In this document: piece after piece, positions 1 to 64,000 of the stretch
Position numbering within the stretch: position 1 is the stretch's first letter
Layout: each line of letters begins with the position of its first letter
NCBI RefSeq assembly: GCF_002795805.1
Contig: NZ_CP018799.1
Span: 1,729,001 to 1,793,000 of the forward strand
DNA: 64,000 nt
Origin: Mariprofundus aestuarium
Lineage (GTDB): Bacteria > Pseudomonadota > Zetaproteobacteria > Mariprofundales > Mariprofundaceae
Reading direction: 5' to 3'
The notes under the pieces: generated by a model
Databases searched by the model: none
What the model was told of the DNA's origin: nothing
The model's input: the letters and a program-made list of their open reading frames with translations, nothing else
Program-made: the position numbers and the translations under genes

Positions 1-486
1 CATCAGTTTCATCGGGCAACCGTAATCGTGCATGCGCACATTTGTGGAGCGTCGAATCAGCGCGTTGGCAATCTTGGACGGAAAATTACGCGATAGGCTG
101 GCGTCCTGCCTGTCCTTGCGCCAACCATTGACCATATCTAGCTTGTCCATCTTCAGACGGGCCAGAAGCTTGGGGATATCGGCCGGGTCGGTCTGCAGAT
201 CGCCATCCATGTAGACCACATACTGACCGCGAGCCCGCTCAAAGCCTGCGCTCATGGCGGCGGTCTGGCCGTAGTTGCGACGCAACTGCACCAGCACAAC
301 ACGTTCATCCGTCGCACGTGCTTTTTTCACAGCTTCAACGGTACCGTCATCAGATCCATCATCGACCAGAATCAGCTCATAATCGAAATCGCAATCACTC
401 AGCTTTGCAGCCACCTCGGCCACCAGCAGCGGAACATTATCCTCTTCGCGGTAAACCGGCACGACAATCGAAATCATTTCCGCCAT
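1..486 (-). CDS. Family 2 glycosyltransferase (DPM1/ArnC-like), 3' end cut by window
   Basis: The 162 visible residues are the N-terminal catalytic half of a GT-A family 2 glycosyltransferase. The start reads ISIVVPVYREEDNVPLL, followed by LVDDGSDDGT (nucleotide-binding aspartates) and YMDGDLQTDP (the DxD metal site followed by LQxDP, typical of polyprenyl-phosphate sugar transferases). It probably transfers a sugar from a nucleotide donor to undecaprenyl phosphate on the inner face of the membrane. The start at 486 has an AGGAG box 5 nt upstream. A second ATG at 477 would give a 4-nt ATGA overlap with the upstream gene. It overlaps the end of the ArnT-like gene, which uses such lipid-linked sugars, so the pair likely acts in one pathway. 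The C-terminal membrane helices expected in this family lie outside the window. Confidence 0.85.
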   Translation of the reverse strand, partial: MAEMISIVVPVYREEDNVPLLVAEVAAKLSDCDFDYELILVDDGSDDGTVEAVKKARATDERVVLVQLRRNYGQTAAMSAGFERARGQYVVYMDGDLQTDPADIPKLLARLKMDKLDMVNGWRKDRQDASLSRNFPSKIANALIRRSTNVRMHDYGCPMKLM

Positions 487-2144
487 GGTATCTCCTCTCC
501 TTCAACAACCGGCTCCAGACTCACCAGCAGCAGCCACCTGCGCGCATACATGCCGTAAAGGCGAGCATGCACGACAAGATAGGGCATAATCTCTTGTGGC
601 AACAGTTCCAGTGCTTGTTGGGTCATCACAACCCCCCTGCCCCGGGTCAGCCATGCCCCGACTTCATCCACACTTGCCAGCACCGGCAGGCGACCGCCGT
701 GATAGTAGAGCAGGGATGGCTGGAAATATTGGAATGTCGCCAGGCTCTCACCATCAAAACCCGCCGCATCAGCTTTGGCTGCCAATGTTTTACTGACCTT
801 ATGATGTTCAATATTTGGCAGCGACCAGCCGGTGAGCAGCAGGATAGAGAACAGCATTGCAGCTGCCAGTGGCACCCACAGCTCGCCTCGCTTGTTAACA
901 AGCCACCAGCCAGAGGCAAGCACAACCGGAAGCAGCGCCAAGGTATAATAACCCTCCCCTGGCCACATCTTCTCAAGCGCAACGCCACCGCCAACAACCA
1001 GAGCTAGCGCGATGGCCAACGCACCCCAGGCAAGCCAGAGGCGCGCCCGTTTGCGAAGCTTGTCTGAGGTTTCCGCCCAGCCAAAGGCCATCAGCATAGC
1101 TGCAGCGGGAAACAGTGGCAGTACATAGTTGGGCAGCTGGGTTCGTGCGATACTGAAAAAGAGAATATAGACGCCGATCCAGCAGAGCATAAAGAGGCGA
1201 ACCGGGTCCCTGCGCAGTGCCTCAATCCGCCACGTCCCAAATGCAATCATAGCGGCCAGCAAACCGCTCCACGGAAACCAACCAAGCAGAACTGTAAAAA
1301 CATAGAGCCCAGGGAAACCTTTATGCCCCTGCAGGGGATCGGTAAATCGCTCGATGTTGTGACGGAAGATAAAACCCTCCAGCCAGACACCATCAGTCAG
1401 CACGCCCACCGCAAGGTACCAGGGAGCAGCCACAAGCAGAGCCACTGCCACCCCTTTGAACGGGCGAAACAGATGCCAGTTTTTCCAATCATTCATCAGT
1501 GTCAGGAAGGAGGCCATGATCAGCAGCGGCATCAGCCCCGCAACCGGCCCCTTGGCTAGAATACCTAACCCGATCGCCACATAGGCCGCAATCAGCAGCT
1601 TTGGCATACCTGCAGCAGGATTCTGTTTCTGCTCAAGGTAAACGATCAGCAATGCCGGCAGCGTAAAGCCGAGGGAGAGCATCAACAGCGGATCGGGAAC
1701 GGCTGCGCGTGCGATAACAGAAATATGAAGCGCCGTTGCAAAGAATCCTGCTGCCATCAGCGGGATAATCTCGTGCTCGATCTTTCTGACATGGAAGCCT
1801 GCAGCCGTGATAAGCCTGCGGCTCATAAACCAGACCACCACCACCAGAGAGGTCATCGCCATGGCCGATGGCAGGCGCGCCGTCCACTCATTGACCCCAA
1901 ACAACGCATTAAGCGGAATCATCAGCCAGTAGATCAGGATCGGTTTATCAAAGCGGTAGTCGCCGTTGAACATCGGCACCCACCAGTTACCGTCCAGCCA
2001 CATCTCACTCGCACAGACTGCATTATTCGGTTCATCGACGTCCCACAGCGTATGGCCACCAAGGAAGGCGAAGAAATTGACTGCGCAGATGAGCAACAGC
2101 CAGAAAAGTGGCTGCTGCAGGAACGATTCGTGTTTGAGGGTCAA
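474..2144 (-). CDS. GT39 / ArnT-like lipid-sugar glycosyltransferase, 556 aa
   Basis: This is an integral membrane glycosyltransferase of the ArnT/PMT superfamily (GT-C fold). It has a first transmembrane helix near residues 13-30, then the signature DVDEP, whose aspartate/glutamate are the catalytic residues in this family, and about ten further hydrophobic helices ending in a short cytosolic tail. Family members move a sugar from undecaprenyl phosphate onto lipid A or a protein in the periplasm. The length of 556 is usual for ArnT. The gene overlaps the GT2 gene downstream by 13 nt, consistent with one operon that makes and then uses a lipid-linked sugar. The true sugar and acceptor cannot be read from the sequence. 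Confidence 0.8.
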   Translation of the reverse strand: MTLKHESFLQQPLFWLLLICAVNFFAFLGGHTLWDVDEPNNAVCASEMWLDGNWWVPMFNGDYRFDKPILIYWLMIPLNALFGVNEWTARLPSAMAMTSLVVVVWFMSRRLITAAGFHVRKIEHEIIPLMAAGFFATALHISVIARAAVPDPLLMLSLGFTLPALLIVYLEQKQNPAAGMPKLLIAAYVAIGLGILAKGPVAGLMPLLIMASFLTLMNDWKNWHLFRPFKGVAVALLVAAPWYLAVGVLTDGVWLEGFIFRHNIERFTDPLQGHKGFPGLYVFTVLLGWFPWSGLLAAMIAFGTWRIEALRRDPVRLFMLCWIGVYILFFSIARTQLPNYVLPLFPAAAMLMAFGWAETSDKLRKRARLWLAWGALAIALALVVGGGVALEKMWPGEGYYTLALLPVVLASGWWLVNKRGELWVPLAAAMLFSILLLTGWSLPNIEHHKVSKTLAAKADAAGFDGESLATFQYFQPSLLYYHGGRLPVLASVDEVGAWLTRGRGVVMTQQALELLPQEIMPYLVVHARLYGMYARRWLLLVSLEPVVEGEEIPWRK

Positions 2145-2150
2145 GGCGTA

Positions 2151-2456
2151 TTAGCCGCCCTGAATCATCTGATGGGCAAGCCGCTCGAGCGTAGCAACGA
2201 GGAAGTTATTCAGAAACATGATAATCAGTAGCACGATCAGTGGAGAGAGATCGATACCGCCAATATACGGTACTCTTTTCCGAACCTGAAAAAGCATGGG
2301 TTCAGAAAACTGGTTAATGATCCGGACAATCGGGTTGTAGGGATCGGGTGAAACCCATGAGAGAACTGCACGGGCAATCACCACAATCATCGCAAGTGTA
2401 AGAACCACATCCAAAACTGTTGCCAATGCCTGCAAAAAATAGCCAAATACATACAT
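2151..2456 (-). CDS. yggT: YggT family membrane protein, 101 aa
   Basis: A small integral membrane protein with two hydrophobic segments (about 5-28 and 70-92). Between them are the YggT signature stretches VLSWVSPDPYNPIVRIINQ and PIGG-type residues (here PYIGGIDLSPL). Its exact role is not established; in E. coli and cyanobacteria homologues are linked to osmotic stress and membrane or nucleoid organisation. The start codon shares one base with the stop of proC (TAATG), so the two are translationally coupled. The proC-yggT order is common in proteobacteria. Confidence 0.88.
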   Translation of the reverse strand: MYVFGYFLQALATVLDVVLTLAMIVVIARAVLSWVSPDPYNPIVRIINQFSEPMLFQVRKRVPYIGGIDLSPLIVLLIIMFLNNFLVATLERLAHQMIQGG

Positions 2457-3259
2457 TATCCTGCTAACTCCTCTGATCGCTTGCTCGCAGCGATCACACC
2501 CTTACGCACCGCATCGGGAAGTCCCATCTCATACATCATATCCAGCGCTGCCTGTGTCGTGCCACCGGGACTGGTCACCTGATGTCTGAGCTCTGCTGCA
2601 GTTCGATCACTCTCCACCAGCATCTTGCCGGCGCCAAGCGCAGTCTGTGCAGCCAGCTTGGCAGCCAGATCTGCAGGCAAGCCCAGCTTTTCACCAGTCG
2701 CCTGCAGCACCTCGGCCAGCAGGAAGAAATAGGCTGGACCACTGCCGGAGAGTGCAGTCACGGCATGCATCTGCCCCTCTCTCTCCACCCGTACTGACTC
2801 ACCACAGGCATTAAGAAGGTATTCAGTACGCACCTTATGTATCTCACCTGCATCGCTGAACAGCACCGACATACCGGCTGCCACCAGTGCAGGCGTATTG
2901 GGCATCACGCGTACAATATTGGCAGCTTCCCCCAGCCACTCATGCATAGCTGCCGTGCTTACACCGGCTGCAATACTGATGACACTGGCATCGGTTTTCA
3001 GATGAACATTTAAGCCTGCAACAGCGGCCTTCATCTGCTGCGGCTTCATTGCCAACACCAGCAGGTCAGCACGCTTTGTGGCCACCACATTATCCTCGAC
3101 GCTAATCACCTGGTAACTGGTCGTCAGAAACTCGCGGCGCGCCGGCTGCGGATCGGCTACAATAATATGCTCGCCTGCATGGCCTGCACGACGCAAGCCT
3201 GCGATCAATGCCTCGGCCATATTGCCGCCGCCGATAAACCCTATTGTTAAATTCTGCAT
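2456..3259 (-). CDS. proC: Pyrroline-5-carboxylate reductase, 267 aa
   Basis: Catalyses the last step of proline synthesis, NAD(P)H-dependent reduction of 1-pyrroline-5-carboxylate. It has an N-terminal Rossmann motif IGFIGGGNMAEALI and the family signature region ALSGSGPAYFFLLAE, then a C-terminal helical part LRHQVTSPGGTTQAAL (the ProC signature). I place the start at 3259, because GAGGA lies 6 nt before this ATG but abuts the alternative ATG at 3265. It sits in a tight row with yggS upstream and yggT downstream, a conserved gene neighbourhood. Confidence 0.95.
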   Translation of the reverse strand: MQNLTIGFIGGGNMAEALIAGLRRAGHAGEHIIVADPQPARREFLTTSYQVISVEDNVVATKRADLLVLAMKPQQMKAAVAGLNVHLKTDASVISIAAGVSTAAMHEWLGEAANIVRVMPNTPALVAAGMSVLFSDAGEIHKVRTEYLLNACGESVRVEREGQMHAVTALSGSGPAYFFLLAEVLQATGEKLGLPADLAAKLAAQTALGAGKMLVESDRTAAELRHQVTSPGGTTQAALDMMYEMGLPDAVRKGVIAASKRSEELAG

Positions 3260-3284
3260 GGTCATTCCTCAGATCCTGTATCTC

Positions 3285-3914
3285 TCATCTGGAGCCAAAC
3301 AGCGTCGAGCCCAGTCGCACAATCGTTGCACCCTCTTCCACAGCAATCCGATAATCATTGCTCATGCCCATACACAACTCGGCAAAGCTCCCACCGAAGA
3401 GATTATCCCGCAAGCATCTCAAATTCTGAAATGCCTGTCGTACATTGTTATCCCTCGGGGCCATGCCCATCAGACCTGCCAGCTTGAGCCCATCAATACG
3501 GGAAAGCGCATCGGCCAATTCACCGACCGCATCAGTAGCTACCCCACGCTGCGCCGGATTGTTGGAAACATTCACCTGAATCAGAACGGGAAGCTCTCTA
3601 CCCTCCACATATCGCGCCACAGCAGCGGCAGTCTCGATATCGTCGCAGCTGTGCCACATAGCAGCATGACGGCCAATATATTTAGCTTTATTCTTCTGCA
3701 GCGGTCCAATCATATGCCAGTTGCATTCAGGCCACTGCTCAGCGCGATCACGCAGTGACTGGGGGCGCGATTCGCCAAAGTCTGTCTCCCCTGCCCCAAT
3801 CAGCTCCTGTACCTGGTCATCCGGCGCATACTTGCTGACCGCAAGCAATTTCACCTCGCCAAGTTCAGAGGTCAGCTCTTTCCAGCGTTGAATCAGCTCT
3901 GGTTCGTTAGACAT
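3285..3914 (-). CDS. yggS: YggS-family pyridoxal-phosphate homeostasis protein, 209 aa
   Basis: Alanine-racemase-fold protein that binds pyridoxal 5'-phosphate and keeps its pool in balance; no catalytic reaction is established. The PLP lysine is in KLLAVSKYAPDDQVQELI, then FGESRPQSLRDR and WHMIGPLQKNKAKYI follow the family pattern (usual FGENYVQE and WHFIGPLQSNK). The C-terminal LCMGMSNDYRIAVEEGATIVRLGSTLFG is also conserved. The length is a little under the usual 225-235 residues. The ATG lies only 3 nt after the recR stop, so translation is probably coupled to recR. Confidence 0.93.
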   Translation of the reverse strand: MSNEPELIQRWKELTSELGEVKLLAVSKYAPDDQVQELIGAGETDFGESRPQSLRDRAEQWPECNWHMIGPLQKNKAKYIGRHAAMWHSCDDIETAAAVARYVEGRELPVLIQVNVSNNPAQRGVATDAVGELADALSRIDGLKLAGLMGMAPRDNNVRQAFQNLRCLRDNLFGGSFAELCMGMSNDYRIAVEEGATIVRLGSTLFGSR

Positions 3915-3917
3915 CTG

Positions 3918-4538
3918 TTAGAGAGAAGCGCTGTCCCATGAGATGCGCTGATCCAGCGCCCTGCTCAGGGTATGTTCGTCCAGATATTCCAACTCACCGC
4001 CCTCTGGAACACCGCGCGCAATACGGGATATAACAAGCCCTGCATCGCGGTAACGGCGGGCAAAATAGTGGGCTGTGGCTTCGCCATCCACCGTGGCACT
4101 GGTGGCAAGAATCAGCTCTTTGAGGCCCGCCTTCACACGTGCATCCAGTGCAGCCAGGTTTAACTGCTCGGGGCCAACACCATCAACCGGACTCAAACGA
4201 CCGTGCAAGACATGATAATGGCCACGATAACTGTGACTGCGTTCCATCATCAGCACATCCACCGGCTGTTCAACAAGACATACCGTCCGGGCCTCTCGCT
4301 TAGGGTCATCGCAATACTGGCAAAAGCCCTGCTCGGCAAAACAGCCGCACACTTCACAAAAACCGACTAGTTCATGCAGCGATTTCAGGGAAGCGGCAAG
4401 CGCTGCCGTCTCTCCGGCAGGTCGTGAGAGCAGATTAAGCCCCAGACGCAAGGCTGTTTTCGGACCCACGCCAGGCAGTGTCGAAAGCATCTCGACCACT
4501 CTACCCAGAGGGGCAGGCATACCCGGAAAATGTATCAA
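3918..4538 (-). CDS. recR: Recombination protein RecR, 206 aa
   Basis: RecR works with RecF/RecO to load RecA on gapped DNA. The order seen is helix-hairpin-helix (LSTLPGVGPKTALRLGLNLL, about 19-38), a four-cysteine zinc finger (CEVCGCFAEQGFCQYC, about 57-72) and a TOPRIM domain (CLVEQPVDVLMMERSHSYRGHYHVLHG). The upstream neighbours ybaB and dnaX give the classic dnaX-ybaB-recR operon. The start is uncertain: position 4538 is a TTG, while an in-frame ATG at 4520 gives an N-terminus closer in length to E. coli RecR. Confidence 0.95.
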   Translation of the reverse strand: MIHFPGMPAPLGRVVEMLSTLPGVGPKTALRLGLNLLSRPAGETAALAASLKSLHELVGFCEVCGCFAEQGFCQYCDDPKREARTVCLVEQPVDVLMMERSHSYRGHYHVLHGRLSPVDGVGPEQLNLAALDARVKAGLKELILATSATVDGEATAHYFARRYRDAGLVISRIARGVPEGGELEYLDEHTLSRALDQRISWDSASL

Positions 4539-4560
4539 CTCAACACCAGCCTGTTTGAAA

Positions 4561-4875
4561 TTATAGTGAGAAACCTGGAGGCAATGGCATTCCCGCCATT
4601 AATCCCTGCTGCTTCTGCTTGGCAACTTCCTCCACTTTCTGAGCTGCATTATTGAATGCAGCCACCATCAGGTCTTCGATCAGATCCTTGTCCTGCTCCT
4701 CCCAGAGCGAAGGGTCGATCGTAATGCGTCGCACCATGCGGTCGCCACCCATCTGAACCTGCACCATGCCACCGCCAGCTTCGCCGCTGATCTCCATTGC
4801 AGCCAGCTCTTCCTGCATGACCTTCATGTTATCCTGCATCTTTTTCGCCTGCTGCATCATTTTAGCAATATTCAT
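4561..4875 (-). CDS. ybaB: YbaB/EbfC nucleoid-associated protein, 104 aa
   Basis: A small dimeric DNA-binding protein of the YbaB/EbfC family. The N-terminus MNIAKMMQQAKKMQDNMKVM is the long amphipathic helix of the family, followed by VQVQMGGDRMVRRITIDPSL and the typical C-terminus with GLMAGMPLPPG. It lies between dnaX and recR, as in most proteobacteria, and is presumably co-transcribed with them. Family members bind DNA with little sequence preference. Confidence 0.95.
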   Translation of the reverse strand: MNIAKMMQQAKKMQDNMKVMQEELAAMEISGEAGGGMVQVQMGGDRMVRRITIDPSLWEEQDKDLIEDLMVAAFNNAAQKVEEVAKQKQQGLMAGMPLPPGFSL

Positions 4876-4926
4876 CTGACACTTCTCCGTTCAATTCAAA
4901 AATTAGAAAATAAGGCCTGCGACTGT

Positions 4927-6618
4927 TTAGGCAGTTTCGTCAGGCTGCACTCCGGCAGGTAGAACCCTGACCAGCTGCGCATCCATCTCACGCATCAGCG
5001 CGTGAATATGCGGGTCATCTTCAGCAGCCTTACGCAGTCGTGCGGTTTCAGCTCTGGCCTGACGATCACGTTCCTGCGAAAGCGACTCACCCTGGTGATC
5101 TTTCTGTGATTCCCAGAACACCTCTCGCCCCAGCCATTCAGCAAATGCGAGCCGATCAGGAGTAGCAAGCGCACGCTCCTGATGTTTATCCAGCGCCAGC
5201 CTCACTTTACTGCCGAACTCGACACAGACCACATGATCGAGCATGGCTGCCACCCCAGGCTTGACCTCATGGAAAGCATCAACCACCTGCTGCCAGTCAT
5301 TAAACTTTTTCCCGGCCGATTGATCCTGCAATGGCAGGTCGGGCTCTGGTCTCTCTACTTCCACTTCAACGGCAGCCGGCTGAACCGCCACCGGCTCCTC
5401 ATCTTCCTGCACTGCTTCGAACATCATATGTGCTCTTTCTGTCTCAGCAGGCAGAGCTGTCGACAGCGGCTTTTCTGATTCGGCTTTTTGCTGTTTCGGC
5501 AATGGCTCAACGATCACCTCAGTAACCGGCGAGATACTGTTCAGGCCGCAAAGGCGCATCAATACCATTTCAGAACCCATGCGTTCATCCACAACCGCCA
5601 GGTCACGAATGCCACTGAGCAGCACCTGATAACGCAGATCCAGTGCCTGTAGTTCCAACACCCCTGCATGCCGCTCAAGCCAGTCGCGATAGCCGGCATC
5701 CACCTCTTCACCAAGCAGGCTGATATCCACTTTAAGGCACGACAGTTGATGCCACAAACGACTCAGTTCAAGAAGCAGTGTCCGTGGCCCATGGCCGCGA
5801 CTTACTGCAGCGCGCAACACCTCAATAGCCGCTGAAGCATCGCCTGCAAACAGGGTTTGAGAAAGCCTGCATACCAGCTCCGAACCCACCAGGCCGAGGG
5901 CAGACTGAACATCAGCGATGGAGAGCTTCTCACTGCTATATGCAAGCACACGCTCTGCCAGTGAAAGGGCGTCGCGGACACTGCCGTCAGCGGCCGTGGC
6001 GATCGCTGCAAGGGCATTCTGGTCCGCCATAATCTTTTCAGATGCGAAGACATGCTCAAGATAAGCAGCAATCTCACCCTGACCGAGCCTGCGCAGGTCA
6101 AAGCGCTGGCAGCGTGATCGCACTGTGATCGGCAGCTTATCCGACTCAGTGGTTGCCAGAATAAACAGCACCCGTTCTGGCGGCTCTTCCAGTGTTTTAA
6201 GCAGCGCATTGAAGGCGCTCTTGGAAAGCATGTGTGCCTCATCAATAATATAGACCTTGCATTTCAAGGTGCTCGGTGGATAGCGCACACCATCGAGAAT
6301 CTCGCGCACATCATCTACGCCTGTATGGCTGGCAGCGTCCATCTCCTGCACATCCAGATTGGAACCATCAGAAATACCCTGACATGAGACGCAACTACCG
6401 CACGGCTCGCCAGCAACAGGGTTTTCGCAATTAACAGCCATCGCCATTAACCGGGCAATCGTAGTTTTACCAACCCCGCGAATCCCGCACAACAGATAGG
6501 CATGGGCAAGGTTGCCACTGGAAAGTGCATTCTTCAGAGTACGCACGACGACATCCTGACCGACAAGATCGGAAAACTTTTGCGGTCGCCAGCGGCGTGC
6601 CAGTACAAGATAGGACAT
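4927..6618 (-). CDS. dnaX: DNA polymerase III subunits gamma/tau, 563 aa
   Basis: Clamp-loader ATPase of the replisome. The N-terminal AAA+ module shows Walker A GIRGVGKTTIAR (about 45-56), a four-cysteine zinc module around CENPVAGEPCGSCVSC, Walker B IIDEAHMLS and sensor 1 ILATTESDKLP. Domain III follows, then a low-complexity linker (about 370-430) and the tau tail. A slippery-looking GGG AAA AAG at codons 436-438, followed at once in the -1 frame by a stop, could give a shorter gamma form (listed separately). It heads the dnaX-ybaB-recR operon. Confidence 0.96.
   Translation of the reverse strand: MSYLVLARRWRPQKFSDLVGQDVVVRTLKNALSSGNLAHAYLLCGIRGVGKTTIARLMAMAVNCENPVAGEPCGSCVSCQGISDGSNLDVQEMDAASHTGVDDVREILDGVRYPPSTLKCKVYIIDEAHMLSKSAFNALLKTLEEPPERVLFILATTESDKLPITVRSRCQRFDLRRLGQGEIAAYLEHVFASEKIMADQNALAAIATAADGSVRDALSLAERVLAYSSEKLSIADVQSALGLVGSELVCRLSQTLFAGDASAAIEVLRAAVSRGHGPRTLLLELSRLWHQLSCLKVDISLLGEEVDAGYRDWLERHAGVLELQALDLRYQVLLSGIRDLAVVDERMGSEMVLMRLCGLNSISPVTEVIVEPLPKQQKAESEKPLSTALPAETERAHMMFEAVQEDEEPVAVQPAAVEVEVERPEPDLPLQDQSAGKKFNDWQQVVDAFHEVKPGVAAMLDHVVCVEFGSKVRLALDKHQERALATPDRLAFAEWLGREVFWESQKDHQGESLSQERDRQARAETARLRKAAEDDPHIHALMREMDAQLVRVLPAGVQPDETA
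5300..5313 (-). other. Candidate programmed -1 frameshift site in dnaX
   Basis: On the coding strand the codons GGG AAA AAG TTT AAT occur at codon 436 onward. Slipping back one base on the A run reads GTT TAA, so translation would stop one residue later and give a gamma protein of about 439 residues. E. coli dnaX uses A AAA AAG followed by a -1 stop at nearly the same place (gamma of 431 residues). Here there are only five A's, so slippage may be weaker. An AGGA lies about 12 nt upstream, like the stimulatory Shine-Dalgarno in E. coli. Confidence 0.45.
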
Positions 6619-6706
6619 GAGGGCACTCTACGGCTTGCTTACCGCTCTGCAATGGCTGTTAAGGCGCAGATGCTCTTCGAATAGACATGTTTATTGCTGC
6701 ATGATC

Positions 6707-6744
6707 AATAAACCCATTGACACTAGGGTTTATTACTTTAGCAT
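6707..6744 (+). promoter_or_regulatory. Promoter with inverted repeat over the -35 box
   Basis: A consensus -35 TTGACA (6717-6722) is followed after 16 bp by TAGCAT (6739-6744, 4/6 to consensus). The -35 box sits in the middle of a perfect inverted repeat, AATAAACCC (6707-6715) and GGGTTTATT (6726-6734), which looks like a repressor operator. It would drive the FKBP lipoprotein gene at 6774. Confidence 0.55.
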
Positions 6745-6773
6745 TTGCTAATATTACTGACAGGGGTATGAAT

Positions 6774-7280
6774 ATGAAATTTAACAGCGCCAATCGACCA
6801 ACACTCTTTTTTATCGCATTTGTAGCCCTGCTCACCCTTGCTGGCTGTGGCAGTTCCGAACAGGAAACCAAGGCAGAAGGTGTGGCGGCTGAAAACTTTG
6901 CGCGAGGCAAGGCATTCCTTGAAGAAAACGCAACCAAAGAGGGCGTTATCACACTGCCAAGCGGCATACAGTACAAAGTCATCAGCGATAACCCAGAGGG
7001 GAAAATTCCAAAGCTGACAGACAGCGTACATATTCACATTCGTACGTTACTTGTCGATGGCACTGTTATCACCAACACCTACCCATCTGGTAAAGCAGCA
7101 GAGATTTACATCAAGAACACGTTAGGAGGCTGGAAAAAGGTATTGACGAAAATGAGTGTTGGCAGCAAATGGATTGCTTATATCCCACCCCACATGGCAT
7201 TCAGCAGCCGGGGCAGCGAGTATGTTGGTCCGAATGAAACGCTGATCTGCGAGATCGAACTGGTAGATATTATCTGGTAA
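6774..7280 (+). CDS. FKBP-type peptidyl-prolyl isomerase lipoprotein, 168 aa
   Basis: An exported lipoprotein: the signal peptide MKFNSANRPTLFFIAFVALL runs into the lipobox LAGC. The mature part carries a short Mip/FkpA-type N-terminal region (AENFARGKAFLEENATKEGVITLPSGIQYKVI) and an FKBP domain with VHIHIRTLLVDGTVI, GGWKKVLTKMSVGSKW and Y-I-P-P-H. Members speed up prolyl isomerisation of periplasmic proteins. The FKBP active-site region is diverged (TNTYPSGKAAEIYI for the usual FDSSYxRGxPxxF), so activity is uncertain. The start at 6774 is chosen because CAGGGG lies 7 nt upstream. It is followed by a strong terminator. Confidence 0.82.
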   Translation: MKFNSANRPTLFFIAFVALLTLAGCGSSEQETKAEGVAAENFARGKAFLEENATKEGVITLPSGIQYKVISDNPEGKIPKLTDSVHIHIRTLLVDGTVITNTYPSGKAAEIYIKNTLGGWKKVLTKMSVGSKWIAYIPPHMAFSSRGSEYVGPNETLICEIELVDIIW

Positions 7281-7302
7281 CCAGAACAACTCAGGCAACA
7301 AC

Positions 7303-7333
7303 GAAAAAAGCCCGCTATTAAGCGGGCTTTTTT
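7303..7333. terminator. Bidirectional Rho-independent terminator
   Basis: The 7-bp stem GCCCGCT/AGCGGGC (7310-7316 and 7321-7327) with loop ATTA is flanked by an A run on the left and a T run on the right. It therefore serves both the FKBP gene and the convergent zinc-finger gene. Confidence 0.92.
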
Positions 7334-7355
7334 AATACATCTTATATTAAATCAA

Positions 7356-7727
7356 TCAGTCGAGGCGAGTACGCTCTTCCTGCTCCTGAGCAGTTTTGCA
7401 CTCGATGCAAAGCGTAGTCACCGGACGCGCATGCAGGCGCTTAACACTGATGTCCCCGCCGCACGATTCACACTCACCAAACTCGCCGTCATGAATACGG
7501 GTGATCGCCTGATCAATCTTCTTGATCAACTTGCGCTCACGATCCTTGATACGCAGATCGAAATTACGGTCGGTTTCCATAGTGGCCTGATCAGTCGGAT
7601 CAGGAAAAGCGGTCTGCTCCTGCCCGGTCATGGACTGCACATTGTCGCTCTGCCCGATTTCAAGCTCACCTTTCCACTCAGTCAGTTGCGTTTCAAATTC
7701 AGCCAATTGTTTCTTGGTCAGTGCCAT
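7356..7727 (-). CDS. DksA/TraR-family zinc-finger protein, 123 aa
   Basis: Binds the RNA polymerase secondary channel in the manner of DksA. It starts MALTKKQLAEFETQL, has an acidic coiled-coil region with DPTDQATMETDRNFDLRIKDRERKLIKKID, then the C-terminal C4 zinc finger CESCGGDISVKRLHARPVTTLCIEC. The length is shorter than classic DksA (about 150), resembling DksA2 or the RPA-type proteins of the family. GGAGG sits 6 nt before the ATG at 7727, so longer in-frame extensions are rejected. Which of several DksA paralogues it is cannot be told from this window. Confidence 0.87.
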   Translation of the reverse strand: MALTKKQLAEFETQLTEWKGELEIGQSDNVQSMTGQEQTAFPDPTDQATMETDRNFDLRIKDRERKLIKKIDQAITRIHDGEFGECESCGGDISVKRLHARPVTTLCIECKTAQEQEERTRLD

Positions 7728-7934
7728 TCTAATTCCTCCAGCAAAAGGAAAACTCCAAAGAGGGTTTTCCAAAAGGGCGCGAAAGATAGCTATTCTTTCT
7801 AATGGTGTAAATAAAGCCTGCCCATAACTAGATTATAGCAACAATTCCTCTGAATGACGACCTTAAACTGCTGCTCACTACCCTCGTACAATTATGATTC
7901 TGACATACTCACCGATTCGACCTATCATGCCGCC

Positions 7935-8999
7935 ATGCCCGTTAACTACAGCACGATCGATACACTGATCATCGGCCAGGGGTTGGCCGGTTCGATACTT
8001 GCATGGCAACTGATGAAATCCGGCCAAAAGACCATGGTAATCTCCGATGATGCACCACCATCAGCATCACGTGTGGCTGCAGGGTTGTTCAATCCGGTAA
8101 CAGGAAAACGGCTGGTACTACAAACGCATGCAGAGACCATTATTCCTGCTGCAAAAGAGCTTTATCGTGAGCTGGAAGCGCACTTCGACCAACGTTTTTT
8201 TCATGAGAAATCGATGTTACGGGTTATCAAGGATGCGAAGGAGCACAAATCATTTGAAAAACGGTCGAAAGATCCGGCCTACGCCCAGTATCTGGGCGAG
8301 ATTTGTGATCCGCCTGCTTCTCTGATCAGTTCAAATGAAGTTTTCGAACAACACAGTACGGGTTACCTTGATACCAACAGGCTGCTCGACTGCTTAAGGG
8401 ACTATTTTATTGCACAGGAGAGCTATCGGTCAGCCCTGTGCAATTATAATGATCTTACAATAACAGATAAAACCATCTCGTGGAGCGGAATTAAAACCCA
8501 GCGGATCATCTTCTGCGAAGGCTTTATGGGCAAAAATAACCCATGGTTTAACTGGCTCCCCTTCCAGCCTGCAAAAGGAGAGATCCTTAGCTTGAGAACC
8601 GATCACTCCTTACCTGATCAGATCATCAACGGAGGCAAATGGCTGCTGCCGGTTCATGATGGCAGTTATAAAACAGGCGCTACCTACGACCACGATCTCT
8701 CCTCCATAACGCCTAGCGAGGCAGGCAAGGCTGAACTGATTGATGGCATGCAAAAGCTTTTTAGTTCAGCGATCGAATTCGAACTACTGGATCATAAAGC
8801 AGGTGTACGCCCCAACACTCTAGATAAGCAGCCCTTTATCGGACTTCATCCCAGGCAGCCAGAAATAGGTATTTTCAACGGCTTCGGCTCCAAAGGTTCG
8901 ATGCTGATCCCCTACTACAGCAAAGCTTTTGCGATGCATCTGATCGATGGTTCGCCAATACCAGTAGAAGCGGATATCTGCAGGATTCAACATGGCTAG
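7935..8999 (+). CDS. FAD-dependent oxidoreductase (DAO family), 354 aa
   Basis: The Rossmann FAD motif IDTLIIGQGLAGSILAWQLM starts the protein, followed by SRVAAGLFNPVTGKRLV and the C-terminal DAO-type stretch HKAGVRPNTLDKQPFIGLHP...GIFNGFGSKGSMLIPYYS. The family oxidises amines or amino acids. Sequences with this G-FNPVTGKR pattern resemble the C-terminal half of MnmC and glycine-oxidase relatives. It overlaps the MnmM-type methyltransferase gene by 8 nt, so a role in tRNA wobble-uridine modification is possible but unproven. The start at 7935 is the last ATG before the Rossmann motif; ATG codons further upstream exist, and no strong ribosome binding site decides. Confidence 0.75.
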   Translation: MPVNYSTIDTLIIGQGLAGSILAWQLMKSGQKTMVISDDAPPSASRVAAGLFNPVTGKRLVLQTHAETIIPAAKELYRELEAHFDQRFFHEKSMLRVIKDAKEHKSFEKRSKDPAYAQYLGEICDPPASLISSNEVFEQHSTGYLDTNRLLDCLRDYFIAQESYRSALCNYNDLTITDKTISWSGIKTQRIIFCEGFMGKNNPWFNWLPFQPAKGEILSLRTDHSLPDQIINGGKWLLPVHDGSYKTGATYDHDLSSITPSEAGKAELIDGMQKLFSSAIEFELLDHKAGVRPNTLDKQPFIGLHPRQPEIGIFNGFGSKGSMLIPYYSKAFAMHLIDGSPIPVEADICRIQHG

Positions 9000-9567
9000 A
9001 GTCTCTTTGACCGGTCAGGTGCATAAAAGCCTGCTTGCCCGCATAAAAGATGGTGCAACCTGCATTGATGCCACAGCAGGCAACGGTTTTGACACCCTGT
9101 TTCTCGCCTCCCATACTGGAGAGGCGGGCCACACTTACGCTTTCGACATCCAGCAGCAGGCCATCGACAATACAAAAAAACGACTGGCTGAAGCTGACCT
9201 TCTGGACCGGGTGACATTAATCCATGCTGGCCATGAATCCATGCTGGAGCATGTACCTGAAACTGATCATGGCAAGGTTGATATCATCGTCTTCAATCTC
9301 GGATACCTGCCCAGAACAGATAAGTCCGTAATCACGCATGAGCCCACAACACTGCAGGCGCTTAACAGCTCCCTAAAACTGCTCTCCAGCCGCGGCCACA
9401 TCTCCATTCTCGCTTACCCCGGTCATCCCGGTGGTCGAGAAGAGGCCGAAGCTGTCAAAACCTGGGCGAAACATCTTCCTGCAACATTTGATGCACGAAT
9501 TCATGAGCCGGAAAACAGTGGTGGCTCATCTCCAGAGTGGATTGAAATCAACGCTATTGCTAAATGA
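8992..9567 (+). CDS. Class I SAM methyltransferase, MnmM/YtqB-like, 191 aa
   Basis: The SAM-binding motif I is IDATAGNGFDTLFLA, followed by YAFDIQQQAIDNTKKRL (motif II) and IIVFNLGYLPRTDKSVITHEPTTLQAL. The last is the signature of the YtqB/MnmM family (annotated in older genomes as putative rRNA methylase). MnmM methylates 5-aminomethyl-2-thiouridine at the tRNA wobble position in bacteria lacking a full MnmC. The neighbouring flavin oxidoreductase resembles the MnmC oxidase domain, so the two overlapping genes could share a tRNA substrate. Function is inferred from the family. Confidence 0.82.
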   Translation: MARVSLTGQVHKSLLARIKDGATCIDATAGNGFDTLFLASHTGEAGHTYAFDIQQQAIDNTKKRLAEADLLDRVTLIHAGHESMLEHVPETDHGKVDIIVFNLGYLPRTDKSVITHEPTTLQALNSSLKLLSSRGHISILAYPGHPGGREEAEAVKTWAKHLPATFDARIHEPENSGGSSPEWIEINAIAK

Positions 9568-9651
9568 CCATTTCGCATGCCGACTCAACCGATCATTCAG
9601 TTTTGAAGCCTGAACTAATAGCTATATCGCCCTCAACGCTTTCTGAATGAA

Positions 9652-10476
9652 CTATTCGCTCTCTTTCAGCCGGTCGTAAAAGAAATTAGTAGCGGCTACA
9701 AAACCATCAATACTGCCACAGTCGAAACGCCTGCCATTGAACCGATAGGCGATCACGTTCCCCTGTGACGCCTGTGCCTGAAGTGCATCGGTAATCTGCA
9801 CTTCACCACCCGCACCCGGCGGAGTGTTCCTTATAATGTCGAAAATGTCGGGCGTGAGGATATAACGCCCGATAATAGCAAGGTTCGATGGCGCATCTTT
9901 AGGATCAGGCTTCTCTACCATCGTTTCGACACGAGTATGCCGCTCATCAATTTGCTGCCCACTGACAATACCGTACTTGTTCACCTCCTCATGAGGCACC
10001 TCCTCCACGGCAACAACACTGCACTGGTACTTCTCATATACCTTCAGCATCTGCGACATGATCCCCTCCTCTCCGACACAAAGGTCATCGGCAAGAATCA
10101 CACCAAAGGGGTCATTTCCAATAATGGTGCTTCCGGTAAGAATGGCATCTCCCAGTCCGCGCATATGAACCTGTCGAGTATAGGAGTAGGTACACTCATT
10201 AATGAGACCACGGATCGATTCAAGTCGTTCCTCACGACTTGTGCCTTTGAGCTGATCCTCCAGTTCATAGACGATGTCAAAATGATCCTCAATGGCGCGT
10301 TTATTTCGACCTGTCACCATGGCGATATCCATCATTCCAGCCTCAGCAGCCTCCTCGACACCATATTGGATCAGAGGTTTGGTCAGGATCGGCAGCATCT
10401 CCTTAGGTTGCGCTTTGGTTGCCGGTAAGAACCGTGTACCGTAACCGGCCACGGGGAATAGACATTTCTTAATCAT
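9652..10476 (-). CDS. galU: UTP-glucose-1-phosphate uridylyltransferase, 274 aa
   Basis: Makes UDP-glucose from UTP and glucose-1-phosphate. It has the nucleotidyltransferase start KKCLFPVAGYGTRFLPATKAQPKEMLPILTKP, then QYGVEEA and MVTGRNKRAIEDHFD, FGVILADD, KPDPKDAPSNLAIIGRYIL and the C-terminal RFDCGS(I)DG motif typical of GalU. It lies 21 bp after the amylosucrase gene at the end of the sucrose operon. There it can supply the UDP-glucose donor for sucrose-phosphate synthase as well as for envelope sugars. Confidence 0.95.
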   Translation of the reverse strand: MIKKCLFPVAGYGTRFLPATKAQPKEMLPILTKPLIQYGVEEAAEAGMMDIAMVTGRNKRAIEDHFDIVYELEDQLKGTSREERLESIRGLINECTYSYTRQVHMRGLGDAILTGSTIIGNDPFGVILADDLCVGEEGIMSQMLKVYEKYQCSVVAVEEVPHEEVNKYGIVSGQQIDERHTRVETMVEKPDPKDAPSNLAIIGRYILTPDIFDIIRNTPPGAGGEVQITDALQAQASQGNVIAYRFNGRRFDCGSIDGFVAATNFFYDRLKESE

Positions 10477-10497
10477 GCATTTCTTCTCCTATACTCA

Positions 10498-12453
10498 TTA
10501 CTCGCTCAACCAGTAGAATCCGTAGCCCGGAATGGCCAGCTGGTCATTGAAAACCGGTGGGGATTCACCACTGCAGAGGTCCCTGATGTTATCGTGCTTG
10601 AAATGGCCCATTCGACGCAGCTGCTCCAGATCGAGATATTGCGGCATGGCATCGAAATTTCCGACCACAACCACGCCCGAGGTGCTATATCGGTGATCGA
10701 AATGGGCATAGGCCAGAAGATGGGCATTGCCCAAATCGAGCATTTCGCGGTTGTTGAAATCGGCAAAGGAGGGAATCTCCTTGCGCACAGCAATCAACTT
10801 CTTCAATGCCGTGAATATCCGGTACTCAATCGAACCAGGCTGACTTCTGAGCTCCGCCTTCTGCCAATCAATCACCGGACGGTGAATCCATCGACTATCG
10901 TTTAGTTTGCTCTCATCCTGCTGGTAATCGTAATTGTTCAATGTACCAAGCTCATCGCCATAGTAGAGCAGTGGAATACCACCGAAGGAAAGGATCATCG
11001 CATTAAGCAGCAGGATGATATTAATGGCGCTATCGATGGCATGTTCGTCACCCGACTCCAGTGCGCTCTCCAGCCCGGCTAGTGAAGCGAGCGTCCCTGA
11101 GATACGGGCATCCCCAGTCTTTTCATTGGCCGCAAAGGGGCGCCCGCGGGCAGGAGAGTCCTCATATTTGCCGGTAAAGTAGTCAACCAGAAAACGTCGA
11201 TGCGCTGCCGGTTCGTAACCGGCAAGTCGGATATCGTTATCATCAAATCCCAGTCCGATATCGTCATGACACCGGATATAGTTCAGCCATGTGGCTCGCT
11301 CCAGCTTGTCCGGAAGACTCTTGATGCCGCGATAGAGCAGTTCCGCCTTTCTGGTGGCAACCGCATCCCAGAGCAAAGCCATAAACGTGGCGTTGTAGGC
11401 GATCTCACACTCTTTGGCATTGATCGCATCTTCACCGAAATATTTGGTAACCTCGACCGGAGCCACAATCGCCTCGGCGATGAATAGCACTCCCGGTGCG
11501 GTGACTTGGCAGCAGTCCTTGAGAAGCTGTAGAATTAGATGCGCCTCGCGCTCGTTCTGGCAGGTGCTGCCAATCTTCTTCCAGAGGAAAGCAACCGCAT
11601 CAAGACGCAGAATATCGGCACCGTGATTGGCCCAGTAGAGAATGATGTCGATCATCTCGATGAGCACGGAAGGGTTACTGTAGTTGAGATCCCACTGATA
11701 ATCATTAAATGATGTCATCACCCATTTGCCCATCGCCTCATCCCAGGTGAAGCTTCCTGGCGAGGTTTCAGGAAAGATTTCGGGCATCGTTTCCTCGAAC
11801 ATGTCCGGTATGTCGCGATTATCGAAGACGTAGTAGTACTCCTGATAACGTTTCTCACCACTGCGAGCGCGTTTAGCCCATTCATGTTCATCGGAGGTGT
11901 GATTAAGCACCACATCAAGGGTAAGAAGCATCTCACGCCTGTGCATCGAACCGGAGAGTGCATCGACATCCTCAAGAGAACCGATCCGTTCATCAATGCG
12001 GCGGAAATCACGAACGGCATAACCGCCATCACTCCTGCCCGGTGGGCAGTCAAGCACCGGCATCACATGCACCATATTGATGCCAAGTTCCTGTAAATAA
12101 TGAAGCCTCTCCTTGAGCCCTTTCAGATCACCGGCAAAGCCATCACTGTAGAGTGCCATACCGACCCACTTCTGACTCAAAAACCAGTTATGATCACTTT
12201 CCCGCTCAAGGTCGGTCTCTCTCAGAGCATCAGAGCGAGCGATGTACTGATAGGCCAACGTCTCAACCAGCTTCTGCATCTGCTCCGTGAAATCGGCTCT
12301 ACCACCATAAAGCTTCTCGAAGAGCGAGTGGATGGCATAAAAATTCGCACCCAGACGCGTATAGAAGTAGCGCATCTTCGGCTGTTTGATGATTTCCGGA
12401 TCAAGCTTGATAAGAATTTCGTTCAGTAGGGAGTGTGAAACCTGCTCATACAT
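10498..12453 (-). CDS. ams: Amylosucrase (GH13), 651 aa
   Basis: A GH13 subfamily 4 enzyme that splits sucrose and transfers glucose to an alpha-1,4-glucan. The GH13 motifs are clear: LTLDVVLNHTSDEH, the nucleophile region ADILRLDAVAFLWK, acid/base VLFIAEAIVAP and the transition-state aspartate in NYIRCHDDIGLGFDD. The set with FLWK, AEAIV and CHDDIG is diagnostic of amylosucrase. The length matches the family (about 640). It overlaps the fructokinase gene by 8 nt, and fructokinase would phosphorylate the fructose released. In this organism it probably links stored sucrose to glycogen. Confidence 0.92.
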   Translation of the reverse strand: MYEQVSHSLLNEILIKLDPEIIKQPKMRYFYTRLGANFYAIHSLFEKLYGGRADFTEQMQKLVETLAYQYIARSDALRETDLERESDHNWFLSQKWVGMALYSDGFAGDLKGLKERLHYLQELGINMVHVMPVLDCPPGRSDGGYAVRDFRRIDERIGSLEDVDALSGSMHRREMLLTLDVVLNHTSDEHEWAKRARSGEKRYQEYYYVFDNRDIPDMFEETMPEIFPETSPGSFTWDEAMGKWVMTSFNDYQWDLNYSNPSVLIEMIDIILYWANHGADILRLDAVAFLWKKIGSTCQNEREAHLILQLLKDCCQVTAPGVLFIAEAIVAPVEVTKYFGEDAINAKECEIAYNATFMALLWDAVATRKAELLYRGIKSLPDKLERATWLNYIRCHDDIGLGFDDNDIRLAGYEPAAHRRFLVDYFTGKYEDSPARGRPFAANEKTGDARISGTLASLAGLESALESGDEHAIDSAINIILLLNAMILSFGGIPLLYYGDELGTLNNYDYQQDESKLNDSRWIHRPVIDWQKAELRSQPGSIEYRIFTALKKLIAVRKEIPSFADFNNREMLDLGNAHLLAYAHFDHRYSTSGVVVVGNFDAMPQYLDLEQLRRMGHFKHDNIRDLCSGESPPVFNDQLAIPGYGFYWLSE

Positions 12454-13354
12454 CTTCGTGATCCTTTATGTCCCATTGTCGGATAAATTGTCGATAGAAG
12501 CCTCTATCCTGCGAGGTCGCCCCGCGGATGCTGACCACGGCGCTGGCAAATGCCTGAGCACGCTGCATGGTCAGTTCAAGCGGCCACTCAAGCAACTGCC
12601 CGGCAAGGAATACGCTACAGAATGCATCCCCTGCCCCAACCGTATCGACGACCTGAGAAGCCTTTTCCGGGACAACCGAACACCCCCTGCCATCAACCGC
12701 TGATATCGATGTTGCGCCGTTTTCACCGCCGGTCAAAACAATCTCTCTGGTAACTGCTGCTGAAAGTCGTGCGATTCTCCCGGCCTGATCGGCCTGCTCC
12801 GGATAGATCTCAAAGAGTTCATCTTCATTGAGTTTCACCCACTCTGCCCCCTGCACTAGGAAGAGAATATCTTCCCGCTTCCACCAGGGTGAACGCAGAT
12901 TGATATCGACCATGCGAGCAGCCGTACAATCCTCTTTCAGTTTTTTCAGAGCATTCGCTGAAACTGCATGGCGCAACGCCAACGATCCGTGATAGAGCAG
13001 CCATGCGCCATCAAGCTGCGGCACCTTGGATGCATCGATATAATCGTAAGCAACACCATCGACGATCTCGTAAACGGGCTCACCATGATCAAACTGAACC
13101 TCGACAGTACCGGTCGGGTGATCGAAATCGACTTGAATACCGCTGCAATCCATACCCCAATCGAGCATGGCATGCTCAACCTTCTGTCCCAATGCATCAT
13201 CACCGATACTGGAGATCATCAATGGCTTCAGCCCGAAGGCGTGAAGATGCCAGGCAACATTGAATGGCGCACCACCAAGAATAGCCGAGCCGTCGGGGAA
13301 ATGGTCAAAAAGAACCTCACCGAAGATAAGTGGCCGCATCGCTACATTACTCAT
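12446..13354 (-). CDS. fruK: PfkB-family fructokinase, 302 aa
   Basis: A ribokinase-fold sugar kinase. PLIFGEVLFDHFPDGSAILGGAPFNVAWHLHAFG is the N-terminal substrate-binding signature, and VVDTVGAGDAFCSVFLAG is the C-terminal ATP/anion-hole motif with the catalytic aspartate of GAGD. It is set between spp and ams, with overlaps of 8 nt on each side, so fructose-6-phosphate production from amylosucrase-derived fructose is the likely role. The ATG at 13354 is preferred because it overlaps the spp stop; longer in-frame extensions lack support. Confidence 0.88.
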   Translation of the reverse strand: MSNVAMRPLIFGEVLFDHFPDGSAILGGAPFNVAWHLHAFGLKPLMISSIGDDALGQKVEHAMLDWGMDCSGIQVDFDHPTGTVEVQFDHGEPVYEIVDGVAYDYIDASKVPQLDGAWLLYHGSLALRHAVSANALKKLKEDCTAARMVDINLRSPWWKREDILFLVQGAEWVKLNEDELFEIYPEQADQAGRIARLSAAVTREIVLTGGENGATSISAVDGRGCSVVPEKASQVVDTVGAGDAFCSVFLAGQLLEWPLELTMQRAQAFASAVVSIRGATSQDRGFYRQFIRQWDIKDHEDV

Positions 13355-14177
13355 ACGCACTGCTCTCGATGTCGGCCACCATATCAGGGTGAAAGTGAGC
13401 AACACCTTCAAGAATACCGGCACTGTAGTTTCCGTTCATGCCGAGAAAACCACCATGTGCCAGATACAGGGATGATGCTGTTTGGGTAGCCAACCGAACC
13501 TCATCGTCAGCGTTGGCCACCAGTACCGATGGTATGGAGCTGAGAAGCACATCAAGGTCGTTACCGCTATCGCCGGCAAAGATCGTCTCGGTCTCACCTA
13601 TGCGTTCCTGCTGCATTAGAAAGCGGATAGCGTGCAGCTTGTTGGCACTAACAGGCAGTATGTCGATCAAACCAATATTCGCCAGCTCATCAATACTCCA
13701 GATAACATTGGCCTGAATCAGTTTTGCTCGCAGACGTAACTGAATCGCTTCAACAATCGAACCCCTGTCGGCTGTTAGGGAAAGGTAGAAACTGAGCTTG
13801 TGGACATTCTGCTTCTCAGACTCCTGCAACCTGAGGGCATTGATATCCGACAACATGCCTTGCAGCGCCTGACGATTCTGCCCCTGCCAGTCATCGGCAA
13901 TCTCATCACTCCACGCCTGCCACACAGACCAGCCGTCAACTCCGGTTCGGTAAATTGTCGAACCGACATCGGCAATGACATAGTCCGGCACAGGCAGTTG
14001 ATACTGATCAATAGCCTGTTCGATCAGCTGCCTGTGACGTCCTGAGACATAGGCCAGCGAAACCCCTTCATTACCGGCAAAGCGTGAGAAACATAGCCTC
14101 GCCCCATCAGATTCAGGTTGATGACCATTGGGGATCAATGTCCGATCCAGATCGGTACAGATGAGAATATTGCTCAC
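13347..14177 (-). CDS. spp: Sucrose-6-phosphate phosphatase (HAD superfamily), 276 aa
   Basis: Removes the phosphate from sucrose-6-phosphate. The HAD motif I is LICTDLDRTLIPNG (nucleophile and acid/base aspartates), motif II lies in LAYVSGRHRQLIEQA, and motifs III/IV in NKLHAIRFLMQQ...IFAGDSGNDLDVL. The length agrees with bacterial sucrose-phosphatases. It starts with a GTG overlapping the sps stop by 4 nt (GTGA), which ties it to the synthase. The Cof-type HAD fold alone could also mean another sugar phosphatase, but the operon makes this assignment firm. Confidence 0.88.
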   Translation of the reverse strand: MSNILICTDLDRTLIPNGHQPESDGARLCFSRFAGNEGVSLAYVSGRHRQLIEQAIDQYQLPVPDYVIADVGSTIYRTGVDGWSVWQAWSDEIADDWQGQNRQALQGMLSDINALRLQESEKQNVHKLSFYLSLTADRGSIVEAIQLRLRAKLIQANVIWSIDELANIGLIDILPVSANKLHAIRFLMQQERIGETETIFAGDSGNDLDVLLSSIPSVLVANADDEVRLATQTASSLYLAHGGFLGMNGNYSAGILEGVAHFHPDMVADIESSAYE

Positions 14178-16324
14178 GATGATGGCTGCCGATCTTTATT
14201 AAAAAAATCGAAATGGTTGATGGCCTCGATAATACCAGCCGCGTAGCTTTTTTCTGAAAAATAGATCCGGTCAGCCTCGGCCAACTCGGAGAGCTCTTCC
14301 TCATGACGATTGGCTACCACCACCCCAAGCATATTGCCGCGCATCATATCTTCGTCGGCTCCCGACCCACCTGCCACCAGCAGGTTCTCCAGAGGAATAT
14401 CAAGCTGTTCTGCGGCCCAGCGCAAGGCATAGCCCTTGGAGGCGCGGTATGGCAGCACATCAAGAAACTGGCCATGCGAGAATATGACGTTCACCGTATG
14501 CTCATGCTGGGATAAAAATCGATTGATCTCCTGTACGTCTGGAGCCACGTCCGGGTCGATATAAAAACTGACCTTGAACGGCGTCTGAAACTTTTTCGGC
14601 TGCATCTCAAGGCCAGGAATCTCCTGCAGTAGTTCAACAAGGTCTCGCCGATGCCAGCGATGGTTGATATGCCGGTCCCAGACCGCGTCACGGGTGAGAT
14701 TCGGTGCATAGTAAATTTCCGTACCCAGGCTGGTGATCAATAGATCGGGTTGAGGAATACGGTGCTTTCGCATTACGCTCAGTGCGCTTTCGAGATTGCG
14801 CCCAGTGGCAACGCCAAAACTGACCATCTTGCGGTGCTGTTTCAGCATGGCTGTGAATTCAGGAATAGCATCAGGTTCTCCCAGAAGATTCTGATCCAGA
14901 TCAGTGATAATAGCCGCATTACGATAGAGTATCGGCCTGCGACTGAGCTCCATCCGTTTGACCGGTTCAGTCTGTTCAACCAGCGGTCGAATCACATCAA
15001 GATACTTCTCAACATGCGCTTTCCATGAATAGTGATGGGTAACCCCTTTAATGCCGTTTTCTGCATAGCGCTGCCAATCCTTTTCATCCTCCAGAGTTTC
15101 AATCAATGCGCCGGCGATCGCTTCTGTGTCGAGAGGATCAACAAGCAGGCCGTTCTCACAGTTACCGATAATATCTATCGGGCCACCATCCTCGGTGGCA
15201 ACAAGTGGTACGCCACAGGCAGCAGCTTCGATCAGAGTCAGACCGAATGGTTCAGTTAGTGCCGGATTGATAAAAATGCCCTTGGAGAGGGCGGTCAGCC
15301 TGTAGAGCAGCGGCACCTCATCAGCTTTATGATGCTTGGGAAAAGCGACCTTGCCATAGAGGTCGTACTGGTCAATGGTCATCAGAATACTGGTTAGCAC
15401 CTCCTGCGCCCCCGCATCCATATCACTGATATCGTCGCGGTTACCGGCAATAACTACCAGATTAGCCAGCTCTTGAAGTTGTGCTGACTGCCCATATGCC
15501 TCGACAAGGGTGGTGATGTTTTTTCGTGGGTCGGGTCTGGAGAGTGCAAGAATGATCGGCTTATCAGTATCAACCAGAAACCGATTAACTTCACTAGCAA
15601 TAGCACTTTCACGCTCATCGCCGGCGGGAGGAAAGAACTTCTTAAGATCGGTGCCGGGTGGCACAACACGCATCTGATCCGGCTGGTAATAGTCGTAAAG
15701 GCCGTACTGCTCCTCAACCTCCTGATTGGTGCTGACCACAATCCTGGAGGCAGCCCCCAATGTCCGCTCTTCGGCATCAATGCGGCGACTCATGTTATAG
15801 GTTATCTCAATCTCGTCTCGTGTTGCCCCGCCGGCTAACAGCCGCTTGCGCTTACTGCGTCCCAGAGAGTGCCCCGTATGCACCAACGGAATCCCCAGAA
15901 GACTTGAAATCTGTGTGCCCACATGGCCGGCATCGGCATAGTGACTGTGAATAATATGGGGCAGACGTGGTTGCTCCCGCAGGTAGGCCAATGCATTGTC
16001 AGCAAAGGTTTCTAGGCTGTCCCATAGTTGCTCTTTAGGAATATATCCTTCTTCGCCGCACTCAATACGGGCAATCTGCGCCTTATCGGAGAGTGCCTCG
16101 AACGGCTCTCCGTAATCAGAGCTTAGCTGTGGATCGACCACCTTTCGCGTCAACAGGTCGACACGTTCCACCTCAGACCTCTCAGCCAGCGCCCTTGCCA
16201 GCTCAACCACATACTTGGTCTGGCCACCGGTATCGGCATCCCGCCCTAGTTCAAGATCCTCTCCACGAATAAGGCCATGAGGACTGATCAGCACAATATA
16301 GAGTTTGGTGAAAGAGGTGTTCAT
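14174..16324 (-). CDS. sps: Sucrose-phosphate synthase with C-terminal HAD domain, 716 aa
   Basis: Joins UDP-glucose and fructose-6-phosphate to sucrose-6-phosphate. The GT4 part (about 1-460) contains LISPHGLIRG, GRDADTGGQTKYVVELARAL, HSHYADAGHVG, RVVPPGTDL, ALSRPDPRKNITTLVEAYG and the donor site EPFGLTLIEAAACGVPLVAT. Residues about 470-716 form an HAD phosphatase-like domain starting AAIITDLDQNLLG. Its motif reads DLDQN where active phosphatases have DxDxT, so this domain may be regulatory, and a separate spp follows. It is the first gene of the sps-spp-fruK-ams-galU run. Sucrose is a common compatible solute or storage sugar. Confidence 0.92.
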   Translation of the reverse strand: MNTSFTKLYIVLISPHGLIRGEDLELGRDADTGGQTKYVVELARALAERSEVERVDLLTRKVVDPQLSSDYGEPFEALSDKAQIARIECGEEGYIPKEQLWDSLETFADNALAYLREQPRLPHIIHSHYADAGHVGTQISSLLGIPLVHTGHSLGRSKRKRLLAGGATRDEIEITYNMSRRIDAEERTLGAASRIVVSTNQEVEEQYGLYDYYQPDQMRVVPPGTDLKKFFPPAGDERESAIASEVNRFLVDTDKPIILALSRPDPRKNITTLVEAYGQSAQLQELANLVVIAGNRDDISDMDAGAQEVLTSILMTIDQYDLYGKVAFPKHHKADEVPLLYRLTALSKGIFINPALTEPFGLTLIEAAACGVPLVATEDGGPIDIIGNCENGLLVDPLDTEAIAGALIETLEDEKDWQRYAENGIKGVTHHYSWKAHVEKYLDVIRPLVEQTEPVKRMELSRRPILYRNAAIITDLDQNLLGEPDAIPEFTAMLKQHRKMVSFGVATGRNLESALSVMRKHRIPQPDLLITSLGTEIYYAPNLTRDAVWDRHINHRWHRRDLVELLQEIPGLEMQPKKFQTPFKVSFYIDPDVAPDVQEINRFLSQHEHTVNVIFSHGQFLDVLPYRASKGYALRWAAEQLDIPLENLLVAGGSGADEDMMRGNMLGVVVANRHEEELSELAEADRIYFSEKSYAAGIIEAINHFDFFNKDRQPSS

Positions 16325-16574
16325 CGGTAATTAGACTCCGTTAACATTGACTTACCGATGAGTGCAACAGAAAGAAGGAACGGAAGGGCGAACTGCCGAA
16401 GCGCATCCCTTTCAACAGGCGCTACAATTGAGGAACGGCCTGCTACCTTTGTTTCCAATTTGTTTCCGGTAAGCATTGCTAGAGACAATAACAGTTCAAT
16501 CAAATATTTCAAATTGACTATCTCATGGTCGGCTAGCCACTTTTGGTGGAAGCAGTCCTTTGGGGCGGGTATCT
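16325..16574. other. Intergenic region upstream of the sucrose operon
   Basis: About 250 bp without a convincing gene lie between lipB and sps. It must carry the promoter of the sucrose operon (minus strand). A GGAG is visible 11 nt before the sps ATG, but I see no clear -35/-10 pair, operator or terminator. Confidence 0.4.
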
Positions 16575-17186
16575 CTACAACAGTGGTTGCAAGTGAAACT
16601 GCCAGCGATCCGCCAGCTCGATTGGCGGCAGTGGCGCGGTGAAGTCGGAGATGCTGGCCACTCCGAGTTGAAGCCCACAGGGACTGATGGCAGCAAACCA
16701 TTTGGGATCGACATTCACATTCAGAGCCATGCCGTGAAAGGCCACGCCGCGTGTTACACGCACACCGAGCGCTGCAATCTTGCCGCGTTCGGTCCAGACA
16801 CCGGGAAAGCCGCAGTTGCGTTTTGCTCCGATGCCAAACTCGTTGAGCAGCTGGATGCAGGACTCCTCAAGCAGAGAAACATACTTTTTTACCCCGATCT
16901 CCCTACTACGGAGATTGATGATCGGATAGAGCATGATCTGGCCGGGGCCATGAAAGGTCATCTCTCCGCCCCGATCCGTATGCACGACAGGTGCGGGAAG
17001 AGCTTCACCCAGACGATTATCGATACCGCGACGCCCAGTGGTATAAACAGGTTCGTGCTCGCAGGCGAAGATGACTTCTTCACCAACACCTCTGGCAACC
17101 GCATCAGCGCACGCTGAGAGATCCTGCCAGACAGGTTCATAGGCCCGACGCCCCAGCCACTTGTATGCAAGTCCCCAATCACTCAT
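16575..17186 (-). CDS. lipB: Octanoyl-[ACP]:protein octanoyltransferase LipB, 203 aa
   Basis: Transfers octanoate from acyl carrier protein to lipoyl domains in lipoic acid synthesis. Conserved parts are HEPVYTTGRRG, TDRGGEMTFHGPGQIMLYPIINL (the family signature) and the catalytic Cys/Lys region NCGFPGVWTERGKIAALGVRVTRGVAFHGMALNV. Length and start are as in most proteobacteria. It stands alone on the minus strand between the fatty-acid operon and the sucrose operon. Confidence 0.95.
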   Translation of the reverse strand: MSDWGLAYKWLGRRAYEPVWQDLSACADAVARGVGEEVIFACEHEPVYTTGRRGIDNRLGEALPAPVVHTDRGGEMTFHGPGQIMLYPIINLRSREIGVKKYVSLLEESCIQLLNEFGIGAKRNCGFPGVWTERGKIAALGVRVTRGVAFHGMALNVNVDPKWFAAISPCGLQLGVASISDFTAPLPPIELADRWQFHLQPLL

Positions 17187-17284
17187 TTTCGCATACTACA
17201 AAGGGCATTTCAGCTGTATATCCATTTCTAGCAATATAATGCTGAGAAGCGAACACCTTCAAACCGTGGTAATCATAGTGTGGG

Positions 17285-19081
17285 TCACTTCTCTTTGGGG
17301 TACAAGCCTGCAATCAGGTCAGCATGGAGTTCTGCAATCTTGCGCCGCTTCAACTTCAAGGTCGGCGTCAGAAGACCTGCATCCTGTGTCCACTCCCCAT
17401 CAAGAAACGCAAAACGTTTCACCTGCATAAAACTTGAAAGATCATGCTCTTCATTGCGCATCTGAATCAGCATCCAGTGGTGTACCCTTTCATTTTGACG
17501 CCAGTTCTCCGGTAACGTTTCATTCATTGTCTTCTGCCAAAGCCTGCGCACACCATCGACATCAGGCACGACCAGCGCCACTACATCGGGTCGGTTATCG
17601 GCCACCACCATCGCCTGCAGTATGGCTGGGGATTGTGTCAGGTGCTGCTCGATCACCGCAGGTGGCACATTCTCGCCATTGGAGAGCACCATAATCTCCT
17701 TCTTGCGATCGACTATCTTCACATAACCATCGTCATCGATCTCGACAATATCGCCGGTATGCAGCCACCCACCGACATCCAGCACCTCTGCAGTCGCCTC
17801 CGGTTTCTTCCAGTAGCCCTGCATCACCATCGGGCCTTTGACCAGAAGCTCACCATCCTCGGCCACTCTGAACTCCACTCTGGGAAGCGCAGGACCCACA
17901 GTTTCCGGTTTGATCGCGCCATAACGGTTAACCGAAAGCACTGGTGAGGTTTCAGTCAGCCCGTAGCCCGGCAACACCATGATATCAGCAGCCAGAAGAA
18001 AGCGGGCGATATCCGGATGCAGCGCCGCTCCACCGGAGATAAAACCGCGAATATTCCCACCCATCTTTTCGCGCAGCTTGGCATTGACCAGCTTATCGAG
18101 AAGGCTCCAGAGCAACGCTTTGCCACCGCTTAGGTCTTCCCCCTGCTGTTTCAGCTCGAAGCGCTCCATTCCAAGCTTCTGCGCAAGATTAAACAGCTTG
18201 CGTTTGATCGCTGGCCCTTCTGCCAGCTTGGTCTGTACACCCGTATAGATCTTCTCATAGAGCCGAGGCACTGAGATCATAATCGTCGGTTTCACATCTG
18301 GCATATCACGCAGCAGCGTCGTCACAGCTTCGGCATAGGCAATCTCAGAGCCGCAGGCAGTTGGCAGAAAATGGCCAACAGTCCGCTCAAAAGCGTGCGA
18401 TGTGGGTAGAAAAGAGAGAAAGAGATCCTCCGGGAACACTGCGACACCACCAAGGGCTGCGGAGACATCGGCGAGCAGGTTGTCATGGGTCAGCATCACC
18501 CCTTTGGGGAAGCCGGTCGTACCTGAGGTATAAATAAGGGTTGCCAACTGCTTACGATTGGGGCTTGAAGCCTGCAGATGATTATCCCAGTTCTCATCCA
18601 GGGCAACCGCACTGATAGAGTTGGATTCACCGTGAAATGGCAGAAGCGGTTTATCCACCCCCTCCAGCTTCTCCAGCTGTGCCCCCTCCTCCACAAATAT
18701 GGCGGAAACATCGGCATCATTGAAGACGTACTGCACCGCCTCGGGCGGATCGGTAAAATAGGCAGGCACAGTCACTGCTCCCAACCTCAGTATAGCAAAA
18801 TCGGCGACAAACCACTCCGGGCAGTTGTGGCCAAGAATACCAACCCGGTCGCCCGCTTTTACCCCCTTCGATTCTAGCCATGCGGCGACACGCAGCACTG
18901 CATGCTGCACCCTGATCCGGCTCCACTGTTTCCATCTGCCATCGGGCTGGCGAAAACGAAGCATCGGTTTATCGAGCCAGTCAGGGGGTGAGGCGAACAG
19001 CAGGTCGGAGAGCGATTGCGCCTTCTCCGCCTGCGCAAGACCTGAACATTTGGGAGCATTGTGATCACCTGAAACCATCAA
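17285..19081 (-). CDS. Long-chain acyl-CoA synthetase (AMP-forming), 598 aa
   Basis: An ANL-superfamily ligase that activates fatty acids with ATP and CoA. Motifs include the P-loop TLIYTSGTTGFPKGVMLTH, LPGYGLTETSPV, GWLHTGDI and VDRKKEIMVLSNGENVPP, the pattern of the FadD15/FAA1-like long-chain synthetases. It overlaps the end of the hydratase/dehydrogenase gene by 17 nt and is the last gene of the three-gene fatty-acid operon. Its chain-length preference cannot be read from the sequence. Confidence 0.9.
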   Translation of the reverse strand: MMVSGDHNAPKCSGLAQAEKAQSLSDLLFASPPDWLDKPMLRFRQPDGRWKQWSRIRVQHAVLRVAAWLESKGVKAGDRVGILGHNCPEWFVADFAILRLGAVTVPAYFTDPPEAVQYVFNDADVSAIFVEEGAQLEKLEGVDKPLLPFHGESNSISAVALDENWDNHLQASSPNRKQLATLIYTSGTTGFPKGVMLTHDNLLADVSAALGGVAVFPEDLFLSFLPTSHAFERTVGHFLPTACGSEIAYAEAVTTLLRDMPDVKPTIMISVPRLYEKIYTGVQTKLAEGPAIKRKLFNLAQKLGMERFELKQQGEDLSGGKALLWSLLDKLVNAKLREKMGGNIRGFISGGAALHPDIARFLLAADIMVLPGYGLTETSPVLSVNRYGAIKPETVGPALPRVEFRVAEDGELLVKGPMVMQGYWKKPEATAEVLDVGGWLHTGDIVEIDDDGYVKIVDRKKEIMVLSNGENVPPAVIEQHLTQSPAILQAMVVADNRPDVVALVVPDVDGVRRLWQKTMNETLPENWRQNERVHHWMLIQMRNEEHDLSSFMQVKRFAFLDGEWTQDAGLLTPTLKLKRRKIAELHADLIAGLYPKEK

Positions 19082-21170
19082 GCACCTTCAAGTTCACGGG
19101 TACCACATACCCCTGCTGCTCTATTTTCTCTTTTAGTTCAGAGCTTTCACGAGCTGCAAAATAACGTAGCAGCCCCCCCCTGAATGGCGGGAAACCGACA
19201 CCGTAGATAAAGGCCGCATCCAGATGAACCGGATCATCCACCACCCTTTCAGCCAGACAATTCAGTGCCTCGATGAGCATTGGAATCAGGCAGGCATCAA
19301 TAATATCGCTGTTTTTCATTGGCGAGCCATTGATGCTAATATCAGCGTCGCCCTCATGTTCGACCACCTTCGCAGCCGGAAGGTAGGTGACGAGAGCTGG
19401 GTTGAGGCCTCCCTGCTTACCATTCTCATAGACAAAGAAGCCTTTACCCGATTTCTCCCCAAGCAGGCCGTCAACAACCATACGAGCAAACCATTCAGGC
19501 ATGCTAAAGCGTTCGGAGTGTTCGATCTCCAGCATTTCAGCCAGATGGGCGCCTACGTGGTGGCAGATATCCAGCCCCACCCGATCAGCAAGTTCAATTG
19601 CCCCCATCGGCATGCCGAAGTTCTTCAGGGCTCCATCCACATGTTCAGGCTTCTGGCCGGCCTCAACCAGTTTAAGCGCAGCCACCATAAAGGGCATCAG
19701 GCATCGGTTAACAAGAAACCCCGGACGGTCTGCTACGATGACCGGGTATTTCCCCCATGAAGCCGCCAGTGCGCAGGTTTTATCAATGGTTTCCTCAGAT
19801 GTTTTTTCGCCCGCAATCACCTCAACCAAAGGCATCTTCGGTGCCGGATTGAAGAAGTGTAGCCCGGCGATGCGCCCTGCATTGGCGCGTCGGTACTGCA
19901 TCTCGGAAATAGAGAGTGAGGAGGTATTGGAGAGTAGCAGCGCTTGCTTCGGCACCTCTTTACCCACTGCCATCCAGAGCTTGCGTTTGACCTTGATATC
20001 CTCAACTACCGCCTCAATCACCACATCGGCATCGGTAAGGCCACTGGCATCAAGCACCGGACGGATTCGGGATAGTCTCTTCTGATCGATCCTTCCCCTG
20101 CGAATTGCAAGTCTGCCAATCCCTTTCATGCCACGCGCCAGAGGTTCTGCCGCCACCTCATGCAGGTCGACACTCATCGTTTTTGATGCCACCCAAGCGA
20201 TACCCCCACCCATCACACCCGCACCGTACACAGCCGTCTTCTTAAATCCGGCTACCGCTTTACGACCGCGTGATGCTGCCTGCTGTTTTCTCAGGGACTC
20301 TCCGAGATGGAATACCCGAATCAGGTTCTTACAGGTCGGCGTAACAGCAAGTTCGCCCAGCGATTCAGCCTCGCGAGCCAATGCCAACCCATCAGACATA
20401 TCAACAATCTCTTTGAGCAACGCAATCGCAGCAGGAACCGCCGGATAGGCCGACTCCACATCAAGATGTTTGAGGCGGGCATAAGCGCGTTTCTCCACCT
20501 GCTGAAAAAACAGCTCCTTTGCAGGCCAGAGCTTCAACCACCACGGGTTGAATTTGCGTACCTTCACCTTGCCTTTGGCGGCCAGATAACGAACCGCTTC
20601 ATCCAACTGCTCTGGCTGACTATTAAGTGCGGCAAGACCGATCCTGTGTGCCCGTTTCGCATCCACTGCCGAACCGCTGAGGATCATCTCCACCGCCCTC
20701 ATCCAGCCAACCCGTTTGGGTAGCCGTACACAGCCACCAAATCCCGGATGGATACCGATCTTGATTTCTGGCAGAGCAAGTTGTGTCTTTTTCCCCTCCA
20801 CAGCCACGATATAGTCACATGCCAGCGCCACCTCTAGGCCACCGCCCATGCAGGCGCCATTGACCAGTGCAATAGAAACCGATGGTAGCACTTCGATGCG
20901 ACGGCAGAGTGACTGACCACGCTCGGCCAGCCGGGTCGCTTCTGCCCTGTCGGTGACGGCGGCTATGATCTCCAGATCGGCTCCGGCGATGAAACAGCCT
21001 TTCAGGCTGCTCTCCAGCACAAGCGTTTTTGGTGGATTCTTCTCCAGTGTGTCGAGATGTTGCTCAAGCTGGGCAATGCAGAACTCATCAAGCACATTGA
21101 CCGATTTGTCGGTGCGCTCAAAACGGAGCCGCGCCTCATCCTTCTGTTGAATCAGCTTTACGACTTCCAT
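19065..21170 (-). CDS. fadJ: Fatty-acid oxidation multifunctional alpha subunit, 701 aa
   Basis: A two-domain beta-oxidation enzyme. Residues 1-190 form the enoyl-CoA hydratase/isomerase domain (SLKGCFIAGADLEII, NGACMGGGLEVALACDYIV with its oxyanion hole, PEIKIGIHPGFGGCVRLPK with a catalytic Glu). Residues about 310-700 form the 3-hydroxyacyl-CoA dehydrogenase (AVYGAGVMGGGIAWV NAD-binding motif, SNTSSLSISEMQ, AGLHFFNPAPKMPLVEVI with the catalytic His). The length suits FadJ/FadB. It overlaps the thiolase gene upstream by 13 nt and the acyl-CoA ligase downstream by 17 nt. FadJ versus FadB is decided only by the FadI-like partner. Confidence 0.9.
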   Translation of the reverse strand: MEVVKLIQQKDEARLRFERTDKSVNVLDEFCIAQLEQHLDTLEKNPPKTLVLESSLKGCFIAGADLEIIAAVTDRAEATRLAERGQSLCRRIEVLPSVSIALVNGACMGGGLEVALACDYIVAVEGKKTQLALPEIKIGIHPGFGGCVRLPKRVGWMRAVEMILSGSAVDAKRAHRIGLAALNSQPEQLDEAVRYLAAKGKVKVRKFNPWWLKLWPAKELFFQQVEKRAYARLKHLDVESAYPAVPAAIALLKEIVDMSDGLALAREAESLGELAVTPTCKNLIRVFHLGESLRKQQAASRGRKAVAGFKKTAVYGAGVMGGGIAWVASKTMSVDLHEVAAEPLARGMKGIGRLAIRRGRIDQKRLSRIRPVLDASGLTDADVVIEAVVEDIKVKRKLWMAVGKEVPKQALLLSNTSSLSISEMQYRRANAGRIAGLHFFNPAPKMPLVEVIAGEKTSEETIDKTCALAASWGKYPVIVADRPGFLVNRCLMPFMVAALKLVEAGQKPEHVDGALKNFGMPMGAIELADRVGLDICHHVGAHLAEMLEIEHSERFSMPEWFARMVVDGLLGEKSGKGFFVYENGKQGGLNPALVTYLPAAKVVEHEGDADISINGSPMKNSDIIDACLIPMLIEALNCLAERVVDDPVHLDAAFIYGVGFPPFRGGLLRYFAARESSELKEKIEQQGYVVPVNLKVLDGFR

Positions 21171-22483
21171 GGTTCGCTCCTGACCAAAATCGCACCGCCC
21201 TGCCCACCACCAATGCAGAGCGTGGCAACACCCAATCCACCATCGGCATCCTTTTTCAGCTGCCTGAGCATCGTCAGAATTAGTCTTGCACCGCTCATAC
21301 CAACCGGATGGCCCAATGCCACCGCACCACCATTGACATTCAGCTGCCCCATATCGGGCACTCCCATCGGCTTGCTTAGCCCCAGTTTTTCAGAAGCAAA
21401 GCTCTCCGAGTCCATCGCTTTCAGGCAGGCCAGTACCTGTACGGCAAAGGCTTCATTGATCTCCATGCGGGTCAGGTCGCTGATAGATAGGTTATATTTG
21501 GAGAGCAGTTTGTGGGTAGCGTATACCGGCCCCAGCCCCATGCGCTCGGGGTCGCAGCCTGCGTAGGCCCAGTCATGCAGATAGCCCATGATCGGCCATC
21601 CCTCCGCCTCTGCTTTTGCACGGCTGGCAAGAATCAGCATCGCCGCCCCATCGGTGATTTGTGAGCTGTTACCTGCGGTCACGGTGCCAAGTGGCCTGTC
21701 GAATACGGGTTTAAGTTTTGCCAGTGCCTGCATGCTCTGGTTGCGTATCCCTTCATCGCGATGTATCGAAGCATAGGATGGCGGTGCAAACAGGCGCATC
21801 ACCTCATCATCGTACCAGCCACTATCCCAGGCTGCAGCAGCCCGCTGATGACTTTGCAGTGCGAACTCATCCTGCTCACGGCGGGAGATGGCGAACTCAC
21901 GGGCCAACAGCTCTGCGGTCTGCCCCATCCCCATATTGACGGTCGGATCATTCAACCCCTCAAGCAGGGCAATGCGCGGCTTCCATGGTGCACGGGCGAT
22001 CTCGGCAAATACGGCAAGTTTATGCTGTATGGATTTTGCCTTGGGAAGCTTGGCCATCGCTGCCCTGAATTGATCGTGAAACAGAAGCGGTGCATGCGTC
22101 ATTGACTCCACGCCACCGGCCAGCACCACATCGGCACGCCCTGACTGAATCTTCTCTGCTGCATCGGTCACCGCCTGCATGCCTGAGGCACAGTTGCGGT
22201 GCACGGTATGGGCTGGTGTGGCACGAGGAATACCTGCAGTAAGTGCGATCACACGGGAGATATTGGCCGCATCGGAGGGTTGAATCACATTGCCGATTAT
22301 AACCTGATCGACATCGTCACTGCGCACCGGAGAACGGGCCAAAACCTCGCGAACCGCCATCGCCCCGAGATCGACTGCACTCAAAAGGTTGAAAGCACCA
22401 CCGGCTTTACCCATCGGCGTTCGGATGCCGGCAACCACCACCACTTCGGTTGGATTGCCCTGCATCACGCTTCGTTTTGCCAT
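21158..22483 (-). CDS. fadI: Acetyl-CoA C-acyltransferase (FadI-like thiolase), 441 aa
   Basis: Thiolytic cleavage of 3-ketoacyl-CoA. The nucleophilic cysteine lies in TVHRNCASGMQAV, the second catalytic region is MEINEAFAVQVLAC, with GHPVGMSGAR and the acid/base cysteine in ATLCIGGGQGGAIL. At 441 residues it is in the longer FadI class rather than the roughly 390-residue biosynthetic thiolases. It is first in the operon; no acyl-CoA dehydrogenase is present in this window, so that step must come from elsewhere. Confidence 0.9.
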   Translation of the reverse strand: MAKRSVMQGNPTEVVVVAGIRTPMGKAGGAFNLLSAVDLGAMAVREVLARSPVRSDDVDQVIIGNVIQPSDAANISRVIALTAGIPRATPAHTVHRNCASGMQAVTDAAEKIQSGRADVVLAGGVESMTHAPLLFHDQFRAAMAKLPKAKSIQHKLAVFAEIARAPWKPRIALLEGLNDPTVNMGMGQTAELLAREFAISRREQDEFALQSHQRAAAAWDSGWYDDEVMRLFAPPSYASIHRDEGIRNQSMQALAKLKPVFDRPLGTVTAGNSSQITDGAAMLILASRAKAEAEGWPIMGYLHDWAYAGCDPERMGLGPVYATHKLLSKYNLSISDLTRMEINEAFAVQVLACLKAMDSESFASEKLGLSKPMGVPDMGQLNVNGGAVALGHPVGMSGARLILTMLRQLKKDADGGLGVATLCIGGGQGGAILVRSEPWKS

Positions 22484-22599
22484 ACTATCTCCTGCAAACC
22501 ATACCCTATGTTTAGCCTACATGGCGTGAACCTGCAAGCAAGGCACGAGCCTATTACTCTGTGAAAATAGTCATGTGAGATGTGATTTAAAACACAGCA

Positions 22600-22613
22600 G
22601 CATTCCTGAATGC
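22600..22613. promoter_or_regulatory. Palindrome upstream of small exported protein
   Basis: A perfect palindrome GCATTC-CT-GAATGC lies about 65 bp before the gene at 22678. It could be a regulator site or a small hairpin; nothing else in this 190-bp gap is distinctive. Confidence 0.3.
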
Positions 22614-22677
22614 CGGCCACTGTCAGCAACATGTATGCAGTCACGGAAAGTGACTTCTATAACCAAGGAGGATGCAA

Positions 22678-23007
22678 ATGAAAAACGTTAATAGTAATAG
22701 TATCAGATTTATATCACGTATCTTTACTGTTGCCGCAATTGCAGCACTCACAGTCAGCAATGCCTATGCTAGTGGACATACTGAAAAAGTGGCGATTTGC
22801 CACCTTCCTCCAGGAAATCCTGAGAACGTGCAGAACATCGAGATTGGAGAACCCGCTGTCGAAGCGCACCTGGCACATGGTGACATACTAGGTTATTGCC
22901 CCCCGAGTGAAGCTTCAACAACTGACACGACTGGAGCAACTGTAAGCAGCACCCCTTCCTTCGTGCCCGTAAAGGTTTATAGCATGCGCTCGATTCAGGG
23001 ACAGTAG
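22678..23007 (+). CDS. Small exported protein with ICHLPPGNP/HLAHGD motif, 109 aa
   Basis: The signal peptide ends near NAYASG. The mature part holds KVAICHLPPGNPENVQNIEI followed by AVEAHLAHGDILGYCPPSE, a motif (CHxPPGNP...HLxHGDxxGxC) seen in many secreted proteins of unknown function. The two cysteines and several histidines could form a disulfide or bind metal, which is inference. The start at 22678 is preferred because AAGGAGG is 6 nt upstream; an ATG at 22672 touches that box. A terminator follows, so it is probably a one-gene unit. Confidence 0.72.
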   Translation: MKNVNSNSIRFISRIFTVAAIAALTVSNAYASGHTEKVAICHLPPGNPENVQNIEIGEPAVEAHLAHGDILGYCPPSEASTTDTTGATVSSTPSFVPVKVYSMRSIQGQ

Positions 23008-23021
23008 CAACCAAGCCAGAT

Positions 23022-23062
23022 ACGCACCATCGGAGCGCACCTCCTAACCGATAGTGCGTTTT
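23022..23062 (+). terminator. Rho-independent terminator
   Basis: The arms ACGCACcATCGG (23022-23033) and CCGATaGTGCGT (23048-23059) pair across a 14-nt loop with one mismatch, followed by TTTT. It closes the small exported protein gene. Confidence 0.7.
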
Positions 23063-23066
23063 CAAT

Positions 23067-23726
23067 TCACACCGGTAGAACTAGGTTAATCAGCCAGAAA
23101 GAGCTGCCCATCACCATCGGACCGATGACATTCTGCAGTACGCCAAAAACAAGTAGTGCGATAATGATCATAAAACCATAGGGCTCCAGACGCGAGAGCT
23201 GCCAGGCCATTGGCCCAGGCAGTAACCCTACGGCAATGCGGCCTCCATCCAGGGGTGGCAATGGAATAAGATTGAAGATACAGAGCACCATATTGATGAT
23301 AATCGAGGCCTGACACATCAATGCCAGCGGTTCAATGATCCAGAACAGCGATGTCGGCAGTGTCATTACCAGCGCCAGAAGTGCAGTTGAGAGCAGTGCA
23401 AGGATCAGGTTGGTTGCAGGTCCTGCCAACGCCACCCAGATCATGTCCCGCTTGGGGTTGTGAAGCTTGCGGAAATCGATCGGCACTGGCTTGGCATATC
23501 CGAACAGAAACGGCGAGCCGAGCAGTACAAGCCCGAGAGGAATCAAAATAGTGCCTACCGGATCAATATGTTTGATCGGATTGAGTGTCAGGCGGCCCAT
23601 CCAGCGGGCGGTATTATCGCCCAGCTTCTCAGCCACCCAGCCGTGCGCCACCTCATGCAGAATAATGGCCAGCAACACCGGCAGCGCCCAGATACTGATT
23701 TTCTGAATGATCCCATCGATATCCAT
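23067..23726 (-). CDS. Site-2 protease family (M50) membrane metalloprotease, 219 aa
   Basis: An integral membrane protein with the zinc motif HEVAHGW (HExxH) near residue 25 inside the first helix and the second site NLIPLPPLDGGRI (NxxPxPPLDGG) near 140. This is the short, PDZ-less form often next to other housekeeping genes. Four to five hydrophobic segments are visible. The start at 23726 is preferred over the GTG at 23738 because AGAGGTG lies about 9 nt upstream. Its substrate is unknown. Confidence 0.88.
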   Translation of the reverse strand: MDIDGIIQKISIWALPVLLAIILHEVAHGWVAEKLGDNTARWMGRLTLNPIKHIDPVGTILIPLGLVLLGSPFLFGYAKPVPIDFRKLHNPKRDMIWVALAGPATNLILALLSTALLALVMTLPTSLFWIIEPLALMCQASIIINMVLCIFNLIPLPPLDGGRIAVGLLPGPMAWQLSRLEPYGFMIIIALLVFGVLQNVIGPMVMGSSFWLINLVLPV

Positions 23727-23850
23727 TCTCGTTATCACCTCTTACATTTCGAGCAGGCAGTAGACCAGAAAACAGCGGTAAATTCATCTCCTGATTCATG
23801 CGTTTCAGCCCGGCAGAGAATTTTTCGTTATTGCCTATAGTATCCATGCC

Positions 23851-24501
23851 ATGAAAAAAGTGGTTCGCATATTCCTCCTGCTGCTGTTCGTGCTGCTGGC
23901 CTGGCTGGCCTGGCTGAAGCCGGCACCTGCACCGGCACCTGCAGCGGCACGCATCCCCATGCCTGCGCAACCGCATAGCGGTGCATTTCAGCCTGAGGGT
24001 GTCGAAACAGTGTGGCGGGTGATAACGCGCAGGGTGATATCCCGGGAAGCGGTCAACTCGCTGACAAAACTGCTTAAATCGATGGGCCTGGAGCCGATCA
24101 CGATTCGCAATCAGGAGGATGTGACCCTGCATGCCTTCGACGATGCCACGCTTTACAAATCAAGTGCAGAGGCATCAACGGCAAGCGCAATCTGGCGCAA
24201 CCACGGCATTGAAACCACAGTGATTAAAGCAGAAGAAAACACATACCTCATCGGCCTCGGACGCTTCTATCAAACGCACTTTGCTGAAGGGATGCAAGCA
24301 CGATTGAGGGAGATTGGCAGGGAATTCCGCTATCAGCAGCGTACCGTCCCTATCCCCTCATGGCGCTTTACCTTCCCGCCAATGGAGAAGGGAGAAGCGG
24401 ATAAATTGTGGAAACAGCTTAACGACAGCGGTGAAATCATGCCGATAGTGATGCCGGAACCCCGCTTTCAGGAGCTATACGGAAAACCTTCCAGCCCCTG
24501 A
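23851..24501 (+). CDS. Membrane-anchored protein with SPOR-like C-terminus, 216 aa
   Basis: An N-terminal helix (about 4-24, VVRIFLLLLFVLLAWLAWL) is followed by a proline/alanine linker (PAPAPAPAAA), then a soluble part. Within it, ASAIWRNHGIETTVIKAEENTYLIGLGRFYQTHFAEGMQARLREIG has the length and pattern of a SPOR (peptidoglycan-binding) repeat, but the match is by eye. No closer family was recognised. A GCACCTGC-type microsatellite in the DNA encodes the linker. It stands between two minus-strand genes. Confidence 0.6.
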   Translation: MKKVVRIFLLLLFVLLAWLAWLKPAPAPAPAAARIPMPAQPHSGAFQPEGVETVWRVITRRVISREAVNSLTKLLKSMGLEPITIRNQEDVTLHAFDDATLYKSSAEASTASAIWRNHGIETTVIKAEENTYLIGLGRFYQTHFAEGMQARLREIGREFRYQQRTVPIPSWRFTFPPMEKGEADKLWKQLNDSGEIMPIVMPEPRFQELYGKPSSP

Positions 24502-24530
24502 TGATTGCCCACCGGGTTTTCTGCTACAAA

Positions 24531-25649
24531 TCAGCTGTTGATGAAAGAGGAGAAGCGGTCGAACAGGTAGTCTGCATCCTGTGGCCCAGGACTCGCCTCA
24601 GGATGATACTGCACTGAAAAGATCGGACGCCCCTTCACCCTTAACCCCTCAACAGTACCGTCGAAAAGTGAGCGATGGGTAATCTCAACAGAATCGGGGA
24701 TATTATCATCGGCCACAGCAAAGCCATGGTTCTGGCTGGTAATCTCGATCTTGCCCGTAGTCTCATCCTTAACCGGATGGTTGCCGCCACGGTGTCCGAA
24801 TTTCAGTTTGAAGGTAGACATGCCCAGCGCCTGACTCAATAGCTGATGCCCCATGCAGATGCCGAAGATAGGAACATCGGAATCCAGAAGCTTGCGAATC
24901 TCCTCAACTGCATAACCAACAGCTGCCGGATCACCAGGTCCGTTGGAGAGAAAAACACCGTCAGGATTCATCGAAAGAATCTCAGTTGCGGTGGTCTGTG
25001 CCGGCACAATGGTAACCTTCATGCCACGGTCGGCGAGTTTACGGAAAATGTTGCGTTTGCAGCCAAAATCGAAAGCAACCACATGTTTGTTCGCTTCAGG
25101 AGAGGTAAACGCAGCGGCATCCAAGTCGTAGCTTCCGCCCTGCTTCCACTCACCAACCTCATTGCAGCTGACCTGGCCCACGAGGTCACGTCCTTCCAGA
25201 CCTTGCCAACCATTAGCCATGGCCACTGCATCAGCCTCACTCATGCCGTCGGATGCGACCACACCGTTCTGTGCGCCGTTATCACGCAGGTGCCGAACCA
25301 GTGCACGTGTATCAATACCGGAGATACCTACGATGCCCTTGTCAACAAGCCAACTGTTCAGATCGGACTCGGCACGGTAGTTGGAGGTAGTGCGGGAAGG
25401 TGCGCGCACAATGCAGCCACGAACAGAGACACCATCGGACTCCATATCTGTATCGTTGACACCGACATTACCGATGTGCGGATAGGTGAAGGTAATAATC
25501 TGATCGGTATACGATGGGTCGGTAAGAATCTCCTGATAGCCAGTCAACGAGGTGTTGAAACAGACCTCTCCAACCGTATTACCTGTCGCACCGAATGCTT
25601 CGCCGTGAAAAACCCGGCCGTCCGCCAGTGCCAAAATCGCCTTTGCCAT
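24531..25649 (-). CDS. carA: Carbamoyl-phosphate synthase small subunit, 372 aa
   Basis: The glutaminase subunit that feeds ammonia to CarB for arginine and pyrimidine synthesis. The N-terminal CPSase domain has LADGRVFHGEAFGATGNTVGEVCFNTSLTGYQEILTDPSY. The class I amidotransferase domain has FLSNGPGDPAAV, PIFGICMGHQLLSQALG (nucleophilic Cys) and QYHPEASPGP (catalytic His/Glu). Length is normal. carB is not directly downstream; a different gene is on the opposite strand there, so carA and carB may be apart or beyond the window. Confidence 0.96.
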   Translation of the reverse strand: MAKAILALADGRVFHGEAFGATGNTVGEVCFNTSLTGYQEILTDPSYTDQIITFTYPHIGNVGVNDTDMESDGVSVRGCIVRAPSRTTSNYRAESDLNSWLVDKGIVGISGIDTRALVRHLRDNGAQNGVVASDGMSEADAVAMANGWQGLEGRDLVGQVSCNEVGEWKQGGSYDLDAAAFTSPEANKHVVAFDFGCKRNIFRKLADRGMKVTIVPAQTTATEILSMNPDGVFLSNGPGDPAAVGYAVEEIRKLLDSDVPIFGICMGHQLLSQALGMSTFKLKFGHRGGNHPVKDETTGKIEITSQNHGFAVADDNIPDSVEITHRSLFDGTVEGLRVKGRPIFSVQYHPEASPGPQDADYLFDRFSSFINS

Positions 25650-25723
25650 CGCTAAAACACCTCACTGTTAAACCCGGCGCAGGGTACGAAAAAACGAAGC
25701 CTAAGTCGAGTCAAATGGAGCAA

Positions 25724-25799
25724 GCCCGCTAAAAGCAATGGGTGTTGCTTTTAGCGGGCGCGATAGGATTTGATCCACAACCAAGCAATGGGGTTGCTT
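25724..25799. repeat. Two tandem hairpin repeats between helicase gene and carA
   Basis: The first is a perfect 15-bp stem, GCCCGCTAAAAGCAA (25724-25738) against TTGCTTTTAGCGGGC (25745-25759), with a 6-nt loop. The second is AAGCAA (25783-25788) against TTGCTT (25794-25799). Both share the core AAGCAATGGG-GTTGCTTTTA followed about ten bases later by GCGATAG, so they look like diverged copies of one unit. No T run follows, so a standard terminator is unlikely. Confidence 0.6.
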
Positions 25800-25845
25800 T
25801 TAACTTGAGCGATAGAAATAGCTGCAAACCCAAAAAGCCATCACC

Positions 25846-28800
25846 TTACGTCAGCGGGGAGAAGAGCATGTCGAAATCCTCAGGAGACCACAATGAATTC
25901 TGAGCCCCCTCTCTGCTATGAACGACACCTTCAGCCAGTTGTCGTTTACGCTCCTGCAATTCGAGGATTTTCTCCTCCACCGTTCCTTCGGTAATCAGTT
26001 TATAGACAAATACAGCCTTGTCCTGACCGATACGATGGGCACGGTCAGTCGCCTGAGCCTCAGCCGCCGGATTCCACCAGGGGTCGTAATGAATCACGGT
26101 ATCGGCAGCTGTCAGGTTCAGTCCCACTCCACCCGCCTTCAGGCTGATCAGAAACAGTGGCACTTCTCCGTTCTGGAACGACTCAATCGGCGTTTCTCGG
26201 TCACGCGTCTGCCCGGTCAGCTTCACATAACCAATCTTGCGCTTGATCATCTCCTTTTCGATCAATGCGAGCATGGTAGTAAACTGAGAGAAAAGCAGCA
26301 CTTTGCGCCCCTCTTCAATCATCTCAGGAAGCATATCGAGTAGCATCTCCAGCTTGGCCGATGGCGGTGCCTCATCATGACTGATACCGGAGACCAGACG
26401 TGGATCACAGCAGACCTGCCGCATTTTCAATAGGGCATCTAGCACCACAATCTGGCTCTTCGCCAACCCCATCGATGCCACAGCATCGCGCACCCGCTTC
26501 TGCATCGCCAGCCGCACACTCTCGTAGAGTTCGCGCTGCGCGCCCTCTATTTCGATACTACGGATCATCTCCGTCTTCGGAGGTAACTCCAGCGCCACCT
26601 GCTCCTTGGTTCGACGCAGCATGAATGGGCGAAGACGAACATTCAGCGCATCCTGCCTTGCTATATCACCCTGAATTTCAATCGGTTTTCTGAACAGGCG
26701 GGTGAAATTACGCTGATCATGCAGATAACCAGGCATCAGAAAATCAAACTGAGCCCATAACTCACCGAGATGATTTTCCATCGGGGTGCCGGTCATACAG
26801 ATCTTGTGATTGGCATGCAGTTTGCGCACCAGCTGTGAGCCCTTGGCTCGTGGGTTCTTTATATTCTGAGCCTCATCGAGAATCAGCAGGTGCCACTGCT
26901 GCTCTACCAGCGTATCGAAATCACGGGCCAGAAGCGGATAGGTCGTTAGCACTAGGTCAAATGAATCCAACTGGTCAAAGTGCAGGGCACGCGTCGGTCC
27001 ATGCACCACCAGCACTGAAAGGGATGGGGCAAACTTTTTCGCCTCTCGCCGCCAGTTATGCATCAGGCTGGTCGGCGCAATGACCAGCGCCGGAGACTCA
27101 AGGCGCCCATCCTCCTTCTCTTTGAGAATATGGGCCAGCGCCTGCACCGTCTTACCAAGCCCCATATCATCGGCAAGAATGCCACCCAACTGCATCTCAC
27201 GCAGAAACTGCATCCAGCTTAATCCAGCCAGCTGATAATCGCGCAAGTCAGCTTTAAGCCCCTTCGGCACATCGCACTCGGGTATCGTGCTGATATCGGA
27301 GAGCTGTTTCATATGCTTGAGCCATGCGCTGCTGCTGATCTGCACCGGCACATCAGAGTTACTGATGCTCTCCTCCAGCGCCAACAGCTGTGGCGCACTG
27401 AGCACCACCTCCTCTGTTTTTTTATCGCCGGCAAATACGTCGAGCATGAAACGCAGGATATTTGCGACCATCTCACCCGGCGCCGAAAGCAATCGTCCGT
27501 CTGGCAGTGGCAGTGGCACCTGCTCTTTCTCTTTCAACAACGCCAGCGACTCATTGCTCAGCAGTTCAGGCTGCTTTCCTACCCAGCTTCCCATGGCAGA
27601 GATCAGGTCAACCTCTTCTCCATCCGAAAGCGTGACCGTAAGGCTCGCCTGTCCCATCAAGCCGCTGCCCTGCCCTCCGGTTCTCTGGTTAATATCGAGC
27701 TGCCAGCCCGTAGCATGCTCAATCTGAAATGCAAAATTGTCGGCCACTTCAAGCGTAAAGCCCTTCTCCTCTAACTCTGGCGCCTCATAGAGCATCCATT
27801 CCGGCCAGTAGCTCTCATTATCAAGCGTAAACATCTGAGCTTCGAAATCGAAAAGTTCAGCCAGTTCCTGTTCCGCTAACGGCAGAAGTCCGGCCACCTC
27901 AAAGGCTTCGAACGCCTCCCTTTCAACATCCATATCGCGATGATAGTCAATCACCCTCTCTCCGCGGATAGCCCGGATGGCCTCCGGATCGGTGCAATAA
28001 GGTGTCTTTTTACCGTCATAATCGAACCATAGTTCAACTACATGGCACAGATCCGGCGTCCGGTGCCCCCAACGCTGGGCCAACTTTTTCGTATAAAGCT
28101 TAACCAGCGGCAGTGGCCTGACCTGTCGCTGCTCATGTGTCAGGCGAACTGGCCCCGGCACACCAACTGGCAGTTGCGCAGTCACTTTGGCTATCACATC
28201 ATCGTCACAGTCCAGCTCCACCGCAGGCATATTGAGCAGAATCTCGGCCACAGTCGACGGCTGCCCGGTCTCGATCGGGCCTGATAGGTTTGCATGCACA
28301 TCGATATACCAGGGAGGAGAAGTCGGCACGATCATCTCATCCTGCGACATCTGCAGTGACAAATGCTGGTCACCTCGACTGTTGAGCTTCCACTGCCATT
28401 CGCCTCTTCGCTTGTCATCGCGCTTCATGGCCTGATGATCCTTATCCTTCCAGTGGCAGCGCCCGGTTGAGAGCACCCGTTTGAGGATGCCCAGCCCCTC
28501 TTCACCCTTAATTCGGTAGCCACGCAAGGAAGATAGCGAGCGATCCGTAGCCACTTCCCTGAGAATCTTCTCATCTGATGAGAGGATATATTGTGGCACG
28601 CTGTACTGCAGGATATTGGCCGCATCATAGGGCACCGCTTTACCGTAACCGCCGGATTTAAGAAGTCTGGCAGTCACAAAGTGTAGGCGCACATCCTGAT
28701 CCCCGTCCGGCTCAAGAATATAGATCAGCCGCTGCTTGATGCCATCGGAGTACTCGGTAGTCGGTGCACTTCCATCTTTGACATTCTCTAGGGCTCCCAG

Positions 28801-29151
28801 CCATTGGCCAAAGGCAAAAGGGCCGACTGGAGGCGACGACGCTTCTGCTTCACCACCTTCCAGCTCATCCATCCACTCATAGAGTACGGCTGCAACATGT
28901 TTGCACTTCTCGCCCAAAGGGCAGCTGCACCGGCTATGGGTCAAGGCTTCATCAGAACGGGAGACCTGTACCTGGAGAGGTACGCGATCATCGCCACGCA
29001 CACTGGCCACCACGCTCTTTCCACCCTCATTCAGATCGAAATCATTAATTCGACCCTTTTCGAAAAGCTCTTTGCCCTTTGCAGCAGTCGCTTTTCCAAC
29101 CCATTTTCGGATCTGTGCTTCGGTCATTTCCGGCATCTCAGCCATAGACAT
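25846..29151 (-). CDS. SWIM-domain SNF2 family helicase, 1101 aa
   Basis: A DNA-dependent ATPase of the bacterial HepA/SNF2 type. The N-terminus has a SWIM zinc finger ([19 protein letters not shown], about 75-95). The middle is a long bacterial SNF2-associated region, and the C-terminal half is the motor: [21 protein letters not shown] (Walker A), [12 protein letters not shown] (DEAQ box), [56 protein letters not shown]. It overlaps the uvrB stop by 14 nt, so a link with DNA repair is plausible. The precise function of this subfamily is not established. Confidence 0.9.
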
Positions 29152-31120
29152 GTTGCTCCTTTATCCATAAAAACTCATCGCGATATTTAGCTGCATCTTC
29201 AAAGCGCAGGTCAGCGGCGGCTTCAGTCATCAGCCGCTCCAACTCCAGCATGCGCTGTTTTTTGTCAGCCTCTGTAGCCGGTTTTGACTCGGCAACCTCG
29301 GGAATCTGACCGTAATCCATCTCATAAACTGAACCGAGAATATCCTTAATCGATGACTTCACGGTCGTCGGTGTAATGCCGTGCGCAGCATTATAAGCCA
29401 GCTGCTTTTCACGCCTGCGTGCCGTCTCATCCATAGCCCGCTGCATTGAATCGGTCACCTTATCGGCATAAAGGATCACCCGCCCCTCGATATTACGGGC
29501 CGCACGTCCAATGGTCTGGGTCAGCGACCTTTCAGAGCGCAGGAACCCCTCCTTATCGGCATCGAAGATCGTGACCAGAGCGACTTCCGGCAGGTCGAGC
29601 CCCTCACGCAACAGGTTGATACCGATCAACACATCAAATACCCCGAGCCTGAGGTCGCGCAGGATCTCCATGCGCTCCACCGTATTAATATCGGAGTGAA
29701 GATAGCGCACCTTCATATCGAGATTGTTCAGGTATTCGGTCAGATCCTCGGCCATCCGCTTGGTCAGGCAGGTCGCTAATACGCGGAAACCGGAAGCAAT
29801 GGTCTCGTTTGCAACAGAGATGAAGTCGTCAACCTGTCTGGTCGCCGGACGAACCTCGATCTCAGGATCGACAAGACCTGTCGGTCGGATGATCTGCTCA
29901 ACAATCACGCCTTCGCACTTCTCCATCTCGTAATTACTGGGTGTAGCCGAGACATAGATCGCCTGCGGTACCACCGCCTCAAATTCGTGAAACTGCAGCG
30001 GCCTGTTATCCAATGCAGATGGCAAGCGGAATCCAAAATCAACCAGCGTCTGCTTGCGCGAACGGTCGCCTTTGAACATGCCACCAATCTGCGGCACCGT
30101 GACATGCGACTCATCCAGCATCACCAGCGCATTGTTGGGCAGGTAATCAAGCAGGGTCGGTGGCGCCTTGCCCTGGGGGCTGCCGGTCAGATGTCGTGAG
30201 TAGTTCTCAACACCAGTGCAGTAGCCCACCTCCTGGATCATCTCCAGATCAAAGATGGTGCGTTGCTCCAGCCTTTGCGCCTCCACCAGCTTGTTCTGGT
30301 CATATAGCTCGGCCAGTCGCTCGGCCAGCTCATCACGAATCGCATCCATCGCTTTGACCAGTTGATCGCGCGGTGTGACAAAATGGCTTTTGGGGAAAAC
30401 GGTATATTTATGCAGGCTTTCATTGCGCCTGCCGGTGAGTGGATCAAAGCTGCTGATCGCATCCACCTCATCACCAAAAAATTCAACGCGCAGCGCAAAA
30501 TCCTCGGCATGGGCCGGAAATATTTCGAGCACATCACCGCGCAACCGGAAGGTGCCGCGATGAAAATCGGTATCGTTACGCTGGTACTGCAGCTCAACGA
30601 GTTTATTGATCGCGACTCTCTGATCGACTTCCCGCCCCACCTCGAAATAGAGCAGCATGCCGGCATAGGCTTCGGGGCTGCCCAGGCCGTAGATGCAGGA
30701 GACAGAGGCAACAATAATCACATCCTCGCGCTCCAGCAGTGCGCGCGTAGCGGCATGACGCATGCGGTCGATCTGCTCATTGATCGCACTGTCCTTCTCG
30801 ATATAGGTATCACTCGACGGCACGTAGGCTTCCGGCTGGTAGTAGTCGTAATAGGAGACAAAATACTCCACCGCATTATTGGGGAAGAACTGCTTAAACT
30901 CGCCATAGAGCTGGGCTGCCAGCGTCTTGTTCGGAGCCATGATCAGGGTCGGTTTTTGGGTCTGCTCTATGACGCAGGCCATCGTGTAGGTCTTACCCGA
31001 GCCGGTCACACCCAGCAGGGTTTGATGGCGGCTGCCAGCTTCGACACCCGCAACAAGTTCGGCTATCGCCTGTGGCTGGTCACCACGTGGTTCAAAGTCT
31101 CCGGCAAGTTCAAAACGCAT
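29138..31120 (-). CDS. uvrB: Excinuclease ABC subunit B, 660 aa
   Basis: The damage-verifying helicase-like subunit of nucleotide excision repair. Seen are the start [17 protein letters not shown], Walker [15 protein letters not shown], the beta-hairpin region [42 protein letters not shown], helicase motifs V/VI ([22 protein letters not shown]) and the C-terminal UVR domain ([23 protein letters not shown]). Length is normal. It is followed by the SNF2 helicase gene with a 14-nt overlap. Confidence 0.97.
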
Positions 31121-31175
31121 CAGGCAACTATAACCCCGAAGATAGAGGAAACCAGTCCCGTTTTAAGAAAACAAT

Positions 31176-31206
31176 AAAAAAGGGGCCTTCGCTAGAAGGC
31201 CCCTTT
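31176..31206 (-). terminator. Rho-independent terminator (minus strand)
   Basis: A 12-bp stem AAAGGGGCCTTC/GAAGGCCCCTTT with loop GCTA. Read on the minus strand it is followed by a run of T, so it ends the transcript of the charged exported protein. Confidence 0.9.
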
Positions 31207-31226
31207 GATTCAATACCGCTTGACCC

Positions 31227-31571
31227 TTAAAACTGCCACCAGCGCTTGGATGGATTATCCGAAGCTTTAGGCGATGGCTCGCCGCGATGGGTTCGTTCCC
31301 TCTCCTTATCCCGCTCCTGAACAGCATCCTTATCCCGCTCTTTATCCTGATCCTTGTCACGCGCCTGATCCTTATCTTTATCCTTATCGGAATCCTTGTC
31401 CTTACGGCGATCCTTGTTCTTTTCTTTGTGTTTTTCGCCTTTCTCATAGCGATCACCACTCTTGTGCTTTTCACTTTTTACGGAACGTTCCTTGTCAGAA
31501 CCGGCCATAGATGGCGCTGCGTTGACGCTTATTGCGAAGACCATCGCAATCATTGCTACCAGATATTTCAT
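31227..31571 (-). CDS. Exported, extremely charged Lys/Asp-rich protein, 114 aa
   Basis: A signal peptide (MKYLVAMIAMVFAISVNAAPSMAG) leads into about 75 residues made almost wholly of K, D, E and R, with KDKD-type short repeats. It ends PSKRWWQF, a conserved-looking aromatic tail. No family was recognised. The composition predicts an unstructured, ion-binding periplasmic or surface protein (inference). A strong terminator follows directly, and an expression signal upstream is not obvious. Confidence 0.68.
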   Translation of the reverse strand: MKYLVAMIAMVFAISVNAAPSMAGSDKERSVKSEKHKSGDRYEKGEKHKEKNKDRRKDKDSDKDKDKDQARDKDQDKERDKDAVQERDKERERTHRGEPSPKASDNPSKRWWQF

Positions 31572-31696
31572 ATTTCTCTCCTTAAGCCCAATTCAGGACC
31601 AATAAATCTCTCCTGCAAGCCGACACTAGCGAAAACCGTCACCCCGCGTCAGCAGCAGTTTTCCACCACTGGGTGTATTATCCACAGCCTGGTTGG

Positions 31697-32407
31697 CTAC
31701 GCTTTAATATAGTGCAGAAACTGGCTGATGCGACCGGCTTTAATACCGCGCTGTTCAAACTTGGTCTCAGGACGATCAGCATCGCGTTCGATGAACCCAC
31801 CGACACCCGCCACATTGGTGAGCCCTGGCGTGACATCAAGAATATCACGCATCCACTCAGCCAGATCGGGTTTGTCGGTCGCAAGCTTGATAAAACCGCC
31901 CTTCTTGAGTCGGCTAACCATCAATGCTGCAAAATCTTTCTGGATGATACGGCGCTTATGATGACGGACTTTAGGCCATGGATCGGGATGATTGACAAAA
32001 ATACCATCGAGCTGCTCTTCAGCCACCTGATTGGTCAGTACAAACTGGGCCGGCAGTTGTGTAATGCGGCAACGTTCGATCAAACCTGCATCATCCATGC
32101 GGCATACCGCCTTGGCGACACCCGGCAGGTAAATCTCGACACCAATCAGCAGCCAGTCAGGATGGGTTTGGGCCAGATGCACGAGGAAATCACCGTTCCC
32201 AAAACCGATTTCCATCACCAGCGGCGTACCTTCAGGCAGATTAGCATCAGCCAGCGTTTTCTCTTTTGGTAACCCAATCACAGGCAGCCACTTCAGCAGG
32301 CGCGCCTCCTGCCCATCGGTAACAAAACCATTTTTGCGCCCGTGCGTGCGCATTTCATGTTGAATAAATTGATCACGGAACTCTTTGGACAATCGCATGC
32401 GCCGCAT
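31697..32407 (-). CDS. trmB: tRNA (guanine-N7)-methyltransferase, 236 aa
   Basis: Methylates G46 of tRNA using SAM. Conserved parts are LVMEIGFGNGDFLVHLA (SAM motif I), DWLLIGVEIYLPGVAKA, DGIFVNHPDPWPKVRHHKRRIIQ (catalytic PDPWxKxRHxKRR signature, here with NHP for the usual YFP) and LATDKPDLAEWM. Two start codons are possible (32407 and 32398); no ribosome binding site favours either. It is monocistronic between terminators or opposite genes. Confidence 0.95.
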   Translation of the reverse strand: MRRMRLSKEFRDQFIQHEMRTHGRKNGFVTDGQEARLLKWLPVIGLPKEKTLADANLPEGTPLVMEIGFGNGDFLVHLAQTHPDWLLIGVEIYLPGVAKAVCRMDDAGLIERCRITQLPAQFVLTNQVAEEQLDGIFVNHPDPWPKVRHHKRRIIQKDFAALMVSRLKKGGFIKLATDKPDLAEWMRDILDVTPGLTNVAGVGGFIERDADRPETKFEQRGIKAGRISQFLHYIKA

Positions 32408-32499
32408 GGTACGGCTTCGACACCGTTAGCCAACAGAAAACTGACTTGGTCTAAACGCCTGTCTGTGTATCATGCGATAAAACCTCAGGGAGAATGTCC

Positions 32500-32826
32500 A
32501 TGCTGAAAAAAACTATTATTGCAGCTACAGCGCTGCTATTCACCTCTGGCGCCGCAAATGCTGGTGAATATGCATATACCATTGATCACGGCACACCGGG
32601 TGTGATCTCCAGTGAAAGCAAAATGGCCCGTATCGTTCTGGTTGGTTCGGGTGACTGCTCCAAAATCCCATTCGAAGTCATTACCGATGGTGTGAAATCG
32701 CTTTCAGGTGAGATGAATCTCAGCAAACCACTCTCACTGCCGCTTGATTTGACCACCATTCACCTCTCCTGCTCCGCTGAAGGTGTAACTGCGAAGGTTA
32801 AGCGCAAAGGTGAAGGGCTGTTTTAA
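32500..32826 (+). CDS. Small exported protein of unknown function, 108 aa
   Basis: The signal peptide MLKKTIIAATALLFTSGAANAG is followed by a compact 86-residue mature part with two cysteines (about 55 and 94), probably disulfide-bonded. GGGAG lies 7 nt before the ATG at 32500, which is preferred over the ATG at 32494. No family was recognised. It is followed on the same strand by the YbjQ-like gene. Confidence 0.6.
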   Translation: MLKKTIIAATALLFTSGAANAGEYAYTIDHGTPGVISSESKMARIVLVGSGDCSKIPFEVITDGVKSLSGEMNLSKPLSLPLDLTTIHLSCSAEGVTAKVKRKGEGLF

Positions 32827-32939
32827 CAGACAACCCGATCCATCAGCAGAGACATCACCGCAATCAAACAAATGACACCACCGCGATGTGCAAGCATCGT
32901 CGGGACAGTTGAAACGTTAATGGAATCAGGGAGTTCAAT

Positions 32940-33260
32940 ATGCTGTTAAGTACCACCCCAACCATCGAAGGTAAACCGATCAGCGACTACAGAGGTGTAG
33001 TGGTCGGCGAAGCAATTCTCGGCGCCAATATCTTCCGCGATATGTTTGCAAACATCCGCGATATTGTCGGTGGCCGCTCCGGCGCTTACGAGAAAGAAAT
33101 GGCCAACGCGCGTACCATCGCATTTGAGGAAATGCAGACTCGTGCAACCGAACTGGGTGCCAATGCTATTGTCGGTATCGACATTGACTACGAAGTGATC
33201 GGCAAGGATGGCAGCATGATGATGGTCAGTGTCAGCGGCACTGCTGTTACTCTTGGTTAA
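32940..33260 (+). CDS. ybjQ: YbjQ/UPF0145 family protein, 106 aa
   Basis: A small cytosolic protein of the YbjQ family (also called heavy-metal-binding domain). The pattern is full: [49 protein letters not shown], then [32 protein letters not shown]. Family structures form pentamer-like rings; the function is not settled. An AGGG box lies about 8 nt upstream. Confidence 0.92.
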
Positions 33261-33266
33261 ATAATC

Positions 33267-33285
33267 GGGGCCGCATATGCGCCCC
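33267..33285. terminator. Possible hairpin between convergent genes
   Basis: GGGGcCGCATATGCGCCCC folds into a stem with a one-base bulge in the 30-bp gap between the convergent YbjQ and DJ-1 genes. It has no T run, so termination is only suggested by position. Confidence 0.35.
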
Positions 33286-33289
33286 TAGC

Positions 33290-33844
33290 TCAACCAACGA
33301 TGGAGAGCTTTATCTCTTCTGCTTTCTGTTCTCCACAGAGCCGGGCAATCAGGCGCAGGGAAAACTCAACGGCCGTACCCGCCCCGCGGCTGGTAATAAG
33401 GAAGTCATCCTCAACCACCACATCATCAACATAGACGGATGAGGGTTGCAGTTGCTCCATCTCAGACTGAAATGAGGGGTAAGAGGTTACCCTCATTCCT
33501 GCGGTAATGCCGTACGCGGCTAGTGCTGTAGGTGCGGCACAGATCGCGGCAATTGATTTTCTTTCACTGCGCATCCGTGTCACAACCGCCTTCACATTGG
33601 CATCGTCGCGCAGCAGGTGTGCATTCGGAAGTCCGCCCGGCAGCACCACCATATCCCATTCCTGATTCATCACCTCGGCGAGCGCCGCATCAGCCTCAAT
33701 GGTGATATTGGAACGCCCTGTAACCGGCTCGCCATCGAGGCTTGCCGTACAGACCTCCACACCTGCTCGCCTGAGCAGATCAACCACAGCCACGAATTCA
33801 ACCTCTTCCACACCATTGGTGAACGGAACCAGCACCTTTGCCAT
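33290..33844 (-). CDS. DJ-1/PfpI family protein (YajL-like), 184 aa
   Basis: Flavodoxin-like fold of the DJ-1 superfamily. The start AKVLVPFTNGVEEVEFVAVVDLLRRAGVEV, MVVLPGGLPNAHLLRDD and the nucleophile elbow IAAICAAPTALAAYGI (reactive Cys) are typical of YajL/DJ-1. These act as protein or nucleotide deglycases and oxidative-stress chaperones; which activity applies here is unknown. It begins 2 nt after the ybiB-like gene, forming a two-gene unit. Confidence 0.88.
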   Translation of the reverse strand: MAKVLVPFTNGVEEVEFVAVVDLLRRAGVEVCTASLDGEPVTGRSNITIEADAALAEVMNQEWDMVVLPGGLPNAHLLRDDANVKAVVTRMRSERKSIAAICAAPTALAAYGITAGMRVTSYPSFQSEMEQLQPSSVYVDDVVVEDDFLITSRGAGTAVEFSLRLIARLCGEQKAEEIKLSIVG

Positions 33845-33846
33845 AG

Positions 33847-34794
33847 CTAAACCTCCTCACTCCAATCTTCGGGAAAAACACCCTTCGAAGCCCATGTAAA
33901 TGCCTGCCCCATGCGTTGCATAACCGCGGCTTCACGCCCGGACAACACACCGGTCATGATAGCCGAGTTTTGTTGCTGCAGAAGTGATAAATCCAACGCT
34001 TCACGCGGATAGGGATCTAGCCCCGCCTCCCGGTAGCGAACACGGGTTGTTTTATCACCCTGCTGTTTGGCGATGATCTTCTGGCGATCGGCGTAGAGCT
34101 CCGGTTCCCCTTCAGCCCCCATAAAAATCAGTGAGCGTTCCTGCCCCAGCAGCATATTGGCCCCGCTCATATAATCGGCGTAAGGAGTGTGAAAAAAACC
34201 ATTCAGCTGCCCTTCGCACTGCAGGGGATTGAGCAGCCGTGCCACACTGTTGGCGAATGAGCGTACACCGAGGCGGGGCCGCAGATGGTAGATGCGAAAC
34301 AGGTCGGGGCAGAGATCGGCCAGGTCGACATAAACAATACCTTCGTGACCCAGCAGGCTGGCAGCCTCTGCAAGCGTAACCGCCCGCTTCACCCCCGCAG
34401 CCTGCAACACCTGCCATGCGGTCACACGTCCTTCAATCTGCTCGACGCCATGCACAAACACAGGAACTCCGGCATCGCGGGCCTTCAGTGCCGCGGCCAG
34501 ATAGGCGTGAGCTGCCCGTCGCTTGCCCGCATAACAGGGAAGATCAACTGCCCCAGCAGGGCTAACAGTGGCGCCAAAACCACCCATACGTGAACGCGCC
34601 GCCTCAACAAATCCAGCCAGTTCATTCGAGGTCTCCCCCTTCATGCGCTGGGCGATCAGGAATGCCCCCAGCTGCAACGCATCCGCATCGGGCGTTAAGA
34701 GCTGCAAGAAGACAGCCCTGGCCTCCTCCTGAGTGAGGTTTTCCGAACCGTTTTTGCCGCGCGCCACGCGACTGATCAGGGGTGATATATCCAT
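33847..34794 (-). CDS. ybiB: YbiB-like glycosyltransferase family 3 protein, 315 aa
   Basis: Homologous to anthranilate phosphoribosyltransferase (TrpD fold). The N-terminus MDISPLISRVARGKNGSENLTQEEARAVFLQLL and LGAFLIAQRMKGETSNELAGFVEA match the YbiB pattern (RxARGKxxxxxLxxEEA). E. coli YbiB binds nucleic acid and is LexA-controlled, without proven transferase activity. The ATG at 34794 is taken because it matches the YbiB start; an earlier ATG at 34815 adds seven unlikely residues. It is divergent from the amidotransferase gene, with about 40 bp between. Confidence 0.85.
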   Translation of the reverse strand: MDISPLISRVARGKNGSENLTQEEARAVFLQLLTPDADALQLGAFLIAQRMKGETSNELAGFVEAARSRMGGFGATVSPAGAVDLPCYAGKRRAAHAYLAAALKARDAGVPVFVHGVEQIEGRVTAWQVLQAAGVKRAVTLAEAASLLGHEGIVYVDLADLCPDLFRIYHLRPRLGVRSFANSVARLLNPLQCEGQLNGFFHTPYADYMSGANMLLGQERSLIFMGAEGEPELYADRQKIIAKQQGDKTTRVRYREAGLDPYPREALDLSLLQQQNSAIMTGVLSGREAAVMQRMGQAFTWASKGVFPEDWSEEV

Positions 34795-34835
34795 ATCCGA
34801 CTTGTACCACATCATCTGGTGACTATGCTAGTCGG

Positions 34836-35531
34836 ATGCGCTTTCTTGTGATTCAACATCTGGACATTGAGCCGCCCGCACTGATTGGCGAGGTCATTCA
34901 ATCGGCGGGTCACACACTGATTACAATTCATCTGGATCAGGGCGCCCCCCTCCCTGATTCCACTGGTTTTAACGGCATCATCATTATGGGCGGCCCGCAA
35001 TCGGCCAATGATGAAATCGACTATATCCTGAGTGAACTGGCATGGGTTAGAGAGACACTGGATAGAGGCTTGCCGATGCTCGGCGTATGCCTTGGTGCAC
35101 AGATCATGGCCAAAGCTTCCGGCGCTGAAATTATTGCATCACCAATTCGCGAACTGGGCTGGCATCCGGTCTATCACACAGTTGAAACTGGGAACGACCC
35201 TCTGTTCAAAGATATGGTGGACGGCCTGCCCGTTTTCCAGTGGCATGGTGAAACCTTCTCATTAACCGATGCCATGACACTGCTCGCCACCCACTTCGAT
35301 GTTCCCTCACAGGCATTCCGTTTGGGTAAAGCGCAGTACGGCCTGCAGTTCCATGTCGAGGTCGACGAATCAACCATCAGGCCGTGGATTGAATATGGTA
35401 AAAGCGAACGTGCTTTTCTCGGCACCGAAGGCATCAGCCTGCTGCACAGGGAGAGTTCACTCTATCTCGGATCGATGCAGAACTTCTGTAGAAATATGGT
35501 TAACAACTGGCTTAAAGAGATCGCACCTTAA
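34836..35531 (+). CDS. Class I glutamine amidotransferase-like protein, 231 aa
   Basis: A stand-alone GATase1 domain: MRFLVIQHLDIEPPALIGEV, IIMGGPQSANDE, LGVCLGAQIMAKASGAE (nucleophilic Cys) and YGLQFHVEVDESTI (catalytic His/Glu). It resembles the GMP-synthase-like amidotransferases (YfeJ/GuaA-N type), whose partners are often unknown. The start at 34836 gives the normal family N-terminus. It is probably cytosolic. Confidence 0.85.
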   Translation: MRFLVIQHLDIEPPALIGEVIQSAGHTLITIHLDQGAPLPDSTGFNGIIIMGGPQSANDEIDYILSELAWVRETLDRGLPMLGVCLGAQIMAKASGAEIIASPIRELGWHPVYHTVETGNDPLFKDMVDGLPVFQWHGETFSLTDAMTLLATHFDVPSQAFRLGKAQYGLQFHVEVDESTIRPWIEYGKSERAFLGTEGISLLHRESSLYLGSMQNFCRNMVNNWLKEIAP

Positions 35532-35605
35532 CAGCCACTGTTATCTCTACACCTCTGTTTTGACCTACTCTGTTAACGACTCGGGGGTAAAGCAGATTGA
35601 TAATG

Positions 35606-35623
35606 AAAGGCCCGGTCTTTTAT
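35606..35623 (+). terminator. Weak terminator-like hairpin
   Basis: AAAGGC/GGTCTTT forms a 6-bp stem (one G-T pair) around a 3-nt loop, followed by TTTTATTT. It would end the amidotransferase transcript; the evidence is modest. The rest of the 35532-35698 gap shows no clear promoter. Confidence 0.4.
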
Positions 35624-35698
35624 TTGGACTATTTTTCGGTTATAACTAGCCATTACGTTAGAATGAAGGAATAAAAGTCAGTAAGAGGTGCAGTTTAT

Positions 35699-37567
35699 AT
35701 GATCACTCGATCTGCCCCATGGATGGAACCCTCTTCTAAAGCGCAGAAGAACGCTCTCTCACTTCCAGTGCTGCTATCCTTTGTTTTCGCAATGCTCTCG
35801 CTTATCTGCTCTTCCGAGGCTCAGGCAACGCCCACACTGCAGCTGGAGACAACCCAGCACTCCTATCCTCTGGGGAACCGTGTCGAATATCTTGAAGACA
35901 GATCGGGACAACTTGATATCAGCTCGATCAGACAGCAGCCTGAAATGGCATGGCAGAAACATTCCCAGACAGTTCCCAGCTTCGGCTTCAGCCAGTCGGC
36001 TTACTGGTTCCGCATCAACCTTGAAGCTTCTGAACTTCAGGATCGACTGCTGGAAATCGACCATCCACTGCTTGATGAGGTCTCGCTCTACCTGTTTGCA
36101 GGAGAGCAGCTTTTGCAGGAATTTCAAACAGGTGACTCCAGGCCCTATGTTGAGCGCCCGCTCAAGCACCGGGGCTTTGTTTTTCCGTTAACGGTATCAC
36201 CAGCTGGGCAGCTAAACCTCTACCTGCGCGTGAAGAGTTCAGGGGCTGTACAGGTGCCGATGACCCTGTGGAGTGAAGAGGCATATCACGCGCGCGACGA
36301 AATCGTAATGAGCGCCATTGGAATCTATTTTGGTGTTATCCTCTCTCTGCTTCTCTACAACCTGTTTCTTTTCATCAGGGTGTATGAACCGGCCTACATC
36401 TATTATGTCCTCTATGTGCTGATGTTCGGCCTCTTTATTGCCGGGCTGACCGGCTGGGGCTACAAATTCCTATGGCCTGAGGCGGCAGCATTTCAGCAGT
36501 ATGGCCTGGCAATATTTATCACCACGGGCGGTATCTTTGTCTGTCGTTTTGTTCACTATTTTCTTGACCTGAAAAACAATGCGCCTCGAGCCGGACAGCT
36601 GCTGACCGGTATCGTGCTTATCCTTATTGCCTTGCTCGCCCTCCTCCCCTTCACCTCCTACCACCTCATCGTTCAGGGGGCGCTGGTTATGATCATCGTG
36701 ACCTCCCTGACCGCACTCTACTGTGGAGCAATGCTGTGGCGGAACGGAGAAGCGATGGCGCGCTATTTCACCATTGCCTGGAGCGCCTTCCTGATTGCCG
36801 TGATACTGGCCTCTCTGGAGAAGCTCGGTGTTCTGCCTCGAACATTCTGGGGGGAAACCTTTCTGCCGATCGGCATGGCGCTGGAGGTAATCCTGCTCTC
36901 ACTTGCACTGGGCGACCGGATTAACAGTGAAAAGCAACAGCGCATTCAGGCACAAGAACATGTCATTCGGGTGCAGGAAAAACATCAGGAAGAGCTGGAG
37001 ATGAAGGTGGAAGAGCGCACCATTGATCTGGAGAAGGCCAATGCCAAATTGCACCTGCTAGCCACTACCGATGGGCTGACCGAAATTTTTAACCGCCGCC
37101 ACTTTCTGGAACGGGGTATGCATGACCTTAAAATTGCCAGTCGCTATAACCGCCCTATTGCTGTGATCATGCTGGATATTGATCACTTCAAAGCTGTCAA
37201 CGATACCTACGGCCATGATGCCGGTGATCAGGTTCTCAAGCATCTTGTCTCCACCTGTAATTCCATAAAGAGGGAGACAGATATTATTGGACGGCTGGGA
37301 GGCGAGGAGTTCGGCATTCTACTGCTAGAGACCTCTGCTGCAGCTGCGCATGAAGTGGCAGAAAGGCTTCGTCGTGCAATCGAAATCTCTCCCGTCGACT
37401 ATGAAGGAACCAGCATTACTGTTACAGCCAGTATTGGGCTCTGCACCCTTGAGGGAAAAAAACAACGGTTAAGTGTTGAAGATATGTTAAAGGTTGCAGA
37501 CAAAGCACTCTATCAGGCTAAGGAGTCCGGAAGGAACAGGGTAGTCATGTTATTGGGGAATGCTTAA
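35699..37567 (+). CDS. 7TM-DISM diguanylate cyclase, 622 aa
   Basis: Makes cyclic di-GMP in response to an extracytoplasmic signal. Domains in order: signal peptide (about 25-44), periplasmic 7TMR-DISM extracellular domain (about 50-195), seven transmembrane helices (about 200-400), a coiled coil (about 415-455) and a GGDEF domain (about 460-622). The GGDEF domain has DIDHFKAVNDTYGHDAGDQVL and the active-site loop RLGGEEFG. An RETD five residues before GGEEF is the inhibitory I-site, so product feedback is expected. AGAGGTG precedes the ATG. A strong terminator follows the gene. Confidence 0.93.
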   Translation: MITRSAPWMEPSSKAQKNALSLPVLLSFVFAMLSLICSSEAQATPTLQLETTQHSYPLGNRVEYLEDRSGQLDISSIRQQPEMAWQKHSQTVPSFGFSQSAYWFRINLEASELQDRLLEIDHPLLDEVSLYLFAGEQLLQEFQTGDSRPYVERPLKHRGFVFPLTVSPAGQLNLYLRVKSSGAVQVPMTLWSEEAYHARDEIVMSAIGIYFGVILSLLLYNLFLFIRVYEPAYIYYVLYVLMFGLFIAGLTGWGYKFLWPEAAAFQQYGLAIFITTGGIFVCRFVHYFLDLKNNAPRAGQLLTGIVLILIALLALLPFTSYHLIVQGALVMIIVTSLTALYCGAMLWRNGEAMARYFTIAWSAFLIAVILASLEKLGVLPRTFWGETFLPIGMALEVILLSLALGDRINSEKQQRIQAQEHVIRVQEKHQEELEMKVEERTIDLEKANAKLHLLATTDGLTEIFNRRHFLERGMHDLKIASRYNRPIAVIMLDIDHFKAVNDTYGHDAGDQVLKHLVSTCNSIKRETDIIGRLGGEEFGILLLETSAAAAHEVAERLRRAIEISPVDYEGTSITVTASIGLCTLEGKKQRLSVEDMLKVADKALYQAKESGRNRVVMLLGNA

Positions 37568-37602
37568 ATTCCCACAGTATCAAGCACCTTAAAAGAGGCA
37601 TT

Positions 37603-37631
37603 AAAAAAGGGCTCCGATGGAGCCCTTTTTT
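37603..37631. terminator. Bidirectional Rho-independent terminator
   Basis: The stem GGGCTCC/GGAGCCC (37609-37615, 37619-37625) has an A run before it and a T run after it. It ends the cyclase gene. Its symmetry suggests that before the island inserted it also ended ssb, which is convergent. Confidence 0.92.
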
Positions 37632-37664
37632 ATTCTTCCTAAAGTTACTACATTTCTACAACAT

Positions 37665-37702
37665 AACCTTACAAATAAGGTCTATGGTAAGTCTCAGAAC
37701 GG
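37665..37702 (+). other. attL: Left attachment site of the island
   Basis: A 38-bp sequence matching 61814-61851 at 32 of 38 positions, including an uninterrupted AGGTCTATGGTA. The end of the repeat reads, on the minus strand, CCG TTC TGA, which keeps the Pro-Phe-stop that ends SSB. It lies just after the terminator of the cyclase gene, and the A+T-rich island starts here. Confidence 0.75.
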
Positions 37703-37863
37703 TTATACGCACCTGTATATGCTTTTGTTAAATATATACATACCATAAAATACTATATACAAACAAATAAACATAATAAAATCACGCAGTGATATCATAT
37801 TTTGTTAAATTTAAAGCAAGAAATCACTTATCTTAGAGGTAAATTTAACATTTCCCCGAATTG
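37703..37863. other. A+T-rich left end of the island
   Basis: No gene is visible. It contains ACATACCATA (37736-37745), an inverted copy of the TATGGTATGT core found in both att sites, suggesting a recombinase arm site. The rest is A+T-rich with no clear promoter. Confidence 0.45.
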
Positions 37864-37986
37864 ATCTAGTCCGACAAACGGTAACTGATTAATATCATAC
37901 GCTGAGGAGAACTCCTACACGTTGCACTGCAATATTAAATCAACACTGATAATGTAAAAGAGCGATTACGGAACCGCAATCAATTT
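37864..37986 (+). repeat. Left copy of a ~124-bp structured repeat
   Basis: Similar to 39457-39581 over its whole length, with shared blocks ATCTAGTCC, AATATCATAC, TTGCAC, CTGATAATGTAAAAGAG and a CAATTT end. In the middle lies a small hairpin, here AGGAG-AA-CTCCT, whose sequence differs from the other copy while the stem is kept. The two copies flank the HEPN-like gene. Confidence 0.7.
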
Positions 37987-38128
37987 CTAGTCAGTTCAAT
38001 CCGATCGAGCTATATAATAGGAGATATATTTGTCTGAAGTAAGTCATGGAGGTAGGCTGTAAGCTTGCGTATTATAAATACATAGAATTGGCGGCAAGCA
38101 CAGATGCCAAGCAAGGAAAGAGGCATCC
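37987..38128 (+). promoter_or_regulatory. Leader of the HEPN-like gene
   Basis: It contains a TATAAT-like box in GCTATATAATAGGAG (around 38009-38023), a likely -10 region, followed by about 100 nt of leader and a weak GGAAAGAGG before the ATG at 38129. The -35 is not clear. Confidence 0.45.
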
Positions 38129-39451
38129 ATGAACGATATCATTGTCAAAACAGAGCCAACATTGCCTGCACTACCTACAACGTTTTTACCTGCCATTACT
38201 GAGTTAACGCAATCTCTTGGAATCCCAAGAGAAATGTTGGCGAGTGCCGAAGAAATTGAATACGCATGGCGAGACCTCCCCCGTGAAATCCGAGAAATAC
38301 CTGAGGCACTGCGAGGGGAGCTAGTCGCACGAATGTGTGTAGCAGTAAGCGCTGGCCTGTTTGATGGAGCAATGAATTATATTTGGAATGCAGCAGTTCT
38401 CCACCTGCGCAGTAAAATCAGAGTGTTTGGATTACCCGTTGTTGCTCAGATTAGGCAAAAAGATTTCGAAGAAAAACATTTGCTGGAGCTTCAGGATAGT
38501 CAGTTATTAGAACTTTGCTTGAAACTCAATATTATAGATGAAGACGGTTATTTCTTTTTAGACCAGTCAAGAGGTGTACGCAATAATTTTTCAGCAGCTC
38601 ATCCAACACTGGGCAAAGTGAATGATAGAGAGTTCTCGACTTTTCTGAACCGCTGCGTGCGCTATGCATTAGCCGATTCATCATCTCCCAAGGGTGTCGA
38701 CATAGGGGCTTTTATATCTGCCGTTAAAGGCCCACGGTTTAATGACAACCAATGTAGCATATGGATTCAAAGATTAATCGAAACACATGACTCTCAGAGG
38801 CAGATGCTTGTGATAATGGTGCATGGTGTTTATTGCGATCCAAACACACCGGAGCAAGCGCGGTTAAACTCTTTAGATATTTGCAATGGTCTACTTGAAA
38901 GCTTAAACGCCGCTATGCGGTCAGAGCTTATTAATAATCATTCCGAATATGTGGCAAAAGGATATGAAGAAAAACATGCAGCTTCATTACAGTTCTTTGA
39001 AAAACTTGGCCTTCTTCATCTTCTGAATGAATCCGAACAGCATGTGATATTTTCTCGGGCTGTGGAGCGCTTGTGGAACGTACATAATGGAATGAACAAC
39101 TTTTATAACGAACCAGCATTTGCTGAGCGGTTGCTTGAGCTGAGTTTACAGAGTGCTGCACCAGAAACAGTTTTAGAAGAATACGTTCAAACCATAGGCT
39201 GCTGTAGAGTTGGCAACGGCTACGGCTTTTCAAATGCAGCAGCAAGCTATTATGATCAAATGGTAAAAAACTTCTCCCCCAGAGAAATTGCGACCCTAAT
39301 TCAGTCTGCAACCTCCAAGGAAAACCCATTGGGTAAGCGTCTCTCTTTTGGTGGCTCATACCGCAGCAACTTTAAAGAGCTTCTAGGATTGATTGATCCA
39401 GGCAGCGTTCCCAATATCGTGCGTGCACAGTATCTACATTTATCTAACTAA
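38129..39451 (+). CDS. Uncharacterised protein with HEPN-like RNxxxxxH motif, 440 aa
   Basis: I do not recognise a named family. The protein is soluble and mostly helical. Residues about 60-100 (LRGELVARMCVAVSAGLFDGAMNYIWNAAVLHLR) look like an Abi/DUF4145-type helical region. RGVRNNFSAAHPT (about 149-161) fits the R-x4-6-H motif of HEPN ribonucleases used in phage defence and toxins. The C-terminal half (TLGKVND...LLGLIDPG) is unassigned. It is the first cargo gene of the island and lies alone between two copies of a structured repeat, like a cassette. A defence role is inference. Confidence 0.65.
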   Translation: MNDIIVKTEPTLPALPTTFLPAITELTQSLGIPREMLASAEEIEYAWRDLPREIREIPEALRGELVARMCVAVSAGLFDGAMNYIWNAAVLHLRSKIRVFGLPVVAQIRQKDFEEKHLLELQDSQLLELCLKLNIIDEDGYFFLDQSRGVRNNFSAAHPTLGKVNDREFSTFLNRCVRYALADSSSPKGVDIGAFISAVKGPRFNDNQCSIWIQRLIETHDSQRQMLVIMVHGVYCDPNTPEQARLNSLDICNGLLESLNAAMRSELINNHSEYVAKGYEEKHAASLQFFEKLGLLHLLNESEQHVIFSRAVERLWNVHNGMNNFYNEPAFAERLLELSLQSAAPETVLEEYVQTIGCCRVGNGYGFSNAAASYYDQMVKNFSPREIATLIQSATSKENPLGKRLSFGGSYRSNFKELLGLIDPGSVPNIVRAQYLHLSN

Positions 39452-39456
39452 CAGGC

Positions 39457-39581
39457 ATCTAGTCCAATAAATGGTAAGTAATAAATATCATACCCCCGGG
39501 GGAAAACCCTCCACATTGCACAGCCATATTTAATCAATTCTGATAATGTAAAAGAGTGATAACGCTATCGCAAGTCAATTT
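39457..39581 (+). repeat. Right copy of the ~124-bp structured repeat
   Basis: Aligns to 37864-37986 in the same orientation. The central hairpin is here GGG-AAAA-CCC instead of AGGAG/CTCCT, so the pairing is preserved with changed bases. It also contains ATGGTAAGTA, close to the core of attL. Confidence 0.7.
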
Positions 39582-39809
39582 GTATCCGCATACACCCTTG
39601 GAAAGGTCATATTTGATATTCTCATTATATTTATTACATACATGAGAACACGAGTGATAGATGCACTCAGGGGGGGGCTTATGGCTAGAGCTTAGTAATT
39701 GCAGTATGCGCAGAAGCATACATGGTATTAAGCCCGCATTTATTTGTAGGAGGTGTCATCGTGCCTGCTCCAAAGTTATAAATTATGGACTACCCGCATT
39801 TCAGCATGT
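39582..39809. other. Gene-poor stretch after the repeat
   Basis: No intact gene. Near 39747-39753 is a GGAGG followed after about 7 nt by GTG CCT GCT CCA AAG TTA TAA, which looks like the start of a lost gene, whose tail may be the Sel1 fragment that follows. Confidence 0.4.
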
Positions 39810-39905
39810 GAGCATTTAGGTGGAATGTATTACAATGGAGATGGCGTTGAGCAAAGCTTTGAAGAAGCTGAAAAGTGGTTCTCTCGGTCTAATGGTCAAT
39901 CATGA
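39810..39905 (+). pseudogene. Sel1-repeat protein fragment
   Basis: The frame reads EHLGGMYYNGDGVEQSFEEAEKWF then a short tail and stop. This is one Sel1-type repeat (consensus LGxxYxxGxGVxxDxxxAxxWF). No start codon with a ribosome binding site is in frame, and only one repeat is left where such proteins usually have several. It is a remnant of a degraded gene. Confidence 0.75.
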
Positions 39906-39992
39906 TTATTCCGCCAAGGTTCACCACAAACTGGTAATGCCAGAATTGCCTGGGTAACCATGCTAAGGGCATAGATGGGTGGGCTGCTCTAA

Positions 39993-40337
39993 TCAGCCCA
40001 CTTCCATTTCAGTACCATTATCTTGCTGTACTTCATGCTCCTGCTGAAGTTCATATAATCTTTCATAAAGTTCTTCCTGAACAATCTCATAAATCGCCGT
40101 AGCAATTTGGTTGGTGATGGTTGGCGTGCCGTCAAAGGCTGGGGGAAGCTCATTCTCATGCAGCATCACATCCATTGAAGACTGCGCTACCAGTGCCAGT
40201 TCATAGGTATAAATCGGCACACTGCTATCGGCAATTTCAGATACCATATCTTCTGGATATTGCATCTCTGGATCTGAATTAAACCTTTCTTCCAATTCTG
40301 ATATAGCTGTTGCTTTGATCTCTTCAATTGAACTCAT
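39993..40337 (-). CDS. Small acidic protein of unknown function, 114 aa
   Basis: A strongly acidic, helical, cytosolic protein (MSSIEEIKATAISELEERF...). No family was recognised. Its size and charge recall accessory proteins of mobile elements such as DNA-mimic or antirestriction proteins, but no motif supports this. Its ribosome binding site AGGAG overlaps the 3' arm of a perfect 9-bp hairpin just upstream, so its translation may be controlled. Confidence 0.6.
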   Translation of the reverse strand: MSSIEEIKATAISELEERFNSDPEMQYPEDMVSEIADSSVPIYTYELALVAQSSMDVMLHENELPPAFDGTPTITNQIATAIYEIVQEELYERLYELQQEHEVQQDNGTEMEVG

Positions 40338-40346
40338 CGCGTGTCT

Positions 40347-40368
40347 CCTATGAGCGTTTGCTCATAGG
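40347..40368 (-). promoter_or_regulatory. Hairpin covering the ribosome binding site
   Basis: A perfect 9-bp stem CCTATGAGC/GCTCATAGG with a 4-nt loop. On the minus strand the 3' arm ends ATAGG and runs directly into AGAC, forming the Shine-Dalgarno AGGAG, about 10 nt before the start at 40337. It could be an RNA switch or a protein binding site. Confidence 0.5.
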
Positions 40369-40440
40369 TTTAGATAGGCTTATATATGTAGAGTTTTAAT
40401 TTTATCTTATTGAAAGCAAGTGAGGTTCGACTGTCTTAAT

Positions 40441-40459
40441 GCGGCCAAAACCGGACATT
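40441..40459 (-). repeat. Half copy of the palindromic repeat
   Basis: On the minus strand it reads AATGTCCGGTTTTGGCCGC, matching one end of the 67-bp palindromic element at 41184-41250 with one or two differences. It lies in the opposite orientation to that end, so the pair brackets the membrane-protein gene between them. Confidence 0.6.
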
Positions 40460-40520
40460 TGGACAGCATCTGGTTTCGCATAATATTAGAAGAGAATGTG
40501 GCTTTAACTCTATTGATTCG

Positions 40521-41132
40521 TCATGACTTTGCTTTTTCTTGCTTGGAGAACTTTCCTGAACAATTGGGGCACATTCCGTGAGAAAGTTGCGCATTAGTAT
40601 GCCCCTCAAAATACTTTTCAAGTTTGATCCACTCTCCATCATCATCCTTGATCTGATTGCTGCACCAGGCACATATTGGAACTATACCACTTATGGTTTT
40701 GATAGTGCCCATTGCTTTATTTAACTCTCTGTTTCGAGTTTCCAGTTCTGAAAGAGACTTTATTAGTTGCTCTTTAGCCATCAAGGTTCGGTTGAATTCT
40801 AATTTGGACTTAATGGCAAAGCTTGCAGCTACCCATATAGCGAAAAGTGCCAAAGCTCTGTTTGCTAAGACCTTCCATAGCTCACCGCCAGATGGTGAGA
40901 GATAAAAACCCAATATTGTAAGGATTGTACCAATTATCGCCATTAAATAGATGTGATGAACTTTTGGAGCCCATATTGCAATCAAAACAAGTGCCACATA
41001 AGGGACACCGCCAGCAATGCCCAATGGCAGATTTAGGTCGATAAAAAATATTCCAAGTGCAAGAAGAATGCTACCTAAGTAAAATTTTATAGGTGTGTTA
41101 TTCTGCTCCTGATGTCTTTTGTTTGCCTCCAT
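40521..41132 (-). CDS. Membrane protein with C-terminal zinc-binding CxxC segment, 203 aa
   Basis: Four hydrophobic helices (about 17-105), then a coiled coil (AKEQLIKSLSELETRNRELNKAMG, about 115-140), then the motif VPICAWCSNQIKDDDGEWIKLEKYFEGH...LSHGMCPNC. This last part is typical of the tail of sensor histidine kinases and PAS regulators, where CxxC and CPxC probably bind zinc. There is no kinase, GGDEF or other output domain, so this is either a truncated sensor or a stand-alone membrane sensor. It lies inside the island between repeat copies and is probably cargo. Confidence 0.65.
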   Translation of the reverse strand: MEANKRHQEQNNTPIKFYLGSILLALGIFFIDLNLPLGIAGGVPYVALVLIAIWAPKVHHIYLMAIIGTILTILGFYLSPSGGELWKVLANRALALFAIWVAASFAIKSKLEFNRTLMAKEQLIKSLSELETRNRELNKAMGTIKTISGIVPICAWCSNQIKDDDGEWIKLEKYFEGHTNAQLSHGMCPNCSGKFSKQEKAKS

Positions 41133-41183
41133 TAATTACCCCTGTATTCGACTGGATAAGTATTGGGATGAATTGGAATAGGT

Positions 41184-41250
41184 CAATGCCCGGTTTTGGC
41201 CGTGAGTCGCCTGTCGTGATCGGCAGCAGTCGGCCAATCTCGGACATTCG
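41184..41250 (+). repeat. Palindromic MITE-like repeat, left copy
   Basis: A 67-bp element whose ends are inverted (AATGCCCG...GGCCG and CGGCC...CGGACATT). It matches, inverted, 51697-51762 over its length, including GTGAGTCGCC-GTCGTGA and GGCAGCAGTCGGCCA. It can fold into a long hairpin. There is no transposase nearby. Confidence 0.75.
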
Positions 41251-41300
41251 TTTGCATAAAATACGCTTTGTTCTGAACACCCGGTTAACCTCACAATATA

Positions 41301-41360
41301 AAAACCGATTGACGGTCGGTTTTATTTTCTCATTATAGGCCACTAGCAAGACATGTTGTC
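41301..41360 (+). promoter_or_regulatory. Promoter and candidate operator of the BlaI-like gene
   Basis: A -35 TTGACG (41309-41314) is followed by CATTAT (41331-41336) at a 16-bp spacing. The -35 lies in the inverted repeat AAAACCGA/TCGGTTTT (41301-41308, 41316-41323). Downstream, GACATGTTGTC (41350-41360) is a perfect dyad GACA-tgt-TGTC, resembling BlaI/CopY-type operators (ACA-TGT). The repressor would then control its own gene. Confidence 0.55.
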
Positions 41361-41379
41361 CTAGAAGGAGAATCCATCA

Positions 41380-41787
41380 GTGCTTCCTGTGAAACGACAA
41401 AACCTAGGTGAATTAGAAATGGCTGTTCTAGAGCACCTTTGGACTTCGGCATCCGGAGATGCAAAGGGGGTGCATAAAAGCATCGGCACTCAGCGTGGGA
41501 TTTCTCTAAATACAATTCAGTCTACTTTAGAGCGATTATTCAGAAAACAGCTCCTGAAGCGTGAAAAGATTAGTCATTCATATGTTTATTCTCCATCCGT
41601 TCAACGAGGGGAACTGATGACTCAACTAATCGATGATGTGGTTAAAACACTTTCAGGTGGAAAGACTGATTACTTATTGTCTGCCTTTATTGATTATGCT
41701 GCACGAGAAGATGAATCCAGCCTTGATCGCTTGGAACAACTGATTGCACAACGTCGAGCTGATGAACCTTCGGATAAAAACGAATGA
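41380..41787 (+). CDS. BlaI/MecI/CopY family transcriptional regulator, 135 aa
   Basis: A winged-helix repressor: LGELEMAVLEHLWTSASGDAKGVHKSIG, SLNTIQSTLERLFRKQLLKREKISHSYVYSPSVQRGELMTQLIDDVV, the normal BlaI layout of an N-terminal DNA-binding domain and C-terminal dimer helices. It starts with GTG, with AAGGAG 9 nt upstream. The stop overlaps the next gene's start (ATGA), the protease that probably cleaves it. The location at the head of a metal-efflux cluster suggests it represses that cluster, as CopY does for copper genes. Confidence 0.9.
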   Translation: MLPVKRQNLGELEMAVLEHLWTSASGDAKGVHKSIGTQRGISLNTIQSTLERLFRKQLLKREKISHSYVYSPSVQRGELMTQLIDDVVKTLSGGKTDYLLSAFIDYAAREDESSLDRLEQLIAQRRADEPSDKNE

Positions 41788-42779
41788 ATAACTACTTTGG
41801 AGTGATCCAACTTGGACTTCTTGCCAGTTTAGGGTTCGCGATTCTAGCCGCGCTTGTTAGTGCAATTGTTTACCCATTTGTCCGGCAGCGTATGGCTAAG
41901 CTATCACCTAAATTACGTTCAACGACTTTGCTCGCCTGGTTGATTGCACCTGCTCTTATAGGGGCAGTGCTCAGCCTTCTCAGCTTCATGCCCTCAATCA
42001 TAAGCCTGTTTGGTTTTGTTCCTGATCATTGCAGCGTCCACGGTGGGCACTTACACCTTTGCCTGATTCACCCACCTTTACCAGTAGAAAACAGCATCCT
42101 GCAGCTCCTTCTAGCCGCATTGGTTGGAATAAGCATTTTCTTTATTGGTACTCCTGTCTTTGATCTATTACGTGCTCATAAGTTTCAACGGACATTGATG
42201 ATGGCAAGCCGTCCTCATGAAACAGATCCTGTTCGTATAGTAGATTGGGATATGCCTCTTGCCTTATCAGTGGGCTTTCGTCGTATGAGGGTATTTATAT
42301 CTTCTCAATTGATGCAAACCTTATCTCCACAGCAGTTGGATGTGGTGATTGCCCATGAACAGGCCCATGTAAGCCGTAGAGACCCATTACGGCATTTTAT
42401 TGCGCATGCGTTCTCCTTCGCACATATCCCATGGCTTCGAAAAGACCTTCTGAAGGATTTTGACCTTGCGACAGAACAAGCGTGCGATGAGGTGGCAGCA
42501 GCTCAAACTGGGGGAAGGCTGCACGTTGCTGACACTATTCTTGCTGTTGAGCGGCTATTCATCATGCAGCGAGTTCCTTCTATGGTGATGTCAATTTCGG
42601 GCAGCAACATTTCTGCACGTGTTGAATCCCTCGTTGCTCAGCCTCCTATTTCTGAGCCTATATCAAGAGGCTATATAAACCTCTTTGGTATAGGCGTTCT
42701 GGTTGCCGTCGTTGCCGTGATTGATGACCTCCATCATTTTACTGAATCAATTCTCCAACTTATGACTGGGCATATGTAG
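41784..42779 (+). CDS. M56-family membrane metalloprotease (BlaR1-like), 331 aa
   Basis: Four hydrophobic helices (near 10-30, 48-72, 103-125 and 295-315) with the cytosolic zinc motif VIAHEQAHVSRRDPLRHF (HExxH) and the third ligand region DLATEQACDEVAA, as in BlaR1/MecR1. Those sensors carry a penicillin-binding domain after the protease; here the protein ends after about 330 residues without it, so the inducer is something else. Coupled to the BlaI gene by a 4-nt overlap, it should cleave the repressor. A His/Cys-rich periplasmic loop (DHCSVHGGHLHLCLIHPP, about 74-91) could be the metal-sensing part (inference). Confidence 0.88.
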   Translation: MNNYFGVIQLGLLASLGFAILAALVSAIVYPFVRQRMAKLSPKLRSTTLLAWLIAPALIGAVLSLLSFMPSIISLFGFVPDHCSVHGGHLHLCLIHPPLPVENSILQLLLAALVGISIFFIGTPVFDLLRAHKFQRTLMMASRPHETDPVRIVDWDMPLALSVGFRRMRVFISSQLMQTLSPQQLDVVIAHEQAHVSRRDPLRHFIAHAFSFAHIPWLRKDLLKDFDLATEQACDEVAAAQTGGRLHVADTILAVERLFIMQRVPSMVMSISGSNISARVESLVAQPPISEPISRGYINLFGIGVLVAVVAVIDDLHHFTESILQLMTGHM

Positions 42780-42845
42780 TGCCATGATCAGATACACATT
42801 ACCAATCAACGGCGAACTTAACTCTCAGCCTACGGAGAAATTTGC

Positions 42846-43157
42846 ATGAAGTGCTTAACAATAATAATTCACACCGATGACCAGCAGGAACTGACCAATC
42901 AACTACGAACGATTGGACAAGTACAAGGATTTACAATGAACCACGTAGAAGGCCATGGAATTGAGCCCGAACAAGATTCTTTTCTCTCGGCTAGAGACTC
43001 AGTGGTTGGAGCCATTCCTCGAGTGAGGGCAGATATTGTGCTGCAAGACAGTGATTTAGATGTGGTGCTCAATACTCTGCGGAATGCCAGAGCCAGTGGT
43101 CAAATGAAAGGGGCTTATTATTGGGTCACCGCCGTAGAACAAGATGGGCATCTATAA
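42846..43157 (+). CDS. DUF3240 (PII-like) protein, 103 aa
   Basis: A ferredoxin-fold protein of the DUF3240 family: MKCLTIIIHTDDQQELTNQLRTIGQVQGFTMNHVEGHGIEPEQ...DIVLQDSDLDVVLNTLRNARASGQMKGAYYWVTAVEQDGHL. Members are usually encoded beside heavy-metal RND pumps and are thought to be cytosolic PII-like sensors. Its place at the head of this efflux cluster fits. The stop TAA overlaps an in-frame ATG of the next gene that I do not consider the start. Confidence 0.8.
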   Translation: MKCLTIIIHTDDQQELTNQLRTIGQVQGFTMNHVEGHGIEPEQDSFLSARDSVVGAIPRVRADIVLQDSDLDVVLNTLRNARASGQMKGAYYWVTAVEQDGHL

Positions 43158-43192
43158 TGGTCTCTTACATCATAAATAAGGAAGTCAGAAAT

Positions 43193-51796: not shown

Positions 51797-54211
51797 TTAT
51801 AGCATATCCAAAACTGTTTCCTTCTGCTGAGATTTACTCATCTGCTTGCTGAGTTCGTCTAAAGCCAAGTCACCTAGCATCTCTTTATCAGCATAAATTT
51901 TGGTTTGGTTCTTGGCCCGAGTGAGCTGAACATAACCCATCTCCTTGGAAATCATTTTACCTGATGAAAAGATATAAGAACGACTGACAGATTGACCTTG
52001 AGACTTGTGGGTTGAGATAGCATAGGAATGCTTGAAGTAGCCATACTCATCCACATTCACTGAGATGACCTCTCCATCATCCAGCCGAGCCTGATAGGCA
52101 TCTTCTGACACATTCAGAACAGTTGCCTGAATGCCGTTTTTAACACCAAGTCGGATATCATTCTTGGTAAACATGATCCGATCATCCTCAGCTATATCGA
52201 TATAGCCATATTCACTTTCGTATTGGTTCTCAACACCAAGCTCTCCAGCCTCTCTAAGCTTGGCTCTGGCCAGGTTATTGAGCTCTCGGCACTCGGCGTT
52301 GGTACTGGCAAGGATGATGCCGTTATCTCCATGTTTTTGTCTGTCCGCATCCCAGTCACTGATGAGCTTGTCCTGACTAGCCAACACATGATCTGAAATA
52401 GATAACAGACCTCGCTTGGCATAGCTCATCAGGGCTTCAGATATCTTGCCTCCTCTGAAGTCTGATACAGCCTGCTTGTCTGCTTCGCCTTGCTGCCTTC
52501 TGTTCTCAGAGAGTTCTATATAACCGATGTTCTGCTGCAAGTTCCTGAAAAAGGATAAACCAATCGCCTCAAGCTGATGGGTGTCGCCAACAAAGATGAG
52601 TTTTGCTCCATTGGCTCTCATCATCAGCTTATTAATGAGCCTGCTATCAGCAGTGCCAGCCTCATCAATAATGACCACAGACTTGTCATCCAAAGATTTA
52701 GACCCGATTTCCATGTCGATGAGTAAGCGATGGATGGTTCCAGACTGAATGCCAGAGCCTTCCTGAAGGTTCTGAGCTGCCACAGCAGAGAGAGCACAGC
52801 CCATAACTTTGTATCCACTGGCTTGGTAAGCATCTTTCACAGCACCTAGAGAGTAGCTCTTGCCTGAACCCGCAGACCCTTGCACCGCAATGACACCATC
52901 AGCCTTGCAACAGTGAAGAAGCATCTGCTCCTGCTCCTCTGATAGTGAGCGCGATCTAATGGCTTTATCAATTGCACTGCTTTTCACGGCATGACTAGAT
53001 TCTGATTTTCTGCCTTTGGCATATGATTGAATACCTTGCTCAATCTCTAATACTTCCTTTGTTGTGAAGCGGTGCTCGCCGTCAGCACCAGCACCTAAAT
53101 TTATCAGTTCAGGAGAGTTTCGCGTCTGCTGGAAACGTCCCTCAATGATTTTGGCATCCCCATCCACAATCGATGTCAGAGCAATGTGCTTGTATAGCCC
53201 AATCTCATCGAAGGTGGACTGCTGCTCTGTGATGCTCTCCAGTGTCTTTTCTACCGACCAAGGCTCAGGTTTCTCTTGTGCCCTGGTGGTACGGATACTT
53301 TCAAGCTCAACGCCCATCTCCTTGGCTTCTTGTTGCCAAACCTTGAATAGATCATCTCGATTTATTTCGGTCTTCCTCCCTCTGGAGCCCAGTGCCGCTA
53401 ACTTTCGTCGTGTATGGACATTGGTCGCGTGGTCGAGCTTCAACTCTTTCTCAGCCGCAAGCAGCTCTGAACGTCTTCCTGACCAAGACTTCTTTAGCTC
53501 TTCCGGCACCCCAGCAACTCGAAAGCCATTCTTGTCCGGCTCAATGGCATAGCCCAGCTTTTGAAGGGCGCTGGATAATTCAGCTGAGTGAATGGCTGAG
53601 GCAGACATCTGATGCCGATAGAAATCACATTGCAAGGTTCGGACCACACCATCGTCGCACCTCACCATATTGGGGATGACTGCATGGGTATGGAGATGAA
53701 CGGAAGGTCTTGTCTCTGACTTGGCCTGCCTTGCAGTGGAGTGCTCAAAGGTGGCGGCTATCAGGCGCTTAACCTGAACCTTCTCCTCACCAGCTTTGCC
53801 AGTCCGTGAATAGGTCGCATTGTTTTGGATATATTCAATAGCCTTTTCAACGGCATTCTGCTGAGCCTGCTGGATAAGACTTCTCTCCTCCTCACTAGCC
53901 AGAGCAAAGAGGATAGAGACATCCTTACCGCAGTTGAATGTCAGGTCATATGCATGCTTTCGGTGCTTGGTTCCCTTGATCAGCTTCTTGCCATCCTGGT
54001 CTTCACCCCGGAACAGGTGATTAAGTGTATCCAGGTCAGGTTCTTTATTTTCAAGACCGAAATCAGCTAAACCATCGCCAATAAATATACCTTTCGGCTC
54101 ACCTGATTCAGCTTGGCTTGATAGATACTCTGCATAATATTGCGCACCATTCATTTCTTTGTTGCCTGACTTTGTTCGCTTCATTCCTCCAATCTGAGTG
54201 ATACTGAGCAT
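51797..54211 (-). CDS. MobF-family relaxase/helicase (TrwC/TraI-like), 804 aa
   Basis: Nicks oriT and unwinds the strand for transfer. The N-terminal HUH relaxase has the active-site tyrosine pair in NGAQYYAEYL (about 22-31), and the metal-binding histidines in SVHLHTHAVIPNMV (about 170-183). The C-terminal part is a superfamily 1 helicase: GVIAVQGSAGSGKSYSLGAVKDAY (Walker A), SVVIIDEAGTADSRLINKLMMRA, LIFVGDTHQLEAIGL and STHKSQGQSVSRSYI. At 804 residues it is shorter than TrwC (about 966). It overlaps the coupling protein gene by 1 nt. It starts MLSITQIGG, as MobF relaxases do. Confidence 0.88.
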   Translation of the reverse strand: MLSITQIGGMKRTKSGNKEMNGAQYYAEYLSSQAESGEPKGIFIGDGLADFGLENKEPDLDTLNHLFRGEDQDGKKLIKGTKHRKHAYDLTFNCGKDVSILFALASEEERSLIQQAQQNAVEKAIEYIQNNATYSRTGKAGEEKVQVKRLIAATFEHSTARQAKSETRPSVHLHTHAVIPNMVRCDDGVVRTLQCDFYRHQMSASAIHSAELSSALQKLGYAIEPDKNGFRVAGVPEELKKSWSGRRSELLAAEKELKLDHATNVHTRRKLAALGSRGRKTEINRDDLFKVWQQEAKEMGVELESIRTTRAQEKPEPWSVEKTLESITEQQSTFDEIGLYKHIALTSIVDGDAKIIEGRFQQTRNSPELINLGAGADGEHRFTTKEVLEIEQGIQSYAKGRKSESSHAVKSSAIDKAIRSRSLSEEQEQMLLHCCKADGVIAVQGSAGSGKSYSLGAVKDAYQASGYKVMGCALSAVAAQNLQEGSGIQSGTIHRLLIDMEIGSKSLDDKSVVIIDEAGTADSRLINKLMMRANGAKLIFVGDTHQLEAIGLSFFRNLQQNIGYIELSENRRQQGEADKQAVSDFRGGKISEALMSYAKRGLLSISDHVLASQDKLISDWDADRQKHGDNGIILASTNAECRELNNLARAKLREAGELGVENQYESEYGYIDIAEDDRIMFTKNDIRLGVKNGIQATVLNVSEDAYQARLDDGEVISVNVDEYGYFKHSYAISTHKSQGQSVSRSYIFSSGKMISKEMGYVQLTRAKNQTKIYADKEMLGDLALDELSKQMSKSQQKETVLDML

Positions 54212-56052
54212 TATTCATCACCATCCAGCTCGGGAGTATCCACACCATCCAGGTCTTCAAAGTCATCCTCTAAAGGCTTTGCAAGCTTCCCTCTCGTAGG
54301 AAATGGTTTTGGCTTAAATATCTTTTCCTCTGGGGCTTGGGGTGGTTCAACCTCATTCATCCAATCAACTGGCTCATCAACGGAGGCTGTAGGTTTAATC
54401 TTTAAGAAGTGCCATTGCAGCTTTGCAATGGGGAAGCTTGAAATATAGAGCCATGCTGGAACACCGCCTTTCTCAGTCGGGTCAGGCAAGTTCATGATAG
54501 AGCTGTTAAGCATGGTAGGTTCAATCTTCTCAACCCATTGAGTATCCCACTCCATTTTCTCACGTCCTTTGTCATCAAGGCTCTTTATCAGTCGCACATC
54601 AGCTCGGATGATGCGCCTGTCTCCTCCCATATCAGCGGCAAGAGCTGAAGCTGTATCAGCATCAGACACTCGACAGATAATTCGGGTCGCAAACTGTGAG
54701 AAGATGGTCTGAGCAATATCAGCCCCATACTTCTCACGCATCGAGCTGAAGTTCTGGATACCACACATGAACCTGAATCCCCTACTTCTTGAAGCGATCA
54801 GGCACTCTTCTAATCTCGGGATAGATGGCAGAGTTGCTAACTCATCTATGACAGCCCAAATCCTTCGCTTACCATCGTCCTTCAGAGATAGGACTTCACC
54901 GAATAGCTGGTTGAATATGATATATAGTAGCCAGTTTGAGACTGCCGAGAGGCCAGGATAATTTCTTAGGATGACAATTCGATTGTCCGGACTTTTATCA
55001 TGTATCCAATCACGCACTGAAAAACCTGATGATGGATTACCCCAGGCTTTGCCAAGCACGTCGAATATCCATGCGCCAGACCTAACGGTAGTCATTATTG
55101 AGTTTGCACCACGATCTTCATTAGGCTTATCAATCGTATTAGCTGCACCATGTCCAATAGACCTCAGAAGCTTTGCCATCTCTTGTCTGTCCTGGTTAAG
55201 AAGATCAGACACATCCTGAAAGCCCCAGCTACCAGGCTTGGTTGTAATGAGATATTCAATGACACCGGATAGTACATCACGTGCACTGTCACTCCATACA
55301 GGTTCGGATGTTTCTTTGATAATGGTTTTAGCAAGTTCCCTCGCGAGTAAAGGATCATGAATGTCTTTAGCAATGTGCCATGCCTCAGATCGCTTATCTG
55401 CAAAGCCAATCAGTGAAACTTCATCACGACCAAGAAGCCATTCGGTCATGTCTCCTTTGTAGTCATAAACCACAGCTTTATCGCCACGCTTAATAATAGA
55501 CTGAATTGCATGAAGCATGGATGCAGTTTTTCCTGAACCGACTGAGCCGAGGTAGAGCAAGTGCTTTGACTCGAACTCATATGGAAGCCTGAAGTTGCCA
55601 CCAACTCCTTGATAAATTTTAATGCCGCGCTTCTTCCATATACCCACTTTCTTTCTGAAAGCTTTGATGCCTGCTCTGGCTTGTTCAAAAACTTCAACGC
55701 CATCTTTGATGTAGATCCAGCTCATCCGATCTGGTCGCCTAATCCAGGGTATGATGCTTGCGACGGCCCCAATCAATCCGAAAGATAATGAAAAGGTGAT
55801 GTGTTGAACTATCGGCAACACCAGTTTCCGCATCTCTAACGCATTGAGATATTGTTCAATGCTCCGTGAGCCATCCATGATCTTACTCAAATAACTAAGA
55901 TGAACTGCGAGTGGTCCAAGTGATTTACTATCCCAAAAAAGAAGGAACGCGATTGCTGATGTAGCTACAAATCCCAGTGCTGCAACTTTGAATAGATGCT
56001 CACTTCTTATGTTGATATATCGTCTGAGCTGACGCTCCGGATCATTCAACAT
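54211..56052 (-). CDS. Type IV coupling protein (TraD/TrwB-like), 613 aa
   Basis: The membrane-anchored ATPase that brings the relaxosome to a secretion channel. Two N-terminal helices are near residues 25-50 and 85-108, followed by KHLLYLGSVGSGKTASMLHAIQ (Walker A), VVYDYKGDMTEWLLG, WAVIDELATLPSIPRLEECLIASRSRGFRFMCGIQNFSSMREKYG (Walker B and the T4CP motif) and RIICRVSDADTASALAADMGG. The C-terminal tail is acidic. The start is ambiguous among ATG codons at 56058, 56055 and 56052; the last has the best AGGA spacing (7 nt). Confidence 0.87.
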   Translation of the reverse strand: MLNDPERQLRRYINIRSEHLFKVAALGFVATSAIAFLLFWDSKSLGPLAVHLSYLSKIMDGSRSIEQYLNALEMRKLVLPIVQHITFSLSFGLIGAVASIIPWIRRPDRMSWIYIKDGVEVFEQARAGIKAFRKKVGIWKKRGIKIYQGVGGNFRLPYEFESKHLLYLGSVGSGKTASMLHAIQSIIKRGDKAVVYDYKGDMTEWLLGRDEVSLIGFADKRSEAWHIAKDIHDPLLARELAKTIIKETSEPVWSDSARDVLSGVIEYLITTKPGSWGFQDVSDLLNQDRQEMAKLLRSIGHGAANTIDKPNEDRGANSIMTTVRSGAWIFDVLGKAWGNPSSGFSVRDWIHDKSPDNRIVILRNYPGLSAVSNWLLYIIFNQLFGEVLSLKDDGKRRIWAVIDELATLPSIPRLEECLIASRSRGFRFMCGIQNFSSMREKYGADIAQTIFSQFATRIICRVSDADTASALAADMGGDRRIIRADVRLIKSLDDKGREKMEWDTQWVEKIEPTMLNSSIMNLPDPTEKGGVPAWLYISSFPIAKLQWHFLKIKPTASVDEPVDWMNEVEPPQAPEEKIFKPKPFPTRGKLAKPLEDDFEDLDGVDTPELDGDE

Positions 56053-56278
56053 CATCATTTCCTGCAAGCTTATCAATGATAAGGCTGTGAGATTTCTTGA
56101 TGATTTTCTCTAGTCGAGTGAGCTGTTCCAGCGATGCACTTTCCCTCTTCGCTAGTGAAACTTTATCTCTGACGACCTGAGCTAAAGACTGGCCTCGCTC
56201 ATCAGCCTCGGCCTTCAACCAATCAAATGTATTCTCACTGAACATGGTATTGATACGTGTACTTCTTCGTTTTGCCAT
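56042..56278 (-). CDS. Ribbon-helix-helix relaxosome accessory protein, 78 aa
   Basis: A small basic protein: MAKRRSTRINTMFSENTFDWLKAEADERGQSLAQVVRDKVS. The pattern RRSTRINT-x-FSENTFDWLKAEADERGQSLAQVVRD is a ribbon-helix-helix DNA-binding domain, followed by a helical tail. In MobF systems such a protein (TrwA/TraY type) binds oriT. GAGGAG precedes the ATG at 56278 by 7 nt. It overlaps the coupling-protein gene and heads the transfer operon. Confidence 0.8.
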   Translation of the reverse strand: MAKRRSTRINTMFSENTFDWLKAEADERGQSLAQVVRDKVSLAKRESASLEQLTRLEKIIKKSHSLIIDKLAGNDDVE

Positions 56279-56539
56279 AGCTATTCTCCTCAAACACGCC
56301 TATGAAGTGGCTGTGTTCTTGGATATAGGTAATCAAATGAAGAATGTTAGTTCACGACCAAGGTATAACAGTATGTTCACGCTAAATCGCTTGCGATTAC
56401 TGGATATTTGATGATTCCAGCTTTTGGGTAACACAACCTTTGTGAGAAAGGTGTTTAAATATTCAATCTGTGCGAAACGGAGAAGGAATCAACGACGGAA
56501 TGTCTGAACATTGATGCCGGAAGGTGAAGCCTACCATGA
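56279..56539. other. Intergenic region, candidate oriT
   Basis: About 260 bp without a gene lie between the mobilization operon and the recombinase operon. An imperfect hairpin is at about 56430-56455 (ACACAACCTTT-GTGAG-AAAGGTGTTT). A TrwA-like gene right beside it makes this the best place for the transfer origin, but I recognise no known nic sequence. Confidence 0.4.
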
Positions 56540-56944
56540 CTAACGGCTATTTTTTTTTGGTAGTGGGTTATTCAATTTTTCCATGCTAATGCCATGTGCA
56601 TAGGCGTTGTATTGCCATACCACAAACTGAGCTAACAGCCCCTCCTGTTCTTTTTTCAGCCGACTATTCTCGGCTTCAAGCGTTGCTATACGCCTTGCTG
56701 CAATTTTGAGCGACGGGGGGATCTTTTCTTTGCGTTTACCATTATCTCGTAAATCCTTCTTCTTTTCACCATATGCCGATTTGATTCTCGAATAGCTCTG
56801 AAGTGTCTGCCTGGTAGCTGTAATTGAATATCTTTTGAGAGCTAAGCCACAAAGATTATCCCATGTGAATTTCACCTCATCATTCCATTGATCGATAAGT
56901 GATACGATTTTTTCTATATCTTGGTCGGTGACATGCTTTGCCAT
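56540..56944 (-). CDS. ginD: TnpC/GinD-like small recombination accessory protein, 134 aa
   Basis: A small basic protein with an N-terminal helix-turn-helix-like part (TDQDIEKIVSLIDQWNDEV...LAL KRYSITATRQTLQSYSRIK) and a C-terminal coiled coil (RIATLEAENSRLKKEQEGLLAQFVVW). It corresponds in size and place to TnpC of Tn554 and the fourth gene of GInt islands. Its start shares one base with the stop of the third recombinase (TGATG), so it is translated from the same operon. It has no recombinase catalytic residues. Confidence 0.75.
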   Translation of the reverse strand: MAKHVTDQDIEKIVSLIDQWNDEVKFTWDNLCGLALKRYSITATRQTLQSYSRIKSAYGEKKKDLRDNGKRKEKIPPSLKIAARRIATLEAENSRLKKEQEGLLAQFVVWQYNAYAHGISMEKLNNPLPKKNSR

Positions 56945-58839
56945 CAGGAACCTCTCAACATCTTTAGTTTAGCTAGTGCATGAGGCGGCCTGTTAAGCGG
57001 TTGTGCACCAGATTTACGATTCTTTTCAATTTTTGGAAGGCGTTTTTTATGGTTAATATCCAGGGCCTTATCTAAATGGCTCATATCCAACGCAGAGGAA
57101 AGCTTGATTAAGGTTCCATCAGGTAAATTATCATCAGTAAGTCGGTCAATAAGTTCTGAGCAATACTTTATTGTTTCAAGGCGCTTGTTGTAATGACGAT
57201 CAGCCCCAATCGAGCCCTCATCCATGGCTGCTTTATCAGATTCAAGCAATGACTGCTCACTAGCAAGGCGCATCTTTAACCTCTCCACCTTTACCTCATC
57301 GCCTTTAATGCAAACCTGCTCTGTACAGGTGACACAGTTTCTGTGTTTTGAGCAGGGAGAAATAATATAATCGTGTATGCACACACCAAACTCTGTCTGA
57401 TGCAGCGTCAGTGAGGCACTCGTGTTAATCTCTTGAATGGTTTCAGGCTTAATAATCTCTATGGTTGAGAGGTTGTTACTGCCTTTCTCACGCCCTGCAA
57501 TGAGTGAATATTGCTGGTTGTAGTGCTCTGGCAAAGTGTGATTATAAACTCGGTTATGTTTTTCATTTGCTCGCCCTGCCCACTTAGTTAAAAGCTCCGT
57601 TTCCATACCATTAACTTTCGCAATCGTTGTTAGCAAATGACGCATTTGGTGAGAAGTAACTTTATACGATGGGTATTTATATCGTTCAAATACACTCTTA
57701 ACGTTACTCAGTTCATCAGTCCCTCTTTTCTTTTTCTTTGTTGGGGCCAAATCTTCATTTAGCGTATTAATGTCAGGCATCCATAACTTATTCGTCTTTG
57801 TCTGGATTTTCGCACTTAACTGATGCTCGAAAAGAGTAAATAGCCCCTCAGACCAGCGAACCTTAACGTCTTTTCCTCGTTTATATTTTATATATGGTAG
57901 TGGCAGTTTCTGGCCAACCAATAATTTTTCACTATCTCTGCCTGCTTCTAAATACAACGCAAACTTGCGTGCTCCAGCGGACAACTTTTGAAGCCTTTTG
58001 ACAGCCTCCCTTACAGTTTCCTCCATTACGCTGGGAACCCATTCAACCTCGTGCCCATAACCTTTACCGGAATACCATTTTATACCAAGAGCCTTATTAC
58101 CATTTCGGTCAACATCTTCATGAAGACAGTCTTCCTTTAGATAGAATAACTCACTCGCTCTTGCTGGGGCAGCCATAAGTATTGCCATAGCAGATGTCGT
58201 AAATATATCTCTTGGAGCAAGGTGCTCTTCACCCAGTGCAAACATCTCGGCCAAAGCCTGAAGCCCATTTTCATCAGGTAGTTTTTTATTTCTATTCTCA
58301 ACACCCTTCTTCCCAACTTTTTCGATTGTATCTTCACCACGTTTTATTGGGTTCAACCAAGTGAATGACTTGATGATTTTTTTTACAACGAGAAAGCGCT
58401 GAAGTTTCTCAAGGTGAATTCCACCATGATAAGCCGCCTGAGTAGAATAAGACTCACGAATTTCTTGAGCCGCTTGATCAAGCATTGTCGAATTAAGAGT
58501 GCATATATCAACCTTTCCGTGCGCCCTCACCATCACTTTTTCAATTGCCCTGAGGGCCTTCATCTCATTAAGCGTCTTAGCCGGATTAAGGGTTTGACTA
58601 TATATTAGATAGGCTTTCGCGAAAGGAACTATTGAGCCATCCAAGATGTTTTCAGGTCCCCTGTTTCGTGATGAGACACCCATTTTTGTGAAATTGGCAG
58701 CACCTTTCCAATATGCTGAGGCATAATCCATTTCTTGATTTAGCGGAGGTAATGATTCAGCGAAGGAAATAAAGTCATTCAGGTTACGAATAGCATCTCT
58801 TTCGAACTTTGGCGTAAAGATCAGTACATTATCATCCAT
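56944..58839 (-). CDS. ginC: Tyrosine recombinase 3 (GinC/TnpB-like), 631 aa
   Basis: The largest of three adjacent phage-type integrases. The catalytic domain (about 200-460) shows AAPARASELFYLKEDCL (first Arg), VTSHQMRHLLTTIA (HxxR) and WAGRANEKHNRVYNHTL (W at the H/W position, then the Tyr). Beyond it is a C-terminal part with a cysteine cluster VCIHDYIISPCSKHRNCVTCTEQVC, probably zinc-binding, and coiled coils. It resembles TnpB of Tn554 in size and layout. The ATG at 58839 is preferred because GGGGG lies 9 nt upstream; it overlaps ginB by 8 nt. Confidence 0.85.
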   Translation of the reverse strand: MDDNVLIFTPKFERDAIRNLNDFISFAESLPPLNQEMDYASAYWKGAANFTKMGVSSRNRGPENILDGSIVPFAKAYLIYSQTLNPAKTLNEMKALRAIEKVMVRAHGKVDICTLNSTMLDQAAQEIRESYSTQAAYHGGIHLEKLQRFLVVKKIIKSFTWLNPIKRGEDTIEKVGKKGVENRNKKLPDENGLQALAEMFALGEEHLAPRDIFTTSAMAILMAAPARASELFYLKEDCLHEDVDRNGNKALGIKWYSGKGYGHEVEWVPSVMEETVREAVKRLQKLSAGARKFALYLEAGRDSEKLLVGQKLPLPYIKYKRGKDVKVRWSEGLFTLFEHQLSAKIQTKTNKLWMPDINTLNEDLAPTKKKKRGTDELSNVKSVFERYKYPSYKVTSHQMRHLLTTIAKVNGMETELLTKWAGRANEKHNRVYNHTLPEHYNQQYSLIAGREKGSNNLSTIEIIKPETIQEINTSASLTLHQTEFGVCIHDYIISPCSKHRNCVTCTEQVCIKGDEVKVERLKMRLASEQSLLESDKAAMDEGSIGADRHYNKRLETIKYCSELIDRLTDDNLPDGTLIKLSSALDMSHLDKALDINHKKRLPKIEKNRKSGAQPLNRPPHALAKLKMLRGS

Positions 58840-60394
58840 ATGCAACATCCCCCTTCAGTTCAGCACAGCTTTTCATTACCTGAGTAACTGCATATATTGC
58901 TCTATCGTTGATCGCTGCTATTCCCAAATCATTAGTGTCTTGAATGATCCTTTCCCGTTCATCTAACAGCCATTTCAAAACAAGGTGGTGAGGTGCATCT
59001 CTCCATGCTTTGAATTTAGGGCAGGTATAACAAGCGACTGGCGCATAATCATGGCACATGGCATTTGTCCCACAGGAACCAATATTATCTCGACTATCAT
59101 TGGTTCTAATGCGTTGTGCGCCGGGTATAGTAGTGAATACATCATCTTCAGACTCCACTACATCTCCCTGAAATGCACTTGCATATCGCATAAGAGATCC
59201 ATTCATAATCTCTGAGATCGTTGCAGCATGCTCGGGAATATTAGCGACATAGACCTTTGTATTCTGGGTATCTACGTGATCCAATAATGTAGCGATGGTC
59301 AGAACACCTGCACCTTCTCGTGCAGCCCGAGTACCCAATGTATATCGAAAGCGGTAACCCGTTGTTTTGAGAGCCTTGCCAGTCCTTTCTGAAGTAATTT
59401 GTAATTTATCAATAATATTTTTGAGCTGTGATGTTATTTCTACTGTTTTCCGGTGTGTAACGTCCGTATCCATGGCCATTCTCAAATCATCATCAGAAAG
59501 CCCTTTTAGTTGTTTTAGGTCCCCGGGAAACACAGGTAACAAATCAGAATATTCTTTACTCAGCGCTCTTCCAATTTGACGTTGGGCCATTTTTTTCACG
59601 CTTTCAACATGAATCCTTAGAACTTGTCCTATACTTTCGATAACTGCAAAGTCTGTAAATTCTGCTCGAAACCCACGCCCTCTAACTTTCGCCTTAGGTA
59701 CACGCAACATAAACACAGGAGCATCCAATGTTTTTGAATCGATTCGCAGATCACCTGTTTTTAATGATGCAATTTGGATTGGTCGGCGTCCTGTTGCAGC
59801 AAACATCTGCGCCAATGAGTATTCTTCAGCATTAATTACTGACTCAGCAAACTTATTATCAAGTCCAAACCTTATAGCTTCAAACTCAGTATCGCTGTAT
59901 GGGCCATCCTCAGCATCAAGTGATAAGACGGCTGTTCCCTTATCATTCCCTGACAACTTCCAACTAGAAAGCAATTCAAACACCTGATCACTTACCGCGT
60001 TAAACTCAAGAAAGTAGATCTGCTTCAGGAATACCCTTAAGACCCCTAACCTATATTCATCTTTTTTCGCTAAGAATTTTGACTTATAGGAAATCACTCC
60101 TTCCTGAGTAATCGTTTTAAATCCGTTTTTTAGATATCCTTTAATCTCTCGGCAAACATTCGCAGTGTGGCCAACAGATTTATTCTCTGCAAAATAGGCC
60201 AAGGTCGCTCGAAGGTCATCTTGTATCTCTAATGAAAACTCATCAATAAAAGAAACGTTGATTTCTACGTTTATATTTAGCTTCCAAACGTCAGAGCATA
60301 TATCAAACTCATACCCATTAAATGATACTGATTTTGATACATTATTTACTGATAGAGCGTTAACTTTCATGTTATTATCCATTCGCACACTCAA
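58832..60394 (-). CDS. ginB: Tyrosine recombinase 2 (GinB-like), 520 aa
   Basis: The catalytic domain is in the middle: FAATGRRPIQIASLKTGDL (first Arg), TTGYRFRYTLGTRAAREGAGVLTIATLLDHVDTQNTKVYVANI (HxxR equivalent, His, Tyr). The first His of HxxR is replaced by Tyr (YRFR). A C-terminal cysteine cluster CGTNAMCHDYAPVACYTCPKF probably binds zinc. The listed start is a TTG overlapping the ginA stop by 4 nt; in-frame ATGs at 60382 and 60370 are alternatives. It is the middle gene of the recombinase operon. Confidence 0.83.
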   Translation of the reverse strand: MSVRMDNNMKVNALSVNNVSKSVSFNGYEFDICSDVWKLNINVEINVSFIDEFSLEIQDDLRATLAYFAENKSVGHTANVCREIKGYLKNGFKTITQEGVISYKSKFLAKKDEYRLGVLRVFLKQIYFLEFNAVSDQVFELLSSWKLSGNDKGTAVLSLDAEDGPYSDTEFEAIRFGLDNKFAESVINAEEYSLAQMFAATGRRPIQIASLKTGDLRIDSKTLDAPVFMLRVPKAKVRGRGFRAEFTDFAVIESIGQVLRIHVESVKKMAQRQIGRALSKEYSDLLPVFPGDLKQLKGLSDDDLRMAMDTDVTHRKTVEITSQLKNIIDKLQITSERTGKALKTTGYRFRYTLGTRAAREGAGVLTIATLLDHVDTQNTKVYVANIPEHAATISEIMNGSLMRYASAFQGDVVESEDDVFTTIPGAQRIRTNDSRDNIGSCGTNAMCHDYAPVACYTCPKFKAWRDAPHHLVLKWLLDERERIIQDTNDLGIAAINDRAIYAVTQVMKSCAELKGDVAYG

Positions 60395-61674
60395 ACCGGT
60401 AACTTAGCATCATCGATTCGATTCTTATCAGCAGTACGCACCTTTTTTTGAAGATGTAAGCCAAATGCCTTGGCTTTCTTCTGCTGATAACGTTTAGTGT
60501 AAGTCATTGCAGTCCCAGAACCTTCTTTCCATCCCATGAGATAGCTGCGCAGATCCTCCACCTCAGACTCTGTCATTTCCCCTGAGTTTAAGAAGGGCTC
60601 AACCTGTTCACTAAAAGCATCGTTCCAAGTATGTCGTAGTGCGTGTGGATGAACATTGAACCCAAGGGCTTCCGTCAGAGTGGCAAACATTTTATCTATT
60701 GAAGCGTGAGATAGTGGTCTTGCTACTGACGCCCCATTTTGGTGACTGACAAACAAATATGGACACTTATTCACACCTTTCACCCTAGACCGATACTTCA
60801 TGATGTAATCTTCGATCATCAAATACAGCTCATCAGAAACTTCGACATCTCGGCTAAGTGTTTTTACCAGCGATGGGACTTCTCGTGGATCATCCGGATC
60901 ATCTGCATTTCTTCTGATACATATGGTTTTCTTCCCAGGGTCTAAGTCAGTCGCTTTTAAGGATAGGAGTTCACCTTTGCGCTCCCCTACATACAGGAAA
61001 AGATGCACAATTAACTGATTACGAAAACAAACCTCTTCATTTTTCCATGGGTTATCAACAGCAGTTGGTTCAACTATCTCCAGTAATCGATCCCTTTGCC
61101 ACTCTTCCAAAGATTTAAACGGTTCATTGCCAGACGATGGCATTTTCACCGGCCGGTGATTAATAATGCGATTAGTCATCCTGCCAATAACTGTCTGTGA
61201 GTCTGGTGACACTGTATTTGCCAACCAAGACACATACTGAGAAATAATTGTTAATCTGTTGTAAGTGGTATTAGCGCAAACAAGGTCTTCATCTATAACG
61301 ACCGTATAACGTGCTAATTCGATTTTCTTCAGATTGATGGGCACTACGTTAGTAGCTTTCTCACAGTTCTTTGCTTTAGAGAGCTCTGCTTTAGACTTTT
61401 TGGACCATAGCGCAATCGATTCAATTTCCGAACTTGTCAATAAATCACCTGCACGAAACCTGCTTTCAAGGTCGATCCCAAGAAAATCACATAGCTCGGC
61501 AAAGAACCCAAGAGCACCGATAACAGATTTAATGGTATTGATCGAATCAGATTTATTTCGATGATGGGTGGTGATGTACAGATTCTGATAAACTAAGGGC
61601 TTTCCAGTGTCAGCATCTACCAGCAGAGCATGTCGTTCACCGTTCGGAAACCTAAAAGCATGATATTTATACAT
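60391..61674 (-). CDS. ginA: Tyrosine recombinase 1 (GinA-like), 427 aa
   Basis: A phage-type integrase: an N-terminal SAM-like core-binding region, then the catalytic domain with LFLYVGERKGELLSLKATDL (first Arg), GFNVHPHALRHTWNDAF (HxxR) and LMGWKEGSGTAMTYTKRYQQKKAKAF (W, then Tyr). It is first in the operon, closest to the ssb-side attachment site. The start at 61674 is preferred because GAGGTG lies 7 nt upstream and the N-terminus MYKYHAFRFPNGERHALLVD fits recombinases; an in-frame extension to 61788 has no ribosome site. Confidence 0.85.
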   Translation of the reverse strand: MYKYHAFRFPNGERHALLVDADTGKPLVYQNLYITTHHRNKSDSINTIKSVIGALGFFAELCDFLGIDLESRFRAGDLLTSSEIESIALWSKKSKAELSKAKNCEKATNVVPINLKKIELARYTVVIDEDLVCANTTYNRLTIISQYVSWLANTVSPDSQTVIGRMTNRIINHRPVKMPSSGNEPFKSLEEWQRDRLLEIVEPTAVDNPWKNEEVCFRNQLIVHLFLYVGERKGELLSLKATDLDPGKKTICIRRNADDPDDPREVPSLVKTLSRDVEVSDELYLMIEDYIMKYRSRVKGVNKCPYLFVSHQNGASVARPLSHASIDKMFATLTEALGFNVHPHALRHTWNDAFSEQVEPFLNSGEMTESEVEDLRSYLMGWKEGSGTAMTYTKRYQQKKAKAFGLHLQKKVRTADKNRIDDAKLPV

Positions 61675-61813
61675 ACACTTACACCTCAGAACCATACAAA
61701 TATAAATGGTATGTGATAACCCTATCACGGCCATAAAAAAAGCATACAGAAATATTTGTAAATCTCTGCATGCTTCCTTATAAACCATTGATACTATTAG
61801 ATTCTAATCATAA
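61675..61813. other. Recombinase-operon leader at right end of island
   Basis: A+T-rich, no gene. It contains ATGGTATGT (61706-61714) and an inverted ACCATA (61691-61696), both like the att core. The gin operon promoter should be here, but no strong -35/-10 is clear. Confidence 0.45.
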
Positions 61814-61851
61814 AACCTTACATAATAGGTCTATGGTATGTTTCAAAACGG
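61814..61851 (+). other. attR: Right attachment site overlapping ssb end
   Basis: Matches 37665-37702 at 32 of 38 positions. The bases 61843-61851 are the last two sense codons and stop of ssb (Pro-Phe-stop on the minus strand). The island thus joins chromosome at the ssb 3' end without breaking the gene. Confidence 0.75.
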
Positions 61852-62355
61852 AATATCGTCGTCGATCGGCACATCGCCGAAGTCAGGTGCGCTGGCAAAC
61901 GGATCGTTACCGCGTGGAGCAGAGCCACCACTACCGCCGTGTGTTGGGAAACCACCGCCTTGGTTACCCCCCTGGTTGCTACCCTGCGACTGGCCGCCGG
62001 AACGAGCGCCGCCACCTGCAGCACCACCAGCACCGCCACCAAGCATCTTCATTTCGTTGGCACGGATTTCAGTGGTGTACTGATCCTGCCCCTCTTTATT
62101 GGTCCATTTGCGGGTTTCAATCTTGCCTTCGATATAGACGCGGGAGCCCTTGGTAAGGTACTGGTTGGCAATCTCACCCAAACGGCCCCATAGCGTGACG
62201 CGGTGCCATTCGGTCTTCTCCTGCTGATTGCCATCGCGGCCTTTGAACTTCTCAGTCGTAGCAAGGCGCAGGTTGCAGACACAAGTGCCGTCCTGTGTGT
62301 AGCGCGTCTCCGGATCAGCGCCCAGATTTCCAATCAACATCACTTTATTCAGCAT
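61843..62355 (-). CDS. ssb: Single-stranded DNA-binding protein, 170 aa
   Basis: Replication and repair protein. The OB fold begins MLNKVMLIGNLGADPETRYTQDGTCVCNLRLAT, includes TEWHRVTLWGRLGEIANQYLTKGSRVYIEGKIETRKW, and continues into a Gly/Gln-rich linker (about 115-150). It ends DDDIPF, the conserved tip that binds partner proteins. The ATG at 62355 is preferred with GAGAGGG 6 nt upstream. Its last codons form part of the island's attachment site, and its original terminator now lies about 24 kb away. Confidence 0.95.
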   Translation of the reverse strand: MLNKVMLIGNLGADPETRYTQDGTCVCNLRLATTEKFKGRDGNQQEKTEWHRVTLWGRLGEIANQYLTKGSRVYIEGKIETRKWTNKEGQDQYTTEIRANEMKMLGGGAGGAAGGGARSGGQSQGSNQGGNQGGGFPTHGGSGGSAPRGNDPFASAPDFGDVPIDDDIPF

Positions 62356-62470
62356 ATTAAACCCTCTCTCCAATAACAGGGGTGTGACACTATGATCGCC
62401 CCTCTGAAATGCAATCCTGAAATTTGCTAATCAACCCGTCTCACATGCGCAATCAAACCCGATCCTGCTT

Positions 62471-63187
62471 CTAGTGACTGGCCAGCCACGATTCGAGTTG
62501 CTCAAGGCTTCTTGGAGCTCCATTCAGGCGGCGACCGTCTACAGCAATGATGGCCGGGGTGCCCGAAATATTCAGCTTCTGCCCCAAGGCAGCAATCTCA
62601 GCAACCGGTGTCTTGCATGTTGCTGCCTCAGGAACAAATCCTTCAAGCATAACCTTTTGCAGCATCTGATGTCGGTTCTTGCTGCACCAGATCGCCTCAG
62701 ATTTCGCCTTGGCTTTGGGATGCAATCCCTCAAGCGGGTAGAGGAAGGTGTACACCTTCACACCCTTCAACCCCTTAAGTGTTGTTTCCAGCTTCTGGCA
62801 GAAGGGGCAGTCCGGATCGGTAAATACAGCAATCTTCTGTTTGGCCTTTTTATCACCGGAAACAATCGCCTTATCCAGCGGCAGTGAATCCCAGTTAACA
62901 CGATTAATATATTCCAGACGTGATCGCGTCAGATTTTTCTTCTCCTGAATATCCAGCAGGTTACCACCGGTGACCAGGTAACGTCCCGTTGCATCCGAAT
63001 AGAGGATGCTGTTTCCTATCTGAATCTCATAAACACCCGCTATAGGTGTTGTATTGATATTTACAACTGTGTCGTTGGAAAGAGCCTGGCGGATTGTGCT
63101 TGCAGTTTTCTCATCAACGCCCGAACCATCAGCCATAGCCAGGCCGGAATAGATCATCGTGATCACCAGCATGATTATTTTATTCAT
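62471..63187 (-). CDS. DsbC/DsbG-like periplasmic disulfide isomerase, 238 aa
   Basis: The signal peptide MNKIIMLVITMIYSGLAMADG is followed by a DsbC N-terminal dimerisation-like region (about 25-90) and a thioredoxin-fold domain with the active site FTDPDCPFCQKL (CxxC). Further on is ATCKTPVAEIAALGQKLNISGTPAIIAVDGRRL (cis-proline region GTPAI). The family shuffles wrong disulfides in the periplasm. Length matches DsbC. It stands about 115 bp before ssb on the same strand, probably with its own promoter. Confidence 0.9.
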   Translation of the reverse strand: MNKIIMLVITMIYSGLAMADGSGVDEKTASTIRQALSNDTVVNINTTPIAGVYEIQIGNSILYSDATGRYLVTGGNLLDIQEKKNLTRSRLEYINRVNWDSLPLDKAIVSGDKKAKQKIAVFTDPDCPFCQKLETTLKGLKGVKVYTFLYPLEGLHPKAKAKSEAIWCSKNRHQMLQKVMLEGFVPEAATCKTPVAEIAALGQKLNISGTPAIIAVDGRRLNGAPRSLEQLESWLASH

Positions 63188-63242
63188 TATTCACCCCTAT
63201 ATGTGGATATCGTTCAGTGTCGTCATTGGACAATGCAAGCAA

Positions 63243-63797
63243 TCAAGCTTCTTTCCATTTGATTGAGCAGCCGATGGTTGGATGCTGTGGCTGCGGACCA
63301 TTTTCACCAGCCACAAGCAGCTCCGCTGCAGGGATAAGCTCCTCGCGCGTCACCTGACTCTCATCCTTCCAGTAGTCATCGATACGGCCGTGGTAATGGA
63401 GCCTGCCATCAGCCCTGAACAGGTAGAGATCAGGCGTACACTGTGCATCGAATGCTTTCGCAACAGCCTGTGTCTCATCGGCCAAGTAGGGAAAGTTTAT
63501 CCCCCACTCGCCAATCTTCTCCTGCATAGCCGCCACCCCATCGGCGGGATAATCGGGGTGGATATTCGGATTCACCGCAACGGTATTGATACCCATCTTC
63601 TTTAGCGTCGCCGCATGGCGAATCAGGCGTGGCCATACTGCAATTGCATAAGGGCAGTGGTTGCAGGTGAATGCCACCAGCAGCCCCTTCTCACCCATCT
63701 GAGAGAGAAGACTGACATCACTGCCATCCACATCATTCAGATTCATATCCGGCATCTCCCAGCCGGCATCCACATGTATCGAAGCAACCAGAGCCAT
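63243..63797 (-). CDS. Thioredoxin-like (AhpC/TSA-type) protein, 184 aa
   Basis: A thioredoxin-fold peroxiredoxin-like protein with LLVAFTCNHCPYAIAVWPRLIRHA (CNHCP, the redox cysteines) and YLADETQAVAKAFDAQCTPDLYLFRADGRLHYHGRIDDYW. This set is common in putative peroxiredoxin or redox proteins without a known substrate; no signal peptide is visible, so it is probably cytosolic. The start at 63797 has AGGGG 8 nt upstream. The 5' flank overlaps the end of the SirB-type gene by a few bases' distance, so they are likely co-transcribed. Confidence 0.85.
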   Translation of the reverse strand: MALVASIHVDAGWEMPDMNLNDVDGSDVSLLSQMGEKGLLVAFTCNHCPYAIAVWPRLIRHAATLKKMGINTVAVNPNIHPDYPADGVAAMQEKIGEWGINFPYLADETQAVAKAFDAQCTPDLYLFRADGRLHYHGRIDDYWKDESQVTREELIPAAELLVAGENGPQPQHPTIGCSIKWKEA

Positions 63798-63807
63798 ACT
63801 TATACCC

Positions 63808-64000
63808 CTATATATTAAATAGATTCTGCCATGGCAAAACCTGCATCGTGCGTGCAACGGTAGCGACATAGGCGAAGACGCAGAGCGCAGCAATAAAACA
63901 GGTTCGTTTCAGCCATTTTCTGCGTCCATATTTCAATGCCACGGCACCGAGCACGATATAGGCCAGCAGTCCGCCAATCTTGGCCGCCAGCCAGTGTGAA
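63808..64000 (-). CDS. SirB-family membrane protein, 5' part outside window
   Basis: The visible 64 C-terminal residues read HWLAAKIGGLLAYIVLGAVA, continue LKYGRRKWLKRTCFIAALC and end in TVARTMQVLPWQNLFNI. This fits the SirB2 family of small integral membrane proteins, whose E. coli/Salmonella members lie beside regulators of invasion genes but have no known biochemical role. Two transmembrane helices are in view. The stop is 10 bp before the start of the thioredoxin-like gene. Confidence 0.75.
   Translation of the reverse strand, partial: SHWLAAKIGGLLAYIVLGAVALKYGRRKWLKRTCFIAALCVFAYVATVARTMQVLPWQNLFNI

Follow-up and report, generated by a model that had tools for sequence, protein, structure and literature searches.

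A BlaI-type repressor and a short M56 membrane protease as a candidate metal-responsive switch of a CzcCBA efflux cluster in Mariprofundus aestuarium

The window, the 64,000-nucleotide stretch of the Mariprofundus aestuarium genome analysed here, contains a BlaI/MecI-type repressor gene adjoined by the gene of a short M56 membrane metalloprotease, with a czcCBA metal efflux cluster downstream of the pair. The reading that we favor, with a probability of roughly 0.56, is that metal bound by a loop of the M56 protein leads to cleavage of the BlaI-type repressor, which frees the operator and induces the efflux pump. It is not rated higher because the TonB-dependent receptor genes that adjoin some related pairs conflict with it. 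The pair, the predicted fold, the catalytic motif, the conservation of operator and loop, and the position of Phe103 were computed; for DNA binding, metal binding, cleavage and the direction of the response we infer the following course. Without metal, a dimer of the BlaI-like repressor would occupy AAAACCGA-N7-TCGGTTTT, cover the -35 box and silence its own operon into czcCBA. A rise of metal outside the inner membrane would be sensed through binding to the loop between helices 2 and 3 (HC..H..H.H.C..H), and the HHxxE end of the last helix perhaps shares in this binding. Metal binding would move helix 3 and open the cytoplasmic HExxH site, and the opened protease would cut the repressor at Ala102-Phe103. 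The operator would then be freed and the pump and accessory proteins made.

The comparison comprises 32 loci, the window included, four of which are relatives from its class. The others are 5 of 11 plasmid records, all 4 records of one further search, the five next-best Pseudomonadota pairs (G374, G237, G217, G367, G271) and 13 places in Gammaproteobacteria beyond G237, with the exception of G434 (553 aa, E 6e-19). G397 and G302 were examined and left out as another M56 branch, and the weaker matches of the 398-genome search served as controls only. A query with the single protein (E of 1e-8 or less) detected the M56 gene in 5 of the 78 genomes searched from the window's class. Strong matches (E of 1e-80 or less) were found in 7 of the 398 Pseudomonadota genomes sampled, and matches at 1e-18 or better in 12 of the 369 sampled genomes of Gammaproteobacteria. 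The pair and pump also occur on plasmids of Pseudomonas, Shewanella, Pseudoalteromonas and Glaciecola.

Table 1 Features of the repressor-protease pair and the czc cluster in the window.
Feature	Position	Strand	Remarks
Proposed operator AAAACCGATTGACGGTCGGTTTT	41301-41323		Perfect 8-base arms, 7-base centre containing TTGACG
Promoter-like hexamers TTGACG / CATTAT	41309-41336	+	Spacer 16, 9/12 matches
Dyad GACATGTTGTC of the earlier note	41350-41360		4-base arms, 3-base centre; not conserved
blaI-family repressor	41380-41787	+	135 aa, GTG start, no Cys
Ala102-Phe103 of repressor	41683-41688	+	Aligned with BlaI/MecI cleavage region (BlaI Asn101-Phe102)
M56 membrane metalloprotease	41784-42779	+	331 aa, 4-base overlap of start with blaI stop
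His/Cys extracytoplasmic loop, residues 81-96	42024-42071	+	H82 C83 H86 H89 H91 C93 H96
HExxH catalytic motif HEQAH, H191-H195	42354-42368	+	M56 gene
Glu231, third zinc ligand of gluzincin motif	42474-42476	+	In 31/32 loci
C-terminal HHxxE (H317, H318, E321)	42732-42746	+	Predicted outer end of last helix
DUF3240 / P-II-like small protein	42846-43157	+	
HupE/UreJ-type membrane protein	43151-44341	+	
DUF6488 His-rich protein	44538-44894	+	Signal-peptide-like start
112-aa membrane-like ORF	44955-45293	+	Weak to PRK09272 models, below cut-off
106-aa His-rich ORF	45375-45695	+	No family found
CzcC-type outer membrane factor	45805-47046	+	OEP
CzcB-type adaptor	47043-48263	+	HlyD
CzcA/CusA-family RND pump	48273-51410	+	ACR_tran; closest solved structure by sequence is ZneA

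Repressor, protease and downstream cluster

An earlier note, made from the DNA letters, had named the first gene a BlaI/MecI-type repressor and the second a BlaR1-type protease lacking the penicillin-binding domain, and both assignments hold. The repressor matches Penicillinase_R (PF03965) at 73.6 bits against a cut-off of 22.6, over positions 1-115 of the 115-position profile, and aligns with BlaI and MecI of known structure. Its Phe103 is aligned on the MecI Phe, and Phe stands at this position in 29 of 31 repressors. BlaR1 cuts BlaI between Asn101 and Phe102 (PMC9834060). A structure model of the repressor, with mean pLDDT of 75 and pTM of 0.56, was left out of the interpretation.

The M56 protein passes Peptidase_M56 (PF05569) at 33 bits, just 2 bits above the cut-off of 31, and also Peptidase_M48 (33.1 bits against 20.3). 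It carries the HExxH motif and the downstream Glu (H191, E192, H195, E231) that, together with a profile score above cut-off, define the class; this Glu has the role of third zinc ligand (PMC9834060). H191, H195 and E231 are kept in 31 of 32 members and E192 in all 32. The Pfam scan returned only M56/M48 matches, with no BlaR1/MecR1 sensor domain among them; residue 331 is the last of the protein and no further domain was found, so it has no penicillin-binding sensor. The one exception to the catalytic conservation, L187 (G271), has Tyr and Arg at positions 191 and 195, with repressor, operator-like site and TonB receptor retained. Proteolysis looks impossible there because both catalytic His residues are lost, and this M56 protein is perhaps a sensor without protease activity.

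An AlphaFold2 model of the M56 protein, built from a 27-row alignment, has a mean pLDDT of 86.3. Its best matches among solved structures are five BlaR1 cryo-EM entries with VIA-align Z-scores of 11.3 to 14.4 (top match: Z 14.4, rmsd 5.7, 234 aligned), followed by ZMPSTE24/Ste24p at Z 9.4 and below. Foldseek gave the same ranking, with modest TM-scores (0.47 at best) and large global rmsd. The model places helices at residues 5-37, 42-67, 104-141 and 295-328, each with hydrophobic stretches, and from these positions residues 76-103 would be the loop between helices 2 and 3, which two studies describe as extracellular in MecR1 (PMC6925264) and in BlaR1 (PMC9834060). The BlaR1 study adds that EL1 continues into helix 3 and that helix 3 connects to the protease; the loop is part of the sensor domain, and its displacement is proposed to pull on helix 3 (PMC9834060). 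The signal in BlaR1 passes through this extracellular loop.

The earlier note also placed the pair at the head of a CzcCBA cluster. The czcCBA genes do lie downstream (45805-51410), with five ORFs intervening between the M56 gene and czcC (DUF3240, HupE, DUF6488 and the 112-aa and 106-aa ORFs) and gaps of at most 196 bases. A single transcript would probably run from blaI into czcCBA; counted against it are the start of czcC 3 kb past the M56 gene, the 196-base gap after hupE and the finding of no second operator within the window cluster, where the best score is 12/16 and lies inside the DUF6488 gene. The RND pump passes the CzcA/CusA heavy-metal model TIGR00914 at 1040.7 bits (cut-off 701.45) and is nearest in sequence to the zinc pump ZneA (667 bits), then to CusA (620 bits). 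It does not qualify as a Cu(I)/Ag(I) pump of the CusA type: three periplasmic Met positions of CusA, which we take to be metal ligands, are R, N and E in the window pump. Because ZneA is nearest and the Met positions are replaced, a divalent metal is likelier than Cu(I)/Ag(I), and judged from sequence the substrate most likely belongs to the Zn/Cd/Co/Ni class.

In the genome that carries the window, the searches yielded one gene each for a BlaI-family protein and an M56 protein of this kind. Directly past the czc cluster, the minus strand (51797-61788) carries genes for a TrwC relaxase, a TrwB/TraD-type coupling protein and a tyrosine recombinase; a further tyrosine recombinase scores just under the Pfam cut-off. 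This neighborhood suggests that the czc cassette is part of an integrated mobile island. The closest relative (L016), with an M56 protein 78% identical, has the same cluster of DUF3240, HupE, DUF6488 and CzcCBA, and there a phage-type integrase (6232-7494) precedes the cassette, again pointing to an island.

A conserved palindrome over the likely promoter

The operator proposed in the earlier note, the dyad GACATGTTGTC just after the promoter, was dropped. It occurs in 1 of the 11 upstream regions compared, that of the window, and is absent from all 10 relatives; dyads of this kind number 4 in the 80 bases before blaI and 2.96 on average in 1000 shuffles, which is chance level. About 50 bases further upstream, a conserved palindrome, AAAACCGA-TTGACGG-TCGGTTTT, is centered on the likely -35 box. 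The weight of this palindrome lies in its conservation, since an 8-base arm by itself also arises in 7 of 1000 shuffled versions of the 80 bases. The promoter-like hexamers are weak on their own: the region contains 8 such sites, and shuffles give 9.8. With TTGACG in the palindrome centre and CATTAT 16 bases on, the likely -35 box would be hidden under a bound repressor.

Palindromes resembling AAAACCGATT-N5-TCGGTTTT are present in 10 of 10 proteobacterial upstream regions among the 11 compared and were not seen in the Bacillus-type L006. The operator motif was derived from these 11 regions. When all loci were scanned with 200 dinucleotide shuffles each, 25 of the 30 that could be scored, the window included, had a palindrome ahead of blaI; L010 and L210 were dropped with blaI or its upstream region off the contig. 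The score was matched by none of the 200 shuffles for 23 of the 25 palindromes, by 1 for L204 and by 6 for L206. Among scorable loci outside the motif-deriving set, 15 of 19 have an upstream site, and these sites had previously been seen by a looser expression. The scan missed an upstream palindrome at L006, L007, L008, L211 and L212. Copies scoring at least 13/16 stand just after M56 and before the next gene in 14 loci, and L007, L008 and L212 score 14/16 after M56, where scoring was done without shuffles. At L212 an operator-like site (6258) precedes a DUF2231 membrane gene (6524-7177) that itself precedes blaI, and this operon seems to begin with DUF2231.

The strict operator form has 8 distinct sites in 7 of 398 Pseudomonadota genomes, all 8 beside such pairs, against 0 for the backwards control. 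These 7 genomes are the ones with a best M56 match at E of 1e-80 or less; five had served to recognize the motif, while G374 and G237 had not. No such palindrome was found at L188 and L189, two pairs of another M56 branch. A looser form, AAACCGATN6TCGGTTT, gave 13 distinct sites in 11 of 369 gammaproteobacterial genomes, 7 beside pairs (5 genomes) and 6 elsewhere, against 4 counts in 3 genomes for its backwards control; 5 of the 12 M56-bearing genomes in this sample have it beside a pair.

Four of the six sites away from pairs fall within ORFs or at their very beginning, and one (L226) lies between converging genes and overlaps a doubtful ORF. The remaining one (L221, position 1501) is a lone intergenic site in G398, which has two pairs; a 129-aa ORF and a CxxCH-motif ORF follow it, possibly as a regulon member in trans. 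In the window genome, operator matches with up to 3 mismatches numbered 39+35 against 27+26 for the backwards control (palindromes count twice), a small excess, and the three next-best sites (L052-L054, 2 mismatches) were rejected as all lie inside ORFs. A scan of viral contigs with a 17-position operator pattern was set aside as too loose.

The palindrome might instead be a transcription terminator, as it scores terminator-like on both strands and the region holds 9 terminator-like sites against 4.1 in shuffles. However, the arm letters ACCGA/TCGGT are kept beyond mere pairing in most distant loci, the palindrome stands 5' of blaI and is often repeated after M56, and strict copies occur only beside such pairs in the 398-genome sample. 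We consider a terminator very unlikely because the letters of the arms, besides their pairing, are mostly kept.

The His/Cys loop and the genes beside related pairs

The His/Cys-rich segment pointed out in the earlier note, DHCSVHGGHLHLC, was located at residues 81-93, in the stretch that joins hydrophobic helices 2 and 3; the full loop of the window protein reads DHCSVHGGHLHLCLIHPPLP. A loop with at least 3 His and at least 2 Cys was counted in 23 of 32 members and in 0 of the 14 M56-like proteins used as controls; for at least 3 His, whatever the Cys, the counts are 30 of 32 and 1 of 14, and no control has 2 loop Cys. Loop limits were set by hydropathy in the controls and by alignment in the family. 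The controls are matches of the A1 profile, taken without a Pfam scan, from which proteins that were not M56-like or had an unclear loop (L039, L046-L050, L200) were dropped; L031, the same protein as L187 and lacking HExxH, is not among them, and the duplicates L040, L188 and L189 were counted once. Six members (L003, L004, L005, L183, L184, L213) have HWHH...H and no loop Cys. The C-terminal HHxxE is also kept (H317 in 30, H318 in 23 and E321 in 28 of 32), and, should the last helix end outside like that of BlaR1, this motif would be placed close to the loop.

A CzcA-type pump accompanies the pair in 17 of 32 loci. A TonB-dependent receptor, recognized by Pfam, does so in 7 (L007, L008, L185, L186, L187, L214, L216), five of the receptor genes being divergent and two downstream. 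An ABC-type exporter is found in one locus and other genes in three (L006, L211, L212); four contigs (L021, L207, L210, L213) end too early for a call. On a tree of 31 M56 proteins, where long branches make deep joins unsure, the TonB label requires 4 changes against a shuffled mean of 6.4 (5 of 500 shuffles as low) and the RND label 9 against 10.6 (90 of 500 as low). Loop conservation, the BlaR1 fold, the cleavage position and the RND clients together make the loop the likely sensor, and to this extent the control by BlaI and M56 that the earlier note envisaged stands, without its operator.

Efflux pumps suggest induction by metal excess, while TonB-dependent receptors are usually induced by scarcity or need. 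Induction of efflux by excess metal does not account for the seven pairs with TonB-receptor clients, two of which, L007 and L008, have the full pump-type loop, so the loop alone does not mark efflux. The conflict could be explained by a ligand that is a metal complex, by a polarity that is not the same in all branches, or by another role of the site.

If the site has another role, the same proteolytic switch could answer a different signal (envelope stress, oxidation or a metal chelate, for example), with the His/Cys site holding a fixed zinc or a disulfide in a structural or redox-active capacity. Members linked to TonB receptors keep the site, as the core HC...C..H in L185, L186, L187, L214 and L216 and as the full long loop in L007 and L008, and it is therefore not specific to metal efflux. 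However, five of the seven TonB-linked members keep just the short core (HCH...C..H or similar), the ABC-linked L009 has lost all loop His, and the accessory genes in the window are His-rich. We regard a structural or redox-active site as rather unlikely. L009 is the sole member beside an ABC-type exporter: its pair (9537-10921) has the same operator and adjoins an HlyD-like adaptor and an ABC ATPase, and from its sequence it may be a natural case of sensor loss or of changed signal. A Peribacillus plasmid pair (L006, 7447-8687) lies near arsenic genes, with ECCNIH in the loop region and no such operator.

If polarity differs, the metal-bound loop might hold the protease off and lack of metal activate it, which fits the TonB-receptor clients at 7 of 32 loci. 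Efflux pumps, expected under excess metal, stand at 17 of 32 loci, the window among them, and a reversed polarity appears improbable.

Relation to known regulators and significance

The window pair resembles BlaR1-BlaI and MecR1-MecI of Staphylococcus in that an M56 HExxH membrane protease adjoins a winged-helix repressor, and in its predicted fold (Z 14.4), the Phe at the cleavage position and the extracellular loop between helices 2 and 3. In contrast to BlaR1 and MecR1, the window M56 protein has no penicillin-binding sensor domain, so it is not a BlaR1, and its loop is rich in His and Cys. The operator is ACCGA-N7-TCGGT rather than TACA/TGTA, and the clients are metal pumps or TonB receptors. 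With respect to proteolysis of the partner, the alignment suggests that the window pair shares the conserved cleavage position alone.

Like CopY/CopR, the window repressor is a BlaI-superfamily protein that would control metal export. CopY has C-terminal Cys-X-Cys motifs and a cop box, RNYKACANNTGTMRNY (PMC7253601). The window repressor might thus be imagined to sense metal itself in the manner of CopY, with the protease unrelated or constitutive, and its best weak NCBIfam match is indeed CopY_TcrY, which at 46 bits falls below the cut-off of 121.95. It contains no Cys, so a CopY-type CxC sensor is absent (repressors of the other loci have 0 to 4 Cys), the promoter lacks the cop box, and the repressor gene overlaps the M56 gene. 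The CopY/BlaI operator TACANNTGTA (KACANNTGTM) was not found in the 160 bases before blaI, where just GACA-N3-TGTC occurs, a sequence present in 0 of 10 relatives. With CxC, operator and score all missing, the repressor is not a CopY, and direct sensing by it is extremely unlikely.

CzcRS and CusRS are two-component systems in which periplasmic metal sensing controls CzcCBA and CusCBA RND pumps. The proposed system is similar in its periplasmic sensing and its RND metal pump client; unlike in CzcRS/CusRS, no kinase or response regulator was found among the ten cluster proteins scanned. The BlaI-M56-RND cassettes on Shewanella, Pseudoalteromonas, Glaciecola and Pseudomonas plasmids have the same pair and palindrome, with the RND pump directly after; their M56 proteins are 23-32% identical to that of the window, and three of four have a His-only loop. 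Annotation of these cassettes lists product names side by side and gives no function for the unit. A search of the open-access literature with narrow terms gave, among the matches listed, no description of a BlaI/M56 pair controlling metal efflux.

The families are known, and the window pair would work like BlaR1-BlaI, as a variant of BlaI/BlaR1 regulated proteolysis. We see about even chances that such pairs form a widespread undescribed receptor class, in which a short loop of the M56 protein serves as metal sensor in place of the fused sensor domain of BlaR1, with its own operator ACCGA-N7-TCGGT and with efflux pumps or TonB-dependent receptors as clients. If so, they would constitute a route of envelope metal sensing besides two-component systems and sigma/anti-sigma pairs, in which a protease of about 330 residues senses metal outside and destroys a repressor inside in one step. 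The protein would also offer a small model for BlaR1 loop signalling across the membrane, of relevance to beta-lactam resistance. The palindrome would provide a DNA motif for finding such regulons in genome data, and the pair would be a way in which metal-resistance cassettes on plasmids and in genomic islands are controlled.
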